Source: Oscillospiraceae bacterium (GTDB taxonomy: Bacteria; Bacillota; Clostridia; Oscillospirales; JAAYXM01). Taken from it: a DNA stretch of 64,000 bases. The notes beneath the pieces were generated by a model. The model saw nothing but the letters and a program-made list of their open reading frames with translations. It did no database searches and had not been told where the DNA came from. The stretch covers positions 62,001 through 126,000 of the forward strand of contig SVMJ01000003.1 in assembly GCA_015067485.1 (NCBI GenBank). The letters run 5' to 3'. This document shows positions 1 through 64,000 of the stretch, piece by piece (positions within the stretch are counted from its first letter, which is position 1; each line of letters starts with the position of its first letter). The position numbers and the translations under genes were made by a program.

Positions 1-1616
1 GAGAAATACGGAATCGGGCAAAGCGTACCGCCGTGTGTCATCATAGAAGTCATAGACAGAACCATGCCGAAGCAATGGAACATCGGCACCTGAATCATCA
101 TGCGGTCTGCGGTGGAAAGATCCATTCTGTCGCCGATGGTTTTACCGTTATTGACGATGTTGCGATGGGTCAGCATAACACCTTTCGGGAAGCCGGTTGT
201 GCCCGAAGTGTACTGCATATTGCAGACATCATCCGGTTTTACCAATGATGCGCGTCTGCGCACTTCTTCGCGCGGTACGAGCTCAGAGCGTGCGAGCATC
301 TCTTCCCAAGTGAGACATCCATCCATCGAGAATCCCGCGGTAACAACATTACGCAAGAACGGCAGTTTCTTGGAATACAAAGGTTCACCCGGCTTTAGCG
401 ATTCCAGTTCCGGACAAAGTTCCTGAATGATTTCTTTGTAGTTGATATCCTTACAGTACTCGATCATCACGAGTGTATGCGTGTCAGACTGCTTGAGCAA
501 ATATTCGATTTCATGGATTTTGTACGCGGTGTTGACCGTGACCAGAACCGCACCAATTTTGGTAGTTGCCCAAAAAGTGATGAACCACTCCGGAATATTG
601 GTTGCCCAAACCGCAACATGGTCGCCCGCTTTGACACCAAGCGAAATCAGCGCCGCAGCGCATTCATCCACATCTTGTCTGAACTGTTCGTATGTTCTGG
701 TGTAATCGAGTGTGGGATACTTAAACGCATACTGATCCGGATAAGTTTCCGCCATGGTATCCAGCACGTCGGAGAATGTCGCATCAATGACTTGATACTT
801 TTCCCAAACAAAAGTTCCCGTCTTATCACGGTTATATTGCACCACATCCGCTGACTGCTTTCCGCTCTTCAGCGCTGCAATGTAGTTCGCGAAATGCGTG
901 AGAACAATATCGGCATCGTCGATTTCTTCGTTCCAAGCCGCACAGATATAGCCCTCGTAATTCAAGGACGAAAGCGCGTTGATCAGTTTTTTAACATCCA
1001 GTTCTCCTTCACCGATCAACACGGATTTCCCGTCTTTCAAATCGCCCAAACGGACGTATTTGATATATGCGCCAAGGTTTTTGATGGTGTCTTCGGCAGT
1101 TTCACCGGCATCAAAGTATGTACCTCTCACGTTCCAGGAAGCCCCGATCGCAGCAGAAGAAAAGTGGTTGATGATGTCTATCACATTTTCCGTGTTTGCC
1201 AGGAAGCCCACGGTTTCCAGCAAAATGCTGACGTCGGTTTTTTCCGCTTTCTTAATTGCCGCCGTGAGTTTCTCGTCCAAAACATCAAATGAAACCACAT
1301 CATCGATGCGCACGATCACATTGGAAACACCGGATGCCGCTGCCATATCCACATACTTCAAAACCAAATCGGAAGTAGTACTTTTACTGTTCACCGACTC
1401 GGGCATACGAAGTGCAGACACTGCAAGGTCGCGATTTACTAGCTTCCGCTTCGCATCGGACATACGGTCACGTCTTAAAATGCTGTCATGATGGGACTTT
1501 TGTTCTTGAATCGCATCGAAAATTTCAAATCCGGCATAACCATAGTCAAACGCACGGCAACACGCATCCAAGAAGGATGCACAAGCGACGTTTTTAGTTG
1601 AAAATACGATTTTCAT
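1..1616 (-). CDS. Fusion: xylose-isomerase-like TIM barrel + AMP-dependent acyl-CoA synthetase (partial)
   Basis: The reading frame is open from the ATG at 1616 to the window edge (538 codons), so the C-terminus is missing. Residues 1-270 resemble the sugar-phosphate isomerase/epimerase TIM-barrel family, with LLET, a GEGELD segment and a final WNEE. The usual metal-binding histidines are not apparent: the HlKD-like position reads RLGD. From about residue 285 it is an AMP-binding acyl-CoA synthetase, with the P-loop YTSGTTGFPKGV at 469-480. I read the junction base by base and found no stop or frameshift. The start has GAGGAGG inside the end of the upstream LeuA-like gene, one base from its stop, so the two are translationally linked. 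The substrate is unknown. The fusion is what I see; acid activation by the ligase half is known for its family. Confidence 0.8.
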   Translation of the reverse strand, partial: MKIVFSTKNVACASFLDACCRAFDYGYAGFEIFDAIQEQKSHHDSILRRDRMSDAKRKLVNRDLAVSALRMPESVNSKSTTSDLVLKYVDMAAASGVSNVIVRIDDVVSFDVLDEKLTAAIKKAEKTDVSILLETVGFLANTENVIDIINHFSSAAIGASWNVRGTYFDAGETAEDTIKNLGAYIKYVRLGDLKDGKSVLIGEGELDVKKLINALSSLNYEGYICAAWNEEIDDADIVLTHFANYIAALKSGKQSADVVQYNRDKTGTFVWEKYQVIDATFSDVLDTMAETYPDQYAFKYPTLDYTRTYEQFRQDVDECAAALISLGVKAGDHVAVWATNIPEWFITFWATTKIGAVLVTVNTAYKIHEIEYLLKQSDTHTLVMIEYCKDINYKEIIQELCPELESLKPGEPLYSKKLPFLRNVVTAGFSMDGCLTWEEMLARSELVPREEVRRRASLVKPDDVCNMQYTSGTTGFPKGVMLTHRNIVNNGKTIGDRMDLSTADRMMIQVPMFHCFGMVLSMTSMMTHGGTLCPIPYF

Positions 1617-1617
1617 C

Positions 1618-3003
1618 TTATGCCTCCTCGAATACGATCTTGTTGAGCGCGTTGATATAAGCGCGAATGCTTGCCGCAACAATGTCGGTCGAAGTGCCGT
1701 TACCGGAATAGAGTTTTCCGTTGTTGCGAAGTCTTACAAGTGCAGATCCCAGCGCTTCTTTTCCTTCGGTCAGAGCCTGGACCTGGAAGTCGTCCAGTTC
1801 ATAGTGATGCCCAATGCACTGCTCGATTGCGCGGAATGCGGAGTCAATCGGGCCATCGCCTGTGCTCACGCCGCGCATAATTTCATCATTGCAGCGCAAA
1901 ATCACCTGAGACATGGAATTGGTCACATTTCCGCAAGTAGTGGTGTAGGACTCAACGTGATAAGTAGACGGCGCCTGCATTGCAAAACTTGCGATGAGTG
2001 CTTCAAATTCCTTAGCCCCAACCGCACCCTTTCGTTCACAAGTACGAATGAGTGCCTTATACACTTCACCAATATCAGAATCGGAAAGTTGATATCCCAA
2101 AACTTCTGCTGCCTGAGCCGCCTGTGCCATGGTCGCATCCGAATCCAGCAAAATCTTTTTCTTATCGCTGATTTCTTCTTCACATACATCATCATGACCG
2201 AGGGACGCGCGCATTTCATCAATACTGGAATGGACGATGGTCTTGTCAATTTTGATTTCAGCACCGAGTTTTGCACCGCAAGCGGTCATCGCATCCGAAA
2301 GTTCCCCGACCAATAAGATGTCTTTTCCTGCCATACCGCACTTCAAACCATCTGCACCCTTGGAGACAGACGCAAATGCCGCGGCAACGCCCATACTGAT
2401 ACGGTCTGAAACCTGCGCATAAACTGGAACGGATACCGCATCTTTCACTTTGGAAACCAACTCCGCAATTTCTTCCGGAGTGGACACTCCGGCATCATCA
2501 CAAACCGTGATGATGTTTGCGCCGTGTTTTTCAGCTTCCTGTGCCGCTGCAATCAAAAATTCAACGTCTGCACGTGTTGCATCAAGCGCGGAAAATTCCA
2601 CGTCTTCGCAATATGTTTTTGCTTCTTTCACGAGTTCCGCGATTTTTTCAAGCATTGCGCTCTGTTTTACATGATAGGTATATTCCATCTGCAGAGTGGA
2701 AACAGGCAATTCCACCTGCAAGCGCGGATTCTTTGCGTCTTTGACGCACTCCCACGCTGTTGCAACATCTTCCTTAGTAAAACCAACCGGAATAGCAAGG
2801 ATCGTATTCTGAACATTCTGCGCGATGGTTTTATCAATAATCGTGTCTTCACGCAGTTTTTTAACCGCCGGGAGTTCGATCACATCTGCACCAAGCAAAT
2901 CCGCACAATTTGCGATCGCCGATTTTTCACGGAACAGAAGCGCGATTTCGCGCTCTTCGGAAAGCTTTTTCAGCGTGATGTCTGCAATATTGATTTTTCT
3001 CAT
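1618..3003 (-). CDS. LeuA-like protein with degenerate catalytic site and intact regulatory domain
   Basis: This 461-aa protein has the 2-isopropylmalate/homocitrate synthase layout: a HMGL-like TIM barrel (about 1-290), a linker, and a C-terminal LeuA allosteric domain (about 348-457, with GDGP at 382-385). The barrel keeps EFSALDATR (136-144). It lacks the signature residues: DTTLRDGEQ is DITLKKLSE (8-16), and the HxH metal pair of the HxHND motif is Y195 and Q197. The NG-GERAGN loop reads CGMAGK. Catalysis as an isopropylmalate synthase is therefore doubtful. A leucine-type T-box precedes it and the TIM/AMP-ligase fusion follows one base after its stop. It could be a leucine-sensing subunit or an enzyme with new chemistry; both are inference. 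Confidence 0.8.
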   Translation of the reverse strand: MRKINIADITLKKLSEEREIALLFREKSAIANCADLLGADVIELPAVKKLREDTIIDKTIAQNVQNTILAIPVGFTKEDVATAWECVKDAKNPRLQVELPVSTLQMEYTYHVKQSAMLEKIAELVKEAKTYCEDVEFSALDATRADVEFLIAAAQEAEKHGANIITVCDDAGVSTPEEIAELVSKVKDAVSVPVYAQVSDRISMGVAAAFASVSKGADGLKCGMAGKDILLVGELSDAMTACGAKLGAEIKIDKTIVHSSIDEMRASLGHDDVCEEEISDKKKILLDSDATMAQAAQAAEVLGYQLSDSDIGEVYKALIRTCERKGAVGAKEFEALIASFAMQAPSTYHVESYTTTCGNVTNSMSQVILRCNDEIMRGVSTGDGPIDSAFRAIEQCIGHHYELDDFQVQALTEGKEALGSALVRLRNNGKLYSGNGTSTDIVAASIRAYINALNKIVFEEA

Positions 3004-3053
3004 TTCGGAAAACTCCTTTCAAACTCGGAAGCGTAAAAATAAGATTTTTACAA

Positions 3054-3332
3054 TAAAAAAACGCTCCCGTCTCTTTCGTTGCTTCAAAGAGACGAAAACG
3101 TTTGTCAACATGTTTCCGCGGTACCACTCTTCTTCATCCCAAAGGGATGCCCTTTCGATGCTAACACATCACAACTCTGTCACGGGAGTTCCCGTCTGCC
3201 CCTACTATGCTTTTCACGGCAGCCGCTCCGCGGTGAGTTCCGCAACACTCTCCCAATGTCTTGCACCAAACGACATCTCTCTGAAGACGAAAGCCTTTGC
3301 GTACTATTCCGCATCACTGCGTTTCAAATTAC
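3054..3332 (-). promoter_or_regulatory. T-box leader, probable leucine (CUC) specifier
   Basis: On the minus strand the leader contains the T-box AGAGTGGTACCGCG (3117-3130). It is followed by a strong terminator hairpin whose GTCTCTTT/AAAGAGAC stem ends in a T run (3054-3102). In Stem I a GCGG/CCGC base helix and a CGCAA/TTGCG distal helix frame an internal loop with AATAGTA on one side and GAACTCA on the other. This places CTC (3235-3237) at the specifier position. Leucine fits the LeuA-like gene that follows. Uncharged tRNA-Leu would be expected to favour readthrough. Confidence 0.88.
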
Positions 3333-3337
3333 TTTGC

Positions 3338-3366
3338 ATTATAACACGTGAAGATGTGTTTGTCAA
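3338..3366 (-). promoter_or_regulatory. Sigma-A promoter of the leucine T-box operon
   Basis: A consensus TTGACA (3361-3366) and TATAAT (3338-3343) are separated by 17 bases on the minus strand, directly before the T-box leader. Confidence 0.85.
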
Positions 3367-3530
3367 GGGGTTATGTGGTGAATTTTTAACAACAAAAGGA
3401 ACGACAACCTTGTGGCAATCGTTCCTTGATAAAAATCTTGTTGTCCCAGAATCACTATTAATTTATTAACACAAGAAGAAGTGCTCGATACTGTAACGGT
3501 AATTTCAGAACTACTTTCTGCGCGTATTTA

Positions 3531-4243
3531 TTACCACAAAGTAACTATCTTGTTATCAAGATTGGTTCTCAATGTGGTATATTCGCCTTGACCTGTGCCA
3601 TCCATAATTTCGTAAACGAATTCCTTTCCCAATATGGGTTTATTGGCGGTTTCCGGAGTCACAAAGGGCACTACAAGCGGAATATCCAAAGCACGAGAAA
3701 TCATGGTTGCAACAAATCCGCGCGTTGCAGGCTTGCCCACTTCAAAGGTCAGTCCCTCCGTTAATCCCAACTCCGTTGCAAGCTTGATATAGTCCTGCGG
3801 GTATTGTAGTTGAGAACCTTCCGGTCTGCTTTGTAACTCATATCTGTCATATCTGAGAACGCAAACCATTATTTTAAGAGCCTGTTCATAAGTTACATTA
3901 TCATCCGGTCTAAATGTGCTGTCGGGGAAGCCACTTACGATTTTGCACATAAAGGCTTCTGAAACGCAGCTGTATGCCCAATGTGTTTTTTCCATATCTC
4001 TGAACATGGATCTGTCCGCCCCTGCATACGGGTCAAGTTTTTCTCGTCCCATTGCAGTTATAACCATTTTTGCGATCTGTGCTCTTGTTACATTGGTTTC
4101 GAGCCTGTGCGATCCGTCAGGGAACCCATTCATAATTCCATATTTACCGAGATCTGTCGCTGCACTTTCGGGTGTCAGTGCAAAGGCAGTTAAAGAAATT
4201 CCGAAAGCGACAGCGCAACAAGCGTTTTGATGATTTTTTTCAT
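3531..4243 (-). pseudogene. SLH-domain surface protein, frameshifted in the signal peptide
   Basis: The frame from 4192 down to 3531 encodes about two S-layer homology repeats (ITDLGKYGIMNGFPDGS-like and VSGFPDSTFRPDDNVT segments) and a short C-terminal domain. The only ATG with a good ribosome-binding site (TCAGAGGAGG, 4250-4259) is at 4243. It reads MKKIIKTLVALSLSEFL and stops at 4190-4192. The next frame supplies the rest of a normal signal peptide (FGISLTAFA), so one missing base near 4200-4205 separates start and body. Possible causes are a real null mutation, programmed slippage (a 7-A run follows the ATG) or an assembly error. The open frame extends upstream to 4334, but with no ribosome-binding site. 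Confidence 0.7.
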
Positions 4244-4271
4244 AAGAAACCTCCTCTGAAATTATGAACAA

Positions 4272-4300
4272 ATTATAACATAATTCACTGTCGAAAGCAA
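4272..4300 (-). promoter_or_regulatory. Probable promoter of the SLH gene
   Basis: TTGCTT (4295-4300) and TATAAT (4272-4277) lie 17 bases apart on the minus strand, about 30 bases before the ATG at 4243. I see nothing else in the rest of this gap up to 4464. Confidence 0.65.
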
Positions 4301-4464
4301 GAAAAAGTGATAATTTTTCGCCATAACTATTCAATTCCAGATTTTGTGTAAGGAAAATTACCGCTTCTATTCTCCATTATCCGAAAACAGTAGTTTTAAA
4401 AGAACTTTTAGTTTTAGAGAAAAGTGAAAGTGAATTGTACAAAAAGGAACAAACGGTTTAGATT

Positions 4465-5775
4465 CTATTTCAACTGATTCAACTTATCTTTATCATCTGT
4501 GGCCGGATTATTTATCAATTTTCCATTTTTCTCAAACCTTGAACCATGGCAAGGGCAATCCCAAGAATGTTCCAATTTATTATACTTCAGGGCGCAGCCC
4601 AGATGAGGGCATCTTGGCGTTGTGAGCGTAGCCAACCCTTTCACAGATTCAAACACATTTATAAAAAGCTGAGAATGTACAACGCTTCTCATTGGCGAAT
4701 AAATCTCTTCATATTCACTTCCCCGCTCACATATCATATCCGTTAATACCATGGCAGAAACCATTGAAGACGTCATTCCCCATTTATTGAATCCCGTTGC
4801 CACATACAAATTCGGTGTCGCATTTGAGTACTGACCAATATACGGAATAGAATCAAGTGTCATACAGTCCTGTGTTGCCCATCTGGTAACTTTTTGCGCA
4901 GACGGATAGTATTTTTCAGCCACCGTTTCAAGCACTTTCCATCCTCCGCCATTCTTCCCGGTACGATGACTCCCGCCACCAAGTAACAACAAGCCATTAT
5001 GAGTACGGAAAGATAAACCGTCTTTTGCCTGATCGACATACATTTTCTTAAAATTTTTTGCATCTTTGAGTGCAAGGACATAAGACCGATCTTGATACAT
5101 CTTAATAAAATAAGCGCCGTGTTTATTAAAAATTGGAAAATGGGTTGCCACAATGATCTTCTTTGCCGAAATTGTTCCGTGATTTGTGATCGCAGTATTA
5201 GACTTTAACGCAAGGATTTTAGTATTCTCATATATTGTCAAATTGCCCGCAATCGCGTAGACAAACTTCAACGGATGAAAGTTCGCCTGATTCTCTATCT
5301 CAACCGCACCCGCAATATCAAATGGCAATTCAGTTTTCTCGCAAAAGGAGACCTTGCAGCCAATTTGTTCCAATGCATTGACTTCTCTTTCAACTGCTGC
5401 TCGGTCATTCAGCGTGTAAACAACATTACTGCACTCTTTAAAATCTGAGTCCACTTCTAAGGCAATCGCTTTGAGTTTTTCCATAGCAGTTTTTTGACTT
5501 TGATAATAGAGCTGTGCTTTGTGAAGTCCGTATTTTTTGCTTATTTTATCGTATATTAGACCGTGTTGTAGAGTAATCTTCGCTGTAGTATCATTTGTTA
5601 TCCCATTACAGATCCTGTCGGCTTCTGCAAGTATACACTCCACCCCAGCTTTTCTCAGCATGTGAGCACATAAAACACCGCACATCCCTCCACCGATGAT
5701 GAGAACATCTGTTTTGATATCACCTTCAAGAGTACTGAATTTCGGCTTCTTAATATCATTCCATATAGATTCCAT
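4465..5775 (-). CDS. FAD-dependent oxidoreductase (DAO family) with C-terminal Rieske domain
   Basis: This is a 436-aa protein. The Rossmann dinucleotide motif IIGGGMCG lies at about 26-33, followed by a DadA/glycine-oxidase-like body. Residues 389-410 form a Rieske [2Fe-2S] site (CPHLGC then CPCHG: C389, H391, C407, H410). The start at 5775 was chosen because GGAGG precedes it and the ATG is followed directly by the FAD domain; the longer frame to 5880 has no ribosome-binding site. DAO-Rieske fusions are known in Firmicutes. The substrate, perhaps an amine or amino acid, cannot be read from sequence. It stands alone between the SLH gene and the tRNA cluster. Confidence 0.85.
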   Translation of the reverse strand: MESIWNDIKKPKFSTLEGDIKTDVLIIGGGMCGVLCAHMLRKAGVECILAEADRICNGITNDTTAKITLQHGLIYDKISKKYGLHKAQLYYQSQKTAMEKLKAIALEVDSDFKECSNVVYTLNDRAAVEREVNALEQIGCKVSFCEKTELPFDIAGAVEIENQANFHPLKFVYAIAGNLTIYENTKILALKSNTAITNHGTISAKKIIVATHFPIFNKHGAYFIKMYQDRSYVLALKDAKNFKKMYVDQAKDGLSFRTHNGLLLLGGGSHRTGKNGGGWKVLETVAEKYYPSAQKVTRWATQDCMTLDSIPYIGQYSNATPNLYVATGFNKWGMTSSMVSAMVLTDMICERGSEYEEIYSPMRSVVHSQLFINVFESVKGLATLTTPRCPHLGCALKYNKLEHSWDCPCHGSRFEKNGKLINNPATDDKDKLNQLK

Positions 5776-5878
5776 AACTTCGCCTCCAACGTTATTATGT
5801 CGAAAAAAGTTATTAATATAAAAAGAACATCGGACATCATATATTTGTTGCTTTTCTTCACTAAAAAGATGGATAAAC

Positions 5879-5918
5879 AAAAAAAGACAAGGTTCAAATT
5901 TGAACCTTGTCTTTTTTT
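5879..5918. terminator. Bidirectional terminator after the tRNA cluster
   Basis: A perfect GACAAGGTTCAAATTTGAACCTTGTC hairpin (halves of 13) is flanked by A and T runs on both sides, so it can end transcripts from either direction, including the minus-strand tRNA transcript. Confidence 0.8.
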
Positions 5919-5920
5919 GG

Positions 5921-5992
5921 AGGCGCCACCCAGATTTGAACTGGGGAATCAGGGTTTTGCAGACCCGTGCCTTACCACTTGGCTATGGCGCC
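5921..5992 (-). tRNA. tRNA-Cys (GCA)
   Basis: The acceptor GGCGCCA/TGGCGCC pairs. The anticodon loop reads TCTGCAAA and the T-arm has GTTCAAAT. The discriminator is U, as is usual for tRNA-Cys. CCA is not encoded. It is the last of five minus-strand tRNAs. Confidence 0.95.
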
Positions 5993-6015
5993 ATATAAAC
6001 TTGTAAGATAGTGTT

Positions 6016-6043
6016 ACGACAGGAGCAAGTTTGCTCCTGTCGT
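6016..6043. repeat. 28-base palindrome between tRNA-Cys and tRNA-Gly
   Basis: ACGACAGGAGCAA and its exact reverse complement are separated by GT. There is no T run after it in either direction, so it is more likely a processing or spacer hairpin than a terminator. Confidence 0.7.
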
Positions 6044-6051
6044 ATCCGTTT

Positions 6052-6126
6052 TGGAGCGGAAGACGAGATTCGAACTCGCGACTTTCACCTTGGCAAGGTG
6101 ACACTCTACCACTGAGTCACTCCCGC
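6052..6126 (-). tRNA. tRNA-Gly (GCC)
   Basis: The acceptor GCGGGAG pairs with CTTCCGC. The anticodon is GCC in a CTTGCCAA loop, the T-arm has GTTCGAAT, and CCA is encoded (6052-6054). Confidence 0.95.
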
Positions 6127-6132
6127 AAAACG

Positions 6133-6208
<76 letters not shown>

Positions 6209-6216
6209 AAATGTGT

Positions 6217-6293
6217 TGGCGACCCGGAAGGGACTCGAACCCTCGACCTCTAGCGTGACAGGCTAGCGTTCTAACCAACTGAACTACCGGGCC
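6217..6293 (-). tRNA. tRNA-Asp (GTC)
   Basis: The 77-base cloverleaf has acceptor GGCCCGG/CCGGGTC, anticodon GTC in a CTGTCAC loop, discriminator G and an encoded CCA. Confidence 0.95.
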
Positions 6294-6296
6294 ATA

Positions 6297-6372
6297 TGGT
6301 GGGAACAACAGGGCTCGAACCTGTGACCCCTTGCTTGTAAGGCAAGTGCTCTCCCAGCTGAGCTATGCTCCC
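6297..6372 (-). tRNA. tRNA-Val (TAC)
   Basis: The 76-base cloverleaf has acceptor GGGAGCA/TGTTCCC, anticodon TAC in a CTTACAA loop and an encoded CCA. It is the first gene after the cluster promoter. Confidence 0.95.
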
Positions 6373-6402
6373 TTGCAACGCCTTGCATTTGCAACATCGA
6401 TT

Positions 6403-6431
6403 ATTATACAGATAAACTCTTTCTATGTCAA
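6403..6431 (-). promoter_or_regulatory. Promoter of the Val-Asp-Phe-Gly-Cys tRNA cluster
   Basis: TTGACA (6426-6431) and TATAAT (6403-6408) have a 17-base spacer on the minus strand. Confidence 0.85.
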
Positions 6432-6464
6432 GAGATTTTTTTAGATTTTTTGAAAAAATAACTC

Positions 6465-6493
6465 TTGACGAATGAGAAAAATAAATGTATAAT
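6465..6493 (+). promoter_or_regulatory. Promoter of tRNA-Ser
   Basis: TTGACG (6465-6470) and TATAAT (6488-6493) have a 17-base spacer, 16 bases before the tRNA. It is divergent from the minus-strand tRNA promoter. Confidence 0.85.
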
Positions 6494-6509
6494 ATCAAAG
6501 TCGGTTCAC

Positions 6510-6601
6510 GGAGAGATGGCTGAGCTGGTCGAAGGCGCACGATTGGAAATCGTGTGTACCCCTTAAAGGTACCGAGGGTTCGAATCCCTCTCTCTCCGCC
6601 A
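6510..6601 (+). tRNA. tRNA-Ser (GGA)
   Basis: This is a 92-base class II tRNA with a long variable arm (TACCCCTTAAAGGTA), acceptor GGAGAGA/TCTCTCC, anticodon GGA in a TTGGAAA loop, discriminator G and an encoded CCA. Confidence 0.95.
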
Positions 6602-6645
6602 AATAAAAGGATGTGTCACTCAGTGATGCATCCTTTTATTTTTTG
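6602..6645 (+). terminator. Terminator of tRNA-Ser
   Basis: An AAAAGGATG.GTCAC / GTGAT.CATCCTTTT hairpin is followed by ATTTTTT, directly after the CCA of tRNA-Ser. Confidence 0.85.
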
Positions 6646-6797
6646 GGTTGAAGGATTCGAAAGGCGGCTCTTAAAAACAGTCCTGTGGACTGTTTTGACC
6701 GCTGTGGCTTTTCCGCAGAAAAGCGAATCCCGCTCTCCTTGTCTCAATCACGCTACAATATTCTATTCAAGTCATCTTACATTGTTTCCCATATCAC

Positions 6798-6993
6798 GAA
6801 AAAAACACCGACAAGTTTCGGCGGTTGGTCATAGGGATAATTCGCTTCAAAGAGGTATTTTTCGTCCATAACTGCACAAAAAATCTTGACATCCGTGACG
6901 TATTGCCTGGTTTTTTGATGCACTTTTAGCGGAAAAGGTCAGTTCAAAACCGACTTCTCCCTATGACCAACCGCCGTTTGTCGGTGTTTTTTC
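6798..6993. repeat. 196-bp element with ~36-bp inverted ends
   Basis: The left arm (6798-6840) and right arm (6958-6993) are inverted copies, differing only by a short insertion in the left arm (GTTTC versus A). About 117 bases lie between them and hold no convincing gene. Both outer ends carry T runs, so a transcript from either side would fold into a long stem ending in U. It could be a MITE-like element or a bidirectional terminator for the gene ending at 6996. No clear target-site duplication is visible. The rest of the gap (6646-6797) contains only a small hairpin (ACAGTCC/GGACTGT). Confidence 0.7.
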
Positions 6994-6995
6994 TC

Positions 6996-9173
6996 TTATC
7001 TCTCTTTGACATACAAAACCGCATAGCCTGAGAAGAAGTCCTTCGGAATCGTCAGCACTACCCCGTCATCTTTTTCTACAAATGGAACAGATTTTGCATT
7101 CTCCTGTTCAGGAGAATGGATACTGACAGAATTCACCTTGATCGGAAGATTCAACTTCAACTGCAGTTCCGGGAGTTTCGGTGCACCGTCAACAAACGTT
7201 GGTGCCTCGTCTTCATGACCAATAAGGCAGGGCTCTTTCGGGAGCCAGCCGTCTGTGTTCAGAAGATGTACCGCATATCCACCTTCAACCGCAAAAGCAC
7301 TTACCATGACATCTTCGAATCCGGACTCAATGCTTAAAACAGGAGTTCCAACAAACAGTTCCAAAAGTGTGCCGGTAGTATTACGTAAAATGTCGATCAC
7401 ATACGGTGCCGCCGGAACACGTACAGGGTCCGAATTACGTCGGGGCGACCACACAGAACCTTGTGCTTCGCCGTGATTGGAATCAAAGCCCATCCAAATC
7501 ACTTCACCTTTTCCGACTGTCTGGCGCATACCAATACAAGTGCCGTCTTCCAAAGTGGCTACGGCATCGACTTCCCCGCTGAATGCAACACGAGTTTTGC
7601 AAGCCGTCATAGAAAGTTCTTTCCCGCAATAGGAAACTTTGACAGGTCCTACCTTATCACATTCTTTCGCGGTCGCTTTGATGCCGAAAATTTCGCAAAT
7701 TTCCGAGAGAGTGCGATGGCTTCCGTTTTCCTGAAAGCAAGCAAAATCGCCAAAAATGAAGAGTCTGCCACCATCTTCAGCATATGAACGCAGTTTTCTC
7801 AGTTCTGCATCATCCGCCATTGCAACATACGGCATCACGATATTTTTATGCTCTGCCAAAATCTCCGCTGTATCATTTTCGAAAATCATGTCAGACGTAA
7901 GATTTTTTGCATAAGCTGCATGCACCATTCCGAACATTGGAATCATGTAGCGTGCTTCCGCGTCTTCGGTCAAATCGCGTGTCTTTTTCGACATATAGAA
8001 GCTTAAATCTTTCATCTTCTTCGGTGCGCGATACAACACTTCGTTCTTCTTTTCAAAGTCGCGATAGAATTTTTCAATTTCAACCAAGCTGAACCCTTCG
8101 GGGGTTGCGGTAAATAACTGACCCCAAGAACGCGACATTGCAAACGCGGCATACATATCGCTCTTGCCCATCGGATAGAACATGGACATTGAAGGAACAT
8201 CTTTGCGCTGACCCTGCGCATAACGCTGAACCGCCTCCACCATATAATAATGGATGGAATAGCGCTGCAAGCAGTCAAGACAGTTTTCCTGGAACATGAA
8301 ATCCCAGTATTCCGGGACATCGTCGAAGGGGTACGCGGTGCGGTTATGCAAGACACAGCCGGAGGTGTAGTTCGGATACAGGTTCTTATGTCCGCGCTTT
8401 TCATAATGTTTGTAAATACGGCGGTAAAAATCTGACGTGCTTTTATGCTTAAATTGAATCCACGCAAGAAACATCGGACTGCTGTAATCACCGTAGAACG
8501 CATCCCAATCTTCCGGCTGCGGTAATGTATATCCGCTTTCTTCCAAGAACTTCTTTCTGCAATGTTCACAAGCGCAGGAATGTCCGTTTCCAAAGTACTG
8601 GACATCATCGTTCATAATACCGTCTACCCCGGCATCGATCAGATCATCCAAATGCTTGCAATACGCTTCGAAATAATCCGGGTTATTAAAGCAGAAACAA
8701 TGGCTCGCATAATTGCTTCCTTCTCTTTCCCCGGTTTTACCGCTTACCTGACACCAATCCAAGACATGCTTTCCTTCCATCATGGGGTCTTCGATCAAGT
8801 GTGTTATAATTTTAGGCCAATTTTCGACCGAGCATTCCCCGTTTGCGTAAGAGCGATACTCACCCTCAAGGCGTCGCCACCCATCTGCAATGCGGAGATT
8901 GTGCATCAAAGAAGAACTGTGATGCTCAACTACTTTGATTCCATACTTGTGGAAATGTTCCACAACTTTACGCATACATGCGATGATTTTATCCCAGTAA
9001 GGATAGTAGGAAAAGCGGAAGTGTGCGCAGCCGTGATTGATAACGGTTGTAACACCCGCTTCCACATACGGTTGAACGGCACGTTCAAAATCCTCATCGG
9101 TATAATCGAACACTTCTTTCGCATTGATCCAATACCAACCAAAGCGTTCTTCCCATTGATTTTGCACCTTCAT
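6996..9173 (-). CDS. Glycoside-hydrolase-like TIM-barrel protein (beta-galactosidase-type layout)
   Basis: This 725-aa cytosolic protein has no signal peptide. The N-terminal ~380 residues look like a GH42/GHL-type barrel: a HxxxSSLMHN segment, NNPDYFEAYCKHLDDLIDAGVDGIMNDD, and a CxCEHCRKKF cysteine cluster near 205. The middle (~390-560) resembles the glutamine-amidotransferase-like trimerisation domain of GH42 enzymes, and a beta-rich tail follows. I cannot assign a numbered family or the catalytic acids with confidence. It is divergent from a PfoR-type transporter gene, which suggests import and cleavage of an oligosaccharide; that is inference from position. GGAGG lies upstream of the ATG. 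Confidence 0.7.
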   Translation of the reverse strand: MKVQNQWEERFGWYWINAKEVFDYTDEDFERAVQPYVEAGVTTVINHGCAHFRFSYYPYWDKIIACMRKVVEHFHKYGIKVVEHHSSSLMHNLRIADGWRRLEGEYRSYANGECSVENWPKIITHLIEDPMMEGKHVLDWCQVSGKTGEREGSNYASHCFCFNNPDYFEAYCKHLDDLIDAGVDGIMNDDVQYFGNGHSCACEHCRKKFLEESGYTLPQPEDWDAFYGDYSSPMFLAWIQFKHKSTSDFYRRIYKHYEKRGHKNLYPNYTSGCVLHNRTAYPFDDVPEYWDFMFQENCLDCLQRYSIHYYMVEAVQRYAQGQRKDVPSMSMFYPMGKSDMYAAFAMSRSWGQLFTATPEGFSLVEIEKFYRDFEKKNEVLYRAPKKMKDLSFYMSKKTRDLTEDAEARYMIPMFGMVHAAYAKNLTSDMIFENDTAEILAEHKNIVMPYVAMADDAELRKLRSYAEDGGRLFIFGDFACFQENGSHRTLSEICEIFGIKATAKECDKVGPVKVSYCGKELSMTACKTRVAFSGEVDAVATLEDGTCIGMRQTVGKGEVIWMGFDSNHGEAQGSVWSPRRNSDPVRVPAAPYVIDILRNTTGTLLELFVGTPVLSIESGFEDVMVSAFAVEGGYAVHLLNTDGWLPKEPCLIGHEDEAPTFVDGAPKLPELQLKLNLPIKVNSVSIHSPEQENAKSVPFVEKDDGVVLTIPKDFFSGYAVLYVKER

Positions 9174-9206
9174 AAAGCGCCTCCGAATACATTATTTTTC
9201 AAGTAA

Positions 9207-9235
9207 AGAATACCGCCCGAGCGAATGAATGTCAA
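9207..9235 (-). promoter_or_regulatory. Promoter of the glycosidase-like gene
   Basis: TTGACA (9230-9235) and TATTCT (9207-9212) have a 17-base spacer. This promoter is back to back with the one for the pfoR-like gene. Confidence 0.75.
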
Positions 9236-9262
9236 GTATTTTTTCTTGATTGTTTTTCGGGG

Positions 9263-9291
9263 TTGACAACACAATTTAACAGTAGTACAAT
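9263..9291 (+). promoter_or_regulatory. Promoter of the PfoR-like gene
   Basis: TTGACA (9263-9268) and TACAAT (9286-9291) have a 17-base spacer, 34 bases before the chosen ATG. Confidence 0.8.
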
Positions 9292-9325
9292 TACACACAA
9301 ACAAACAACAACGGAGGTATGGGAA

Positions 9326-10366
9326 ATGGGAAAGTTTCGTGAATTTCTGAAACGAAAAGATATTGTATTTTCTGTCAAACGCTACTTCATCGACGGACTG
9401 AGTTCGATGGCGATTGGTTTGTTCAGCACGCTGATCATCGGTTTGATCATTCAAACGCTTGGCGATCAGTTGACTTTACTTTTTGGTCAGAATGTTGTTT
9501 TTGATGCTTTGATCGAACTCGGCAATACCGCCAAAGGACTTATGGGCGCCGGTATCGGTGTCGCAGTATCCTACGGCTTAAAAGCACCGCCGCTTGTTGC
9601 GTTCTCCGGGATTATTACCGGTATGCTGGGTTCAACGCTCGGCGGTCCTGCAGGTGCATTTGTTGCTTCTGCAATCGGCTGTGAATTCGGCAAAGCGATT
9701 TCGAAAGAAACCAAAGTCGACATCATCGTTACCCCTGCCATTACATTGTTCTTTGGTTTGATTGCCGCAAAAACCATCGGTCCTGCGGTTGACTGGTTGA
9801 TGACCGGTCTTGGTGTTGTCATCATGCGTGCGACCGAATTGCAGCCATTCTTCATGGGCATCGCAGTTTCTGTGATCATGGGTCTTGTACTCACTGCACC
9901 GATTTCCAGCGCGGCACTTGCGATCATGCTCAACTTGAGCGGGCTTGCAGCAGGTGCGGCAACCGTCGGTTGTTCCGCACAGATGATTGGCTTTGCAATC
10001 ATCAGTTATCGCGAAAACAAAATGGGTGGTTTCATCGCGCAAGGCATCGGAACTTCCATGTTGCAGGTTCCGAACATTGTCCGTAACTTCTGGATTGTCG
10101 TACCGCCCACGCTTGCATCCGCAGTGCTTGGTCCGCTTTCCACCATGGTATTCCACATGGAAAACAACCCTGCAGGTGCAGGTATGGGTACCAGCGGTCT
10201 GGTTGGTCAGATCAACACATTCCAGACCATGGGCTTCACGCTTCCCGTTTTGCTCCAAGTTCTTCTCTTACATGTCGTACTTCCTGCTATTCTCTCTTAT
10301 ATGTTCTACGTAGTGCTCCGCCGCATGGGTAAAATCAAAGACGGCGACATGAAGCTCGATCTGTAA
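9326..10366 (+). CDS. PfoR-type PTS EIIC-like membrane protein
   Basis: This is a 346-aa integral membrane protein with about nine to ten hydrophobic segments rich in Gly and Ala. It resembles the PTS_EIIC_2/PfoR family, named for a perfringolysin regulator in Clostridium. The start at 9326 has GGAGG eight bases upstream; the longer frame from 9263 would begin inside the promoter. No PTS IIA, IIB or HPr gene is nearby, so energy coupling and substrate are unknown. The divergent glycosidase-like gene is the only hint of a sugar substrate. Confidence 0.8.
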   Translation: MGKFREFLKRKDIVFSVKRYFIDGLSSMAIGLFSTLIIGLIIQTLGDQLTLLFGQNVVFDALIELGNTAKGLMGAGIGVAVSYGLKAPPLVAFSGIITGMLGSTLGGPAGAFVASAIGCEFGKAISKETKVDIIVTPAITLFFGLIAAKTIGPAVDWLMTGLGVVIMRATELQPFFMGIAVSVIMGLVLTAPISSAALAIMLNLSGLAAGAATVGCSAQMIGFAIISYRENKMGGFIAQGIGTSMLQVPNIVRNFWIVVPPTLASAVLGPLSTMVFHMENNPAGAGMGTSGLVGQINTFQTMGFTLPVLLQVLLLHVVLPAILSYMFYVVLRRMGKIKDGDMKLDL

Positions 10367-10378
10367 ACTACATAATAC

Positions 10379-10412
10379 AAAAGCGATGTGAGAAATTCTC
10401 ACATCGCTTTTT
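10379..10412. terminator. Bidirectional terminator between pfoR-like and radA
   Basis: An AAAAGCGATGTGAGAA/TTCTCACATCGCTTTTT hairpin lies between the convergent genes, with A/T runs on both sides. Confidence 0.85.
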
Positions 10413-10415
10413 CGT

Positions 10416-11771
10416 TTATGACAAACACGCTTTGATCGCATCCCGAATGTTTTTGACCGGGATGATCTCGATTCCATCGATATCCCCCACATCCTTCGCA
10501 TTTTGAAGTGGGAGAATGCACTTTCGGAAGCCGAGGCGTTTGATTTCTTTAACACGTTGTTGTGCCCCTGTTACCGCGCGCAACTCCCCTGTCAAACCGA
10601 CTTCACCGAACGCGGCAAGGTCGGACGGAATCGCAATATCCTTACAACTGGAAGCAACCGCCAAAATTGTCGGCAAGTCTGCTGCAGGTTCATCCAGGCG
10701 AAGACCGCCGATAACATTGATAAACGCATCGCAAGTCGCAACACGGTATCCTGCACGTTTTTCCAAAACCGCAAGGAGTAACATTGCGCGATTATAGTCC
10801 AAACCGTTGCTCATACGGCGCGGTGTTCCGTATCCGGACGTTGCAACCAGTGCTTGGATTTCAGCCAAAACCGGGCGCGAGCCTTCCATCACACAGGCGA
10901 CACAAGTGCCGGAAACATTCCCGGGTCGCCCTTCCAGCAATGCGGCTGATGGGTTTTCGATTTCCACCAAACCTGCATTCCGCATTTCAAAAACACCGAT
11001 TTCATTAGTGGAACCATAACGGTTTTTTGCCGCACGCAAGATGCGATAGGTCATGTTCCGATCGCCTTCAAAGTAGAGAACACAGTCCACCATGTGTTCC
11101 AGTACTTTCGGACCTGCAATCAGGCCCTCTTTGTTGACATGACCAACAACGAACACTGTGATATCATTACTTTTTGCAAATTCCATGAGTGCCATCGTGC
11201 ATTCTTTGACCTGCGCGACACTTCCCGCCGCAGAGGTCATATCGCTTTTGTAGACAGTTTGAATGGAGTCAACGATCAAAACTTCCGGGCGTAATTTATC
11301 CGCCGCGCGAATCACATCGTCGATTTCGGTTTCCGAATAGATATAAAGATCCGCCGCGTTCACGCCCAAGCGTTCCGCACGCATTTTGACCTGCCTCTGT
11401 GATTCTTCGCCCGAAATATAAAGTACTTTATGACGACCGCAAAGATGTGCACAAATTTGCAATAATATGGTGGATTTACCAATGCCCGGTTCACCGCCGA
11501 CCAGCACCAGCGAGCCTTTGACCGCTCCGCCGCCGAGTACTCGGTTTAATTCTTTCATTCCCGTATCAAAACGGGTTTCGTCTCCCGTCCCGATTTCGGT
11601 GATCGAGAGAACTTCACCGCGTGGTGTTCGGGAAGATGCCTGCGTTCCTTTTTTCACAACCGCAGTTTCTTCCACCAAAGTATTCCACTCCCCGCACGTG
11701 GGGCATTTTCCGTACCATTTGGCGGTCTCGTTTCCACATGAACTGCACACGAAAACTGTTTTCGACTTCAC
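10416..11771 (-). CDS. radA: DNA repair protein RadA
   Basis: This 451-aa protein is the usual family length. It has an N-terminal C4 zinc finger (CSSCG...CPTCGEW, about 9-28), a RecA-like core with Walker A GEPGIGKST (about 93-101), the KNRYG motif near 253, and a C-terminal Lon-protease-like domain. RadA processes branched recombination intermediates. The start is a GTG behind an AGGTGA ribosome-binding site, eight bases after the cwlD stop, so the two are probably co-transcribed. Confidence 0.96.
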   Translation of the reverse strand: MKSKTVFVCSSCGNETAKWYGKCPTCGEWNTLVEETAVVKKGTQASSRTPRGEVLSITEIGTGDETRFDTGMKELNRVLGGGAVKGSLVLVGGEPGIGKSTILLQICAHLCGRHKVLYISGEESQRQVKMRAERLGVNAADLYIYSETEIDDVIRAADKLRPEVLIVDSIQTVYKSDMTSAAGSVAQVKECTMALMEFAKSNDITVFVVGHVNKEGLIAGPKVLEHMVDCVLYFEGDRNMTYRILRAAKNRYGSTNEIGVFEMRNAGLVEIENPSAALLEGRPGNVSGTCVACVMEGSRPVLAEIQALVATSGYGTPRRMSNGLDYNRAMLLLAVLEKRAGYRVATCDAFINVIGGLRLDEPAADLPTILAVASSCKDIAIPSDLAAFGEVGLTGELRAVTGAQQRVKEIKRLGFRKCILPLQNAKDVGDIDGIEIIPVKNIRDAIKACLS

Positions 11772-11779
11772 ACAATCAC

Positions 11780-12493
11780 CTACCTGTTATACTTCAAATA
11801 CGCATTTACAATACATCCCGCGATTTTTGTTTGATAATCATCATCAGAGAGCATCGCTTCTTCGCGGTAATTACTCAAAAAACCACACTCTACCAAAACC
11901 GCAGGACATTGGATATGTTGTAACAAGTAATGTCCATGTTCTGCCGTTTTCGCAACTCGATGGTTTTCTTTGTCTAAGTTTGACACCATCTCCGATTGAA
12001 GGAGTTTTGCCAAACGTTTGGAATCATCCTGGTTTGGTGAATAAAACACCTGTGCCCCATGACAACTTTCCCCTTGATACGAATTCAAATGGACACTGAT
12101 AAAGCTCGCACGCCGCATGGAATTTGCCAATTTCACACGATTTTTCAAATCAGCATTTTTCCGAGAGCGTATCGTGGTGTCAAACTCGGATGAAAGCAGA
12201 TAGTCCCCATCACGCGTCAGAGCATTGGAAACACCAAACAATCCCAGAAGTGCGGCGGTTTTTTCCGCAATCGCGAGATTGATACCCTTTTCCACCGTCC
12301 CGTTTTTTCCAACCGCTCCCCCGTCGATCCCACCATGTCCGGGATCGAGCAAAACCGCACAATCACGATCAACACGTTCGGAAAAGACGTGCGAAAACTT
12401 CAATGTCGGTTCAAACAACGCCGCAAAGAGGAGTAGCACCAGCGCCGTAACACGAACATAACTCCACCGCAATCCGATCACCCCCATATACAA
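11780..12493 (-). CDS. cwlD: N-acetylmuramoyl-L-alanine amidase, CwlD type
   Basis: This 237-aa protein has one N-terminal membrane segment (about 13-25) and an Amidase_3 domain. The zinc ligands are seen in LDPGHGG, the Glu of VEKGIN, and SVHLN; the catalytic Glu lies in VECGFLSN. CwlD makes muramic lactam in spore cortex, which fits the SipL-like gene elsewhere in the window. Start choice is uncertain: a TTG at 12472 follows GGGGGTG better than the ATGs at 12493 or 12487. Confidence 0.85.
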   Translation of the reverse strand: MYMGVIGLRWSYVRVTALVLLLFAALFEPTLKFSHVFSERVDRDCAVLLDPGHGGIDGGAVGKNGTVEKGINLAIAEKTAALLGLFGVSNALTRDGDYLLSSEFDTTIRSRKNADLKNRVKLANSMRRASFISVHLNSYQGESCHGAQVFYSPNQDDSKRLAKLLQSEMVSNLDKENHRVAKTAEHGHYLLQHIQCPAVLVECGFLSNYREEAMLSDDDYQTKIAGCIVNAYLKYNR

Positions 12494-12517
12494 TATGGAA
12501 GAGATGGCGAAACTATG

Positions 12518-13057
12518 TTAGCACTCAGTTTTTTCTCTCTGGTAGTACAAATAGTCACGCAAAAACAATTTGCGTGATCCCAGAAAATAACCAAGACCCG
12601 ACGCGATAGGAATCACAAACACCGGGAGAAAATACAGAATCGGGGTTTGCTCAATCAATGAGAAAAGCGATGCAAACGGAAAGAACCAAATACGGTAGAA
12701 GAGTTCAGCGATTCCCTGATCCATAAACATACCGACAGAAATTCCGCACACGTTACAAATAAATGCAAGTGTCGCAACTAAAAAAGACGGAATCACAGCA
12801 AAAAGACCTGAAATCAAACCACGGATTAGCGAAATTTCACCACCGCTTCTTTTTTGAAACAAATGGTCTGATGCCCCCACTTTCCAGGAATCGTGGTACG
12901 GCAGGAAGCACGCCAGCGCGATGCAGATGACCGCACAAATCGAACTGACCACCCAATGCGACCACGCCCCAAGAAAACCAATCACCAACACCGAACCAAT
13001 CAGCGCGATGATATGGTCAAAAAAGAGCGAGAGACTCCATTTTAAATAAGACTTCAT
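12518..13057 (-). CDS. Unknown membrane protein, four segments
   Basis: This 179-aa protein has hydrophobic segments at about 13-33, 36-53, 82-104 and 137-160, and a basic C-terminus. I recognise no family. It starts with an ATGA overlap on the thiN stop, so it belongs to the same transcript as thiN, rsgA and prkC. The Lys/Arg-rich cytosolic loop (about 55-78) is the only other notable feature. Confidence 0.75.
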   Translation of the reverse strand: MKSYLKWSLSLFFDHIIALIGSVLVIGFLGAWSHWVVSSICAVICIALACFLPYHDSWKVGASDHLFQKRSGGEISLIRGLISGLFAVIPSFLVATLAFICNVCGISVGMFMDQGIAELFYRIWFFPFASLFSLIEQTPILYFLPVFVIPIASGLGYFLGSRKLFLRDYLYYQREKTEC

Positions 13058-13689
13058 CGTTTCACATCCTTACTGTATACGATCAGCGCGCGTCCGGTTT
13101 CGATCCGAACAGTGAATTCATCACAAACCGCTTCATTGCTCACGCTGATGATCTGCTTACGTTGTAAAATCGCATCTTTAAGCGGATATTTCAAACCTTT
13201 GAGTGTCACGCCGATCAATTCCCGATCCAGCGGAACAATCGATACATAGGGAAAATCCGGATCACGCGACAGTTTCCTCTCGCCGCCGGAATGAAACAGA
13301 AAGCGATTACACTCATCCACCACTTCCGCGTATACATTTTCTTCAAAAAGAAATTCCAGAAGCGATAAATTTGCAAGAAAGTGATCCCCGCGCCCCCCCG
13401 TTGCGGCGGCGATATAGATAGTTTTTGCACCATGCTCCAATGCGTGTTGCACCGCGCAGTACAAATCCGTTTCGTCTTTTTCGCGTGGCAGACGAGAACT
13501 TTCTTGTACGTCAAATTCTTTTTCACAGGAATCTCCGTCACCAATCCAAAAATCGCAGGCGATCCCCACTTGTTTTGCGGTGTCAATTCCGCCATCTGCA
13601 CAAATCACATAGTCCGACTGTTTGTGAAGTGTCATCAAATAACTCGGGTCTGCACACGGTGCCGCACCGATTATCAAGCAAGTGCTCAT
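13054..13689 (-). CDS. thiN: Thiamine pyrophosphokinase
   Basis: This 211-aa protein forms thiamine diphosphate from thiamine and ATP. Family motifs are ADGGID (about 31-36), GDGDS (about 50-54), and EKDETDLYCAV (about 69-79), followed by GGRGDH. The start at 13689 overlaps the rsgA stop as ATGA; an upstream frame to 13710 is not needed. The order rsgA-thiN is common in Firmicutes (rpe often lies between but is absent here). Confidence 0.93.
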   Translation of the reverse strand: MSTCLIIGAAPCADPSYLMTLHKQSDYVICADGGIDTAKQVGIACDFWIGDGDSCEKEFDVQESSRLPREKDETDLYCAVQHALEHGAKTIYIAAATGGRGDHFLANLSLLEFLFEENVYAEVVDECNRFLFHSGGERKLSRDPDFPYVSIVPLDRELIGVTLKGLKYPLKDAILQRKQIISVSNEAVCDEFTVRIETGRALIVYSKDVKR

Positions 13690-14582
13690 CGGGACTCTTT
13701 CCTTTCCCACGATTTGATTTCTTTCATACTTTGATAGAGTTTGACATAACTGTCATGGCGGGATTTTGCGATTTCGCCGTTTTCCACCGCTTGCAACACC
13801 GCACAACCACGGTCTTTGACATGTGCACAGTCCTGATACGCGCACATTCCCTCAAAGCGTTCCATTTCCGGAAAGCCGTGTTTCAAATCTTCGGGCGTGA
13901 TGAGTTCCATACGCTCGGTATCAAATGCCGAAAAACCGGGTGTGTCCGCAATCCAGGTATTGTGAGAAATGCGGAACAGTTCGCTGTGGCGCGTCGTATG
14001 ACGACCGCGCCCGATTTTCTCGTTAATGTCACCGGTTTCCAGGTTCAACGCGGGAGAAATCGCATTGATGACCGTGGATTTTCCAACCCCGGAATTCCCG
14101 GTAAATGCAGAAAGTTTCCCTGCGATCGCCTCTTTGAGCAAGTCTACGCCCTCACCTGTTTTTCCGCTGACACAAACTACGCGGAAACCCACAGATTCAT
14201 ACAGTTGTGCGAGATCTTCACCCGACGAAAGATCACACTTGTTAATGCAAATAATGACCTCCATGCCATAATGGACCGCAATCGCAGAAACACGGTCGAT
14301 CAAAAACAGATCGGTAACCGGCGGTGCTTGCGATACAACGATCACAAGCGCATCCAGATTACAAACGTGCGGGCGGATCAATTCATTTTTTCGCGGCAGG
14401 AGTTCTTGCAGGTATCCGTGTGTTTCATCTACCACTTGCACTTCACACCAATCACCGACACAGGGTTTCAGCCCGAGTTTTCTGAATTTTCCGCGTGCGC
14501 GGCATTCATAGACTCGGTCCCCGCTATCGACGTAATAGAACCCGCCAATTCCTTTGATAATACGTCCTTTTACAACTTCCAT
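13686..14582 (-). CDS. rsgA: Ribosome small-subunit-dependent GTPase A
   Basis: This 298-aa circularly permuted GTPase assists late 30S maturation. It has an OB-fold N-terminus, G4 NKCDL, G1 GNSGVGKST, G3 DTPGFS, and a C-terminal zinc finger (CAYQDCAHVKDRGC). The ATG at 14582 overlaps the prkC stop as TGATG. Confidence 0.96.
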   Translation of the reverse strand: MEVVKGRIIKGIGGFYYVDSGDRVYECRARGKFRKLGLKPCVGDWCEVQVVDETHGYLQELLPRKNELIRPHVCNLDALVIVVSQAPPVTDLFLIDRVSAIAVHYGMEVIICINKCDLSSGEDLAQLYESVGFRVVCVSGKTGEGVDLLKEAIAGKLSAFTGNSGVGKSTVINAISPALNLETGDINEKIGRGRHTTRHSELFRISHNTWIADTPGFSAFDTERMELITPEDLKHGFPEMERFEGMCAYQDCAHVKDRGCAVLQAVENGEIAKSRHDSYVKLYQSMKEIKSWERKESR

Positions 14583-16594
14583 CAATCAAACTTCACCGAA
14601 ACTTCGTTATAGAGTTTGTTGTCGATATAAATCGACACACTTTGTGTTCCGTTCCCGTGCACCGTGATGGTAGCACTACCTTCGCTTGCATTGTGCGACG
14701 AAGAGTACACAACGACACCGTTGATCTTTGCGCTAAGTGTAAACTGTTCGGGGCTCTGCGGCAATTTAATGGTGATCGTCCGAGACTTAGCATCTTGTGC
14801 CGGCGGCTGAACCGAGGGTTCTTCCTGTTGCACAGGCGGTTTCGGATCATCTGCAGGATTTTGTTCATTGCCACTCGGCGATTGCTGCTGTTGTTCCGAA
14901 ATACCCGAACTGATTTGCAGGTTGATTGCCGACTCTTTTTCGACCTCGGTGTTTTCTTTCACGCTCTGATAAACAACCGTCCCCTTCGCACGCGAGCTTT
15001 CCACTTCGCGTATGGTTCCGACATTCAGTCCAACACTCTTCAGTTCATCCTTTGCATCTTCAATCGGAAGACCGATCAGAAGCGGAACGGGAACCTTTTC
15101 TGTTTCGCCTTCTTCAGTTCCGCTTACATAGACCAAAACTGTGGATTCACTTTCCACTTGTGTCCCTTCGGTCGGCTCGGTACGAATGACATATCCTTCC
15201 GGAACTGTCTCGGATTTTTCAAGGACTACATCCATCTTTAGCCCTGCTTCATCCACGATGCGTTTTCTTGCCTGCTCTTCGGAAAGATTGACAAGATTTG
15301 GCATTTCAATAAACTCGGGGCCTTTACTGATCGTGATATAGATGGTTTCTCCGCTACGGATGGACTCGCCGACCGCAGGGCGCTGATCCATAACGTGATC
15401 GCGCTCATAACGGTCGCTGTATTCCTGTCCTTCTTCGCGGATCTTGAAATCGCGCATCGCTTCATTTTCCATGATTTCTTCATAGGTTTTCCCAAGTAGA
15501 TCGGGGACCGCCAATTCAGGCGCACCACCACCGCTGAACAGGGTCGCAAGCAGCGCGATGATACCGCAAACAAACACGCTTGCCGCAATGATTCCACCAA
15601 TCAGCAGGAAGTTGATACGAGGCTTTTCTTCTTCGTACAAATCTTCATCCCACTCATCTCCGGTCGGAAACGGCACAGTTTCTGCACTCTTGTCATGTAC
15701 AATCGGAACAGGACGGGTGTTTTTATCATCGTCGTTCTTCTCATCAACCGGTGCAAAGGAGATTTCGGGGTTTTTTCTGAAGGCTTCGAGATCCTGCAGC
15801 ATTTCTTCTGCGGAAGCATAACGCTGATTGATGTTTGAACACATCGCCTTCATCGTGATACGCTCGAGTGCCTCCGGGATATCCGGATTGATATCGCGCG
15901 GTGAAAGTGGCATAGAATTGATATGCTGAACCGCGATGGATACCGGGTTATCCCCTTCATACGGAAGTCTACCCGTAATCATTTCATAGAGCATGACACC
16001 CGTGGAATAAATGTCGGTACGAGTATCGATATGGGAACCCCTTGCCTGTTCGGGAGATATGTAATGAACAGAACCGAGCGCCTCGTTGTTGAGCGTTCCC
16101 TGCGTTGCGACAAAACGCGCAATTCCGAAATCGGTAACTTTGATCGTTCCGTCACGCAAAAGCATTACGTTATGAGGCTTGATGTCACGGTGAATGATTC
16201 CTTTTTCATGTGCGTGCTGCAATGCTTTCAAAATCTGCGTTACAAAATGGACGCTCTCTTTATAAGTCAATACGCCTTTTTTCTCCATGAACTGCTTGAG
16301 CGTGATCCCGTCAATTAGTTCCATAACGATATATTCCACCGAATTGGAGCGCGAAACGTCATAAATTGAAACAAGGTTCGGATGCGAAAGCATTGCTACT
16401 GCATGGCTCTCCGCATGAAAACGATTGCGGAATTCTTCGTCCTGCGCAAACTCGTCTTTCAAAACCTTGACTGCCACCAAACGATTCAAACGATGGCACA
16501 ACGCTTTATATACAACAGCCATACCGCCGGTCCCAATAATTTGTAGGATTTCATAGCGGTTGTCCAATAATTTCCCCAAATATTTATCCATCAT
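14582..16594 (-). CDS. prkC: Ser/Thr protein kinase with three PASTA repeats
   Basis: This 670-aa membrane kinase has a Hanks-type domain at about 13-275 (GTGGMAVVY, VAVKVL, HRDIKPHN, DFGIAR). A single membrane helix lies near 328-350. Three extracellular PASTA repeats (about 358-425, 426-495, 497-565) are followed by a Pro/Gln-rich linker and a 65-residue beta-rich tail. PASTA repeats bind muropeptides or lipid II. The partner phosphatase gene lies 10 bases upstream, and ireB, a known kinase substrate in Enterococcus, is at 31848. GAGGAGG precedes the start. Confidence 0.95.
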   Translation of the reverse strand: MMDKYLGKLLDNRYEILQIIGTGGMAVVYKALCHRLNRLVAVKVLKDEFAQDEEFRNRFHAESHAVAMLSHPNLVSIYDVSRSNSVEYIVMELIDGITLKQFMEKKGVLTYKESVHFVTQILKALQHAHEKGIIHRDIKPHNVMLLRDGTIKVTDFGIARFVATQGTLNNEALGSVHYISPEQARGSHIDTRTDIYSTGVMLYEMITGRLPYEGDNPVSIAVQHINSMPLSPRDINPDIPEALERITMKAMCSNINQRYASAEEMLQDLEAFRKNPEISFAPVDEKNDDDKNTRPVPIVHDKSAETVPFPTGDEWDEDLYEEEKPRINFLLIGGIIAASVFVCGIIALLATLFSGGGAPELAVPDLLGKTYEEIMENEAMRDFKIREEGQEYSDRYERDHVMDQRPAVGESIRSGETIYITISKGPEFIEMPNLVNLSEEQARKRIVDEAGLKMDVVLEKSETVPEGYVIRTEPTEGTQVESESTVLVYVSGTEEGETEKVPVPLLIGLPIEDAKDELKSVGLNVGTIREVESSRAKGTVVYQSVKENTEVEKESAINLQISSGISEQQQQSPSGNEQNPADDPKPPVQQEEPSVQPPAQDAKSRTITIKLPQSPEQFTLSAKINGVVVYSSSHNASEGSATITVHGNGTQSVSIYIDNKLYNEVSVKFD

Positions 16595-16604
16595 CTATCC
16601 CTCC

Positions 16605-17339
16605 TCAAAGCGCGATTAAAACGGATGTGATGTTGTCAAATCCGCCGCGCGAATTTGCAATCTCGGTCAGCCGTTTACAGCAACTATCAAACTCCCCACC
16701 GTGGACGATCTCGTATAAAATCTCCTGGTCGCTTACCAGATTGCTCAGCCCATCCGAGCAAAGCAACAGATGAGAATCCGGAGTAATGACCAGCTCATAC
16801 AAATCGACCGTAACACTGTCATCCGTACCGATCGCACGGGTAATCAGGTTTTTGTTCGGGTGGTCTTTGGCTTGTTCTTCGGTAAGTTCCCCGAGAAGCA
16901 CCATATCCTCGACCAACGAATGATCACGCGTGATACGGCGAATGCCGTCGTGATCGACAAAGTATGCACGACTGTCGCCGATGTTCCCGATTACTGCGGA
17001 ATCTCCCGATATTAGGATGGCAACCAGTGTCGTGCCCATACCGCGATATTTCACATCTGCAAGTGCCAAAGAATGAACTTGCTCATTCGCATAACGAATG
17101 GCTTCCTTCATGATTTGTTTCAGTTGCTCGACACTTCGTTTCGGACGCATCAGCCCTTGCACACGTCCAACAAATGCTTCGATTGCCACTTTGCTCGCGA
17201 CATTACCTGCCTTTGCGCCACCCATACCGTCACAGACCACACAAAGCGCCTGTGTATGCTCTTTGTTGATGTCAATGAAATATGCGTCTTGATTTTCCGT
17301 GCGTTGCTTCCCTACATCGGTATAGCCCCAAGCATTCAT
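16605..17339 (-). CDS. prpC: PP2C-type protein phosphatase
   Basis: This 244-aa Mn/Mg-dependent phosphatase reverses PrkC phosphorylation. PP2C motifs include DVGKQRTENQDA (about 6-17), VCDGMGG, GDSRAY, SDGLSN and GGFDNITS. It overlaps the rlmN stop by four bases. The order rlmN-prpC-prkC-rsgA is the standard Firmicutes arrangement. Confidence 0.95.
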   Translation of the reverse strand: MNAWGYTDVGKQRTENQDAYFIDINKEHTQALCVVCDGMGGAKAGNVASKVAIEAFVGRVQGLMRPKRSVEQLKQIMKEAIRYANEQVHSLALADVKYRGMGTTLVAILISGDSAVIGNIGDSRAYFVDHDGIRRITRDHSLVEDMVLLGELTEEQAKDHPNKNLITRAIGTDDSVTVDLYELVITPDSHLLLCSDGLSNLVSDQEILYEIVHGGEFDSCCKRLTEIANSRGGFDNITSVLIAL

Positions 17340-18385
17340 GAAATATCACCTCTTTCCGTAAGCGCTTGCTCAGTCTTGCTTTTCAACTGACCGCAAGCGG
17401 CATCAATATCTTCGCCTAAACTTCGTCGAACGGTAACCGTAAGACCGCTTTGTTCCAAAATCTTCATAAAACGTGCAATGTCCTGCGGTGTGCTGGGCTC
17501 CAAATGACGCCCGTCCACACGGTGTAGTGGAATCAGGTTGACATGGCACGGAAATCCCTTGAGCAGACCCGCAAGTTTCTTCGCCGCATCTTGTGTATCG
17601 CTCACACCGCGGATCATCGTATATTCAAACGAAATACGGCGCGATGTTTTCTCATAATATGCTTTACACGTGCGAATCAATTCTTCAACCGGATATTTTT
17701 GATTGACCGGCATCAGTTGATCTCGGGTTTCATTATCCGGTGCGTGAAGCGAGATGGACAATGTAACTTGCAAATTTTCATCTGCCAAACGGCGGATTCC
17801 GTCACACAAACCACAAGTGGAAATCGAAATGTGGCGCATTCCGATCCCCATACCTTTCGGATGGTTTACAAGTTGCAAGAATTTCCGTACATTGTCGTAA
17901 TTGTCAAATGGTTCGCCCGTGCCCATCAAAACAATGTTGGAAACCTTCTTGCCGGTATGGATTTGTGCGCGAAGCACCTGTTCCAACATTTCGCCCGCGG
18001 TCAAATCACGGATTTTGCCGCCAATGGTGGATGCACAAAAGCGGCACCCCATCCGACAACCCACCTGCGTGGAAATACAAACGGTATTCCCGTGCTTATA
18101 TTCCATAAAAACCGATTCGACCGCATTCCCATCGGGAAAACGCCAAAGGAATTTCACGGTACCGTCACGTTTAGACACTTGTTTGCGATAGCACTCGGCA
18201 TATGTAAGAGAAGCGGTTTTTTTCAGTTCTTCCCGGAAACCCTTGGATAGGTTTGACATTTCGTCGAACGAAGTCACACCGCGTTGCATCCAAACAAACA
18301 CTTGTTCTGCTCGGAACTTCGGGTGACCCTGTTGAGTAAAGAAATCTGTCAATTCAGTTAAATCCATAGATTTCAGGTCGATCAT
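17336..18385 (-). CDS. rlmN: Dual-specificity 23S rRNA/tRNA adenine-C2 methyltransferase
   Basis: This 349-aa radical-SAM enzyme methylates A2503 of 23S rRNA and A37 of some tRNAs. The cluster motif is CRMGCRFC, and a conserved C-terminal Cys lies in the SLGEDIDAACGQL segment. The start at 18385 has GGAG six bases upstream and an ATGA overlap with rsmB. Confidence 0.95.
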   Translation of the reverse strand: MIDLKSMDLTELTDFFTQQGHPKFRAEQVFVWMQRGVTSFDEMSNLSKGFREELKKTASLTYAECYRKQVSKRDGTVKFLWRFPDGNAVESVFMEYKHGNTVCISTQVGCRMGCRFCASTIGGKIRDLTAGEMLEQVLRAQIHTGKKVSNIVLMGTGEPFDNYDNVRKFLQLVNHPKGMGIGMRHISISTCGLCDGIRRLADENLQVTLSISLHAPDNETRDQLMPVNQKYPVEELIRTCKAYYEKTSRRISFEYTMIRGVSDTQDAAKKLAGLLKGFPCHVNLIPLHRVDGRHLEPSTPQDIARFMKILEQSGLTVTVRRSLGEDIDAACGQLKSKTEQALTERGDIS

Positions 18386-19677
18386 GCTTTTCTCCTCATT
18401 CGGCAAATAAAAAATCCGTCTGTATCATATTCTTGCGGCAGTAATGTGAGCATCCCGTCGGATGCTTCTATTCCACCCGGGAATTGAAAACGGTCAATCT
18501 CAAACGATGAATTTTCACTTAAGAATGCACTTACCACATCTTGGTTTTCTTCTTTGCGGATGGTGCAAGTGGAATACACCAGCGTTCCACCCGCACGTAC
18601 ATAGCGCGCACTATTGCGCAAGATTTTAAGTTGCAGTCCGGGAAGCACCGCAACATCTTCTTGGTTTTTGTAGCGGATATCCGCCTTTTTGCGAATCACG
18701 CCAAGCCCCGAGCACGGAACGTCCGACAATACCACATCAAAACGATTTTCGTAATCCGCACAAAATTCAGATGCATCCTGCACTTTTGCGGATAAATTTG
18801 TGATTCCAAGCCGTTTTGCGCCCGCTTCCAAAAGCTCGATCTTATGCGGATGGATATCGCAAGAAGTCAAGGACCCTTGATTTTGCATCGTTTGTGCAAG
18901 CAGAAAACTCTTTCCGCCGGGTGCAGCGCAAGTGTCCAAGACGACATCCCCGGGCTTGCACGCGGCAGCAAGCGCCGCAAGTTGACTGGCAGGATCTTGA
19001 ATTTGCCAGTACCCCTCCCGATATCCGGGAAGTTTCTCAATCTCGCCCGGAGCACTCAAAATCACACAATCGGGAAGCCACGGATGCGCTTCCGCTTGCG
19101 GAACAATCTTGAGCACTTCTTCCATGGAAGTCTTCAACGTGTTGACACGCGCAGTGATCTTTGGCGTTTTATTATTCGCCTGCATGATCTCACGTCCAAC
19201 GACTTTCCCATATTGTGCATAGAGCAAATCAACCAACCATTGTGGATGACTGTAGCGAATTGCATCATTCGGCGGTTCAGGCAATGCGTCTCGCGAAGCA
19301 TCAATTTTTCGTAAAACCGCATTGACAAACCCGGCCGCACGAGAATTGCTCCGTCTCGCTGCATGAACAGCGTCATTGACCGCCGCATGCGACGGGATGC
19401 GTTCCAAAAACAAGAGTTGATACACACCCAAACGCAAAATGTCCAGAATACCGGGCGCGATCTTATTCAGTTTCAAACTGGAAAAGGATGCGATATAAAA
19501 ATCGCACAACATACGGTTTTGCAAAACGCCGTATGTCAGTTGTGTCGCAAGCGCCGCATCACGTGCATCCAAATCAGCTTGATGCAACGCGTGTTTCAAG
19601 TAACCATCCGACCATGCACCATCACGACGAAATGCGGTGAGTGTTGCGCGTGCAACATCGCGTGCGGTTTGTTTCAT
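18382..19677 (-). CDS. rsmB: 16S rRNA cytosine-967 C5-methyltransferase
   Basis: This 431-aa protein has an N-terminal NusB-like RNA-binding domain (about 1-140) and a SAM methyltransferase domain with DTCAAPGGKS and the catalytic DVPCSGLGV. It follows the yugP-like gene by three bases. Confidence 0.95.
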   Translation of the reverse strand: MKQTARDVARATLTAFRRDGAWSDGYLKHALHQADLDARDAALATQLTYGVLQNRMLCDFYIASFSSLKLNKIAPGILDILRLGVYQLLFLERIPSHAAVNDAVHAARRSNSRAAGFVNAVLRKIDASRDALPEPPNDAIRYSHPQWLVDLLYAQYGKVVGREIMQANNKTPKITARVNTLKTSMEEVLKIVPQAEAHPWLPDCVILSAPGEIEKLPGYREGYWQIQDPASQLAALAAACKPGDVVLDTCAAPGGKSFLLAQTMQNQGSLTSCDIHPHKIELLEAGAKRLGITNLSAKVQDASEFCADYENRFDVVLSDVPCSGLGVIRKKADIRYKNQEDVAVLPGLQLKILRNSARYVRAGGTLVYSTCTIRKEENQDVVSAFLSENSSFEIDRFQFPGGIEASDGMLTLLPQEYDTDGFFICRMRRKA

Positions 19678-19680
19678 CCG

Positions 19681-20376
19681 TTAATCGCGCCTCCGTCCTC
19701 CAAACAGGATAATCAATCGCAAGAACTGTGCAAGTGATACCGCGAGCGCCGCGACATACGTCATCGCCGCCGCAGAGAGTACCTTTCTTGCACCTCGCAT
19801 TTCCACATCGCTCATTACGCCTGCGGAAACGAGTGTTTCCACCGCGCGACGGGATGCGTTAAACTCAACCGGTAAAGTAATGAGTTGAAACAAAACCGCA
19901 AGTCCGAAAAATAAGATTCCGGCGGTTACCAAGAATTCAAAGTTAAAGATAAATCCCATCAAAATCATTGGGATTGAAAGGCTGGAGCCGAGTTGCGACA
20001 CGGGGATGATTGCATTACGCAAACGGATCGGACCATATCCACAATGATACTGCATTGCATGACCGCATTCATGCGCCGCAACGCCTGCGGCCGCAATCGA
20101 ATTTGAATGATAAACCGACTCGGAAAGGCGGATTACCTTTTCCTTCGGCGAAAAATGGTCGGTCAGTTTTCCCGAAACTTGTTCCACGCGAACATCCGTG
20201 ATTCCGAATACGCGCAACATACATTCTGCCACCTGCGCACCTGTCATCGGTCTCACCAAGGGCTGACGTTGGTATTTCTGAAAAGTTCCCTGCACTTTCC
20301 ACTGTGCAATAAATGAAAACAAAATTGCCGGTAAAACCAAAAGGAAATAGGTGCTATCAAAACCGTAGTAAAACAT
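19681..20376 (-). CDS. Zinc metallopeptidase, YugP family
   Basis: This 231-aa membrane protein has the zinc motif HECGH (AAHECGHAMQ) and three to four hydrophobic segments. The start at 20376 has GGAGG directly upstream and lies one base after the fmt stop. In Bacillus and other Firmicutes, YugP-type genes also sit between fmt and rsmB. The substrate is unknown. Confidence 0.88.
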   Translation of the reverse strand: MFYYGFDSTYFLLVLPAILFSFIAQWKVQGTFQKYQRQPLVRPMTGAQVAECMLRVFGITDVRVEQVSGKLTDHFSPKEKVIRLSESVYHSNSIAAAGVAAHECGHAMQYHCGYGPIRLRNAIIPVSQLGSSLSIPMILMGFIFNFEFLVTAGILFFGLAVLFQLITLPVEFNASRRAVETLVSAGVMSDVEMRGARKVLSAAAMTYVAALAVSLAQFLRLIILFGGRRRD

Positions 20377-20377
20377 A

Positions 20378-21316
20378 TTACCTCCACAAAAAAGTCGTTC
20401 CAACAAGACCCGGATGCCCACAATTATATGCGTCCGGGGTCATTCGTTTTCCTCCAAACATTTGCAGTTCTGTGACCAAAACCGCTTTGCCGTCGCCACA
20501 TGCGACAAGCATTCCGTCTTTTGTAATGTCGAGTACGATCCCGGGCGTACCTTTGCATTCGCCACCCTTGATTGCATGGTAGATTTTCAAAACACTCTCA
20601 CCCGCATAGGTGAACGCGATCGGCCACGAGTTGCTCCCGCGCACAAGATCAATGATCTCATCCGCAGTTTTTCCCCAGTCGATCTGTGCCTCTTCCTTGC
20701 GGATCATTGCGGCATAGGTGCTCTCATCATGATTTTGCGGGATTCTCGGCGCGGTTCCGTCTTCAATCATACGAAGTGTCTTGACAAGCAGTTCCCCGCC
20801 CATGTTCGCAAGACGATCAAAGAGTTCCGCCGAGGTCTCATATTCGCCGATGGGTGTTTTTTCACAAAGGATCACATCGCCCGTGTCCAACCCCTCGTCC
20901 ATAAACATCGTGCAAACCCCGCTCTCCTTTTCCCCGTTCAAGACCGCACGCTGAATGGGTGCCGCGCCGCGATATTTGGGAAGCAACGATCCGTGCACGT
21001 TGATACAACCGTATTTCGGAAACTCCAGCACTTCTTTCGGAAGGATTTTCCCGTATGCGACGACTACGATGACATCGGGTTTGTACTCTTTCAGCACGGG
21101 AAGCAACTCCCCGTTTTTGAGCCGTTCCGGCTGATAGACTGGGAGATCATAGCGTTCCGCGCATTCTTTCACTTCGGTTTTACGAAGTTTCATTCCGCGG
21201 CCGCGCATTTGATCAGGCGCGGAGACTACCGCACACACATCAAACCCGTTTTGCATCAACGCTTCCAAAGATGCGACTGCAAAATCGGGAGTGCCCATAA
21301 ACAAAATTTTCATCAT
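20378..21316 (-). CDS. fmt: Methionyl-tRNA formyltransferase
   Basis: This 312-aa protein has the N-terminal formyltransferase motif GTPDFAV, the catalytic NVHGSLLPKYRGAAPIQ segment, and a C-terminal tRNA-binding domain. It formylates initiator Met-tRNA. It overlaps def by four bases. Confidence 0.96.
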   Translation of the reverse strand: MMKILFMGTPDFAVASLEALMQNGFDVCAVVSAPDQMRGRGMKLRKTEVKECAERYDLPVYQPERLKNGELLPVLKEYKPDVIVVVAYGKILPKEVLEFPKYGCINVHGSLLPKYRGAAPIQRAVLNGEKESGVCTMFMDEGLDTGDVILCEKTPIGEYETSAELFDRLANMGGELLVKTLRMIEDGTAPRIPQNHDESTYAAMIRKEEAQIDWGKTADEIIDLVRGSNSWPIAFTYAGESVLKIYHAIKGGECKGTPGIVLDITKDGMLVACGDGKAVLVTELQMFGGKRMTPDAYNCGHPGLVGTTFLWR

Positions 21317-21762
21317 TCCAAATACTCCAAAACTTTATCGGTGAAGAGTCCACCATCCAAATGATCCAGTTCGTGGCAGAAAGCGCGCGCACGGAGTCCA
21401 TGTCCCGTGATGGTAAATTCTTTGCCAAAACGGTCCTGTGCACGAACGGTTACCGTATAGGGACGGCTGACCGTTCCGTATACTTCCGGGACACTCAGAC
21501 ATCCTTCCGGATCGATCTGTTCCCCATCGGTTTCCACAATGACAGGATTGATGAGTTCGATCATTTCATCGTCGGTATACACCAAAACCGCACGCCGCAA
21601 CACGCCCACCTGAACCGCCGCAAGACCTGCGCCATCCACATCCAAAAGGGTTTCACGCATATCATCAAGCAGTTCGTGCAAACGAGAATCAAACACCGTA
21701 ACGGGTCTGGATTTCTTACGCAACACAGGATCGCCGTTTTTTACAATATTTCGAATCGCCAT
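21313..21762 (-). CDS. def: Peptide deformylase
   Basis: This 149-aa metalloenzyme removes the N-formyl group from new proteins. Metal and active-site motifs are EGCLSVP and HELDHLDG. The G-GLAAVQVG motif has Ala in place of the usual Pro/Ala (GxGLAAxQ), which is normal. It lies 16 bases after priA. Confidence 0.95.
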   Translation of the reverse strand: MAIRNIVKNGDPVLRKKSRPVTVFDSRLHELLDDMRETLLDVDGAGLAAVQVGVLRRAVLVYTDDEMIELINPVIVETDGEQIDPEGCLSVPEVYGTVSRPYTVTVRAQDRFGKEFTITGHGLRARAFCHELDHLDGGLFTDKVLEYLE

Positions 21763-21778
21763 ATTCTCTCATCCATTC

Positions 21779-24253
21779 TTAAAAATCATTTCCGTTGATG
21801 TCAGCAACAACGGTGCATCCGCGATTCATTCTCTCACGTCCAAACTCCTGCAGAACACCTGCGATCATTTCACGCAAACGTTTGCAGTTTTGACCGCAAA
21901 GACTGAATTGATAGCGGTACTTTTCATTGATCCGTGCGATCATTGCAGGTGCGGGACCAAATGCCGCGAGATCAAGATCGGGATAATAAACACGGTTTTG
22001 CTGCTCAAGTTGAGAGAGAAGCCGTGTGCAGGTTTTGATGACATCTTTCTCCGAAAGACCGGACACCATCACATTTATTATATCACAAAATGGCGGAAGT
22101 CCTCGGTTTTTCCGTAAAAGAATTTCGCTCTTGTAGAAGTTGACATAGTCTTGATTTGCCGCAAACTGAATCACCGGCTGATTCGGCGCATATGTCTGAA
22201 TCACCGCACGACCTTCGCTATCACCGCGTCCCGCTCTTCCAACCACTTGCGTGATCAGCGAAAACGCATTTTCCGCCGCTCGGAAATGGTCCATATTGAT
22301 CGCCTGATCCGCATCTAAAACGCCCACCAAAGTTACATTTTCGAAATCAAGCCCTTTTGTGATCATTTGTGTTCCGATCAAGATCGGAACTTTTTCTTCG
22401 CGGAATCGATTCAAGATTCGTTCATGCGCATCTTTCGTGGTGGTCGTATCGGTATCCATGCGCAAGATCCCGACATTTGGAAACAGCGCGCGCAGTTCTT
22501 CTTCCGCTTTCTGTGTACCACAACCGACAAACCGCATTTTCTCACCGCAGTATGCGCAAGTGTGCTCCACTTTGCGGGAATATCCGCAATGATGGCACAT
22601 CAAACGTCCATTTGCCGAATGATATGTGAGCGGCGCGCTACAATGCACGCATTCAGGAACACAACCGCAGGTTTCACACACCACATAGCGGCTTGCCCCG
22701 CGGCGGTTCAAAAAGAGAATGCTCTGTTTGCCATGCTGTAAATTATATGCAAGCTCTTCTCGCAAAACATCTCCGATGATGCTTGCATTGCCTTCGCGCA
22801 AATCTTTTCTGCGATCGCAAATGTAAACTTTCGGAAGCGGTTTTTGATTATATCGGTTTTCCAGCACGTGCAGGCTATACTTACCAATTTGTGCTTGATA
22901 CATACTCTCGATAGACGGAGTTGCGGAACCAAGAAGCAGAAGTGCTTTGTTTTGGATGCAACGGAATTTCGCCACATCACGTGCGTGATATCGCGGGTTG
23001 CTCCCCGATTTATAAGTATGTTCCTGTTCTTCGTCCAAAATCACAATCCCAAGATTTTCTAATGGTGCAAATACCGCGGAACGCGTTCCGACGACCACGT
23101 CCACTTTCCCTGCCCTGATGCGTTTCCATTCATCCAAACGCTCGCCGGCTGACAGCGCACTATGCAAAATCGCGATTCGATCACCGAAATAGCGATAAAA
23201 GCGTTCCACCACTTGTGGTGTCAACGCGATTTCCGGAACCAACATCAGCGCGGTTTTCCCCTGATCGATACAATGCTCGATCAATTTCATATACACAAGC
23301 GTCTTGCCGCTCCCGGTAACCCCGAAGAGTAGCGAACACGCTGCTTCTTTTTTCTCAAATTCAGAAATCAGTTCACGATAAACGGATTCTTGCTCTTCGT
23401 TGAAACAGATTTCTTCACGTTCGCCGCTTGATTGCAAATTCGGGCGACGGTACACTTCACGCTCGGTGATTTCGATGATTCCGTTCTTACGCAAAGTGTT
23501 GATAGAACTGAGCGATGCGCCTGTAAAATAACGGAGTTCCGCAACCGGAGCCGCTCCGATATCAAGCAGCATCCGCACCACTTCACATTGTGCAAACGAG
23601 CGTTTTTTTCGCCTTTCCATGTATTCTTCCGCTTCTTCGGGAGACACACAAAGGCGTGCAATTTGTTGCATTTTGTCGGACAAATTGCGTTCTGCCTGCT
23701 GAATGGACAAAAGACCATGTTCACACAAACACTCAAATACCTGATTGATTTTGGAGAGTGGGTGTTTGTCGCGGAACATGGATGCAGTAAGTTTTTCGTT
23801 TCGCTTTTCGAAGATTTGTTCACACAGCCCTGTGCCTCCATCGATTTCCGCGCAGGCTTGTACCATTGCGGAAAGCTCTGCCTCCGGCATCAAAAGGAAA
23901 CTGCGGATCATTTTGAATTTCAGCCCTGCCGGGAGCATCGCGTTCAACACTTGATACAATAGGCAGAAGCATTGGTTGTGTACCCAAAGCGCGAGTCGGA
24001 TCATCTCCTGCGACAAAATGGGCTCAACATCCAAAACATCTTCGATTTCTTTCAAATTCGGATATGAGGAACTCTCACTCAGACTCAGCACGAATCCTTC
24101 CGTGATTCGACCGCCGGGGCCGAACGGGACCAAAACACGCATGCCAACGTCTACTTTGCCGCAAAGTGCGCTCGGAATCTTATAGTCATACGGTTTATCG
24201 ATTGCATATGTTGCCGTACTGACAGCAATGCGCGCAACAGTAGCCTGCTCCAT
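21779..24253 (-). CDS. priA: Primosomal helicase PriA
   Basis: This 824-aa replication-restart helicase has an N-terminal DNA-binding domain, Walker A GVTGSGKT, the DEEQEH box, and a zinc-binding region with paired CxxC motifs (CETCGCVPECVHC, CHHCG, CAYCG). The C-terminal domain is complete. Confidence 0.95.
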   Translation of the reverse strand: MEQATVARIAVSTATYAIDKPYDYKIPSALCGKVDVGMRVLVPFGPGGRITEGFVLSLSESSSYPNLKEIEDVLDVEPILSQEMIRLALWVHNQCFCLLYQVLNAMLPAGLKFKMIRSFLLMPEAELSAMVQACAEIDGGTGLCEQIFEKRNEKLTASMFRDKHPLSKINQVFECLCEHGLLSIQQAERNLSDKMQQIARLCVSPEEAEEYMERRKKRSFAQCEVVRMLLDIGAAPVAELRYFTGASLSSINTLRKNGIIEITEREVYRRPNLQSSGEREEICFNEEQESVYRELISEFEKKEAACSLLFGVTGSGKTLVYMKLIEHCIDQGKTALMLVPEIALTPQVVERFYRYFGDRIAILHSALSAGERLDEWKRIRAGKVDVVVGTRSAVFAPLENLGIVILDEEQEHTYKSGSNPRYHARDVAKFRCIQNKALLLLGSATPSIESMYQAQIGKYSLHVLENRYNQKPLPKVYICDRRKDLREGNASIIGDVLREELAYNLQHGKQSILFLNRRGASRYVVCETCGCVPECVHCSAPLTYHSANGRLMCHHCGYSRKVEHTCAYCGEKMRFVGCGTQKAEEELRALFPNVGILRMDTDTTTTKDAHERILNRFREEKVPILIGTQMITKGLDFENVTLVGVLDADQAINMDHFRAAENAFSLITQVVGRAGRGDSEGRAVIQTYAPNQPVIQFAANQDYVNFYKSEILLRKNRGLPPFCDIINVMVSGLSEKDVIKTCTRLLSQLEQQNRVYYPDLDLAAFGPAPAMIARINEKYRYQFSLCGQNCKRLREMIAGVLQEFGRERMNRGCTVVADINGNDF

Positions 24254-24286
24254 CCCTTTCCCCTCCGAATTCTTTGTATCAAAACT

Positions 24287-24312
24287 GCCCTAACATACAT
24301 TAGGGCAGTAAA
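24287..24312 (-). terminator. Weak terminator/attenuator between rpoZ and priA
   Basis: A CTGCCCTAA/TTAGGGCAG hairpin is followed by only four T residues on the minus strand. It may reduce rather than stop transcription into priA. Confidence 0.5.
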
Positions 24313-24317
24313 AGTCC

Positions 24318-24527
24318 TTATTCTGCCGAGAAATCGATTCGGCTGGATGCATTGACGATTCCGCTTGCAATTTCATCGATTGCACTGCGGACAGGTTTTA
24401 CATCCGAGCGAATTTCATTCGTTTCATTGTAATCCGAGATCGCACGTGCCCGACGCGCGGTCAGGTTCACCAGAAGATAACGGTTGTCGACTTTCTGCAA
24501 TAAATCACTCATAGACGGGTATAACAT
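24318..24527 (-). CDS. rpoZ: RNA polymerase omega subunit
   Basis: This 69-aa protein has the omega pattern: PSMSDLL, RYLLVNLTARRARAI, then a variable acidic tail. It follows remA by 11 bases and has AAGGAGG upstream. The usual neighbours gmk and coaBC are not present here. Confidence 0.9.
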   Translation of the reverse strand: MLYPSMSDLLQKVDNRYLLVNLTARRARAISDYNETNEIRSDVKPVRSAIDEIASGIVNASSRIDFSAE

Positions 24528-24538
24528 TTTGTTCCTCC

Positions 24539-24820
24539 TTAATCTTCGTCCGAAGCATCATACGCTTCGAAAGGTTCCGTAATCTCTTCTTTCAGCACGC
24601 GGTTCGCAACGGTCTCCGGCTGGATCGCGGAAAGGACCACATGATCGCTGTCCATAATCAAAACCGCGCGGGTCCGCCTGCCGTAAGTCGCATCAATCAG
24701 CATTCCGCGGTCTCTTGCTTCCTGCACGATACGCTTGATCGGCGCGGATTCCGGACTCACGATGGAAACCAAACGCTCTGCCGAAATAATATTGCCAAAT
24801 CCGATATTGATCAGTTGCAT
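24539..24820 (-). CDS. remA: RemA-family DNA-binding regulator (DUF370)
   Basis: This 93-aa protein begins [18 protein letters not shown] and continues with [20 protein letters not shown], which matches RemA, a biofilm matrix and osmolyte regulator in Bacillus. It sits between yicC and rpoZ as in most Firmicutes. The C-terminal 15 residues are acidic. Confidence 0.92.
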
Positions 24821-24830
24821 ATTTTACACC

Positions 24831-25712
24831 TCATTCAATATTCTGAATTTGTTCACGAATCTTTTCGATCTCTGCTTTGAGATCCACCACCAACTGCGCA
24901 ATCTCCAAATCATTCCCCTTGGAGCCGATGGTGTTCGCTTCGCGGTTAAATTCCTGCACCAAGAAATCAACCTTACGACCGATTGCACCGCCGCCAGAAA
25001 GCATGGTGCTGAGTTGGTTTAAATGACTGCGCAAACGGACGATTTCTTCGGTGACTGCGGTTTTGTCCGCAAAGATCGCCGCTTCTGTCAGAATGCGTTG
25101 CGGATCGATCATGGTGTTCGCCAAGACTTCCTGCATGCGCACTTCCAACTTTGCACGATATTCTTCCACACACTTAGGAGAGCGTTCTTCGATTTTGTCC
25201 ACCAGAGAACGGATCAAGTCGATACGGTATGTAATGTCATCCACCAAGCGCTTTCCTTCGCGCTGACACATTGCCATATATTCATCGAGCGCAAGATCAA
25301 GCACTTCAAGAATATCTTTTTTGAGTTCCTCCTCGTCTTCTTCCGCCTTTTGCACATCCAAAACATCTGAGAACGACATTGCGCGGGAAACGAGAATATC
25401 ATTCTGCAGTCCGAAACGGTCCGAAATCTGCTTTGCGGCATCCAAGTACGATGCCAAAACTGCTTCATTCACCGTGACTGAGACAGGTGTTTTTTCTTTG
25501 GATGTATCGACCGAAATGTAGATCTCGATCTTTCCGCGAGAAACACGCTCCTGAACGCGCGTTTTGATAAATTCTTCCAAGAACGAGTAAATTCTCGGCA
25601 GACGAACCGAGCAATCGAAATAACGATGATTGACGGATTTGATTTCAACCGTAATATCGCGCCCGTTGGTTGAACTTTGGCTTCGTCCAAAGCCCGTCAT
25701 GCTTCTGACCAT
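24831..25712 (-). CDS. yicC: YicC/YloC-family endoribonuclease
   Basis: This 293-aa protein starts at the canonical MVRSMTGFGR (25712). The open frame to 25784 adds an atypical extension. Family features are EIKSVNHRYFD, and the C-terminal GxKVDFLVQEFNREANTIGSKGND segment. YicC proteins are stress-related ribonucleases. It heads the yicC-remA-rpoZ run. Confidence 0.92.
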   Translation of the reverse strand: MVRSMTGFGRSQSSTNGRDITVEIKSVNHRYFDCSVRLPRIYSFLEEFIKTRVQERVSRGKIEIYISVDTSKEKTPVSVTVNEAVLASYLDAAKQISDRFGLQNDILVSRAMSFSDVLDVQKAEEDEEELKKDILEVLDLALDEYMAMCQREGKRLVDDITYRIDLIRSLVDKIEERSPKCVEEYRAKLEVRMQEVLANTMIDPQRILTEAAIFADKTAVTEEIVRLRSHLNQLSTMLSGGGAIGRKVDFLVQEFNREANTIGSKGNDLEIAQLVVDLKAEIEKIREQIQNIE

Positions 25713-25802
25713 ATGAGACACTTCCTTTATTTTCGGCAGAAAATCTACCGTGATATTATACTTGTTTCGCCGTTCTTCTGTCAAACTGAGTGCAAGCGAA
25801 AA

Positions 25803-26216
25803 TCAGCACTCGCTTTGCTCGACGATCCCAACAATCGTGGTGTCGATCTGCCCTTTTCGGTTTCCGAAAACCGCACCGAACAGTCCGCATCCAAATCCCA
25901 AAATTGCACCGATAGCGCTCGCAGATTCTGAAACACCAAGCGCACGCAAAACAAAAAACAAAACAAAAAACAAAACGACAGGCAAAAGATAAGTCAAACT
26001 CGCAAGGCGCAAGACCTCTTTGGAACTGGATTCCACTAACACGGTATCCCCTACTTTTGCCCCGACCGGGTTATTGGCGACCGCTTCGATCGATGCCGAC
26101 TGCAGACCGCAACCTTCGCACGTACTGCAGTCGTGCCCGCAAGCACTCATGCGCTCCACACGAACCTTTGCTCTGTTTTCATCGATCAGCGCAATCACCT
26201 GCGCACTTTGTGTCAT
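25803..26216 (-). CDS. rseC: SoxR-reducing-system RseC-like protein
   Basis: This 137-aa protein has an N-terminal four-cysteine motif (CGHDCSTCEGCG, about 26-37) and two adjacent membrane helices (about 70-91 and 97-117). This matches the RseC/MucC family, which is often tied to electron-transport complexes. No rnf genes are in this window. GGAAGGGAA precedes the start. Confidence 0.85.
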   Translation of the reverse strand: MTQSAQVIALIDENRAKVRVERMSACGHDCSTCEGCGLQSASIEAVANNPVGAKVGDTVLVESSSKEVLRLASLTYLLPVVLFFVLFFVLRALGVSESASAIGAILGFGCGLFGAVFGNRKGQIDTTIVGIVEQSEC

Positions 26217-26237
26217 AGAAAGTTCCCTTCCGACTTT

Positions 26238-27461
26238 TTATTTCGAAACGCGGACGACGACTTTGTATTCACCGATCGCGCCCACACCGTCGACTCCGTC
26301 AACCACGATCTTCGCGGTCATGGTATGCTGACCGGGTGTCAGAATGGTAGATTCCAAATCCACCACAGCACGGACATTATCGACCGTTACTTTTTTTATG
26401 GCAGACTCCGCACCACGCAACGTCACCGCAAGTTGATTTGTAATCGGTTCAATCACATACCCCGACGGGATGTTGATGATTTCGATTGCGTTTGTGGTAA
26501 CACGTTGTTTTTCCAACCCGCTGATTTCAATATCGGCCACAACGCTCGTTTCCCCACTCACATTCTTATAGCCTTCCGGCAAAGTGATTTGGAACGAAAC
26601 CTGACCGGAATCGGACAGTTTTGACAAATCCACTACACCGATTTTCACCGGTTGCGAGTCGACCGCTTTTGTGCTGTCAACCGCGACCCGGATGCTTTCG
26701 GGTTCAAGCTCATAGTTCACATTTTTGAGCAGAGCGCCGCCGCCTTCCACAAAATCAATCGCAAGCGGAAGTTCGATCAATTTCAAAACCGGAATGGAAA
26801 CCCGAATGGAACTGTAATCCGCACGGATGTTTTTGTCGTCGATCAAATTATCTTTATCATCGTAAAACTCATACGCCACGGATTCATCAACGCTTGCGTT
26901 GATCGTCTTTTTGGTGATTTTCGCCTGTGCATACGAGATTTTTGAAACCGCATCTTCAAGCCCCACAACCGTCAAAGACGACGGGGTGGCGATCATTTCG
27001 TCGGTCATAAACCCTTTTTCGACTTCGCCTGCGAGTTTGATGCGAACAGGCACGGTCGCAGTCGTAACTCGGTCAAGTTTTACGGTGAGTTCATTCGGGC
27101 TCTTTCGTGTGACTTTACCACCGTCAAAGTTCAACTTCACCGTGTACGGCAAGCGATACTCGCCAGGCTCGGTGATTTTGGAAATATCGACAGTTACCTG
27201 GATATCATCTTTTCCGAGTCCGATCAGATCACGGCGCGCGCCGCTGATGACCACATCCACTTCGATCTCGTCAAGATCGCTGACCGCAAGATTATGCGTA
27301 CTGAGCAATTCCTCGCTCCCGGTAAACGAGGGCGAGAGATTGCGAAATGACATATCCATATCCGTGTTCACGAAATTGACCACATAAAGCCAAAGCACAA
27401 CTGCGATGAGAACTGCGAGTGCTTTTGCGGGAACATCATATTTTTCAATCCAGTTTTTCAC
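26238..27461 (-). CDS. cdaR: YbbR-domain regulator of diadenylate cyclase
   Basis: This 407-aa protein has one N-terminal membrane helix (about 13-31) and about four extracellular YbbR beta repeats. It overlaps the cdaA stop by one base. CdaR modulates CdaA in Firmicutes. The third usual gene of the set, glmM, is absent at this site. Confidence 0.92.
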   Translation of the reverse strand: MKNWIEKYDVPAKALAVLIAVVLWLYVVNFVNTDMDMSFRNLSPSFTGSEELLSTHNLAVSDLDEIEVDVVISGARRDLIGLGKDDIQVTVDISKITEPGEYRLPYTVKLNFDGGKVTRKSPNELTVKLDRVTTATVPVRIKLAGEVEKGFMTDEMIATPSSLTVVGLEDAVSKISYAQAKITKKTINASVDESVAYEFYDDKDNLIDDKNIRADYSSIRVSIPVLKLIELPLAIDFVEGGGALLKNVNYELEPESIRVAVDSTKAVDSQPVKIGVVDLSKLSDSGQVSFQITLPEGYKNVSGETSVVADIEISGLEKQRVTTNAIEIINIPSGYVIEPITNQLAVTLRGAESAIKKVTVDNVRAVVDLESTILTPGQHTMTAKIVVDGVDGVGAIGEYKVVVRVSK

Positions 27462-28306
27462 TATCGCTTCACCCTCAACAAACCAAGTAGATTGGACAAA
27501 ATTCCGACTTTCTTGTTTTCTTCTTGTTGCGGCATCAATTCATTGCGCAACAGTTTTTCGAGCGTTTCCGGAGCAAGATGGCGTTTGAGCATACCTCCGA
27601 TTGCAACCGAGATGGTACCGGTCTCTTCAGAGACGATCACTACAATAGCATCGGAGTTTTCACTCATGCCCACGCCTGCACGATGACGCATACCCAAATC
27701 CTTACTCAGATTCTCATTCGAAGAGAGCGGAAGCATACATCCCGCCGCCGCAACGCGACCCTGCTGGATAATCACCGCGCCGTCATGAAGCGGTGCTTTC
27801 GGATAGAAGATATTTTTCAAAAACTCTGCGCTCGGATAACCGTCCAAAACCGTACCGGTTTTGATGATATCACGAAGTTCGATCTCGCGTTCGAAAACGA
27901 TCAGTGCACCTTCACGCGATTTCGACATTGCGGCACATGCTTCCACCGCTTGCACAATGGCGGTATCCATCACGTTGTGTTCTTCTCGTTCCAGACCCTT
28001 CAAGATGTTTCTGCGCCCCACTTTTTCAAGTGCTTTTCGAATTTCCGGCTGGAACACGATCACGAGTGCAATCAGCCCCATCTGCAAGGTGTTTGCAAGC
28101 AGGTAACTGATTACGCGTAATTGGAATAACTGTGAAAGCTGTAACACTACAAACAGCAACACAACACCCATGAGTGCCTTGCCGGCGCTGGAGCGACGAA
28201 TCAAGCGAATCAGCTGATATACAACAAACGCAACAAGTGCGACATCGAGCAAATCAAGCAGGCTGAAAACCGACGAATATTGAATTATCCATTCAAACAC
28301 ATTCAT
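27461..28306 (-). CDS. cdaA: Diadenylate cyclase
   Basis: This 281-aa membrane enzyme makes c-di-AMP. It has three N-terminal helices and a DAC domain with the active-site motifs DGA (LHDGAVII) and RHR (MRHRAGVGMSE). It probably has its own promoter, since 89 bases separate it from the preceding gene, but no strong -35 is visible. Confidence 0.95.
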   Translation of the reverse strand: MNVFEWIIQYSSVFSLLDLLDVALVAFVVYQLIRLIRRSSAGKALMGVVLLFVVLQLSQLFQLRVISYLLANTLQMGLIALVIVFQPEIRKALEKVGRRNILKGLEREEHNVMDTAIVQAVEACAAMSKSREGALIVFEREIELRDIIKTGTVLDGYPSAEFLKNIFYPKAPLHDGAVIIQQGRVAAAGCMLPLSSNENLSKDLGMRHRAGVGMSENSDAIVVIVSEETGTISVAIGGMLKRHLAPETLEKLLRNELMPQQEENKKVGILSNLLGLLRVKR

Positions 28307-28395
28307 ACGCGCGCATCCTTATCATTTCTTTTTTATTATCATAACATATTTTCCGTTTCGCGTACAGTATTTTTGAGCGAATATTCATAATTTTT

Positions 28396-29523
28396 TTATA
28401 ATTCTTTCAGCACATCACAGACCGCTTCAATCTCCCCGAAAGTATTAAACGAAGAAACGCTGATTCGCACACATCCTGAACTTGTTCCAACCGTTTGATG
28501 CGCCAGTGGTGCGCAGTGTAATCCACCGCGTACCGCGATTCCTTTTTCGCCAAGAAAATCCGTGATTTCTTCGGCGCTCAACCATTCATCGACAAACGCC
28601 AGAACCCCTGCCTGCGGCTCACCGTTAAAGACCCGAAAACGCGGAATTTTCGCCAGTTCTTTTGCCGCATAACCAATGAGTTCCTGTTCATGCCGCAAAA
28701 TCTCGTCTTCACCGCAGGAGAGAACATATTCCACACCTGCCGCAAGCCCCGCCAATCCATGCACATTTTGCGTACCGGACTCCAAAAGATCAGGCAGAAA
28801 ATCTGGTTGCTCCAAAGATAATGAATTGCTCCCGGTACCGCCCTCCATCATTGGATACCATTTCATCTCATCCCCGCAAATCAGAACGCCTGTTCCCTGT
28901 GGTCCATAAAGCCCTTTGTGCCCAGGGGCACAGAGGGCCGCAAGGGAAGAAAATTTCTTGCAATCAATCGGAATGCACCCTGCTGATTGCGCCGCATCGA
29001 CAATCAGTTTGACCCCGTGTTTTGCACAAATTTTATCGATTTGCTCAATCGGGAAAATATACCCAAAAACATTCGATACGTGCGTACAAACCGCACAAAT
29101 CGTATCGGGACGTATCAATTTTTCAAATTCTTCCAAAAAGGAACCAGGGTCAAAAAGCGGTGTTCTGACCACGCTGTATGTGACGCCATTTCTTTGCATT
29201 GCATGAAGCGGACGCACCACAGAGTTATGCTCATACCCCGAGATCACACAATGCCCACCTTCTCGCATCACCGACTTGATAACAAGATTGAGCGCGTGCG
29301 TGGTATTGAGCGTAAAAACCACTTGTTCAGGGTTGTCTTGTCCAAACATCCGACCAATCATATCGCGGCAATGATAAAGCACTTCCGCACTTTTCATCGC
29401 CGCTTGGTGACCGCTTCTGCCTGCGTTCCCACATTCGGCGAGCGCATTTTCGATCGCTTCCAGCACCCCACTTGGTTTCGGGAGTGTGGTCGCGGCATTG
29501 TCTAAATAAATCACGCTCTCCAC
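28396..29523 (-). CDS. Class V aminotransferase / cysteine desulfurase-like
   Basis: This 375-aa PLP enzyme has LDNAATT near the start, the PLP lysine in APGHKGLYGPQGTGV, and the active-site Cys region RGGLHCAPLAH. It resembles the subgroup often beside DUF3343 and selenium or thiol genes, not the Fe-S cluster IscS/SufS pair. It overlaps the DUF3343 gene by 13 bases. Confidence 0.88.
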   Translation of the reverse strand: MESVIYLDNAATTLPKPSGVLEAIENALAECGNAGRSGHQAAMKSAEVLYHCRDMIGRMFGQDNPEQVVFTLNTTHALNLVIKSVMREGGHCVISGYEHNSVVRPLHAMQRNGVTYSVVRTPLFDPGSFLEEFEKLIRPDTICAVCTHVSNVFGYIFPIEQIDKICAKHGVKLIVDAAQSAGCIPIDCKKFSSLAALCAPGHKGLYGPQGTGVLICGDEMKWYPMMEGGTGSNSLSLEQPDFLPDLLESGTQNVHGLAGLAAGVEYVLSCGEDEILRHEQELIGYAAKELAKIPRFRVFNGEPQAGVLAFVDEWLSAEEITDFLGEKGIAVRGGLHCAPLAHQTVGTSSGCVRISVSSFNTFGEIEAVCDVLKEL

Positions 29524-29765
29524 TCCCGAAAACGCCCGTCCGAATCCGCGATCAAGATCCGTTCGGGTTCTAATCTTTTTTCTTTCAAAATTTCAAGGGC
29601 TTCCGCCATAAAAACATCGGAAATGCGCACAGCATAACCGCACGCTCCGTTGGTGAATTTCAAATTAGGACGAACCACGCGGGCTTCAAGCCCACCTCGT
29701 TCCAGTGCACTCTTCATTTTTTGCGCGTATGTCGACGAACGACAAATAAATAAGCAGCCATACAC
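29511..29765 (-). CDS. DUF3343-type small protein (putative Se/S carrier-like)
   Basis: This 84-aa protein has a CxxR near its start and a CGYAVRI segment, matching DUF3343. The start is a GTG. Its AAAGGAG ribosome-binding site lies in the loop of a hairpin (29766-29793). The overlap with the class V aminotransferase suggests the two work together in sulfur or selenium transfer; this is inference. Confidence 0.8.
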   Translation of the reverse strand: MYGCLFICRSSTYAQKMKSALERGGLEARVVRPNLKFTNGACGYAVRISDVFMAEALEILKEKRLEPERILIADSDGRFREWRA

Positions 29766-29793
29766 AAGACAGCACTCCTTTCCGTGCTATCTT
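29766..29793 (-). promoter_or_regulatory. Hairpin presenting the DUF3343 ribosome-binding site
   Basis: A 10-bp stem (AAGATAGCAC/GTGCTGTCTT, one G-U pair) holds GGAAAGGAG partly in its loop, nine bases before the GTG start. It could tune translation. Confidence 0.5.
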
Positions 29794-29821
29794 ATGTTGG
29801 CTGCTTTTGTTCTGTTCCGAA

Positions 29822-30298
29822 TCAAAGGCGTTCCAAAATACAAACCGCGTGCGCCGCGATGCCTTCTTCTGCTCCGCTGAAGCCGAGACCTTCTTCGGTG
29901 GTTGCCTTCACATTCACTTCGGCCACCGTAACGTGTAACGCCTTTGCCAAATTTTCACGCATTGTCATAAGATGCGGCATGAGTTTCGGCCGTTGCGCGA
30001 TTACCGTACTGTCAATACAGGAAACACGATATCCATGATCCGCAAGTCGCACACGAACCTGCTCCAGCAACTTGATACTGTCCGCACCCTTGTATGCTGC
30101 GTCGCTATCGGGAAACATCTGCCCAATATCGCCCAAAGCTGCCGCACCAAGCAGTGCATCCATCACCGCATGTGTTAAAACATCAGCATCACTATGTCCC
30201 AAAAGTCCTGTTTTGTGTGGAATTTCCACACCGCCCAAAACAAGCGGACGACCCTCCACCAAGCGATGGACATCATACCCGTGACCGATTCTCATCAT
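29822..30298 (-). CDS. ispF: 2-C-methyl-D-erythritol 2,4-cyclodiphosphate synthase
   Basis: This 158-aa protein of the MEP isoprenoid pathway has the zinc-site [27 protein letters not shown], and DIGQMFPD motifs. It overlaps ispD by four bases. Confidence 0.96.
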
Positions 30299-31020
30299 TG
30301 TTCCTCCATCTCCAAAATTGCCTTTGCAAACGCAAGATCCTCTTTCGTAGTAAGTTTGATATTAAAGTAATCCCCTTGTGTCAAGAAAACAGACATCCCA
30401 AGCCGTTCCACCGCCGCACAATCATCTGTTAGTGTTACTTCTTTTTCCGCCGCATCATGAAGGGCGGCAAGAATCAATTCACGGGTGAAAATCTGCGGGG
30501 TCTGAATCGCCGCAAGAGTATCACGGTCAAGGGTTGTTTCCACGATCCCACCGTTTACTTTCTTGATCGTGTCTTTCATCGCAACCGCAGGTGCCGCCGC
30601 GTGATAGGTTTTTGCCGCAGAAATACATTCGGACAAAACACGCTCTGTCAAAAACGGACGCGCGGCGTCATGGATAGCGACCAAGTCGCTGTTTTTGCTG
30701 ACTGCGCGCACCCCGTTTAACACAGACTCGGTCCGTGTCGTGCCTCCTACAACTACTTGTTTGACTTTGCTGAGCCCATATTGTTTACACAATGTTGTAA
30801 TTTCATCGACTTCGGTTTCACGCGTTACCACGATGATTTCATCGATGAAAGCACTTTTTTGAAACACAGAAAGTGTACGCACCAAAACAGGCATTCCGTT
30901 GAGTTCGTACATCAACTTATTCAGCCCCATACGCGAAGAGCTCCCCGCCGCCGGAATCACCGCCGCACAGGAAACTTTCGGTTCCGTCATTTTACCAAGG
31001 ACTTTGGAAAGTACGCCCAT
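30295..31020 (-). CDS. ispD: 2-C-methyl-D-erythritol 4-phosphate cytidylyltransferase
   Basis: This 241-aa protein has the nucleotide-binding [10 protein letters not shown] motif, HDAARPF, and TPQIF. The ATG at 31020 follows GGAGG; the frame extends to a TTG at 31038 inside the ribosome-binding site. About 17 residues precede the core, slightly longer than usual. Confidence 0.95.
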
Positions 31021-31072
31021 AAAATCACACCTCCGCAAACGAATACGGCAGGTACAAACGCACCTGCCAATA

Positions 31073-31576
31073 TTATACAGTTACCGCATCTACTTGTACC
31101 GCATCTACTTGCATCAAAATCTCGCGTTCCACCGCATCATATGTCAACCCTTTGACCAAGACCACTTCGGAAATCAAAATCTGCTTTGCAGTCAGAAGCA
31201 TTTTACGCTCACCGGTGGACAACCCGTGATCCCGTTCACGCACCAAGAGCCCTTTGATGACCTTGACAACTTCTTCCATATCACCGCTTTTGATACGCAT
31301 AACATTTTCTCGATAGCGTTTGTTCCAATTGGTTGTCATATCGATCTCAACCGTCCCAAACATGGAGAGGATTTGGTCCGCACGATCAACACCGATGAGA
31401 TTACGAATTCCGATTTCTTCCGCCGAATCTACGGGAACCATTACCGTCATACCGCCAATCGAGAGTTTGATGACGTAATAAAGACGGGAAACCCCGTTGA
31501 TCTTTTTTTCAATTATTTCTTCAATTACGCCTGCGCCATGCATTGGGTGCACAATTTGCTCGTCCACCTGATACAT
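31073..31576 (-). CDS. carD: CarD-family transcription regulator
   Basis: This 167-aa protein has the RNA-polymerase-interacting Tudor-like domain (VHPMHGAGVIE) and a helical DNA-binding part. The last residues QVDAVQVDAV come from a perfect 14-base tandem repeat (31083-31112). A 21-codon ORF ends directly before its ATG. Confidence 0.9.
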   Translation of the reverse strand: MYQVDEQIVHPMHGAGVIEEIIEKKINGVSRLYYVIKLSIGGMTVMVPVDSAEEIGIRNLIGVDRADQILSMFGTVEIDMTTNWNKRYRENVMRIKSGDMEEVVKVIKGLLVRERDHGLSTGERKMLLTAKQILISEVVLVKGLTYDAVEREILMQVDAVQVDAVTV

Positions 31577-31642
31577 TTACCACAACTCCCAAACACGAGA
31601 AATTGAAAACGCCGCAATCGCCCATAGGACAAGCATTTTCAT
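31577..31642 (-). CDS. Candidate leaderless 21-aa hydrophobic leader peptide
   Basis: This ORF starts at the expected transcription start (seven bases after TATAAT) and so would be leaderless. It encodes a hydrophobic peptide with three tryptophans and ends in TAA directly abutting the carD ATG. The carD ribosome-binding site GGGAG lies inside its last codons, so termination could feed carD translation. It may be chance. Confidence 0.4.
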   Translation of the reverse strand: MKMLVLWAIAAFSISRVWELW

Positions 31643-31648
31643 GTATTT

Positions 31649-31677
31649 ATTATACAACAATTTTCCAAAATTTGCAA
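31649..31677 (-). promoter_or_regulatory. Promoter of carD
   Basis: TTGCAA (31672-31677) and TATAAT (31649-31654) have a 17-base spacer on the minus strand. Confidence 0.75.
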
Positions 31678-31780
31678 GGGTTCTTTTGGTAAAAAATCAT
31701 GTCTTTTTCACATCTTTTTTTGTACTCATTTCCGGTCGTCCTGTTTTCCGCTTTGTAATCAAGTTGTAATGTAATATCTC

Positions 31781-31809
31781 TTTACAGTTTTCAAAAAATG
31801 TACTAAACT
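31781..31809 (+). promoter_or_regulatory. Probable promoter of ireB
   Basis: TTTACA (31781-31786) and TAAACT (31804-31809) have a 17-base spacer, about 40 bases before the start codon. Confidence 0.6.
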
Positions 31810-31847
31810 ATATATTAGTAAATCCACGGCAGAGGAGGTCGGTTTGG

Positions 31848-32093
31848 GTGTTGGATCAAACACAAAAGTTTGTTTTAAACGATGAGAAGGACAAAGAAAT
31901 GAAATATATCTTACTGGAAGTCTATGACGCACTAAAACAAAAAGGATACAACCCCATCAGTCAGATCGTTGGCTATATTCTTTCTGAAGATCCGACCTAC
32001 ATCACCAATCACAAGAACGCGCGCAGTTTAATCCGTAGGATCGACCGCGACGAGTTGTTGCACGACTTGGTTCGCCATTACCTTTCCGAATGA
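31848..32093 (+). CDS. ireB: IreB-family regulatory phosphoprotein (UPF0297)
   Basis: This 81-aa protein matches UPF0297/Ire[31 protein letters not shown], and [14 protein letters not shown]. In Enterococcus, IreB is phosphorylated by the PASTA kinase and affects cephalosporin resistance. The start is a GTG, with AGGAGG nine bases upstream. It is monocistronic here, while in many Firmicutes it neighbours alaS and ruvX. Confidence 0.92.
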
Positions 32094-32097
32094 TTTC

Positions 32098-32132
32098 AAA
32101 AACGCGGTATCGCAGGCCGATACCGCGTTTTC
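32098..32132 (+). terminator. Terminator of ireB
   Basis: An AAAACGCGGTATCG/CGATACCGCGTTTT hairpin lies directly after the stop. Confidence 0.8.
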
Positions 32133-32146
32133 ATATTGGAACTTGG

Positions 32147-32175
32147 TTGACAAACATTGAAAAAAACGGTATACT
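32147..32175 (+). promoter_or_regulatory. Promoter of the 99-aa unknown gene
   Basis: TTGACA (32147-32152) and TATACT (32170-32175) have a 17-base spacer. Confidence 0.82.
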
Positions 32176-32221
32176 ATTCTTACTTTGAATTAAATTTGCA
32201 GAAGAAGGAAGGCATGACAAG

Positions 32222-32521
32222 ATGGCAACTGCAAAAAAGAAAACTGACGAAATTTTAACCTACAAAGGTAAAACGCTCGCCCGTAAAGATAAAATCCTTT
32301 ACTACGGAAGTATGGCGGAAAAATATATCATTATGCTCCAGATTTTGGAAAGTAAATCCGAAAAGGACATTGAACTGGCAACCAAAGTTTCCGTTCAATT
32401 GCAACTGACAGATCCGACCGTCAAATCCAAAGACAGAATCGTCAAGAAAACCGAAACCACCGGTTTATATGAGGCGATGGACATTGCCGCGATTTGGCTG
32501 GAACGCGCACTCACACGATAG
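32222..32521 (+). CDS. Unknown 99-aa basic protein
   Basis: I do not recognise a family. The protein starts MATAKKKTDE, is rich in Lys, has no membrane segment, and looks mostly helical with a conserved-looking LARKDKILYYGSMAEKYII centre. It is monocistronic with a near-consensus promoter and a strong terminator, so it is likely well expressed. GAAGGAAGG lies upstream of the ATG. Confidence 0.8.
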   Translation: MATAKKKTDEILTYKGKTLARKDKILYYGSMAEKYIIMLQILESKSEKDIELATKVSVQLQLTDPTVKSKDRIVKKTETTGLYEAMDIAAIWLERALTR

Positions 32522-32526
32522 CACAT

Positions 32527-32560
32527 AAAAGCCGCAAGGGAATCCCTTGCGGCTTTTCTT
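32527..32560. terminator. Bidirectional terminator between the 99-aa gene and sipL-like
   Basis: An AAAAGCCGCAAGGG/CCCTTGCGGCTTTT hairpin lies between convergent genes. Confidence 0.85.
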
Positions 32561-34095
32561 TATCTTGTTTTTCTCGGAATCAAAAGCATCTCGCCGACCA
32601 TAATATCACTACTGACCAAACGGTTTGCCGAAACAATTTCATCCACGGTTGTTTGATACTGTTTCGCCAATTTCCACAGTGTATCGCCCGGATTAACTTT
32701 TCGCGCAATGACAGACGGCGAGTTTTCCGCTCGCACAGACATTTCGGTATCTGCACAAACAGAATTCGGAACATGAAGTGTCTTTGTCTCCCATTCCGCA
32801 ACCTCAAAGTCAACATAGCAGCGAACCGCAAGTTCATTCCCCGGCTCTACCGAACAGGAAATCCCATCCACTTGTGCTTTTGCGGTATAATCTGCGTGCG
32901 AATCCATTACAGGGCAAACCGCCTCTGTCCGCTTTCCAACACCCGCCAAAACACCATCTTTATCGCGATAGAGAACCTGAACAGTCATTGCACAAGCGAG
33001 CGCCTGCTCCCCTTCTTCCATACGTTTGCGCACCGGTTCCGCCCGCACCGATACATCAACGATCCGTTCTGCCGGCACATCACACATCATGGTCTCATTC
33101 ACCGAGATTCGCTTGCTCGTCATATCTTTCCGCATAGTGATTTCCTGTTGCTTCTCCTGCGTTTCAATCGGGTGCTTGGTGCTATACAAATCCACGATTG
33201 GAGTCATTTCCTGGCGTTTTAACACCACCGCACTCATCCGAATCGGCAAACTAAGCGTGAAGTAATTGACATTGCCCGTCATATCGTACTGCGGTTCCAG
33301 TTTCATATCCCCCGCCTGCATCATGACATCCAGTTCACACGATTCGTCCATACTCTCATGTTCAATAATTTGAGAATACGGCAAATCCTGATCCGCGGTG
33401 ATCGGTTCACCTTGATCCGACAGATAAACGCAATGTAATTTTGCAACGCCTTTGACCACCGCTTTATTTCCAACGATTTTACAATCGCTCTCACGAAGTT
33501 CGGCATCATATCGCAACATAGAAGCAAACGTCGGTTTCCCTTCCATCATTTCGATATCGTCATTCAAGAGAAACTGCTTTTTCGCGATCGCAACAGGAGA
33601 GAATGTGCTCACAGATTCGGACTTACACTCAACCCCGTACATATCGCGATTTTCCACAGAACACACAAACTCGGTCATCTTCTGTGTGTACACGGTTGCA
33701 CATAAAGCAACATTTGCGCGCGCGGTGATCTTGCGTGGATTGACTTCGCGTGCTTCAAGCGAAGAAAGGCTGATTTTCACTGTACCGACATCATCCGCTT
33801 TGATTTCAGAATGGTCGAACGTGTGCGAAAATGGAATCTGCACTTCCAGATGGCGTACCGCCATATCATCATCCGATACATACAGTACCCATCCGCAAAT
33901 CATACCACTAACGGTATACTGCCCGTCACGCACAGACTCATCCTTGAGATATGCATTGCCGAACGCGCCTAAAATGCGATAAACATCCGGACTTGCATCC
34001 GGAACGATCATGTCTGTGGTTTCTTCATGACTCGCACAATGCTTCATGACAGAATCCATCAGATGCAAGCATTGTCTTCTGAGTTCCAGTTCCAT
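32560..34095 (-). CDS. DUF3794 + LysM spore-coat protein, SipL-like
   Basis: This 511-aa protein has repeated DUF3794 (SPOCS) segments and a C-terminal LysM domain (about 462-507: VNPGDTLWKLAKQYQTTVDEI, then LLIPR). In Clostridioides this layout is SipL, which tethers SpoIVA to the forespore. spoIVA itself is not in the window. AAAGGAG precedes the start. Confidence 0.88.
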   Translation of the reverse strand: MELELRRQCLHLMDSVMKHCASHEETTDMIVPDASPDVYRILGAFGNAYLKDESVRDGQYTVSGMICGWVLYVSDDDMAVRHLEVQIPFSHTFDHSEIKADDVGTVKISLSSLEAREVNPRKITARANVALCATVYTQKMTEFVCSVENRDMYGVECKSESVSTFSPVAIAKKQFLLNDDIEMMEGKPTFASMLRYDAELRESDCKIVGNKAVVKGVAKLHCVYLSDQGEPITADQDLPYSQIIEHESMDESCELDVMMQAGDMKLEPQYDMTGNVNYFTLSLPIRMSAVVLKRQEMTPIVDLYSTKHPIETQEKQQEITMRKDMTSKRISVNETMMCDVPAERIVDVSVRAEPVRKRMEEGEQALACAMTVQVLYRDKDGVLAGVGKRTEAVCPVMDSHADYTAKAQVDGISCSVEPGNELAVRCYVDFEVAEWETKTLHVPNSVCADTEMSVRAENSPSVIARKVNPGDTLWKLAKQYQTTVDEIVSANRLVSSDIMVGEMLLIPRKTR

Positions 34096-34164
34096 AAATC
34101 TCTGCTCCTTTGACGTTTTTGCTAAAGATTATGCAAAAAACTTATCCTTTAGAACAAAGTAGCA

Positions 34165-34193
34165 TTGACACAGATTTTATTTGACTTTATACT
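34165..34193 (+). promoter_or_regulatory. Promoter of the GH20-like gene
   Basis: TTGACA (34165-34170) and TATACT (34188-34193) have a 17-base spacer, 32 bases before the ATG. Confidence 0.8.
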
Positions 34194-34224
34194 ACCTGTA
34201 TCAAACAAAGAGAAGGTGCTTTTG

Positions 34225-34935
34225 ATGACTCCCATGAATCATATCGTTCCGCAGCCACAATCGCTATCATTTCTTTCCGATCATACGATTTGCATAGGGA
34301 CTTCCGTTCTTTCAAACATCTTTTCAGAACACCCGGCCGTCAAAAACGCTTTTCGGGATATTTCCTATTTCCTGTCTCGCCGCGTCTGCCGTCCATGTGT
34401 TTCAGCAGGTACAACTGTATATCTGGAACTTTCCGACACGCCACCTGCCGAAATGATCCACTCCGAAGAGGGATACTCCATCACGACCTCATACGAGCGC
34501 ATCACCGTTACCGGCTACGGTCCGGTGGGACTCTATTATGGCGTCCTCTCATTGATAGAGCTCGCCGAACCCCACGGTGTCGACCACTACGTCCCACATA
34601 TCGAGATCAACGACTGGCCTGCTTGTAAAACACGTGGACTGATGATCAATGCATCCGCTGACACTCAATTTACAACCTTTGAGAACTTAAAAAAGACGAT
34701 CGATTCCTTGTCAAAGCGAAAGATGAACACGCTCCTTATCCACATGAACCACTCCGAGGAATTCCCCGCCGATTTTCTCCAAAAAATCATTGCACACGGA
34801 AGTCAGCGTTGCGTTTCTGTACTGCCGATCCATGATTTGTCAGCGTATGATATGAGCAAAATTCTTTATGTTGATACGAAAGATATTTCCCTTGATGCAC
34901 ACGCAGAGTCTGTTTGGCGGGTCAATCAAAAATAA
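34225..34935 (+). CDS. Truncated GH20-like protein (N-domain plus start of barrel)
   Basis: This 236-aa protein has a GH20b-like domain (about 1-140, EGYSITT...GPVGLYYGVLSLIEL) and the first barrel strands (KTRGLMINASAD...KRKMNTLLIHMN). It stops before the catalytic Asp-Glu pair of hexosaminidases. Its strong promoter argues against simple decay, and no remnant of the missing domain follows. It may be a binding or regulatory protein; the function is unknown. No signal peptide is present. Confidence 0.7.
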   Translation: MTPMNHIVPQPQSLSFLSDHTICIGTSVLSNIFSEHPAVKNAFRDISYFLSRRVCRPCVSAGTTVYLELSDTPPAEMIHSEEGYSITTSYERITVTGYGPVGLYYGVLSLIELAEPHGVDHYVPHIEINDWPACKTRGLMINASADTQFTTFENLKKTIDSLSKRKMNTLLIHMNHSEEFPADFLQKIIAHGSQRCVSVLPIHDLSAYDMSKILYVDTKDISLDAHAESVWRVNQK

Positions 34936-35003
34936 GCGTATTCTCACACTTTTCCGTTTTTTGCGTATACTGTAACAGGCAGCGAAAGGAAGGCGTGATA
35001 ATT

Positions 35004-35147
35004 GTGAAACGATACGGTTGCGGTTTATGCTCAACAGTTACCTTTGCGTGCGGTGTTTTACTCGGTGCAATTTTCCCGTCAACCTTTCTCGTCTTCTTGC
35101 TCTGCATCCTGATTTTGTTTCTTGGTGCACATTCATTTTTCTGTTGA
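35004..35147 (+). CDS. Small Cys-rich membrane protein
   Basis: This 47-aa product (GTG start, AGGAAGG upstream) has two hydrophobic stretches split by a turn, and cysteines at positions 5, 8, 14, 35 and 47. It precedes another tiny ORF and shares its terminator. I recognise no named family, but small two-gene sets like this occur in Clostridia. Confidence 0.6.
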   Translation: MKRYGCGLCSTVTFACGVLLGAIFPSTFLVFLLCILILFLGAHSFFC

Positions 35148-35163
35148 CAAGGAGGAGTCTGTG

Positions 35164-35253
35164 ATGAAAATTGTTGTAGTAAGTGCCCCGAAAATCCTGC
35201 ACGGTGTCCTGCGCTCGATTTTTCAAATCCCAAAGACAACAAGCATCTCTTAA
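35164..35253 (+). CDS. 29-aa basic amphipathic peptide
   Basis: This ORF (ATG at 35164) has an AAGGAGG ribosome-binding site seven bases upstream. The product starts MKIVVVSAPKILHGVLRSIF and is amphipathic. It lies 16 bases after the small membrane protein and 7 bases before a strong terminator, so the two form a mini-operon. Confidence 0.6.
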   Translation: MKIVVVSAPKILHGVLRSIFQIPKTTSIS

Positions 35254-35260
35254 AATACAT

Positions 35261-35291
35261 AAAAAGACTGCGGTTTTCCCGCAGTCTTTTT
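35261..35291. terminator. Bidirectional terminator between the mini-operon and rnj
   Basis: An AAAAAGACTGCGG/CCGCAGTCTTTTT hairpin lies between convergent genes. Confidence 0.85.
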
Positions 35292-35293
35292 CG

Positions 35294-36952
35294 TTATACA
35301 CCCAGAATGATGGGAAGGATCATCGGAGAACGTTTTGTTTTCTGATACAAGAAATCGGACATACTGCTCTTTAACAGATTCTTGACCGTCATCCAGTCTA
35401 CCTTGCGATAGTCCTGATATTTTTGCAAAATCGCAGTTGCGACTTCGGTCAATTCCTCCATCAGATCTTCCGCTTCACGCACATAAATAAATCCGCGCGA
35501 AACAATATCCGGACCGGATGCAAGTCTGCCCGTGTCGGAATCGATGGATACCGCAACAATGATGAGCCCGTCTTCCGCAAGTTTCTTACGGTCACGGAGC
35601 ACCACATTTCCGACATCGCCCACGCCGAGTCCATCGACCATCACCTTTCCGGACGGCACAGTTGCACCGAGTTTTGCCCCCTTTTCGGTAATTTCAAAAC
35701 TCTGCCCGACATCCGCAATGAATGCGTTTTTTGGCGCAACCCCCATCATTTTTGCGAGTTCCACATGTGCTCGCATATGGCGATACTCACCGTGGATGGG
35801 AACGAAGTATTTGGGTTTGGTCAGCGCAAGCATCAGTTTCAGTTCTTCCTGGCAAGCGTGACCCGAAACGTGAACATCCGCAAGTTTTTCATAAATCACG
35901 TCTGCCCCTTTACGGAACAGTTCGTTGATCACAACGCTGATGCCCTTTTCGTTACCCGGAATGGGGCTTGCCGAGATGATGACGCGGTCGCCTTTCTGGA
36001 TCTCGATCTTCTTATGCCCGGAGAACGCGATGCGGTAGAGCGCACTCATCGTCTCTCCCTGGCTTCCCGTGGTAATGATACAAATCTTATTTTTGGGGTA
36101 CTTCCCGATTTCATTGACATCCACCAAAATATTATGAGGAACATCAAGGTACTGCAAATTTTGTGCAACGCCCATGATGTTTTCCATACTTCTGCCCGAA
36201 ATCGCAACTTTTCTGCCGTATTTCGCGGCAGAATTGATAATTTGCTGCACACGATGGATATTGGAAGCAAACGTGGTTACAATGATACGCTGGTTACAGT
36301 CTTTGAACAGTGCATCAAAACTCTCGCCCACTTTCCGCTCGGACACGGTATATCCCGGTCGTTCCACGTTGGTGGATTCCGAGAACAGCGCGAGCACGCC
36401 TTTTTTGCCGAGTTCGCCCAAACGAACAATGTCCATCATTTCGCCCTCAATGGGGGTGGTATCCAACTTGAAATCCCCCGTGTGGATGATGGTGCCAAGC
36501 GCGGTCGTAATCGCGATTGCAACCGCATCCGCAATCGAATGGTTCACTCGAATAAATTCAACTTTGAAATTTCCGATGTTGACCTTATCCCCCGCGGAAA
36601 CCGTTTTGATTTTGGTGGTCGAAAGCAGATTGTGCTCTTCCAGTTTATTGGAAATAATGGCTGCAGTCAGTTTGGTGGTATAAATCGGGACATTGATCTG
36701 CTTCAAGACATACGGAAGCGCGCCGATGTGGTCTTCATGTGCGTGGGTGATCAAAATTCCGCGGATGCGGTTTTTATTCTTCACCAGATAAGTAATATCA
36801 GGAATAACAAGGTCGATTCCAAGCATTTCATCATCCGGGAACGCAAGTCCGCAGTCAACGATCAACATTTCCCCCGCAAACTCGTACACATAAAGGTTCT
36901 TACCGATTTCATTCAGTCCACCCAATGCGGTCATTTTCAGTTTTTGTGCCAT
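35294..36952 (-). CDS. rnj: Ribonuclease J
   Basis: This 552-aa metallo-beta-lactamase-fold RNase has the THAHEDHIGALPY zinc motif, the beta-CASP SGRSMEN region, and the C-terminal domain. The ATG at 36952 is chosen over a GTG at 36964, which lies only two bases after GGAG. The spacing to 36952 is long (14), so the start is slightly uncertain. It has a long structured leader (37014-37060) and its own promoter. Confidence 0.93.
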   Translation of the reverse strand: MAQKLKMTALGGLNEIGKNLYVYEFAGEMLIVDCGLAFPDDEMLGIDLVIPDITYLVKNKNRIRGILITHAHEDHIGALPYVLKQINVPIYTTKLTAAIISNKLEEHNLLSTTKIKTVSAGDKVNIGNFKVEFIRVNHSIADAVAIAITTALGTIIHTGDFKLDTTPIEGEMMDIVRLGELGKKGVLALFSESTNVERPGYTVSERKVGESFDALFKDCNQRIIVTTFASNIHRVQQIINSAAKYGRKVAISGRSMENIMGVAQNLQYLDVPHNILVDVNEIGKYPKNKICIITTGSQGETMSALYRIAFSGHKKIEIQKGDRVIISASPIPGNEKGISVVINELFRKGADVIYEKLADVHVSGHACQEELKLMLALTKPKYFVPIHGEYRHMRAHVELAKMMGVAPKNAFIADVGQSFEITEKGAKLGATVPSGKVMVDGLGVGDVGNVVLRDRKKLAEDGLIIVAVSIDSDTGRLASGPDIVSRGFIYVREAEDLMEELTEVATAILQKYQDYRKVDWMTVKNLLKSSMSDFLYQKTKRSPMILPIILGV

Positions 36953-37013
36953 AAATTCAATCACTACTCCAATACAATTTTGTTTTCAAACGAAAGTACG
37001 AGAACGCCAAAAC

Positions 37014-37060
37014 ACAGTGGTCCGATCTTACGGGCTCCCAAAAGAGCATCATTCCACTGT
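37014..37060 (-). ncRNA. Structured leader of rnj (possible three-way junction)
   Basis: On the minus strand ACAGTGG pairs with CCACTGT around two smaller helices, GCTC/GAGC and CCG/CGG. It lies about 60 bases before the rnj ATG. RNase J leaders could be autoregulated by cleavage; no known RNA family is recognised. Confidence 0.45.
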
Positions 37061-37138
37061 TCCCCACTATATTACTTTGGTTTGAAAGTGTTTTGTTTCT
37101 ATATGTAATCGGACGTATCCGATCAATCGACTGATTAC

Positions 37139-37167
37139 AGTATACCAAAATTTTCCGCTTTTGTACA
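37139..37167 (-). promoter_or_regulatory. Probable promoter of rnj
   Basis: TGTACA (37162-37167) and TATACT (37139-37144) have a 17-base spacer on the minus strand. The -35 is poor. The remaining gap up to 37313 holds only a hairpin (37268-37291) in the tex leader. Confidence 0.55.
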
Positions 37168-37267
37168 CCCCTTATTTCCAAAGTATAACCGTGCCCTTTC
37201 CAAATTATACCTGAAAACGCATTGCTTTTTCCCAAAATGTAGTATATGATGAAAACAAACGCATAGC

Positions 37268-37291
37268 AGGGATTGTCTTAACACAATCCCT
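37268..37291 (+). promoter_or_regulatory. Hairpin in the tex leader
   Basis: AGGGATTGT and ACAATCCCT flank a six-base loop, 22 bases before the tex ATG. It has no T run, so it is not a terminator. Confidence 0.45.
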
Positions 37292-37313
37292 ACTTCTGTT
37301 TTGGAGGTAGGAA

Positions 37314-39428
37314 ATGGAACAAATTATTCAAATCTTGTGCAAAGAATTAAATCTCCATGCAAAACACGTGGAGAATGTCATCAATCTGATCGACGAAGGA
37401 AACACCATTCCGTTTATCGCGCGTTATCGAAAAGAACTCACCGGTTCCATGGATGACCAGGTGCTACGCGAATTGTCCGATCGTCTGAACTATCTGCGCA
37501 ATTTGGAAAAGCGCCGTGATGAGATCCGTACATCGATCACAGACCAAGGCGCAATGAACGACGAAATCGAAGCGATGCTGGTCTCCGCAGTTACGCTATC
37601 CGAACTGGAAGACGTATACCGTCCCTTCCGTCCGAAGCGCCGCACCCGTGCAACCATTGCGCGCGAGCACGGTTTAGAGCCGCTCTCCGAAGAGATTTTG
37701 AAGCAAACGTACAGCAAAGCGCAACTACTTACCCTTGCAGAAGAATATGTAAGCGAAAACGTAGCAGACGCAGAAATCGCACTCTCAGGCGCTTGCGACA
37801 TCATTGCAGAACAACTTTCCGATGATGCAAACGCAAGAAAATCCCTGCGCGCTCTTGCAATGCGTGAGGCGGTTCTGATCTCCCAAGCGGCACATGATGA
37901 AGATTCGGTTTATCGGATGTATTATGAATTCTCCGAACCCATCCAAAAACTTGCAGGACACCGCGTTTTGGCACTCAACCGCGGTGAACGCGAAGAGTTC
38001 TTAAAAGTGAAGATCACATTCCCCGATCCGCGTGCCGTCGGGATTTTATACACGTCCATTGCAACACTCAAATGTGCGTGCTGTGATTTGATCCGTGAAA
38101 TTTGTGAAGATGCATGGTCTCGACTCATTGCACCGTCTTTGGAGCGTGAGCTTCGTTCTTCTTTGACTGAGCGCGCAAGCACACAGGCAATCGGTTTATT
38201 CGCCGTAAATTTACAGCATCTTCTCATGCAACCGCCCATCAAGGGTCGTGTTGTCATGGGCGTTGACCCGGCTTATCGTACCGGATGCAAAATCGCGGTG
38301 GTCGATGCGACCGGGAAAGTATTGGATACCGCTGTCGTGTACCCCACACCACCGCAGTCCAAAACCGCCGAAGCAGAAGCGATTTTGATGAAACTTGTGA
38401 AGAAGCACAATGTTTCTCTCTTCTCCATCGGAAACGGTACCGCATCACGCGAAACAGAAGCATTCATCGCAGAACTCATCCGCAACTCCAATCTTCCACT
38501 TGCATACGTCGTGGTAAACGAAGCGGGCGCTTCGGTATATTCTGCATCCAAACTTGCCGCAGAAGAATTCCCGCAATTTGATGTTTCACTCCGTTCTGCG
38601 GTATCCATCGCGCGCCGCCTGCAAGACCCGCTTGCAGAACTGGTAAAAATCGAACCCAAGGCAATCGGCGTCGGTCAATACCAGCACGATATGCCGCAAA
38701 CGCAACTCGGTGAAGCGCTCAGCGGCGTGGTGGAATCTTGTGTCAACCGTGTCGGTGTTGACATCAACACCGCATCCCCGTCTTTGCTTTCGTATATCGC
38801 GGGGATTTCCGCAGCAGTTGCAAAAAACATTGTAACCTACCGCGAAGAAAATGGAATGTTCATATCAAGAGATCAGTTTAAGAAAGTTCCAAAATTGGGT
38901 CCAAAAGCCTTTGAACAGTGTGCAGGTTTCCTGCGCATTCCCGAAAGCAAAAATCCACTTGACCGTACAGGCGTGCATCCCGAATCCTATAAAACCGCAA
39001 CGCACCTGTTGAAACTTTGTGGCGATACTTCTCTTTCCGAGTATCTCGCAAAGCACAACGTGGAAGATCTTGCAAAAGAATGCGGTTGCGGTGTACCCAC
39101 ACTACTCGACATCGTCAAGGATCTGGAAAAACCGGGACGCGATCCGCGTGATGAACTCCCTGCACCCATTCTGCGTCAGGATGTGCTGGAAATCTCCGAT
39201 TTGAAACCCGGTATGCAACTGCTCGGCACGGTACGCAATGTCATTGACTTCGGTGCTTTCGTCGATATCGGTGTACACCAGGACGGTTTGGTCCACATCT
39301 CGCAAATCAGCGACAAATTTATCCGTCACCCGTCCGAGATCCTAAAAGTCGGCGATCAAGTAACCGTGTGGGTTTTGGAAGTGGATGTAACAAAAAAGCG
39401 CATCAGCCTTACGATGTGCAAGAAATAA
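37314..39428 (+). CDS. tex: Tex-family RNA-binding transcription accessory protein
   Basis: This 704-aa protein has the Tex N-terminal helical region, a YqgF/RNase H-like domain (GVDPAYRTGCKIAVVD), helix-hairpin-helix motifs (GVDINTASPSLLSYIAGI), and a C-terminal S1 domain (MQLLGTVRNVIDFGAFVDIG). GGAGG precedes the ATG. The following 294 bases are AT-rich and hold the array promoter, with no clear terminator after tex. Confidence 0.95.
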   Translation: MEQIIQILCKELNLHAKHVENVINLIDEGNTIPFIARYRKELTGSMDDQVLRELSDRLNYLRNLEKRRDEIRTSITDQGAMNDEIEAMLVSAVTLSELEDVYRPFRPKRRTRATIAREHGLEPLSEEILKQTYSKAQLLTLAEEYVSENVADAEIALSGACDIIAEQLSDDANARKSLRALAMREAVLISQAAHDEDSVYRMYYEFSEPIQKLAGHRVLALNRGEREEFLKVKITFPDPRAVGILYTSIATLKCACCDLIREICEDAWSRLIAPSLERELRSSLTERASTQAIGLFAVNLQHLLMQPPIKGRVVMGVDPAYRTGCKIAVVDATGKVLDTAVVYPTPPQSKTAEAEAILMKLVKKHNVSLFSIGNGTASRETEAFIAELIRNSNLPLAYVVVNEAGASVYSASKLAAEEFPQFDVSLRSAVSIARRLQDPLAELVKIEPKAIGVGQYQHDMPQTQLGEALSGVVESCVNRVGVDINTASPSLLSYIAGISAAVAKNIVTYREENGMFISRDQFKKVPKLGPKAFEQCAGFLRIPESKNPLDRTGVHPESYKTATHLLKLCGDTSLSEYLAKHNVEDLAKECGCGVPTLLDIVKDLEKPGRDPRDELPAPILRQDVLEISDLKPGMQLLGTVRNVIDFGAFVDIGVHQDGLVHISQISDKFIRHPSEILKVGDQVTVWVLEVDVTKKRISLTMCKK

Positions 39429-39458
39429 CTCTACTTACTGAACTAATCTCTCTAATTT

Positions 39459-39474
39459 CAGAGAATCCGTCAAC
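39459..39474 (+). promoter_or_regulatory. Distal box of paralogue 1 (AGAATCCGTCAA)
   Basis: CAGAGAATCCGTCAAC matches ATAGAATTCGTCAA at 42499-42512 and 44086-44099. Each copy lies about 113-141 bases upstream of a TTGCAM box, so the whole upstream region appears duplicated. Confidence 0.6.
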
Positions 39475-39598
39475 TTTTTACTTTTTAATTTTTCTTTCAT
39501 TTTGCAAATATTGTCGATTCAATAAATGAAAATAATTCATATTTTTAATTAAATCAAAACTTTTCATAGGTTTTCATTTTGAATTAAAAAATCGATAA

Positions 39599-39633
39599 TT
39601 TGCAAAGATGAAACCCTGCTCTTGTGGTATTCT
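39599..39633 (+). promoter_or_regulatory. Array-type promoter of paralogue 1
   Basis: ATTTGCAAAGAT carries TTGCAA at 39600-39605. An extended -10 TGG-TATTCT (39628-39633) follows after exactly 22 bases. The same layout and spacing recur before paralogues 3 and 4. Confidence 0.65.
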
Positions 39634-39722
39634 TATTAATAGTATTTAGTATGTTGGATACATCTGTGCCCCAACATAGTGTCACAAACAGTAAAAATAC
39701 ATATCTATATGGAGGTTCTATC

Positions 39723-41072
39723 ATGGCTCAGTTGGCATTGCTCGGCGGCCCGAAGGCTGTCACCAAATCCGTTGTCGGTGAAAACGGCATCATCAGTTTC
39801 AAACCGCACGTTTCTGCAAAGGCTCGTGCAAAGATCAACGAACTTCTCGATACCGACGGTATCTCCGAAGCTCCTATCGTAACCGAATTTGAAGCTCGTT
39901 TCAAAGCATACGTTGGCGCGAAGTACTCTTTGTGCCAGTGCAGCGGTACCGCTTCTATCCTTTCCGGTTTGTTTGCTTTGGGTGTTGGTCGCAACGATGA
40001 AGTTATCATTCCGTCTTTCACCTTCTTCGCAAGTTCTACCCCGGTTCTGACCTTGGGTGCTACCCCGGTCTTCGCAGACGTTGACCCGGATACCCATTGC
40101 TTGGATGCAAAATCCATTGAAGAAAAGATCACCCCGAAGACCAAGGCAATCGTTGTCGTTCACGTTTGGGGTAACCCGGCTGACATGGATGCTATCATGG
40201 CAGTTGCAAAGAAGCACAACGTTAAGGTTTTGGAAGACTGCTCTCACGCACACGGTGCTGAATACAAGGGCAAGAAGGTCGGTACCATCGGTGATGTCGG
40301 CTGCTTCTCTCTCCAGGCTTCCAAGCTTCTCTACGGCGGTGAATCCGGCATCATGGTCACCAACGACGAAGAAGTTTATCTCCGTGCAGCATCCTTCGGC
40401 TCTTACGAACGTTTGTGGCCGAACTATCTGGCACTCCAGAATATCTCGATCGACAATAAGTACGAAAAGTACGTTGAAACTGCTCTCGGCATGAAGCTCC
40501 GCGTTCAGCCGATGTGTATCGCAATCGCAAACGACGAACTCGATCGTTTGGATGAACGTAACGCAACCCGTGATGCAAACGGTGAATACCTTGACAAGCT
40601 CCTCAGCGACATCAAGTGCATCGCTCCGCTGAAGGTAAACGAAGGCGCAAAGCGTGTTTACGGTTACCACTATGTCCGTTACGACCATGAACTCAACCAT
40701 GAAATCCGCCGCGAAACTTTCCTCAAGGCTCTTGTTGCTGAAGGCGTTATCGTGGGTACTTGTGGTTACGGCAACCTGCATCGTGAGCCGTCCTTCACTC
40801 AGCTGAACGGCAACTGGCCGTACTGCTACCCGGATGGACCGGTCAACGAAGCTCCGTCTCTCCCGGTTTCCGAATACCTGCGTGAAGCAGCATTCATGGC
40901 TGCTCCGCGTTTCGAAGATCCGAACGGTAAGGAAGCAATCGAACAGTTTGCAGAAGCATATCACAAGGTTGTTGCTGCTACTGACGAACTGATCAAGTAC
41001 GAAAAGGAACACGCAGACGAACTTGCTGCTATGAAGCCGAAGAGCGGCCGTAGTATCAACATCGTAAAATAA
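39723..41072 (+). CDS. DegT/DnrJ/EryC1/StrS PLP aminotransferase, paralogue 1 of 5
   Basis: This 449-aa protein has the fold-type I sugar-aminotransferase pattern: CSGTAS (73-78), EDCSHAHGA (171-179, with the PLP-ring Asp D172), and the PLP lysine K201 in SLQASKL. A shared tail ends in GRSINIVK. It resembles StsC/AHBA-synthase-type members. Nearly all prolines are CCG, unlike the aro operon. The start at 39723 has GGAGG. The family aminates keto sugars or cyclitols, but no partner genes are nearby. Confidence 0.9.
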   Translation: MAQLALLGGPKAVTKSVVGENGIISFKPHVSAKARAKINELLDTDGISEAPIVTEFEARFKAYVGAKYSLCQCSGTASILSGLFALGVGRNDEVIIPSFTFFASSTPVLTLGATPVFADVDPDTHCLDAKSIEEKITPKTKAIVVVHVWGNPADMDAIMAVAKKHNVKVLEDCSHAHGAEYKGKKVGTIGDVGCFSLQASKLLYGGESGIMVTNDEEVYLRAASFGSYERLWPNYLALQNISIDNKYEKYVETALGMKLRVQPMCIAIANDELDRLDERNATRDANGEYLDKLLSDIKCIAPLKVNEGAKRVYGYHYVRYDHELNHEIRRETFLKALVAEGVIVGTCGYGNLHREPSFTQLNGNWPYCYPDGPVNEAPSLPVSEYLREAAFMAAPRFEDPNGKEAIEQFAEAYHKVVAATDELIKYEKEHADELAAMKPKSGRSINIVK

Positions 41073-41078
41073 AACCAT

Positions 41079-41116
41079 AAAAAGTCTGCGCGCTTCCCGC
41101 GCAGACTTTTTCTTTT
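41079..41116 (+). terminator. Terminator between paralogues 1 and 2
   Basis: An AAAAGTCTGCGCG/CGCGCAGACTTTTT hairpin. No promoter is seen before paralogue 2, so this may act as a partial attenuator between the two genes. Confidence 0.8.
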
Positions 41117-41142
41117 GAAAATACTAGCAGGAGGAATCTATC

Positions 41143-42492
41143 ATGTCCAAATTGGCTTTGCTCGGCGGTAGCCAGGCTATCACAAAATCCATCATCGGTG
41201 AAAACGGCATCCGTCCGTTTATCCCGAACGTAACCGATGCTGCAATGGAAACCATCAAGGAAATGCTGCAGTCCGGTCAGCTTTCCGTCAACCCGATCGT
41301 CCAGGAATTTGAAGAAAACTTCAAAAAGTATCTCGGTTGTAAGTTTGCGCTCTGCCAGTGCAGCGGTACCATGTCCATCCAGGCAGGTCTGTTCGGCATG
41401 GGGATCGGTCGCGGCGACGAAGTCATCGTCCCATCCTTCACCTTCTTTGCAACTTCAACACCTGTTTTGACCTTGGGTGCTATCCCGGTTTTCGCGGATG
41501 TGGACGCAGAGACCCACACTCTTTCTCCAAAGTCCATTGAAGAAAAGATCACCCCGAACACGAAAGCAATTATTTTGGTACATACTTGGGGCAACCCGGC
41601 TGACATGGACGGCATCATGGCAATTGCAAAGAAATATAATCTGAAAGTTTTGGAAGACTGCTCTCATGCACACGGCGCTGAATACAAAGGCAAGAAGGTC
41701 GGTACTTTCGGCGATGCTGCAGCATTCAGCTTCCAGGGTGAAAAGCTGATGGCAGCAGGTGAAGGCGGTATTTTGGTCACCAATGACGAAAACGTCATCT
41801 TCCGAGCAGCAGCACTCGGCTCCTACGAACGTTTGAGAGGTCAGAGTTTCTTTGCCGGCACCGACACTCCTGATGCCACCAACCTGCACAGTGCATACAG
41901 CGGCACCGCACTCGGCATGAAGCTCCGCCCGTTCCCGGTCTCCATGGCAATCGTAAACGAAGAACTCAAGCGTTTGGATGAACGCAACGCGGTTCGTAAC
42001 AAGAACGGCGAATATCTCGATCAGTTACTCGGCGACCTGCCCTGCTTCAAGCCGCTCAAGGTTTTGGAAGGTGCAAAGCGCGTATACGCATATCACTATG
42101 TCAACTATGACGAAAATCTCAACCACGGCATCATGCTCCAGACCGTCATGAAAGCATTGGCGGCTGAAGGTGCTGCAGTCGGCGGATGCGGCTACGGCGC
42201 TCTTCACACCTCCCCTGCATTTACCCAGCTTGACGGTAACTGGCCGAAGTGCTATCCGAACGCTCCGATCCAGGAAGCACCGATTCTCCCGGTTACGGAA
42301 CAGCTTCGCCTGACTTCCATCATGATTGCACCTCGTTTTGAAGATCCGAATCAGGAAGTTGTCGAACAGTATGCAGCAGCATATCACAAAGTTCTCTCTG
42401 CAACCGATGAATTGCTGCAATATCAGAAAGATCACTTGGCTGAACTCGAAGAGCTCAAACCGAAGACAGGTCGCAGCCGTAACATGATCTAA
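41143..42492 (+). CDS. DegT/DnrJ/EryC1/StrS PLP aminotransferase, paralogue 2 of 5
   Basis: This 449-aa protein aligns over its length with paralogue 1. D172 and K201 (SFQGEKL) are kept, and CSGTMS is at 73-78. It differs around the cofactor loop (GDAAAFSF instead of GDVGCFS) and has GESFFAG-type changes near 230-245, so substrate use may differ. AGGAGG lies upstream. It probably depends on readthrough from paralogue 1. Confidence 0.9.
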   Translation: MSKLALLGGSQAITKSIIGENGIRPFIPNVTDAAMETIKEMLQSGQLSVNPIVQEFEENFKKYLGCKFALCQCSGTMSIQAGLFGMGIGRGDEVIVPSFTFFATSTPVLTLGAIPVFADVDAETHTLSPKSIEEKITPNTKAIILVHTWGNPADMDGIMAIAKKYNLKVLEDCSHAHGAEYKGKKVGTFGDAAAFSFQGEKLMAAGEGGILVTNDENVIFRAAALGSYERLRGQSFFAGTDTPDATNLHSAYSGTALGMKLRPFPVSMAIVNEELKRLDERNAVRNKNGEYLDQLLGDLPCFKPLKVLEGAKRVYAYHYVNYDENLNHGIMLQTVMKALAAEGAAVGGCGYGALHTSPAFTQLDGNWPKCYPNAPIQEAPILPVTEQLRLTSIMIAPRFEDPNQEVVEQYAAAYHKVLSATDELLQYQKDHLAELEELKPKTGRSRNMI

Positions 42493-42498
42493 TCGACA

Positions 42499-42512
42499 AT
42501 AGAATTCGTCAA
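42499..42512 (+). promoter_or_regulatory. Distal box of paralogue 3
   Basis: ATAGAATTCGTCAA matches the box at 44086-44099 exactly and that at 39459 closely. It lies seven bases after the paralogue 2 stop. Confidence 0.6.
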
Positions 42513-42528
42513 ATCACGCAATTGCATA

Positions 42529-42573
42529 ACGGACGGTTTTTGTTAAAAAATTAACCAAACCGTCCGTTTTTTG
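42529..42573 (+). terminator. Terminator after paralogue 2
   Basis: ACGGACGGTTT pairs with AAACCGTCCGT around a second TTGTTAA/TTAACCA helix, then TTTT. Confidence 0.8.
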
Positions 42574-42623
42574 CATCATTCCCGCAAGAAATATCAACGA
42601 TTAACTCGAAAAAGATTATAGAA

Positions 42624-42658
42624 TTTGCACAGATTTACCAGAAAAAGTGTGATATTAT
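42624..42658 (+). promoter_or_regulatory. Array-type promoter of paralogue 3
   Basis: ATTTGCACAGAT carries TTGCAC at 42625-42630. After 22 bases there is an extended -10, TGA-TATTAT (42653-42658). Confidence 0.7.
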
Positions 42659-42692
42659 TATTCTATAAGTTCTAATTAGGGAGGATTTAATC

Positions 42693-44030
42693 ATGGCAAA
42701 ACTCGCATTGCTCGGCGGCGAAAAAGCATTTACCCTGTCTACTGCCAGCGTTTTCCCGCAGGTAAACGAAAAAGGTCGCGCAAGAGTCAATCAAATTATG
42801 GAAAGCGGTAACCTTTCCCAGGACAAGATCGTCGGCGAATTTGAAGAACGATTCAAAAATTATGTCGGCGCAAAGTATGCAGTCTGCCAGAGCAGCGGCA
42901 CCATGTCCATTCAAGCAGGTCTGTTCGGCATGGGCATTGGTCGCGGCGACGAAGTCATCGTTCCGTCTTATACCTTCTTCCTTTCGGTTTCCCCGATCGT
43001 TACATTGGGTGCAACTCCGGTATTTGCTGACGTTGACCTTGACACTCAGTTGATCGATCCGAAGTCCATCGAAGAAAAAATCACTCCGAAGACCAAGGCA
43101 ATCATCGTTGTTCACACTTGGGGTAACCCGTGTGATATGGATGCGATCATGGCAATCGCAAAAAAACACAATATCAAGGTTTTGGAAGACTGTTCCCATG
43201 CACACGGCGCTGAATACAAAGGCAAGAAAATCGGTACCATCGGCGATGTCGGTTGCTTTAGTTTCCAGGCTTCCAAGTTGATGTATGCAGGCGAAGGCGG
43301 CATCTTGGTCACCGATGATGAAGACATCTATTTCCGTACTGTTTCGCTCGGTACTTACGAGCGTTTGGCAGGTTACTACGGCTTTGCTGATTCTCCTGCT
43401 GCAAGCGAACGCAACCCGTATCGCAAGTACAAAGCATCCACTCTCGGCATGAAACTTCGCGCTCACCCGCTGGGCATTGCGATTGCTGACAGTATGCTGG
43501 ATGAACTGGATGAACGCAACAACATCCGCGACACCAACGGCAGATACTTCGATAAAGCAATCAGCGATATCGAATGCATTAAGCAGCTTAAGGTTTTAGA
43601 CGGCGCAAAACGTCTGTATTCTTACCACTATCTGCGTTATGTTCCGGAACTGAATCACGGCATTAGTTTGCACACTGTTTTGAAGGCACTCGCAGCTGAA
43701 GGTCTCATCGTTGGATCTTGCGGTTACGGTCGTTTGCATTTGGAACCGGCTTACACCCAGGTTGATGATAACTGGCCGCTCTGCTATCCGGATGCTCCGG
43801 AACGCAACCTTGGTACACTCCCGGTTTCCGAATACCTGAACACCACTGCATTTATGGCTGCACCGCGTTTTGAAAACCCGAACTGCACTGATGTTCTCGA
43901 TCAGTATGCTGCTGCATATCACAAAGTCTTCTCTGCAACCGAAGAACTTCTGCAGTACGAACAGGAACACGCAGAAGAAATCGCTGCAATCAAGGCAAAA
44001 ACCGGTAACAGCATCAACCTTGTCAGATAA
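42693..44030 (+). CDS. DegT/DnrJ/EryC1/StrS PLP aminotransferase, paralogue 3 of 5
   Basis: This 445-aa protein is six residues shorter at the N-terminus than the others. It keeps the PLP Asp (about D166, EDCSHAHGA) and Lys (about K195, SFQASKL), and has CQSSGT in place of CQCSGT. It has its own promoter, GGGAGG ribosome-binding site and terminator, so it forms a one-gene unit. Confidence 0.9.
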   Translation: MAKLALLGGEKAFTLSTASVFPQVNEKGRARVNQIMESGNLSQDKIVGEFEERFKNYVGAKYAVCQSSGTMSIQAGLFGMGIGRGDEVIVPSYTFFLSVSPIVTLGATPVFADVDLDTQLIDPKSIEEKITPKTKAIIVVHTWGNPCDMDAIMAIAKKHNIKVLEDCSHAHGAEYKGKKIGTIGDVGCFSFQASKLMYAGEGGILVTDDEDIYFRTVSLGTYERLAGYYGFADSPAASERNPYRKYKASTLGMKLRAHPLGIAIADSMLDELDERNNIRDTNGRYFDKAISDIECIKQLKVLDGAKRLYSYHYLRYVPELNHGISLHTVLKALAAEGLIVGSCGYGRLHLEPAYTQVDDNWPLCYPDAPERNLGTLPVSEYLNTTAFMAAPRFENPNCTDVLDQYAAAYHKVFSATEELLQYEQEHAEEIAAIKAKTGNSINLVR

Positions 44031-44042
44031 TTTTATTGGCAC

Positions 44043-44073
44043 AAAAAGACCGTTTTCACAAACGGTCTTTTTT
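44043..44073 (+). terminator. Terminator after paralogue 3
   Basis: An AAAAAGACCGTTT/AAACGGTCTTTTTT hairpin. Confidence 0.85.
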
Positions 44074-44085
44074 ATTTACCTTTTC

Positions 44086-44100
44086 ATAGAATTCGTCAAG
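44086..44100 (+). promoter_or_regulatory. Distal box of paralogue 4
   Basis: ATAGAATTCGTCAAG, followed by an AT-rich run as in the paralogue 1 upstream region. Confidence 0.6.
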
Positions 44101-44221
44101 TTTTAATTTTTTAGTTTGTAATTTTAATGCATATTTTATTTGTGTTTTTTATTGAGAAATTCTGTTTTTCAACATTATTTTCATTATTTTCAATTTCTCC
44201 ACCCAAAGAAATATGATAGGA

Positions 44222-44256
44222 TTTGCACAGATTTTGACAATGTTTTTTGATATGAT
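44222..44256 (+). promoter_or_regulatory. Array-type promoter of paralogue 4
   Basis: ATTTGCACAGAT carries TTGCAC at 44223-44228. After 22 bases there is an extended -10, TGA-TATGAT (44251-44256). Confidence 0.7.
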
Positions 44257-44308
44257 TATCGAAAGAAGTGTTTCATCATTCTTTATCAACAAATACGGAG
44301 GTATTCCA

Positions 44309-45664
44309 ATGTCTAAACTCGCATTGTTTGGCGGATCGAAGGCCGTAACCAAATCGCTGATCGGCGAAAACGGAATCGCAAGTTTCGTCCCGAAAATCAA
44401 CGACAAAGCACGCGCTACCATTCTCGATTTGCTTGACAAGGGTGAAATTTCCGAATCCCCTGTCGTAACCGATTTTGAAGCTCGTTTCAAAGACTATATC
44501 GGCACCCGTTTTGCACTCTGCCAGTGCAGCGGCTCCATGTCGATTTTTGCAGCTTTGTTTGGTTTGGGCATTGGTCGTGGCGATGAAGTCATCGTCCCCT
44601 CCTTCACTTTCCCGACCAGCGCTACCACCATTCTCCCGCTCGGCGCGGTTCCGGTCTTTGCAGACGTTGATCCGGATTCCCACTGTATTGATGCTGCAGA
44701 CATTGAAAAGCGTATCACTCCGAAGACCAAGGCGATCGTTGTTGTCCATGTTTGGGGTAACCCGTGTGATATGGACGCAATCATGGCGGTTGCAAAGAAG
44801 CACAATCTGAAAGTTTTGGAAGACTGTTCTCATGCACACGGTGCAACCTACAAAGGCAAGAAGGTCGGTTCCATCGGCGATGTCGGTTGCTTCAGCCTGC
44901 AGGGTTCCAAGTTGATGTACGGCGGTGAAGCAGGCATCCTGACCACCAACGATGAAGAAGTCTTCTTCCGTGCAGCTTCTCTTGGTTCCTACGAGCGTCT
45001 GTATGGCTATGGCTTCTATGCCGATTTGGAAAGCACCAAGTTGGAAAGCCCGTACAAGATCTACAAAGGTACAGCTCTCGGTATGAAACTCCGTGTTCAT
45101 CCGCTTGCCATCGCGATTGCAGACAGCGAACTCGATCATTTGGACGAACGCAACGTGATTCGTAATCGCAACGCAAATCATCTCAACGAATTGCTCAGTG
45201 ATATCTCCTGTATCAACAACGTCAAAGTCTACGATGGTGCAGAACGCGTCTTCGGCTATCACTATATGCGTTATGACCACGAACTCAACGGCGGTGTTCT
45301 CCGCGAAACCATTTTGAAAGCACTTGTTGCGGAAGGTGTTACTGTCGGTGCTTGCGGCTACGGCCACTTGCACGAAGATCCCACCTTCACCCAAGTCAAC
45401 GACAACTGGCCCAAGTGCTATCCGTACGGTGAAAAGCATGACGCGGTGTATCTCCCGATCACCTCGTATCTCCACGACACCGTCTTCATGGCAGCTCCCC
45501 GCTTTGAAGATGCTGATGGTTTTGAAGCAGTCGAGCAATATGCAGAAGCATATCACAAAGTCATCGCAGCAACCGATGAACTGCTCCGGTATGAAAAAGA
45601 TCATGCGGATGAACTGGTCGCAATGAGACCGAGAAGCGGACGTAGCATCAATATTGTGAAGTAA
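44309..45664 (+). CDS. DegT/DnrJ/EryC1/StrS PLP aminotransferase, paralogue 4 of 5
   Basis: This 451-aa protein keeps D172 and K201 (SLQGSKL). It differs in TFPTSATTILPLG, where paralogues 1 and 2 have TFFAxSTPVLTLG, a substrate-side loop. The ATG at 44309 has GGAGG upstream; the frame extends to 44213 through the promoter and is not used. The first half aligns most closely by eye with paralogue 1. Confidence 0.9.
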   Translation: MSKLALFGGSKAVTKSLIGENGIASFVPKINDKARATILDLLDKGEISESPVVTDFEARFKDYIGTRFALCQCSGSMSIFAALFGLGIGRGDEVIVPSFTFPTSATTILPLGAVPVFADVDPDSHCIDAADIEKRITPKTKAIVVVHVWGNPCDMDAIMAVAKKHNLKVLEDCSHAHGATYKGKKVGSIGDVGCFSLQGSKLMYGGEAGILTTNDEEVFFRAASLGSYERLYGYGFYADLESTKLESPYKIYKGTALGMKLRVHPLAIAIADSELDHLDERNVIRNRNANHLNELLSDISCINNVKVYDGAERVFGYHYMRYDHELNGGVLRETILKALVAEGVTVGACGYGHLHEDPTFTQVNDNWPKCYPYGEKHDAVYLPITSYLHDTVFMAAPRFEDADGFEAVEQYAEAYHKVIAATDELLRYEKDHADELVAMRPRSGRSINIVK

Positions 45665-45705
45665 ATTATCCACAGAGTGGATCATATAATCAGGAGGTTT
45701 TAATT

Positions 45706-47055
45706 ATGTCTAAACTCGCATTGCTCGGTGGTCAGCAGACCGTTACCGAAGATGTCCGCGGCGCGAACGGCAGATGGCCGTGGTATTCCTATGTTACTCC
45801 GGAAGGAAAAGCACTCGTCAACCAGATCATGGATGAACAGACTCTTTCCGAACATCACGTCATCACAGATTTTGAAGAAGCATTCCGCAATTATGTTGGT
45901 GCAAAGTACTCTCTCAGTTTCTGCACCGGTACTGCATCCATCATGACCGGTCTTTTCGGCATGGGCATCGGTCGCGGCGACGAAGTCATTGTTCCGTCCT
46001 ATACCTTCTTCGCAACCTGTACTCCTGTTATGGCACTTGGCGGTATCCCGGTATTTGCTGATGTCGATCTCGAAACCCGCACCCTGGATCCGGTAGACAT
46101 TGAACGCAAGATCACCCCGAAGACCAAGGCAATCGTTGTCGTCCATGTCCACGGTAACCCGGCAGACATGGATGCGATCATGGCAATCGCTAAGAAGCAT
46201 GATCTGAAGGTTTTGGAAGACTGCTCTCATGCACACGGCGCAAAATACAAAGGTAAGTATGTTGGTACAATCGGTCATGTAGGTTGCTTCAGCTTGCAGG
46301 CATCCAAACTCCTGTGGGGCGGCGAAGCGGGTATCATGGTCACCAATGACGAAAACATCTATGCCCGTACCGCTGCTCACTCTTCTTATGAACGTTTCTA
46401 TCCGGCATACTATGAAAAAGTCGGTCTCTCCCCGGATAACGATTACATCAAGTATGCAATCACCGGCTTGGCTTGCAAACTCCGTCCGCATCCGCTTGCA
46501 ATTGCAATCGCATATTGCGAACTGCCGCATTTGGATGAGCAGAACAAAATCCGCAACGCTCTCGGTAAGCGTTTGGATGACGGTATCGCCGATATCCCGT
46601 ACTTGCACCCCTTCAAGGTTTTGGACGGTGCAGAACGTATGAACAGTTATCATATGCTTCGCTACGATGCAGAAGACAACAACGGTGTATGGCGCGAAAC
46701 CTTCCTACGCGCACTCTCTGCGGAAGGCATCCAGGGTGGGTTGGATGGTTACGGCACTCTGCACAGACAGCCGGCATTCACCCAGCTTGACGGTAACTGG
46801 CCGAAGTGCTATCCGGATGGCGCGGTCAGAGATCTCGGTGATCTCCCGGTTTCCGAATACCTTGGTTCTGCATGTATCCTCGGCGCTCCGCGTTTTGAAG
46901 ATATGGACCGTGTGAAATGTATCGACCAGTACATTGAAGCATACCACAAGGTCGCAAATGCTACCGACGAACTTCTCAAGTATCAGAAGGATCACGAAGA
47001 AGAACTCGCTGCAATGCGTCCGAAGGGCGGTCGTACCATCAATCGCGTAAAGTAA
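45706..47055 (+). CDS. DegT/DnrJ/EryC1/StrS PLP aminotransferase, paralogue 5 of 5
   Basis: This 449-aa protein is the most divergent copy. The N-terminal loop reads NGRWPWYSYV, it has SFCTGT instead of CQCSGT, and GGLDGYG where the others have CGYG. D172 and K201 (SLQASKL) remain. It follows paralogue 4 by 41 bases without a promoter or strong terminator, so the two are co-transcribed. AGGAGG precedes the ATG. Confidence 0.9.
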   Translation: MSKLALLGGQQTVTEDVRGANGRWPWYSYVTPEGKALVNQIMDEQTLSEHHVITDFEEAFRNYVGAKYSLSFCTGTASIMTGLFGMGIGRGDEVIVPSYTFFATCTPVMALGGIPVFADVDLETRTLDPVDIERKITPKTKAIVVVHVHGNPADMDAIMAIAKKHDLKVLEDCSHAHGAKYKGKYVGTIGHVGCFSLQASKLLWGGEAGIMVTNDENIYARTAAHSSYERFYPAYYEKVGLSPDNDYIKYAITGLACKLRPHPLAIAIAYCELPHLDEQNKIRNALGKRLDDGIADIPYLHPFKVLDGAERMNSYHMLRYDAEDNNGVWRETFLRALSAEGIQGGLDGYGTLHRQPAFTQLDGNWPKCYPDGAVRDLGDLPVSEYLGSACILGAPRFEDMDRVKCIDQYIEAYHKVANATDELLKYQKDHEEELAAMRPKGGRTINRVK

Positions 47056-47066
47056 AAAGTACATAG

Positions 47067-47099
47067 AAAAACGGTGTCACAAATGTGACACCGTTTTTT
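47067..47099. terminator. Bidirectional terminator between paralogue 5 and gpsA
   Basis: An AAAAACGGTGTCACA/TGTGACACCGTTTTTT hairpin lies between convergent genes. Confidence 0.85.
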
Positions 47100-48105
47100 A
47101 CAACCAATCAACTTCGATCTCGGATTTTCCCGGGCGCGCCATCAGCTCAGCCATCGCCTGCATTGGGTCTTTCCCGCAATACAACACTTGATAGCACTGC
47201 TCGGTAATCGGCATTTCCACCTTGACTTGATCTGCCAGTTGTTTTCCCGCGTAGGTCGCGTAATAGCCTTCCACGACCGCTCCGATTTGCTTTAGCGAAT
47301 CTTCGGGCGAAACACCCTGCCCGATCAAAATCCCTGCACGGCGGTTGCGCGAGTGTTGGGATGTGCAGGTAACGATCAAATCACCCACACCTGCAAGACC
47401 TGCAAGGGTTTCGCGTTTGCCGCCAAGCACGATACAAAGTCGCGCCATCTCGGCAAGTCCACGCGTCATCAGTGCCGCCTTGGAATTATCTCCTAATCCA
47501 AGTCCGTCATTGATGCCCGCGGTGAGTGCTATGATGTTTTTGAGCGCACCTCCAAGTTCCACGCCCACAACATCCGAAGATGTGTAAACTCTAAAATTTG
47601 CGTTCATAAAAACGCGTTGGACGGTTTCTGCCGCGGTTTGATCTTCCGATGCGGAAATGATCGCGGTCGGAATTTCGCGCCCGACCTCTTCCGCATGCGA
47701 CGGTCCGGAGAGTGCCACAATGGGATATCCATCCCCCAATGAATCACGCAAAACCGATGTATAGCACTTTCCGCTTTCTCGGTCAATGCCTTTGGAAACG
47801 CTGACCACGATGGTTCCTTGTTTCAAATACGGTCGGACCTGCTTTGCAGTATCACGCACCGCAAAAGACGGAACTGCCATCACGAGAAGGTCTGCATCAC
47901 GTGCGAATGCAATCTCAGGTGAGAGTTTTAAGTTGTCCGGGAACTCCACACCCGGTAAGTGCTTTCGGTTTTCACGGTCTCGTTCGAGTTCTGTAATTTG
48001 GTCTTTACGATATGACCACAAGGTAACATCATGATCGTTTTTTGCCAGTAAAACCGCGAGTGCGGTTCCCCAGCCTCCGCTTCCGAAAACGGATATTTTC
48101 ATCAC
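47098..48105 (-). CDS. gpsA: Glycerol-3-phosphate dehydrogenase (NAD(P)+)
   Basis: This 335-aa protein makes sn-glycerol-3-phosphate for phospholipids. It has the Rossmann motif GSGGWGTALA, SKGI, and LGGALKNIIAL. It overlaps plsY by four bases; der-plsY-gpsA is a conserved order, and both products feed phospholipid synthesis. Confidence 0.96.
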   Translation of the reverse strand: MMKISVFGSGGWGTALAVLLAKNDHDVTLWSYRKDQITELERDRENRKHLPGVEFPDNLKLSPEIAFARDADLLVMAVPSFAVRDTAKQVRPYLKQGTIVVSVSKGIDRESGKCYTSVLRDSLGDGYPIVALSGPSHAEEVGREIPTAIISASEDQTAAETVQRVFMNANFRVYTSSDVVGVELGGALKNIIALTAGINDGLGLGDNSKAALMTRGLAEMARLCIVLGGKRETLAGLAGVGDLIVTCTSQHSRNRRAGILIGQGVSPEDSLKQIGAVVEGYYATYAGKQLADQVKVEMPITEQCYQVLYCGKDPMQAMAELMARPGKSEIEVDWL

Positions 48106-48743
48106 TTATCCCCTTCCGATTTGCTGCGATGGAAATAAAACTTCTTTTCATTATGCGCCAAAAGGCGTTTGATATTACTGCGATGCAAATAAATCGCACC
48201 ACCGCCCCAAAGCAAGGCAATCGCAAAATACAGCCAGTTTCCCGGATAAAAAATTAAGATGGTAACGGGGAACGCCGCTGCCGCCAAAATAGAGCCGAGC
48301 GACACAAATCGAGTCAGAAACACGGTAATTAAGAAAATGCTCAGGATGATCGCCAAACTGCGCGGGTCAAAGAGCATAAAAACTGCCGCAGATGTCAGAA
48401 TCCCCTTCCCGCCTCGTAACTTGAAATAAACCGGAAAAGCATGCCCTACAACCACAGAGAAGCCTGCGATCATAACCGGAAGTGATCCCATCACGCCATG
48501 TTCCGGGAAAAGTGCAACTGCAAACAGTGCGCCCAAAATCCCTTTGAGCATATCGCCCAACATGACAAGCAGCGTTTTCTTTCCGCCCATCACACGGAAT
48601 GCATTGGTACTGCCCGCGTTTCCGCTTCCGAAGTTTCGGATATCCTGCTTCAAAAACAGTTTGGAAACAATGATGGAGAAGTTAAGACTCCCAAGCAAAT
48701 ATCCGACAACGATGATAACCAAGTATTTCAAACCCATGGACAC
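48102..48743 (-). CDS. plsY: Acyl-phosphate:glycerol-3-phosphate acyltransferase
   Basis: This 213-aa membrane enzyme has about five to six helices. Family motifs are GSGNAGSTNAFR, GHAFPVYFKLRGGKG, and the GS-lining LLGSLNFS. It acts just before GpsA's product enters phosphatidic acid synthesis. Confidence 0.95.
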   Translation of the reverse strand: MSMGLKYLVIIVVGYLLGSLNFSIIVSKLFLKQDIRNFGSGNAGSTNAFRVMGGKKTLLVMLGDMLKGILGALFAVALFPEHGVMGSLPVMIAGFSVVVGHAFPVYFKLRGGKGILTSAAVFMLFDPRSLAIILSIFLITVFLTRFVSLGSILAAAAFPVTILIFYPGNWLYFAIALLWGGGAIYLHRSNIKRLLAHNEKKFYFHRSKSEGDK

Positions 48744-48745
48744 AG

Positions 48746-50065
48746 TTAATCCCCCTTTTGGCGAATTACAACACGAATCGGTGTGCCTTCCAAGCCAAAT
48801 ACGGCACGAATCTGATTTTCCAAATAACGCTGATAAGAGAAATGGAACAACTTCGCGTCGTTACAGAACATAACAAAGTTCGGCGGCTGGATACCCGTCT
48901 GTGTAATGTAATACACTTTCAGGCGCTTGCCACGGTCTGTCGGCGGCTGAGTACGCGCAGTCGCGTCCGCCAAAATGTTGTTGAGCATACCTGTCGTGAT
49001 ACGGATACGGCTCTGCTGGTAAACGTGGCAGATCAGTTCAAACAGTTTATGAACACGCTGACCTGTTTTTGCGGAGATGAACAGAATCGGTGCATAAGTC
49101 ATATAACTCAGATCCGCGCGGATCTTATCGGTCATCTTCTTCATGGTCTTGTCGTCTTTTTCGATCAAGTCCCACTTATTGACCACGATAATCGATGCTT
49201 TCCCCGCCTCATGTGCAAGCCCTGCGATTTTGGTATCTTGTTCGGTAACACCTTCCTGCGCATCGATCAAAATCAAACACACATCACTGCGCTCGATCGC
49301 CATATTCGCACGGAGTACCGAGAAGCGTTCGACTTCATCGTTGACTTTGGATTTACGGCGGATCCCCGCGGTATCAATGATCGTGAATTTCCCGTGTTCA
49401 TTTTCAAAATCCGAGTCCACCGCATCACGGGTGGTACCCGGGATATTGCTGACGATCACGCGCTCTTCGCCGAGAATCTGGTTGGTGAGCGAGCTTTTGC
49501 CCGCGTTCGGCTTTCCGATCAGCGCGATTTTGATACGCTCATCTTCCTCTTCGGAATCATCGATTTCGGGGAAGAGTGCAACACAGGCATCGAGCAAATC
49601 CCCCGTTCCATGCCCGTGCAGAGCAGAGACCGGCATCGGATCACCCAGACCCAAGTTATAAAACTCATAGAGTTCAGGGGGCGGATCTCCGACTTTATCC
49701 ACTTTATTGACTGCAAGCACGATCGGTTTTTTCGAGCGCAGCAACATATTAGCGACATCACGGTCTTCCGCCGTGACACCTGTTTTAATATCGCACAGCA
49801 TCACGATCACATCTGCATTGGAAATTGCAAGGATCGCCTGTTCGCGCATAAATTGCAAGATTTCGTTATCGGTGTTCGGTTCAATACCACCGGTATCGAC
49901 CAAGGAAAACACGGTTCCGCACCACTCGCAATCCGCATACAAACGGTCACGGGTGACGCCCGGGGTATCTTGAACAATGGAAAGCCGCTTGCCGACTAAC
50001 TTATTAAAAAACATGGACTTACCCACGTTGGGTCGTCCCACAATCGCGACTACCGGTTTCGACAT
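48746..50065 (-). CDS. der: Ribosome biogenesis GTPase Der
   Basis: This 439-aa protein has two tandem GTPase domains, GRPNVGKS (about 10-17) with DTGG, and GKPNAGKSS with DTAG, plus a KH-like C-terminal domain. It acts in 50S assembly. It overlaps the DUF512 gene by 16 bases. Confidence 0.96.
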   Translation of the reverse strand: MSKPVVAIVGRPNVGKSMFFNKLVGKRLSIVQDTPGVTRDRLYADCEWCGTVFSLVDTGGIEPNTDNEILQFMREQAILAISNADVIVMLCDIKTGVTAEDRDVANMLLRSKKPIVLAVNKVDKVGDPPPELYEFYNLGLGDPMPVSALHGHGTGDLLDACVALFPEIDDSEEEDERIKIALIGKPNAGKSSLTNQILGEERVIVSNIPGTTRDAVDSDFENEHGKFTIIDTAGIRRKSKVNDEVERFSVLRANMAIERSDVCLILIDAQEGVTEQDTKIAGLAHEAGKASIIVVNKWDLIEKDDKTMKKMTDKIRADLSYMTYAPILFISAKTGQRVHKLFELICHVYQQSRIRITTGMLNNILADATARTQPPTDRGKRLKVYYITQTGIQPPNFVMFCNDAKLFHFSYQRYLENQIRAVFGLEGTPIRVVIRQKGD

Positions 50066-51378
50066 AAGCGACTCACTCCTTTCGTCTTTTTCTCAAGAAT
50101 CGCAGAAAGCAACTCTTTGCCACCACTTGGAACCACGCGCACAGAAATACCGAGTTCCCGTTCAACCGCTTCCACAGTGACATCGTCTAAAAACACGTTG
50201 CTTTGGTGACGCAACATGACATCCGGAATCAACACTCGTTCACCTAACTCTTTTCCTTTGAGCGCAGAAATCAAGTCTTCACCTGTAATGAGACCTGCCA
50301 CATTCACATTCTCTCCGAAAAAGCGGTTGATAACCGGAACAACATTCCAACTAATTACATTATCACATTTTTCTGCCAATTCGTCAATGAGTTTCGCAAT
50401 AAAAGGCGCGGCGGAAACACCAGTTGCAACTGTAAACGGACGCACCTTCGCTTTGTGCGAAACCTTCGCAAGTTCCTTGTGGAATTCATCACGCAAGAGC
50501 GCGATCATACCCACCCCGTTTTCCAGCTGCGGATACTCTTCGTAGTACTCGGCATCCGGAATGTCCATCTGTGCCTTGATGAAGAGTTCATCGGACGGAT
50601 ATACAACGCGGGTGCCGTTCTCTTTTAGGGACTTATTTGAAAATTCTTCTACAATCGAGATGATTTCCCGTGCGCACTCCCGATTAACAGGTGTGATCGG
50701 ATAAAGTCTCTCACGGTATTTGGTAAGCCCCACGGGAACCACAGAAACACTATTGATCGCAGGCCAAAGACTCATCAGATCACGCAGAGAGTTTCTAAGC
50801 ACTTCCCCGTCGTTGACTCCCGGGCACGCCACGATCTGGCAGTTTAACATCATATCCGCATCCGCAAACCGACGGAGCAGTTCCATACAACGGCCTGCGT
50901 TGGGATTACGGAGCATTTGCACACGTACATCCGGATCGGTCGCGTGGACCGAGATATTGATCGGATTGATGCGCATTCGGATCATACGCTCCACATCTTC
51001 TTCGGACAGATTGGTCAGCGTAATATAGTTTCCAAGCAAGAACGACATGCGCGCGTCATCGTCTTTGAAATAAAGAGTTTCGCGCATATTGGGCGGAAGT
51101 TGGTCGATGAAACAAAAAATACAACGGTTGGCACAGCGTTTTGCCTTGTCCATCAAATAACTCTCAAAGGTGATGCCGATATCTTCCCCCGCACCCTTTT
51201 TGAGCGTTACTTCACGGTCTTGCAATGTAAGTGCAACACTCTCTTCGTAGCCGTAAAACTTATAATCCAGTACATCGCGGATCACATGACCGTTGACAGA
51301 GAGCAGTTCATCCCCCGCACGGATTCCCGCCTTGTATGCAGGACTTTTTCTCGCGACTGAAACAATTTTTGCACCCAT
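50050..51378 (-). CDS. DUF512 radical-SAM protein with PDZ-like N-terminus
   Basis: This 442-aa protein has a PDZ-like segment (about 1-65), a radical-SAM-type cysteine motif (CANRCIFCFIDQLP), and a C-terminal DUF512 region. It is usually paired with der. The start at 51378 follows GGGGG. The function is unknown. Confidence 0.88.
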   Translation of the reverse strand: MGAKIVSVARKSPAYKAGIRAGDELLSVNGHVIRDVLDYKFYGYEESVALTLQDREVTLKKGAGEDIGITFESYLMDKAKRCANRCIFCFIDQLPPNMRETLYFKDDDARMSFLLGNYITLTNLSEEDVERMIRMRINPINISVHATDPDVRVQMLRNPNAGRCMELLRRFADADMMLNCQIVACPGVNDGEVLRNSLRDLMSLWPAINSVSVVPVGLTKYRERLYPITPVNRECAREIISIVEEFSNKSLKENGTRVVYPSDELFIKAQMDIPDAEYYEEYPQLENGVGMIALLRDEFHKELAKVSHKAKVRPFTVATGVSAAPFIAKLIDELAEKCDNVISWNVVPVINRFFGENVNVAGLITGEDLISALKGKELGERVLIPDVMLRHQSNVFLDDVTVEAVERELGISVRVVPSGGKELLSAILEKKTKGVSRLCRNR

Positions 51379-51468
51379 CGATTCACCCCCTTCGGATAGA
51401 AAAAATAGAGGAGGATAAAACATCCGCCTCTACTCTTTTCGAAAAACAACTTCGGTTGTCGTCGTAAA

Positions 51469-51657
51469 TTACTTGGAAGCGTTAGCTTCAACAACTTCAC
51501 GACCGTTATAAGTTCCGCAAGCCTTGCAAGCCCGATGCGACAACTTGACTGCACCGCACTTCGGACAAGCCGTGATTCCGGGCAGCGAGAGCTTCCAGTG
51601 AGCACTGCGATTCTTATCGCGTCTCGATTTTGAGTGTTTTCTTGTAGGTACTGCCAT
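51469..51657 (-). CDS. rpmF: 50S ribosomal protein L32
   Basis: This 62-aa protein starts [13 protein letters not shown] and has a C4 zinc ribbon (CPKCG, CKACG). The start at 51657 follows GAGGAGG. yceD-rpmF is a typical pair. Confidence 0.95.
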
Positions 51658-51692
51658 CAGTAACACCTCCTCACGGATTGAATCAAATAAAT

Positions 51693-52175
51693 CTACTCTT
51701 CAAGCAACTTGCGCAAAACTTCAAGTCTGGGATCGACTTCCTTCTGCTGACAATTGCATGTTGATGCGTTTTGATTGATCCCACACTTGGGACAAAGACC
51801 TTTGCAATCTTCTCTACAAAGATGTTTGCTCTCCTGTGCAAGAACAAACGAAGTCATAACAAGATCATCGAGTTCCAACTGATCGTTTTCACAAACCAAA
51901 ATCTCATCACAATCTTCTTCCGAATGGTCTGCAACGCAGACATCGTACACGACGTGCTGTGTTTTGTCATACTCGTCTAAGCATCGGTCGCAAACCAGAT
52001 GCAAAACGGTATCGAGTTCAAAATGCAGCAGCAAGATGCCGGCACGGTTGACCACTTCACCGGAAACTCTCACCGGATTGACTGCCTCCGACACAACATC
52101 GGACAAATCCACCGAATAATCAATCGGGATTCGCGCGCCAATGGTCTCTTTAATTGGTTTTAAATCAATAACCAT
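51693..52175 (-). CDS. yceD: YceD/DUF177 protein
   Basis: This 160-aa protein has CDRCLDEY and a C-terminal cysteine cluster ([13 protein letters not shown]). It is a ribosome-related accessory protein found before rpmF. The start at 52175 follows GAGGTG. Confidence 0.88.
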
Positions 52176-52204
52176 AGAACACCTCGCAAAGCGGTACAGC
52201 AAAC

Positions 52205-52233
52205 ATTATACTTGTATTTCGTCAACTTGTCAA
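52205..52233 (-). promoter_or_regulatory. Promoter of yceD-rpmF
   Basis: TTGACA (52228-52233) and TATAAT (52205-52210) have a 17-base spacer. Confidence 0.88.
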
Positions 52234-52275
52234 TCAAAATTTCAAATTTCTCTTGATTTTTCTTGAAATATTCTG

Positions 52276-52304
52276 TTCCAATCCCCCGAAAAATATGTTA
52301 TACT
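52276..52304 (+). promoter_or_regulatory. Probable promoter of the pseudouridine synthase gene
   Basis: TTCCAA (52276-52281) and TATACT (52299-52304) have a 17-base spacer, 30 bases before the ATG. Confidence 0.6.
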
Positions 52305-52334
52305 ATCGCCATGAAGATTCAGAGAGGAAATACC

Positions 52335-53288
52335 ATGAAAAAGTATATCATATCTTCCAATGACGCACAAGCGCGTCTTGATAAATTTTTAATGAAGGCA
52401 GTTCCTGCGCTCCCCGCTCCGCTGATGCAGAAGTATCTGCGTCTCAAGCGCATCAAAGTAAACGAAAAGCGCGCAACCGGCAATCAGCGTTTGAACGAAG
52501 GCGACACCGTAACACTCTACGTAAGCGACGAATTTTTCGAGCCGAAAGAAAATAAGAACCCGTATCTCACCATTCAGCCAAAACTGAACATCGTATATGA
52601 AGATGAAAACATTCTGCTTGTGGACAAGTCGCCCGGGATGCCGGTCCACGAAGATACAAACGAAAAAGAAAACACGCTCATCAATCATATTCTCGCCTAT
52701 CTGTACCAGAAAGGCGCATGGAACCCCGAAGATGAAAATACGTTTATCCCCGCACTTTGCAACCGTATCGACCGTAACACGGGAGGCATTGTCATCGCGG
52801 CAAAAAACGCACCCGCGCTTCGCGTGATGAACGACAAGATCAAGCACCGCGAACTGAAAAAGTATTATCTGTGCGCGGTCCACGGAAGCCCGAAGCCTGC
52901 GCAAGGTCTGCTGGAAGGTTATCTGTTCAAGGATGCGGTGAAAAACCAAGTCTTTGTCCATCCGCGCCCGAAACCCGGTGCCAAGTATGCGGCCACCAAA
53001 TATCGCACATTGAAACAGCAAGGAAAACTCTCGTTGGTCGAGTGTGAACTCATCACAGGGCGTACCCATCAGATCCGCGCACAAATGGCGGCAGCGGGAC
53101 ACCCCTTGCTCGGCGACGGCAAATACGGCAGAAATGAGTTGAACCAAGGATTTCGCCGCAACTATCAAGCACTCTATTCTTATAAACTCACCTTTGCATT
53201 CACTTCCCCTGCCGAAACCTTAGAGTACTTAAACGGCAAAACATTCGAAGTCAAATCCGTTCCCTTTGTGGAAACATATTTCAGGTGA
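52335..53288 (+). CDS. RluA-family 23S rRNA pseudouridine synthase
   Basis: This 317-aa protein has an N-terminal S4-like domain and the catalytic LCNRIDRNTGG motif, followed by GRTHQIRAQMAAAGHPLLGD. The family forms pseudouridine in 23S rRNA; which site cannot be said. The start at 52335 follows GAGAGGA. Confidence 0.9.
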   Translation: MKKYIISSNDAQARLDKFLMKAVPALPAPLMQKYLRLKRIKVNEKRATGNQRLNEGDTVTLYVSDEFFEPKENKNPYLTIQPKLNIVYEDENILLVDKSPGMPVHEDTNEKENTLINHILAYLYQKGAWNPEDENTFIPALCNRIDRNTGGIVIAAKNAPALRVMNDKIKHRELKKYYLCAVHGSPKPAQGLLEGYLFKDAVKNQVFVHPRPKPGAKYAATKYRTLKQQGKLSLVECELITGRTHQIRAQMAAAGHPLLGDGKYGRNELNQGFRRNYQALYSYKLTFAFTSPAETLEYLNGKTFEVKSVPFVETYFR

Positions 53289-53292
53289 TAAT

Positions 53293-53781
53293 ATGGCATC
53301 TATCGTCAAAACAAATGCAATGCGAATTTTGGATCAAAAGAAACTCGCGTATGAGATTTATACATATCCGCACGACGGGGTTGCAGTTGACGGAGTTCAC
53401 GTCGCAGAACTGATTGGCAAAGACCCGAGCTGCGTGTTCAAAACCCTTGTAACCCGTGGCGCAACACGTGCTTTTTATGTTTTTGTCATCCCGGTAAGCC
53501 GTGAATTGGATCTCAAAAAAGCCGCACGCGCGGTGGGTGAAAAATCGGTTGCAATGATCCCGGTCAGCGAAATTCTTGCAACGACCGGATACATTCGTGG
53601 CGGTTGCTCGCCAATCGGGATGAGAAAGCAGTTTACCACCACGTTTGACTCATCTGCTCTTTCGGTTCCCTATCTCATTGTCAGCGGCGGAAAAATCGGG
53701 CTTCAAATCCAACTGACACCGCAGGATCTGATCTCTGCATCAAACGGAAAAACTTTCGATTTAACCGCCGAAACCCCTTGA
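53293..53781 (+). CDS. ybaK: YbaK/EbsC-family Cys-tRNA(Pro) deacylase
   Basis: This 162-aa protein has K-residues in the FKTLV segment and the GGCSPIGMRK motif typical of YbaK/EbsC. It hydrolyses Cys-tRNA(Pro). It starts four bases after the pseudouridine synthase stop. Its stop codon lies inside the -35 of the aro promoter. Confidence 0.92.
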   Translation: MASIVKTNAMRILDQKKLAYEIYTYPHDGVAVDGVHVAELIGKDPSCVFKTLVTRGATRAFYVFVIPVSRELDLKKAARAVGEKSVAMIPVSEILATTGYIRGGCSPIGMRKQFTTTFDSSALSVPYLIVSGGKIGLQIQLTPQDLISASNGKTFDLTAETP

Positions 53782-53805
53782 CATTTCTGCAAATGAGCAT
53801 ATAAT
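53778..53805 (+). promoter_or_regulatory. Promoter of the aromatic operon
   Basis: TTGACA (53778-53783) and TATAAT (53800-53805) have a 16-base spacer; the -35 overlaps the ybaK stop. Confidence 0.82.
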
Positions 53806-53811
53806 AATATC

Positions 53812-54098
53812 ATATTAAAATGCGACGACGGAGAAAAGTAGATGTAACCAGCCGTTTCAGGGAGCGCTTGTCCTGACTGAAAGCGAGCGTATCGGATGCT
53901 ACATTGAAGTTCCCTCCCGAGCACGCCGACTGAAACGTTGCGGTAGGTCGGCGCGGAAGCCTACCGTTACCTTGGCAGGGCCCCGGATGTTTTCATCCCA
54001 AGTCCGAAAAAGAGCGTCTGTTTCGAGCGGACGAATACGGGTGGTACCGCGGAATGCTATTTCAGCCTTTCGTCCCGATTAGGGGCGAAAGGCTTTTT
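53812..54098 (+). promoter_or_regulatory. T-box leader of the aromatic operon, probable Phe (UUC) specifier
   Basis: The T-box GGGTGGTACCGCGG is at 54039-54052. A terminator follows (GCCTTTCG.CCC / GGG.CGAAAGGC then TTTTTT, about 54064-54098). Stem I has AAAAGTAG on the 5' side and TACATTGAAGTTCCCTCC on the 3' side. The likely specifier is TTC, which would read Phe and fits pheA and DAHP synthase; GTT (Val) is possible by a one-base shift. Confidence 0.85.
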
Positions 54099-54126
54099 TG
54101 TCCCAAAATTGAAAGGAGACCATATT

Positions 54127-55140
54127 ATGATCATCGTACTCAAAGGTGGGGCAACCCAAGAACAAGTAAGCGGTTTGGAGCAAGAACTGCAACAGCATCA
54201 ACTGACTGTGAACAAAATCGAAGGCGCCGAAACAACTGTTTTGGGACTGGTCGGTGATTCTTCCCGCGTGGATGTAGATTGGCTTCGCACAAACGAAGCG
54301 GTCGACCGCATCATCAAGGTCCAAGAACCGTTCAAACTCGCCAACCGCAAGTTCCATCCGAACAACTCTGTCATCAAAGCAGGAAATGTGGAGATCGGCG
54401 GTGAGAAAATCGTCGTGATGGCAGGTCCGTGCTCGGTGGAATCCGAAGATCAGATCCTTACTGCCGCAAAGGAAGTTTGCGCTTGCGGTGCAAGTATTTT
54501 ACGCGGCGGTGCATTCAAGCCCCGCACTTCCCCCTACGCATTCCAAGGTCTGCGCGGCGAGGGCCTGCTGCTTTTGAAACAGGCACGCGAGCTGACCGGG
54601 ATGCCCGTGATTTCGGAAATCACCAACCCGTTCTACCTTGAAATGTTCGTGGAATTCGTCGACATCATCCAGGTAGGCGCGCGCAATATGCAAAACTTCG
54701 AACTACTCAAGGAACTGGGGCACATCAAAAAACCCATCCTGCTCAAACGCGGTTTTTCCAATACCATCGAAGAACTCCTGATGAGCGCGGAATATATCAT
54801 GTCTTCGGGAAACCCCAACGTGATTTTATGTGAACGCGGCATCCGCACCTTTGAAACATACACACGCAACACATTAGACATCAGCGCGATCCCCGCACTC
54901 AAGCGCGAAAGCCATCTCCCGGTCGTCATCGACCCGAGCCACGCATCCGGGCTACCCTGGATGGTGGAACCCTTGTCTCTTGCCGCGATCGCAGCAGGCG
55001 CGGACGGACTCATCATTGAAGTCCATCCTTCCCCGAAAAACGCGCGTTGCGACGGAGCGCAATCTTTGACCCCGAATTTACTGGGTCAGATTATGGACAA
55101 ATCCCGTGCGGTCGCAAATGCGATCGGACGTACACTCTGA
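54127..55140 (+). CDS. aroF: DAHP synthase (type Ib), copy 1
   Basis: This 337-aa protein condenses PEP and erythrose-4-phosphate. It has an N-terminal ferredoxin-like regulatory segment (about 1-65), AGPCSVE, GGAFKPRTSPYAFQG, and CERGIRTFE. The start at 54127 follows GGAG. A second paralogue is at 58482. Confidence 0.95.
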   Translation: MIIVLKGGATQEQVSGLEQELQQHQLTVNKIEGAETTVLGLVGDSSRVDVDWLRTNEAVDRIIKVQEPFKLANRKFHPNNSVIKAGNVEIGGEKIVVMAGPCSVESEDQILTAAKEVCACGASILRGGAFKPRTSPYAFQGLRGEGLLLLKQARELTGMPVISEITNPFYLEMFVEFVDIIQVGARNMQNFELLKELGHIKKPILLKRGFSNTIEELLMSAEYIMSSGNPNVILCERGIRTFETYTRNTLDISAIPALKRESHLPVVIDPSHASGLPWMVEPLSLAAIAAGADGLIIEVHPSPKNARCDGAQSLTPNLLGQIMDKSRAVANAIGRTL

Positions 55141-55154
55141 TAGGAGAGATTTTT

Positions 55155-56231
55155 TTGACGGAACTGATTTTGAAAACCGACACCACAAAAAGCCGACTCT
55201 ATCTCGGCACAAATATTTTAGACGATCTACTTCCAAAACTCTGCAAATCTTTGAGCCACGACAACAAAGTCGCGGTCATTACCGACAATACGGTTCAGTC
55301 TCTTTACGCCGAGCGTGTATCTGAGATTTTGCAAAATGCAGGGATTACATCCTTTGTCTATTCTTTCCATGCGGGTGAGAGCAGCAAAACCCTTGCGACT
55401 GTTGAAAAAATCTATGAATTTTTGGCGCAAAGCGGTTTTTCCCGCACCCATCCCGTAATCGCACTTGGCGGCGGAGTTGTGGGGGACACGGTCGGTTTTG
55501 CCTCCGCAACCTTCTTGCGTGGAGTTCGTTCTATCCAAATCCCCACCACCCTTTTGGCGCAAGTTGATTCATCTGTCGGTGGAAAATGCGGTGTGGATCT
55601 CTCTTGCGGAAAAAATCTGGTGGGTGCGTTCAACCAGCCCGATTATGTTTTGATCGATACTTCCCTTCTTTCCACACTCCCATCCGATGTTTTCACAGAC
55701 GGCATGGGCGAAGTGGTCAAATACGGTTGTATCGTAGACGAAAATCTGTTCTGTGATTTGGAAAACAAACCAATTCGGGAGATTCTCCCCGATGTGATCA
55801 TACGCTGTGTTTCTCACAAGCGCGACATTGTGGAGCAAGACGAACATGACACAGGTCTCAGAATGCTTTTGAACTTTGGGCACACCATCGGTCATGCGAT
55901 CGAAACCTGCGGAAACTACAACACTTATTCCCACGGACAATGTGTGTCGCGCGGAATGGTGGCGGCGGTCCGTATCGGCATCAAACTCGGTATCACGACT
56001 CCCGAAACGCTTCCGCGTCTTCAGGCAGTACTTGCAAAATACGGACTCCAAACCGACATCCCCTATCCCACGCAATGCATTGCGGACGTTTTGGCTAAGG
56101 ATAAAAAAGTCCTTTCCGGAAAACTCAATTTTATCTTACTTGAACATATCGGAAAAGCTGTCATCCACCCCATCGGATTGAATGATTTGATCGCTCTTTT
56201 ACCGACTATTAACGAAACGGAGGTGTCCTAA
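55155..56231 (+). CDS. aroB: 3-Dehydroquinate synthase
   Basis: This 358-aa protein begins with TTG after TAGGAGAG. Motifs include GGGVVGDTVGFAS, QVDSSVGGKCGVD, GMGEVVKYG and LNFGHTIGHA. It makes dehydroquinate from DAHP. Confidence 0.95.
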   Translation: MTELILKTDTTKSRLYLGTNILDDLLPKLCKSLSHDNKVAVITDNTVQSLYAERVSEILQNAGITSFVYSFHAGESSKTLATVEKIYEFLAQSGFSRTHPVIALGGGVVGDTVGFASATFLRGVRSIQIPTTLLAQVDSSVGGKCGVDLSCGKNLVGAFNQPDYVLIDTSLLSTLPSDVFTDGMGEVVKYGCIVDENLFCDLENKPIREILPDVIIRCVSHKRDIVEQDEHDTGLRMLLNFGHTIGHAIETCGNYNTYSHGQCVSRGMVAAVRIGIKLGITTPETLPRLQAVLAKYGLQTDIPYPTQCIADVLAKDKKVLSGKLNFILLEHIGKAVIHPIGLNDLIALLPTINETEVS

Positions 56232-56232
56232 T

Positions 56233-57330
56233 ATGGGCTCTGTCTTCGGAAACTTATTGAAAATCAGCATTTTCGGCGAATCGCACGGAGACGGGATCGG
56301 TGTTGTCATCGACGGGTTCCCGTCCGGAATTGCATTTGATGAAACTTTTATCTTATCGGAAATGAAGCGGCGCGCACCGTCTTCTCATGTTGGGAGCACT
56401 CCGCGAAAAGAGCCGGATCTGCCGCGCATTCTTTCAGGCGTTAAGGACCGATATACGACGGGCGCACCGATTTGCGCGGTTATTGAAAACACAAACACAC
56501 GCAGCGAAGATTATGCCCCATTTTCCGAGACTCCCCGTCCCGGACATGCCGACTTCACCGCATCCATCCGTTACAACGGTTATCAGGATGCGCGCGGCGG
56601 CGGTCATTTTTCCGGCCGTCTTACCGCACCGCTCACCTTTGCAGGTGCTTTGTGTAAACTCGCGCTCAAAGAAAAAGGGGTCGAGATTTGCGCACACATT
56701 CTGCAGATCGGTGCTCTCTATGACAATACTTTCCCGCTCGCGCCTACGCAATCTCTCTTTTCATCCTTGCGTGAAAAATCTCTTCCCGTGATAAACGATG
56801 CAGTCGGTGCAGATATGACCGCATATTTGGAAGAAATCCGCGCAAATAAAGACTCGGTCGGTGGTATGATCGAATGTATCGCGACCGGGCTTCCCGCCGG
56901 TGTTGGTTCTCCGATGTTTGACACGGTAGAAAGCCGCATCGCATCGATTTTGTACGCGATCCCTGCCGTGCGTGGAGTTTCTTTCGGTGCGGGATTTGAT
57001 GTGGCATCTATGCTCGGAAGCGTTGCAAACGATGCATTCTACTGTGAAAACAATTCGGTCAAAACCGTAACCAACCACCACGGCGGTGTTTTGGGCGGCA
57101 TTACGACCGGAATGCCAATTCTGCTCCGTTGCGCTTTCAAGCCCACCCCGTCCATCGCGAAAGAGCAGAACACGGTCAATCTGAAAACAGGAGAAAATAC
57201 TATACTTGAAATTCAAGGTCGCCACGATGTTTGTATTGCGTGTCGCGCAGTCCCGGTTGTGGAATCTGCGGTGGCAATCTCATTGCTCGACCAAATGTTG
57301 GAGGCTTTCGGTTATGAAAACTTTAGATGA
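56233..57330 (+). CDS. aroC: Chorismate synthase
   Basis: This 365-aa FMN-dependent enzyme has GESHGDGIGVVIDGFPSG, a PGHAD motif, and RGVSFGAGF. The last bases overlap pheA. Confidence 0.95.
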   Translation: MGSVFGNLLKISIFGESHGDGIGVVIDGFPSGIAFDETFILSEMKRRAPSSHVGSTPRKEPDLPRILSGVKDRYTTGAPICAVIENTNTRSEDYAPFSETPRPGHADFTASIRYNGYQDARGGGHFSGRLTAPLTFAGALCKLALKEKGVEICAHILQIGALYDNTFPLAPTQSLFSSLREKSLPVINDAVGADMTAYLEEIRANKDSVGGMIECIATGLPAGVGSPMFDTVESRIASILYAIPAVRGVSFGAGFDVASMLGSVANDAFYCENNSVKTVTNHHGGVLGGITTGMPILLRCAFKPTPSIAKEQNTVNLKTGENTILEIQGRHDVCIACRAVPVVESAVAISLLDQMLEAFGYENFR

Positions 57331-58456
57331 ACTGCGACAGGAAATCAATGCGATTGACTGTGATCTTGCCAAAGTGCTTCAGGATCGCTTGTCTGTTGCG
57401 CAAGCGATCGCCGCTTATAAAATTGAAAATGGAATTCAAATCTTGCAGTCAGACCGCGAAGCGGAGATTTATCGAAACTTCTTGGGTAATTTTGATAAAG
57501 ACTTGGAATGGCTCGCTCGCGCGATTTATGGGACGGTGCTTCGTTCCAGCCGTGCTTTGCAGTTCCACGATCAGGCTGAAAAAGACGTCTGCGATTCCAT
57601 GGTCAAACTGGTGAAAAATGCACCGCAAACTCTGGCACCCGTTTACACCGTTTGTTATCAGGGTGTCCCCGGCGCGTGGTCTCACTCTGCAGCAAAGAAG
57701 CTCTATCCGAATGCGGAAACCATTTCGGTTTTAACCTTTGAAGAAATTTTCCAAGCTGTAAGCGACGGACGTGCGCAAGCAGGTGTGTTGCCGCTCGACA
57801 ACTCGACTGCAGGTACTGTGGACGATGTGTATGATTTGCTGATTCGCCATGACTGCATGATCCAATCCGCGAGCCCGTATCCCATCCGCCACTGTCTCCT
57901 TGCGGTACCCGGCGCAACCCGTGAAACCGTGAAATCCGTACATTCCCATCCGCAAGGACTTGCACAGTGCTCCCGTTACATCAAGGCGCACCGCTATCTT
58001 CCCATTTTGGAAAGCAACACCGCGGTCGCCGCAAAGAAAATCGCGGAATCCGGCGACACTTCCATCGCTGCGATCGCATCCCGTGATACCGCAAAACTCT
58101 ATGGACTTTCAATTTTGGAAGAAGGCATCAACGATTCCGAGTGCAATCAGACTCGCTTTGTCTCAATTACCAAAAACTTCTCCGTGCCCAAAGATGCAAA
58201 CCGCATTTCGCTTGCATTCCGTCTTCCGAACCAGAGCGGTGCCCTTGCAAACGTGATCGGTCTGTTCTCCTATCACGGAATCAACTTACTCAAAATCAGT
58301 TCCCGCCCCATCCCGAATCAGCCGTGGGAGTACTGTTTCTACTTAGACTGTGCAATCGACGGGCTCAACACCAATGTTTTCGGTCTGTTGAACCAGTTGG
58401 ATGCAGAACTCGGTTGGGTAAAACTCCTCGGTTGCTACCCCGAACAAACTTTGTAA
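57314..58456 (+). CDS. pheA: Bifunctional chorismate mutase / prephenate dehydratase
   Basis: This 380-aa protein has an AroQ-type mutase domain (about 1-85, LRQEINAIDCDLAKVLQDR), a prephenate dehydratase domain (GVPGAWSH...PLDNSTAGTVDDVYDLL), and a C-terminal ACT domain (about 300-380). The start lies 17 bases inside aroC and has GGAGG upstream. It commits chorismate to phenylalanine. Confidence 0.95.
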   Translation: MKTLDELRQEINAIDCDLAKVLQDRLSVAQAIAAYKIENGIQILQSDREAEIYRNFLGNFDKDLEWLARAIYGTVLRSSRALQFHDQAEKDVCDSMVKLVKNAPQTLAPVYTVCYQGVPGAWSHSAAKKLYPNAETISVLTFEEIFQAVSDGRAQAGVLPLDNSTAGTVDDVYDLLIRHDCMIQSASPYPIRHCLLAVPGATRETVKSVHSHPQGLAQCSRYIKAHRYLPILESNTAVAAKKIAESGDTSIAAIASRDTAKLYGLSILEEGINDSECNQTRFVSITKNFSVPKDANRISLAFRLPNQSGALANVIGLFSYHGINLLKISSRPIPNQPWEYCFYLDCAIDGLNTNVFGLLNQLDAELGWVKLLGCYPEQTL

Positions 58457-58481
58457 TCTCTCTCGAAAGGACTCTTTTACC

Positions 58482-59513
58482 ATGATTGTCGTAATGAAAC
58501 CCCATGCTCAAAAAGAGCAAATCGACAGGGTATGTGATACTATCCGCTCGCGTGGGCTTGACTGCCATGTTTCCATCGGCTCCCATACCACCATTATCGG
58601 TGTGATCGGTGATAAAACGAAACTTATTGACGTTCAGTTTGCTGCGCTTTCAGGCGTTCGCGAACTCATTCCTGTTTCCGAGCCGTACAAACTCGTCGGT
58701 CGCACGGGACATCCTGAAAACACGGTCATCGACATCGGTGATGCACAAATTGGCGCAAATGAACTGATGATCGCAGCAGGTCCGTGTGCGGTGGAAGATT
58801 ATGAAACCATGCATGAGACAGCACACAAACTTCGCGCGCAAAATATCAAGTTCCTGCGTGGCGGTGCATATAAACCGCGCACTTCTCCCTATTCGTTCCA
58901 AGGACTTGAAGAAGAGGGTCTCAAGATTCTTGCAAAGGTCGCAGAAGAGACCGGGATGAAAGTTGTTACCGAAGCAATCGATGACGATTCCATTGCTCGT
59001 GTCGCGTACTATGCGGACATCGTCCAGATCGGTGCGCGCAATATGCAGAACTTCCATCTGCTCCGCAAAGCGGGACAATGTGGAAAACCCGTCATCTTAA
59101 AGCGCGGACTTTCCTCTACTGTGGAAGAATGGCTGAACGCCGCGGAATATATCATGAGTTCGGGAAACGCAAACGTCATCTTATGCGAACGCGGTATCCG
59201 CACCTTTGAAACCGCAACTCGCAACACATTGGATATCAGCGCGGTTCCTGTGCTCAAAGCAAAAACCCATCTTCCCGTCATCATTGACCCCAGCCACGCG
59301 GCAGGGGCACGAGCATATATTGAATCCCTTTCCATGTGCGCAATCGCGGCAGGGGCTGACGGACTCATCATTGAAGTTCATCCGCGCCCTGACACGGCAA
59401 AATCCGATGCCGCACAAACCATCAGCATTGACTGCTTCGCCGAACTTTGCAAAAAGATTTCGGAACTTTCCAAAATCATGCATCGTACCATGCCCGGAGA
59501 TGATAACAAATGA
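58482..59513 (+). CDS. aroF: DAHP synthase (type Ib), copy 2
   Basis: This 343-aa paralogue has AGPCAVE, GGAYKPRTSPYSFQG and CERGIRTFE. It is clearly diverged from copy 1. A second in-operon copy could differ in feedback sensitivity. Confidence 0.94.
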   Translation: MIVVMKPHAQKEQIDRVCDTIRSRGLDCHVSIGSHTTIIGVIGDKTKLIDVQFAALSGVRELIPVSEPYKLVGRTGHPENTVIDIGDAQIGANELMIAAGPCAVEDYETMHETAHKLRAQNIKFLRGGAYKPRTSPYSFQGLEEEGLKILAKVAEETGMKVVTEAIDDDSIARVAYYADIVQIGARNMQNFHLLRKAGQCGKPVILKRGLSSTVEEWLNAAEYIMSSGNANVILCERGIRTFETATRNTLDISAVPVLKAKTHLPVIIDPSHAAGARAYIESLSMCAIAAGADGLIIEVHPRPDTAKSDAAQTISIDCFAELCKKISELSKIMHRTMPGDDNK

Positions 59514-60787
59514 TCGAAATTCAACCAAAAAAACGCCTGCGCGGTATACTAACGGTTCCCGGTGATAAATCCATTTCGCACCGTGGAATCTTCTTCGGCG
59601 CGCTCGCAGACGGTGTTACAAGGCTCGAAAAATTTCTATTCTGTGCAGACTCCCGTTCCACCATTGGATGTTTTTCTGAACTTGGCGTTCCCGTTGATAT
59701 CCAAGAAGACACGGTTTTGGTGCACGGTCGTGGGCTTCACGGACTGCGTGCGCCGAAAAATGTACTGGACGTCGGAAACTCCGGCACGACCACACGTCTT
59801 CTTACAGGGCTTCTCGCAGGTCAACCCTTTACTTCGGTACTTGATGGCGATCATTCTCTGCGCACACGCCCCATGGCACGCGTGATGAATCCACTCTCCC
59901 AGATGGGTGCAAACATTGAAGCAAAAGATGATAATCATTGTCCTCTCACCATTCACGGCAGAAATTTACATGGTATCTCCTATACCCTTCCGGTGGCGAG
60001 TGCTCAGCTCAAATCTGCGCTGATTTTCGCAGGGATGTTTGCAGACTCGGAAACCGTGATACGTGAGACCCACCCATCGCGCAACCATACCGAACAAATG
60101 CTGCTGCATTTTGGCGGCAAGTTCCGTTGTGAGAATAATGTCATCACAATCTCGCCGCAAGAGCGTTTTTACGCACAGGAACTGGCCGTTCCCGGTGATA
60201 TTTCTTCCGCCGCATTTTTCTTAGTTGCGGGATGTATCGTCCCTGATTCCGAACTTCTCATCAAAGGAGTTGGCATCAACCCGACACGCACCGGGGTTCT
60301 GGATGTACTGGCTCAAATGGGCGCGGATATCACCCTTCAAAACCAGACAACTGCAGCAGAACCGTCTGCCGATCTTTTGGTGCGCTCGTCTTCTCTTCGC
60401 GGGTGTGAAATTTCGGGAGCTTTGATTCCCCGTCTGATCGACGAACTTCCCATCATCGCGGTTGCCGCTGCATTTGCGGAGGGCACGACCGTCATCAAAG
60501 ATGCGGAAGAACTCAAACACAAAGAATCCAACCGCATTCACGCGGTTGTTACTGAACTTTCCAAAGCAGGTGTTGACATTACCGAAACCGATGACGGCAT
60601 GATCATCCGTGGCGGCGCGGTTTGTGGTGCAGATTTTGAAGCATACGACGACCATAGAATCGCAATGGCGATGGCAGTCTGTGCATTGGGTGCCCATGGT
60701 GTTTCCACAATTTCGGGAGAAAAATGTGTAGGAATCTCCTATCCGTCGTTCTTCGAAGATTTACGCCGCATCAGCGAGGAGGCGTAG
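59510..60787 (+). CDS. aroA: EPSP synthase
   Basis: This 425-aa protein has VPGDKSISHR, GNSGTTTRLL, and KESNRIHAV. It overlaps the second DAHP synthase by four bases. Confidence 0.96.
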   Translation: MIEIQPKKRLRGILTVPGDKSISHRGIFFGALADGVTRLEKFLFCADSRSTIGCFSELGVPVDIQEDTVLVHGRGLHGLRAPKNVLDVGNSGTTTRLLTGLLAGQPFTSVLDGDHSLRTRPMARVMNPLSQMGANIEAKDDNHCPLTIHGRNLHGISYTLPVASAQLKSALIFAGMFADSETVIRETHPSRNHTEQMLLHFGGKFRCENNVITISPQERFYAQELAVPGDISSAAFFLVAGCIVPDSELLIKGVGINPTRTGVLDVLAQMGADITLQNQTTAAEPSADLLVRSSSLRGCEISGALIPRLIDELPIIAVAAAFAEGTTVIKDAEELKHKESNRIHAVVTELSKAGVDITETDDGMIIRGGAVCGADFEAYDDHRIAMAMAVCALGAHGVSTISGEKCVGISYPSFFEDLRRISEEA

Positions 60788-60788
60788 T

Positions 60789-62135
60789 ATGTTTTTATCA
60801 CTTGAAGAATTCAGAAACTTCACGCCGACCAAACCCACCTATGCGGTATTCGGCTCTCCCATTCTCCATTCCCTTTCCCCGACTCTTCAAACGCTACTCG
60901 CAGAAAAGCGTGGCACGGAAATTGATTATCTCAAAATAGAAGTTACAAAAGAAACGCTTCCGCTCGCGATTTCCCTTGCCAAAGAGAAACTTTGCGGATT
61001 CAACTGTACCCATCCGCTTAAAGAAGAAATTATAAAGTATCTTGACTGTTTTGACACCAAAACGCGTATCCTAAATGCGTGTAACACCGTGTGTGTCGAA
61101 GACGGAAAGTTCTTTGGACACAACACAGACGGCTACGGCATCAAAACTGCGCTTTCCATGGGCGGTGTTGCGATGGAAGGTGCAAGAGCCCTCCTGCTCG
61201 GTTGCGGCGGCGCGGCATCCGCATTCGCATACGAAGCCTCGTGTGCAGAAACACATTTAACCATCGCGGCACGAAACACGGAAAAAGCAAAAGCATTTGC
61301 AAACCGTTTCCCGAATTTGCAGTATGATATCGTGTCTTTGGACAATGTTACAGGATCATTTGATTTTGTGGTCAATTCCACACCGGTCGGTATGGTCTCA
61401 AATCCAAATGAGACCCCCATTGATCTTTCTTCGGTGAATGTAAGCTTTGTCTATGACATGATTTACGAGCCTGCCATGACAAAACTTTTGCGTGATGCGG
61501 AGATGCAGAAAATCCCCTTTGACAACGGGCTTTCCATGCTGGTTTCACAGGGTGCTGAGTCGCAACGGTATTGGTTTGGCTTGGAGTATTCTTTGGAAGA
61601 TCAATCCGAGATCATCGCGCACATCACCGCCCAAAAGATCAAACAGCAATTAGATGATCGCAACGTCGTGCTCTCAGGCTTTATGTGTGCAGGAAAAAGC
61701 ACTCTCGGCTCGGGTCTTGCAAAAATTTTGGGCCGTGAATTCATTGACACCGATACTGTTTTGGCATCCGAATTCGGGTGCAGTATCTCGGAATTTTTCG
61801 CAAAGTATGGTGAAGCGGAATTCAGAATGCGGGAAGCGGAACTTATCTCCCGCTTGAGCGAAAAGAAAAACCGCGTGATCTCCCTGGGTGGCGGTGCGAT
61901 TTTAAATCCGAAGAGCGCAGAGTCTCTGCGCGAAAACGGGATCGTTCTTTTCCTAAATCCCCCGTTTGAAACGCTCAGCAAACGCTTTGCCGGAGATTCC
62001 TCCCGTCCCCTTTTACAGCAGGACGGTCGTGAAAAACTCTATCACGAGCGTTTGCCGATTTACCGGAAAACCGCACATAAAACAGTAACTACCCAAACCC
62101 TTTCCGAACTGCTCAAAATTTTACAAGGAGTTTGA
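60789..62135 (+). CDS. Fusion: shikimate dehydrogenase + shikimate kinase
   Basis: This 448-aa protein has an AroE domain (about 1-270, FGSPILHSLSP, GFNCTHPLKEE, LLGCGGAAS) and an AroK domain (about 288-448, P-loop GFMCAGKST, DTDTVL). The AroE Lys normally in NVT.PxK appears as H-PLK. The two domains act in consecutive steps (dehydroshikimate to shikimate to shikimate-3-phosphate). The frame is continuous. Confidence 0.94.
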   Translation: MFLSLEEFRNFTPTKPTYAVFGSPILHSLSPTLQTLLAEKRGTEIDYLKIEVTKETLPLAISLAKEKLCGFNCTHPLKEEIIKYLDCFDTKTRILNACNTVCVEDGKFFGHNTDGYGIKTALSMGGVAMEGARALLLGCGGAASAFAYEASCAETHLTIAARNTEKAKAFANRFPNLQYDIVSLDNVTGSFDFVVNSTPVGMVSNPNETPIDLSSVNVSFVYDMIYEPAMTKLLRDAEMQKIPFDNGLSMLVSQGAESQRYWFGLEYSLEDQSEIIAHITAQKIKQQLDDRNVVLSGFMCAGKSTLGSGLAKILGREFIDTDTVLASEFGCSISEFFAKYGEAEFRMREAELISRLSEKKNRVISLGGGAILNPKSAESLRENGIVLFLNPPFETLSKRFAGDSSRPLLQQDGREKLYHERLPIYRKTAHKTVTTQTLSELLKILQGV

Positions 62136-62139
62136 TATC

Positions 62140-62391
62140 ATGATCAAAAAAGGAAGTTACAAACCGCAAGGGGTTTGTTCCCGACAGATTGATTACGAAA
62201 TTGAAGACGGAATCGTAACCGCACTCAAGTTCACAGGCGGCTGCAACGGCAACTTGTCCGGCATCAGCAGATTGGTGGTCGGGATGCCGGTGGAGAAAGT
62301 GGTAGAACTGCTCTCCGGAACCACCTGTGGTTTCAAAAACACATCCTGCCCCGACCAACTTGCACGTGCACTCGCACGCGAAATGGAATGA
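62140..62391 (+). CDS. TSCPD-domain protein (TIGR03905-like)
   Basis: This 83-aa protein has a TSCPDQLA motif and CNGNLSGIS. It follows the aroE-aroK fusion by four bases. TSCPD proteins are conserved in Clostridia with unknown function; they resemble the C-terminal region of some class II ribonucleotide reductases. Confidence 0.82.
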   Translation: MIKKGSYKPQGVCSRQIDYEIEDGIVTALKFTGGCNGNLSGISRLVVGMPVEKVVELLSGTTCGFKNTSCPDQLARALAREME

Positions 62392-62395
62392 AATG

Positions 62396-62424
62396 AAGCA
62401 CCTCGTTTTGAGGTGCTTTTTCTT
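62396..62424 (+). terminator. Terminator of the aromatic operon
   Basis: An AAGCACCTC/GAGGTGCTT hairpin is followed by TTTCTTT. Confidence 0.82.
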
Positions 62425-62435
62425 TGCGATTCTTC

Positions 62436-62464
62436 TTGCAAATCCATGCAAATTAGGATAAAAT
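62436..62464 (+). promoter_or_regulatory. Promoter of the epimerase gene
   Basis: TTGCAA (62436-62441) and TAAAAT (62459-62464) have a 17-base spacer. Confidence 0.65.
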
Positions 62465-62495
62465 AGAAAAAAGAATATGTTTGGCGGTGAATGAT

Positions 62496-63647
62496 TTGAA
62501 ACCATTAAAAGTTATGACTGTTTTCGGCACACGTCCCGAAGCAATCAAGATGGCACCCCTTGTTTTGGAACTCGAGCGTCATCCCGAAATTGAATCGATT
62601 GTCTGTGTAACCGCACAGCACCGTGAAATGCTGGACTCGGTTCTCAATATCTTTAATATCAAACCCGATTATGATCTGAATATTATGGCACCCAAGCAGA
62701 CCCTTGCATCCATCACCACCAAGGTTTTGCAAGGGCTGGATGAAGTCATCAACACGGCGAAACCGGATCTGATTTTGGTACACGGGGATACTTCCACCAC
62801 GTTTGCAGGTGCTTTGGCGGCATTTTATCACCGCGTAAAAGTCGGTCATGTGGAAGCAGGGCTTCGCTCGTTTGACAAATACTCCCCGTATCCTGAAGAA
62901 GTCAACCGTAAACTCACGGGAACGATTGCAGATTTGCACTTCTGCCCCACCGAAAACAACGTGAAAAACTTGGAAAATGAAGCAATCACCGAAGGGATCT
63001 TCGTAACCGGAAATACAGTCATTGACGCACTCAAAACCACGGTGCGCGATTCTTATGAATTCCGCAGCGATGAACTGAAAAAAATTGACTTCGCAAGTTA
63101 TCGCACGGTGCTTCTCACCGCACACCGCCGCGAAAACTACGGAAAACCTCTTGAAAACATCATGAACGCAACCAAAGCGTTGGTGGAACAGAATCCCGAT
63201 ATCCAAGTCATCTATCCGGTGCATCTCAGCCCGGTCGTTCGTGAAACCGTATTCCCGATTTTGGGCGATGTCGATCGTGTGCATTTGATTGATCCGATTG
63301 ACGTGGATGATATGCACAACTTGATGGCGCGTTCCCATTTGATTTTGACCGACTCGGGCGGACTCCAAGAAGAAGCACCGTCTCTCGGCAAACCCGTTTT
63401 GGTGCTCCGTTGCGAAACTGAGCGCCCCGAAGCGGTGGATGCTGGAACCGTACAGATTGCAGGTGTGGAAGAAAAGACGATTTTCGATCTCGCCACCACC
63501 TTGCTTCGTGATTCTGATGCTTATGAAAAAATGGCACAAGCCGTCAACCCCTACGGAGACGGTCGTGCCAGCGAACGCATCGTGCGTGCGATTTTGCACA
63601 GCATGTGTGGAATCGGTGAAAAGCCGGACCATTTCAGCGGAAAATAA
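62496..63647 (+). CDS. wecB: UDP-N-acetylglucosamine 2-epimerase (non-hydrolysing)
   Basis: This 383-aa protein has FGTRPEAIKMAP, VHGDTSTT, EAGLRS, and DSGGLQEEAP. It interconverts UDP-GlcNAc and UDP-ManNAc for cell-wall glycans. TTG at 62496 follows GGCGGTG; a second TTG at 62481 has no ribosome-binding site. Confidence 0.93.
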   Translation: MKPLKVMTVFGTRPEAIKMAPLVLELERHPEIESIVCVTAQHREMLDSVLNIFNIKPDYDLNIMAPKQTLASITTKVLQGLDEVINTAKPDLILVHGDTSTTFAGALAAFYHRVKVGHVEAGLRSFDKYSPYPEEVNRKLTGTIADLHFCPTENNVKNLENEAITEGIFVTGNTVIDALKTTVRDSYEFRSDELKKIDFASYRTVLLTAHRRENYGKPLENIMNATKALVEQNPDIQVIYPVHLSPVVRETVFPILGDVDRVHLIDPIDVDDMHNLMARSHLILTDSGGLQEEAPSLGKPVLVLRCETERPEAVDAGTVQIAGVEEKTIFDLATTLLRDSDAYEKMAQAVNPYGDGRASERIVRAILHSMCGIGEKPDHFSGK

Positions 63648-63665
63648 ACGAAAGGAGCGCAGAAG

Positions 63666-64000
63666 ATGAAATTACGGAAACCTTCCAAAACATTGTTGGT
63701 CACGCTGGGGCTGATCGTGTTTTGCGTGATTTATGTTGCAATTTCATCTGCCCGCTCCGCTCGTCTTCGTGTTGAGACAATTCCATCTCTTCCCACAACG
63801 CATCCTTCCGATACGCAGACGCAGAACCCTGTCAGTCAAATTGATTTTGATCGGGTTTTGATCACACCTGACAATGTGATAAGCGTGATCGCAGAAATGC
63901 ATCGGCCGGAACATTACTACTATGAAACCGAGTCGGAGTTGTTCGCAAAAGATGCTTCTGTCAAGTATTTCCACAAGGTTTGGCGCCAGGATGCGTGGAC
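63666..64000 (+). CDS. Membrane-anchored protein of unknown function (partial)
   Basis: The ATG at 63666 follows AAAGGAG. The frame is open to the window end (111 codons). One hydrophobic segment (about 9-27) is followed by a Thr/Pro-rich stretch and a HYYYETESELF region. It lies 18 bases after wecB, so it is likely co-transcribed with it. I cannot name the family from this fragment. Confidence 0.65.
   Translation, partial: MKLRKPSKTLLVTLGLIVFCVIYVAISSARSARLRVETIPSLPTTHPSDTQTQNPVSQIDFDRVLITPDNVISVIAEMHRPEHYYYETESELFAKDASVKYFHKVWRQDAW

Follow-up and report, generated by a model that had tools for sequence, protein, structure and literature searches.

Five tandem, highly codon-adapted DegT family genes form an apparently unique array in an Oscillospiraceae bacterium

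Five intact DegT/DnrJ/EryC1/StrS genes were found in tandem, all on the + strand, at positions 39723-47055 of the window, the 64,000-nucleotide stretch of contig SVMJ01000003.1 analysed here. The enzyme family is a known one; its expansion is unusual and apparently unique. At about even confidence, the array is interpreted as an enlarged and abundant complement of PLP aminotransferases, whose substrates would be keto- or amino-sugars or cyclitols that unlinked dehydrogenases also handle. We infer each of the transamination, its substrates, its direction and the partnership with an unlinked dehydrogenase.

The open reading frames and their PF01041 matches confirmed the five intact paralogues of 445-451 aa in a row on one strand given in the preliminary description, and the gene neighbourhood confirmed tex and gpsA as the flanks. 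The genes around the array are tex, gpsA, plsY and der, and no sugar-nucleotide gene (nucleotidyltransferase, dehydratase or glycosyltransferase) was present among the neighbouring genes in the window. The pairwise identity between the copies is 54-68%. The following features were located.

37314-39428: tex, upstream flank of the array
39429-39722, + strand: copy 1 upstream region with predicted promoter module, ATTTGCAAAGAT at 39598-39609 and the extended -10 TGG-TATTCT 18 nt further
39723-41072, + strand: copy 1 (P0001), 449 aa, top codon adaptation in the window
41079-41111, + strand: intrinsic terminator hairpin in the gap between copies 1 and 2, palindromic with a T-tail
41143-42492, + strand: copy 2 (P0002), 449 aa, Glu200 adjoining the Schiff-base Lys
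42528-42573, + strand: terminator-like hairpin 3' of copy 2, perfect 12-bp stem followed by a T-run
42623-42658, + strand: predicted copy 3 promoter module, ATTTGCACAGAT-N18-TATTAT
42693-44030, + strand: copy 3 (P0003), 445 aa
44043-44072, + strand: intrinsic terminator 3' of copy 3
44221-44256, + strand: predicted copy 4 promoter module, ATTTGCACAGAT-N18-TATGAT
44309-45664, + strand: copy 4 (P0004), 451 aa, TFP replacing TFF/TFW
45706-47055, + strand: copy 5 (P0005), 449 aa, most divergent copy, VHVHG replacing VHxWG
47068-47097, no strand assigned: hairpin separating copy 5 from the convergent gpsA, probably a shared terminator
47098-48102, - strand: gpsA, downstream flank, convergent with copy 5

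Although the first ATG of the copy 4 frame is at 44213, the start was set at 44309 because the copy 4 promoter is located between the two. The predicted promoter module is common to copies 1, 3 and 4 (three matches observed, 0.03 expected) and precedes no other gene in the whole assembly; the copy 1 upstream region carries an additional TTTGCAAATAT at 39501. A regulon extending beyond the array was rejected, as the promoter 12-mer has a single further occurrence in the assembly, within a coding gene. Terminators divide the array into separate units. A cis-regulatory RNA on the array was also rejected; the sole Rfam match in the 31-55 kb region is a T-box far downstream.

Codon adaptation was measured against the ribosomal proteins of the same genome (1.4 Mb, assembly 83% complete), codon bias being a proxy for expression only. 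The array copies took ranks 1-5 for ribosomal-protein-like codon usage among the 50 window genes. In a genome sample of 191 genes they ranked 3, 17, 28, 33 and 34, copy 1 being the third. All five are preceded by a Shine-Dalgarno sequence of the GGAGG type. The earlier hint of high expression was thus borne out at the level of codon adaptation and ribosome-binding sites.

All copies matched the PF01041 profile in a whole-genome scan with E<=1e-78 and 264-299 bits against a cut-off of 19.8, and the matches of P1 and P5 were confirmed separately. The Schiff-base Lys201 and the PLP-N1 Asp172 are invariant across the copies, in agreement with the preliminary description, and the phosphate-site G-T/S and Ser are likewise conserved. 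An AlphaFold2 model of copy 1, the only copy modelled, had a pLDDT of 92 and the fold-type-I DegT fold. It matched DegT structures with Z 40-45, and the top matches were DegT aminotransferases or dehydrases of the same fold. No curated NCBIfam subfamily model was reached, as the best match scored 190 bits where the cut-off is 423.5; the NDP-sugar aminotransferase equivalogs PseC, ArnB, DesI and WecE/RffA have cut-offs of 375-650 bits. In public records the subfamily is listed as 'DegT family aminotransferase', without function.

The copies have diverged in the segments already singled out from the sequence, namely the N-terminal loop, the TFF/TFP loop and the region of about 220-250 (given earlier as residues 220-245). 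The substrate-loop residues are not near-identical. The Trp of position 102 is lost and reads F/F/F/P/F across copies 1-5, W149 is replaced by H in copy 5, and the variable residue of the GYGxLH motif is N/A/R/H/T. Two further positions are distinctive of the array subfamily: residue 175 is His, against Gln in most family members, and Lys258 replaces the Asn of the GxNxR motif. Judged from these residues, the copies may have diversified in substrate.

The five copies formed a single clade with a support of 100/100, and in the related genome G003 one orthologue occupies the equivalent position, directly 3' of tex. Both observations support the lineage-specific duplication proposed before, which places the origin of the clade within the bacterium's own lineage. 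Among 394 genomes of the order, the array-type gene was single in eight others and present in two or more copies in none, so that no second array was found. Neither of the two outcomes that would have refuted the preliminary description, an array common to many genomes and near-identical substrate-binding residues, was observed. In the only genome of the same genus, G001 (77% complete), RNase J, tex and gpsA all failed to find a good match. The region thus seems to be missing from that assembly, and the absence of the array there is uninformative. Between the copies dN/dS was 0.14-0.27 at a dS of 1.3-2.0, near saturation, which indicates purifying selection. Whole-gene conversion was rejected, as sliding synonymous divergence showed local dips only and no homogenised copy. 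A mobile or phage origin was rejected as well; viral contigs carry distant DegT relatives only (25-39%).

Candidate partners were found in the neighbourhoods of relatives. A Gfo/Idh/MocA gene adjoins or lies near the orthologue in five of them (G011, G008, G093, G173 and L009). In G011 and G008 this sugar dehydrogenase stands beside a single-copy orthologue, and its reciprocal best match, at 55-57% identity, is the bacterium's own Gfo/Idh protein encoded on contig C10 at 8189-9256, next to an AP_endonuc_2 TIM barrel (xylose-isomerase-like) gene and not linked to the array. The statement that the array has no pathway partners holds locally and is not supported for the genome as a whole. High codon adaptation was likewise seen in the bacterium's Gfo/Idh genes (MWU p=0.00016 compared with the other genes of a sample biased towards Gfo/Idh surroundings). 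Four relatives (G003, G002, G090 and G174) had the orthologue without sugar genes alongside. Where neighbours were informative, they were Gfo/Idh, amidohydrolase, xylose-isomerase-like, UxuA, altronate dehydratase and PfkB kinase genes, that is, genes of sugar and sugar-acid breakdown and not nucleotidyl- or glycosyltransferases. Full-length relatives in Azospirillum and Rhizobium share their operons with genes for altronate dehydratase, a dihydrodipicolinate-synthase-like protein and aldehyde dehydrogenase. The synthesis of amino sugars or cyclitols suggested earlier is not favoured by these neighbourhoods. A link to AHBA or aminoshikimate by way of the shikimate operon, which lies 7 kb downstream, was set aside because that operon is non-adjacent and has its own T-box.

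The favoured explanation for the array is tandem duplication of one gene behind tex in this lineage. Its products would be five active PLP aminotransferases of fold type I, all from a single DegT subfamily that is uncharacterised. With each copy, an amino group would pass between glutamate or glutamine and a ketone on the ring of a sugar, sugar acid or cyclitol. Unlinked Gfo/Idh/MocA dehydrogenases would make or use this ketone, in the manner of NtdC and NtdA with glucose 6-phosphate. Since the catalytic core is kept and the substrate-side loops differ, the copies most likely serve a range of related substrates, in what would be an abundantly expressed carbohydrate pathway. Such a pathway would more likely be catabolic than biosynthetic. 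A catabolic system, in which the diversified, abundant DegT set and the unlinked Gfo/Idh proteins strip or shuttle amino groups on several amino sugars or cyclitols, is possible and is proposed tentatively.

Most characterised DegT family members are of the NDP-sugar or cyclitol biosynthetic type, and the best PDB sequence matches of the array include scyllo-inosose and 2-deoxy-scyllo-inosose aminotransferases and perosamine synthase. The copies could accordingly produce several different amino sugars destined for a surface polymer or a small molecule, the remaining pathway genes being unlinked. This is doubtful, as none of the five reached a curated NDP-sugar model, the informative neighbours of the relatives are catabolic, and the nucleotide-sugar/polysaccharide cluster on contig C11 already has a separate DegT gene of its own, with ordinary codon usage. 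Amplification of one function fivefold for enzyme amount, the loop differences being neutral drift, would fit the codon adaptation and strong ribosome-binding sites of all copies, the promoter type common to three of them and the purifying selection on all. It is unlikely given the modest identity of the copies, with dS near saturation and without whole-gene homogenisation, and their differences at substrate-side positions (Trp102, W149, Glu200 in copy 2 and GYGxLH).

DegT active sites lie at the dimer interface and are built from two subunits, so mixed dimers or oligomers of the paralogues could yield many enzyme combinations from five genes. The copies are similar enough to pair, and three have a common promoter type. 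However, each copy has a full set of catalytic residues, and a strict stoichiometry is unlikely because terminators separate the units; the arrangement is quite improbable. Least probable is that the subfamily has given up transamination and now acts, still with the DegT fold, as a PLP-dependent dehydratase, epimerase or lyase. His175 and Lys258 point in that direction, as does Fic25, which belongs to an antibiotic pathway and gave the best structural match over the full length. In the ColD/E1 dehydrases a His occupies the position of the Schiff-base Lys, and PDB titles among the structural matches name their H188K and H220K mutants. The array copies retain the Lys, and the Gfo/Idh pairing agrees with transamination.

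DegT aminotransferases have so far been studied chiefly as single biosynthetic enzymes. A fivefold, codon-adapted and diversified set with relatives in sugar-breakdown operons suggests a role outside current assignments for a widespread subfamily. If the catabolic proposal is true, this undescribed system would belong to the central carbon and nitrogen supply in an anaerobe with a small genome. The five natural variants on one scaffold could also be used for mapping substrate specificity.

Among known systems, Fic25 of Streptomyces ficellus (8gyh/8gyi/8gyj), a DegT family protein, is near full-length colinear with residues 2-432 of the copy 1 model (Z 42, about 29% identity), N- and C-terminal extensions included. 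Fic25 differs in keeping the Asn of GxNxR and, according to the PDB title, in binding an N2-acetyl-DADH adduct, not a sugar; DADH is presumably of the dihydroxylysine type. The L-glutamine:2-deoxy-scyllo-inosose aminotransferases of the BtrR/RbmB type have the same fold and rank with the top PDB entries by sequence (E 1e-50 to 1e-63), but are about 30% identical, belong to antibiotic biosynthesis and lack array-type loops. GDP-perosamine synthase, PseC, ArnB, WbpE and QdtB also share the fold (Z 40-45); they act on nucleotide sugars, and the array falls far below the curated NCBIfam cut-offs compared. A precedent for the proposed pairing is NtdC, a glucose-6-phosphate 3-dehydrogenase, with NtdA, a 3-oxo-glucose-6-phosphate aminotransferase (PMC8788734). 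NtdA/KabA and NtdC/KabC combine a DegT enzyme and a dehydrogenase as in the relatives of the array, but are single copies in a biosynthetic kanosamine operon, and NtdA/KabA have low sequence similarity to the array (133 bits by profile). The uncharacterised plasmid-encoded DegT proteins of Azospirillum and Rhizobium are full-length matches at 32-34% identity and, in contrast to the array, are single copies within their sugar-acid operons.

Five complete genes of the DegT/DnrJ/EryC1/StrS aminotransferase family were found head to tail on one strand, confirming the tandem array reported in the preliminary description. The array and its flanks (the latter named by eye) are:
37314-39428, plus strand, tex
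39723-47055, plus strand, five DegT genes (copies 1-5)
47098-50065, minus strand, gpsA-plsY-der
The copies were 54-68% identical in pairwise comparisons. Copies 1 and 4 are mirrored by two long minus-strand open reading frames (39705-41078, 457 aa, and 44276-45685, 469 aa), which look like by-products of codon bias, since homology and codon usage place the coding on the plus strand. Further along, a T-box leader (RF00230, 110.7 bits, 53816-54080) precedes an aromatic amino-acid operon that begins at 54127, with two DAHP-synthase-like reading frames (54127-55140 and 58482-59513, named by eye). Outside the array, the 1.37 Mb genome assembly (21 contigs, 83% complete) carries four more clear DegT genes. 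The one on contig C11 lies within a nucleotide-sugar/polysaccharide cluster, and that on C6 between amidohydrolases and a Gfo/Idh gene (L048 13447-17343, in the order Gfo/Idh, amidohydrolase, DegT, amidohydrolase). A cluster with an array-type DegT gene in genome G173 (L079) partly matches the C6 cluster.

All copies retain the Schiff-base Lys201, Asp172, the G-[TS] phosphate turn and Ser196. An AlphaFold2 model of copy 1 only (34 sequences) had a pLDDT of 92.0 and a pTM of 0.92, and its top structural matches were DegT-family enzymes, with Fic25 as the best full-length match in Foldseek. As perosamine synthase, sugar transaminases and others all aligned to the model at Z 40-45 in VIA-align, the fold does not discriminate the substrate. 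None of the array proteins reached the cut-off of a curated NCBIfam subfamily model. Compared with the single-copy orthologues of related genomes, the array clade no longer has the Trp of the TFW motif (F/F/F/P/F in copies 1-5), has a longer loop past the conserved YER motif and is changed in the 360-370 region. The variable residue of GYGxLH is N/A/R/H/T across the copies, position 149 is His in copy 5 and Trp in the other copies and the orthologues, and in copy 2 E200 adjoins the catalytic Lys. Judged from their place in the family motifs rather than from a ligand structure, these diverged residues may touch the substrate. The position of residue 258 of copy 1 is Lys in all array proteins, compared to the Asn of GxNxR in most related DegT structures.

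The five copies formed one clade with 100/100 support in a maximum-likelihood tree of 34 proteins. When 394 genomes of the order were scanned, eight others carried one array-type gene each (G002, G003, G008, G011, G090, G093, G173 and G174; 480-604 bits) and none of these carried two; as the best four candidates were scored per genome, a second copy would have shown. A ninth single copy was found on a MAG contig (L009), and 391 genomes drawn from the class gave no further gene at the 480-604-bit level. In G003, of the same family, the single orthologue (about 54-57% identical to copy 1) occupies the place of the array, in the order RNase J (-), tex (+), DegT (+). Synonymous divergence of 1.3-2.0 and dN/dS of 0.14-0.27 among the copies indicate old duplications and purifying selection on all five genes. 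The duplications cannot be dated with the only genome of the same genus, as RNase J, tex and gpsA had no good match in it. Two genomes of a neighbouring genus carry tandem triples that are independent of the array and belong to a more distant DegT subfamily:
L036 (G005:C92), 2432-6774
L037 (G006:C44), 7344-11667
Tandem growth of such genes has thus occurred at least twice in the family. Both triples adjoin large, apparently secreted proteins.

Measured against the ribosomal-protein codons of the genome, the copies took ranks 1-5 in codon adaptation among 50 window genes (0.65-0.78, compared to 0.56 for the sixth). Copy 1 ranked 3 of 191 in the sampled genome, alongside an EF-Tu fragment. The bias is not explained by GC3, which was similar to that of other genes while the effective codon number was much lower. 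The 12-base element ATTTGCA[AC]AGAT lies upstream of copies 1, 3 and 4, in each case with an extended -10 (TGN-TATNNT) exactly 18 bases further on. Three matches occurred in the window (0.03 expected) and only one elsewhere in the assembly, within a coding gene; none was found at those relatives' loci examined for it. Hairpins with T-runs lie behind copies 1, 2, 3 and 5. Single terminator-like matches were at least as common in shuffled sequence of the array region, so the case for terminators is based on the long perfect stems and their position past stop codons. Rather than a simple operon, the array thus appears to be a set of several units with one promoter type. Copies 2 and 5, starting 31 bp past a hairpin and 41 bp past copy 4, respectively, probably rely on transcription reading through from the copies that precede them.

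The preliminary description saw no pathway partners, which is true of the local surroundings but too narrow for the genome. A Gfo/Idh/MocA dehydrogenase lies beside or near the orthologue in G011, G008, G093, G173 and L009. Three of these loci (G008, G173 and L009) also have Amidohydro_2 proteins, and that of G008 further includes UxuA, an SDR, a PfkB kinase, a xylose-isomerase-like TIM barrel and an Ldh_2 dehydrogenase; the remaining four orthologues had no such sugar-gene neighbours. Among the eight Gfo/Idh proteins found, the one at C10:8189-9256 of the array's own genome was the reciprocal best match of the G011 (55%) and G008 (57%) dehydrogenases. It adjoins an AP_endonuc_2 TIM barrel 46% identical to the one that immediately follows a DegT gene in G005. 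The G093 dehydrogenase matched a Gfo/Idh protein on C12 (43%). The genome's own Gfo/Idh genes were also unusually codon-adapted; the codon sample was drawn around them, and within their own surroundings they still ranked 1-4. Another very codon-adapted block (C5, L105 6829-13061) encodes a Gfo/Idh protein, an SDR, an Amidohydro_3 protein and a protein with dihydroorotate-dehydrogenase and dihydropyrimidine-dehydrogenase-like domains, which suggests a breakdown pathway with strong expression. Full-length relatives from outside the order (32-37% identity) occur in plasmid operons. In Azospirillum and Rhizobium they are accompanied by genes for altronate dehydratase, aldehyde dehydrogenase and proteins resembling dihydrodipicolinate synthase and shikimate dehydrogenase, and in a haloarchaeon by TIM-barrel, amidohydrolase and sulfatase genes. 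Such neighbours are those of sugar and sugar-acid catabolism.

The earlier reading of the copies as diversified and probably highly expressed was borne out; synthesis as their role was too narrow. Because of the relatives' catabolic company and the high codon adaptation, a putative role in breakdown or nitrogen shuttling is favoured over production of surface sugars. Biosynthesis, with the copies making amino sugars, remains as a rival explanation, as do dosage, with the copies kept for the amount of enzyme, and mixed-dimer formation among them. The chemistry most in keeping with the findings would be transamination between glutamate/glutamine and a sugar, sugar acid or cyclitol with a ring ketone that is handled by a Gfo/Idh dehydrogenase, as in NtdC/NtdA, where a DegT aminotransferase works with a dehydrogenase (PMC8788734). 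The array belongs to a known enzyme family, in a subfamily so far uncharacterised, and as a five-copy, privately regulated and strongly codon-adapted array it appears to be unique in the genomes searched.
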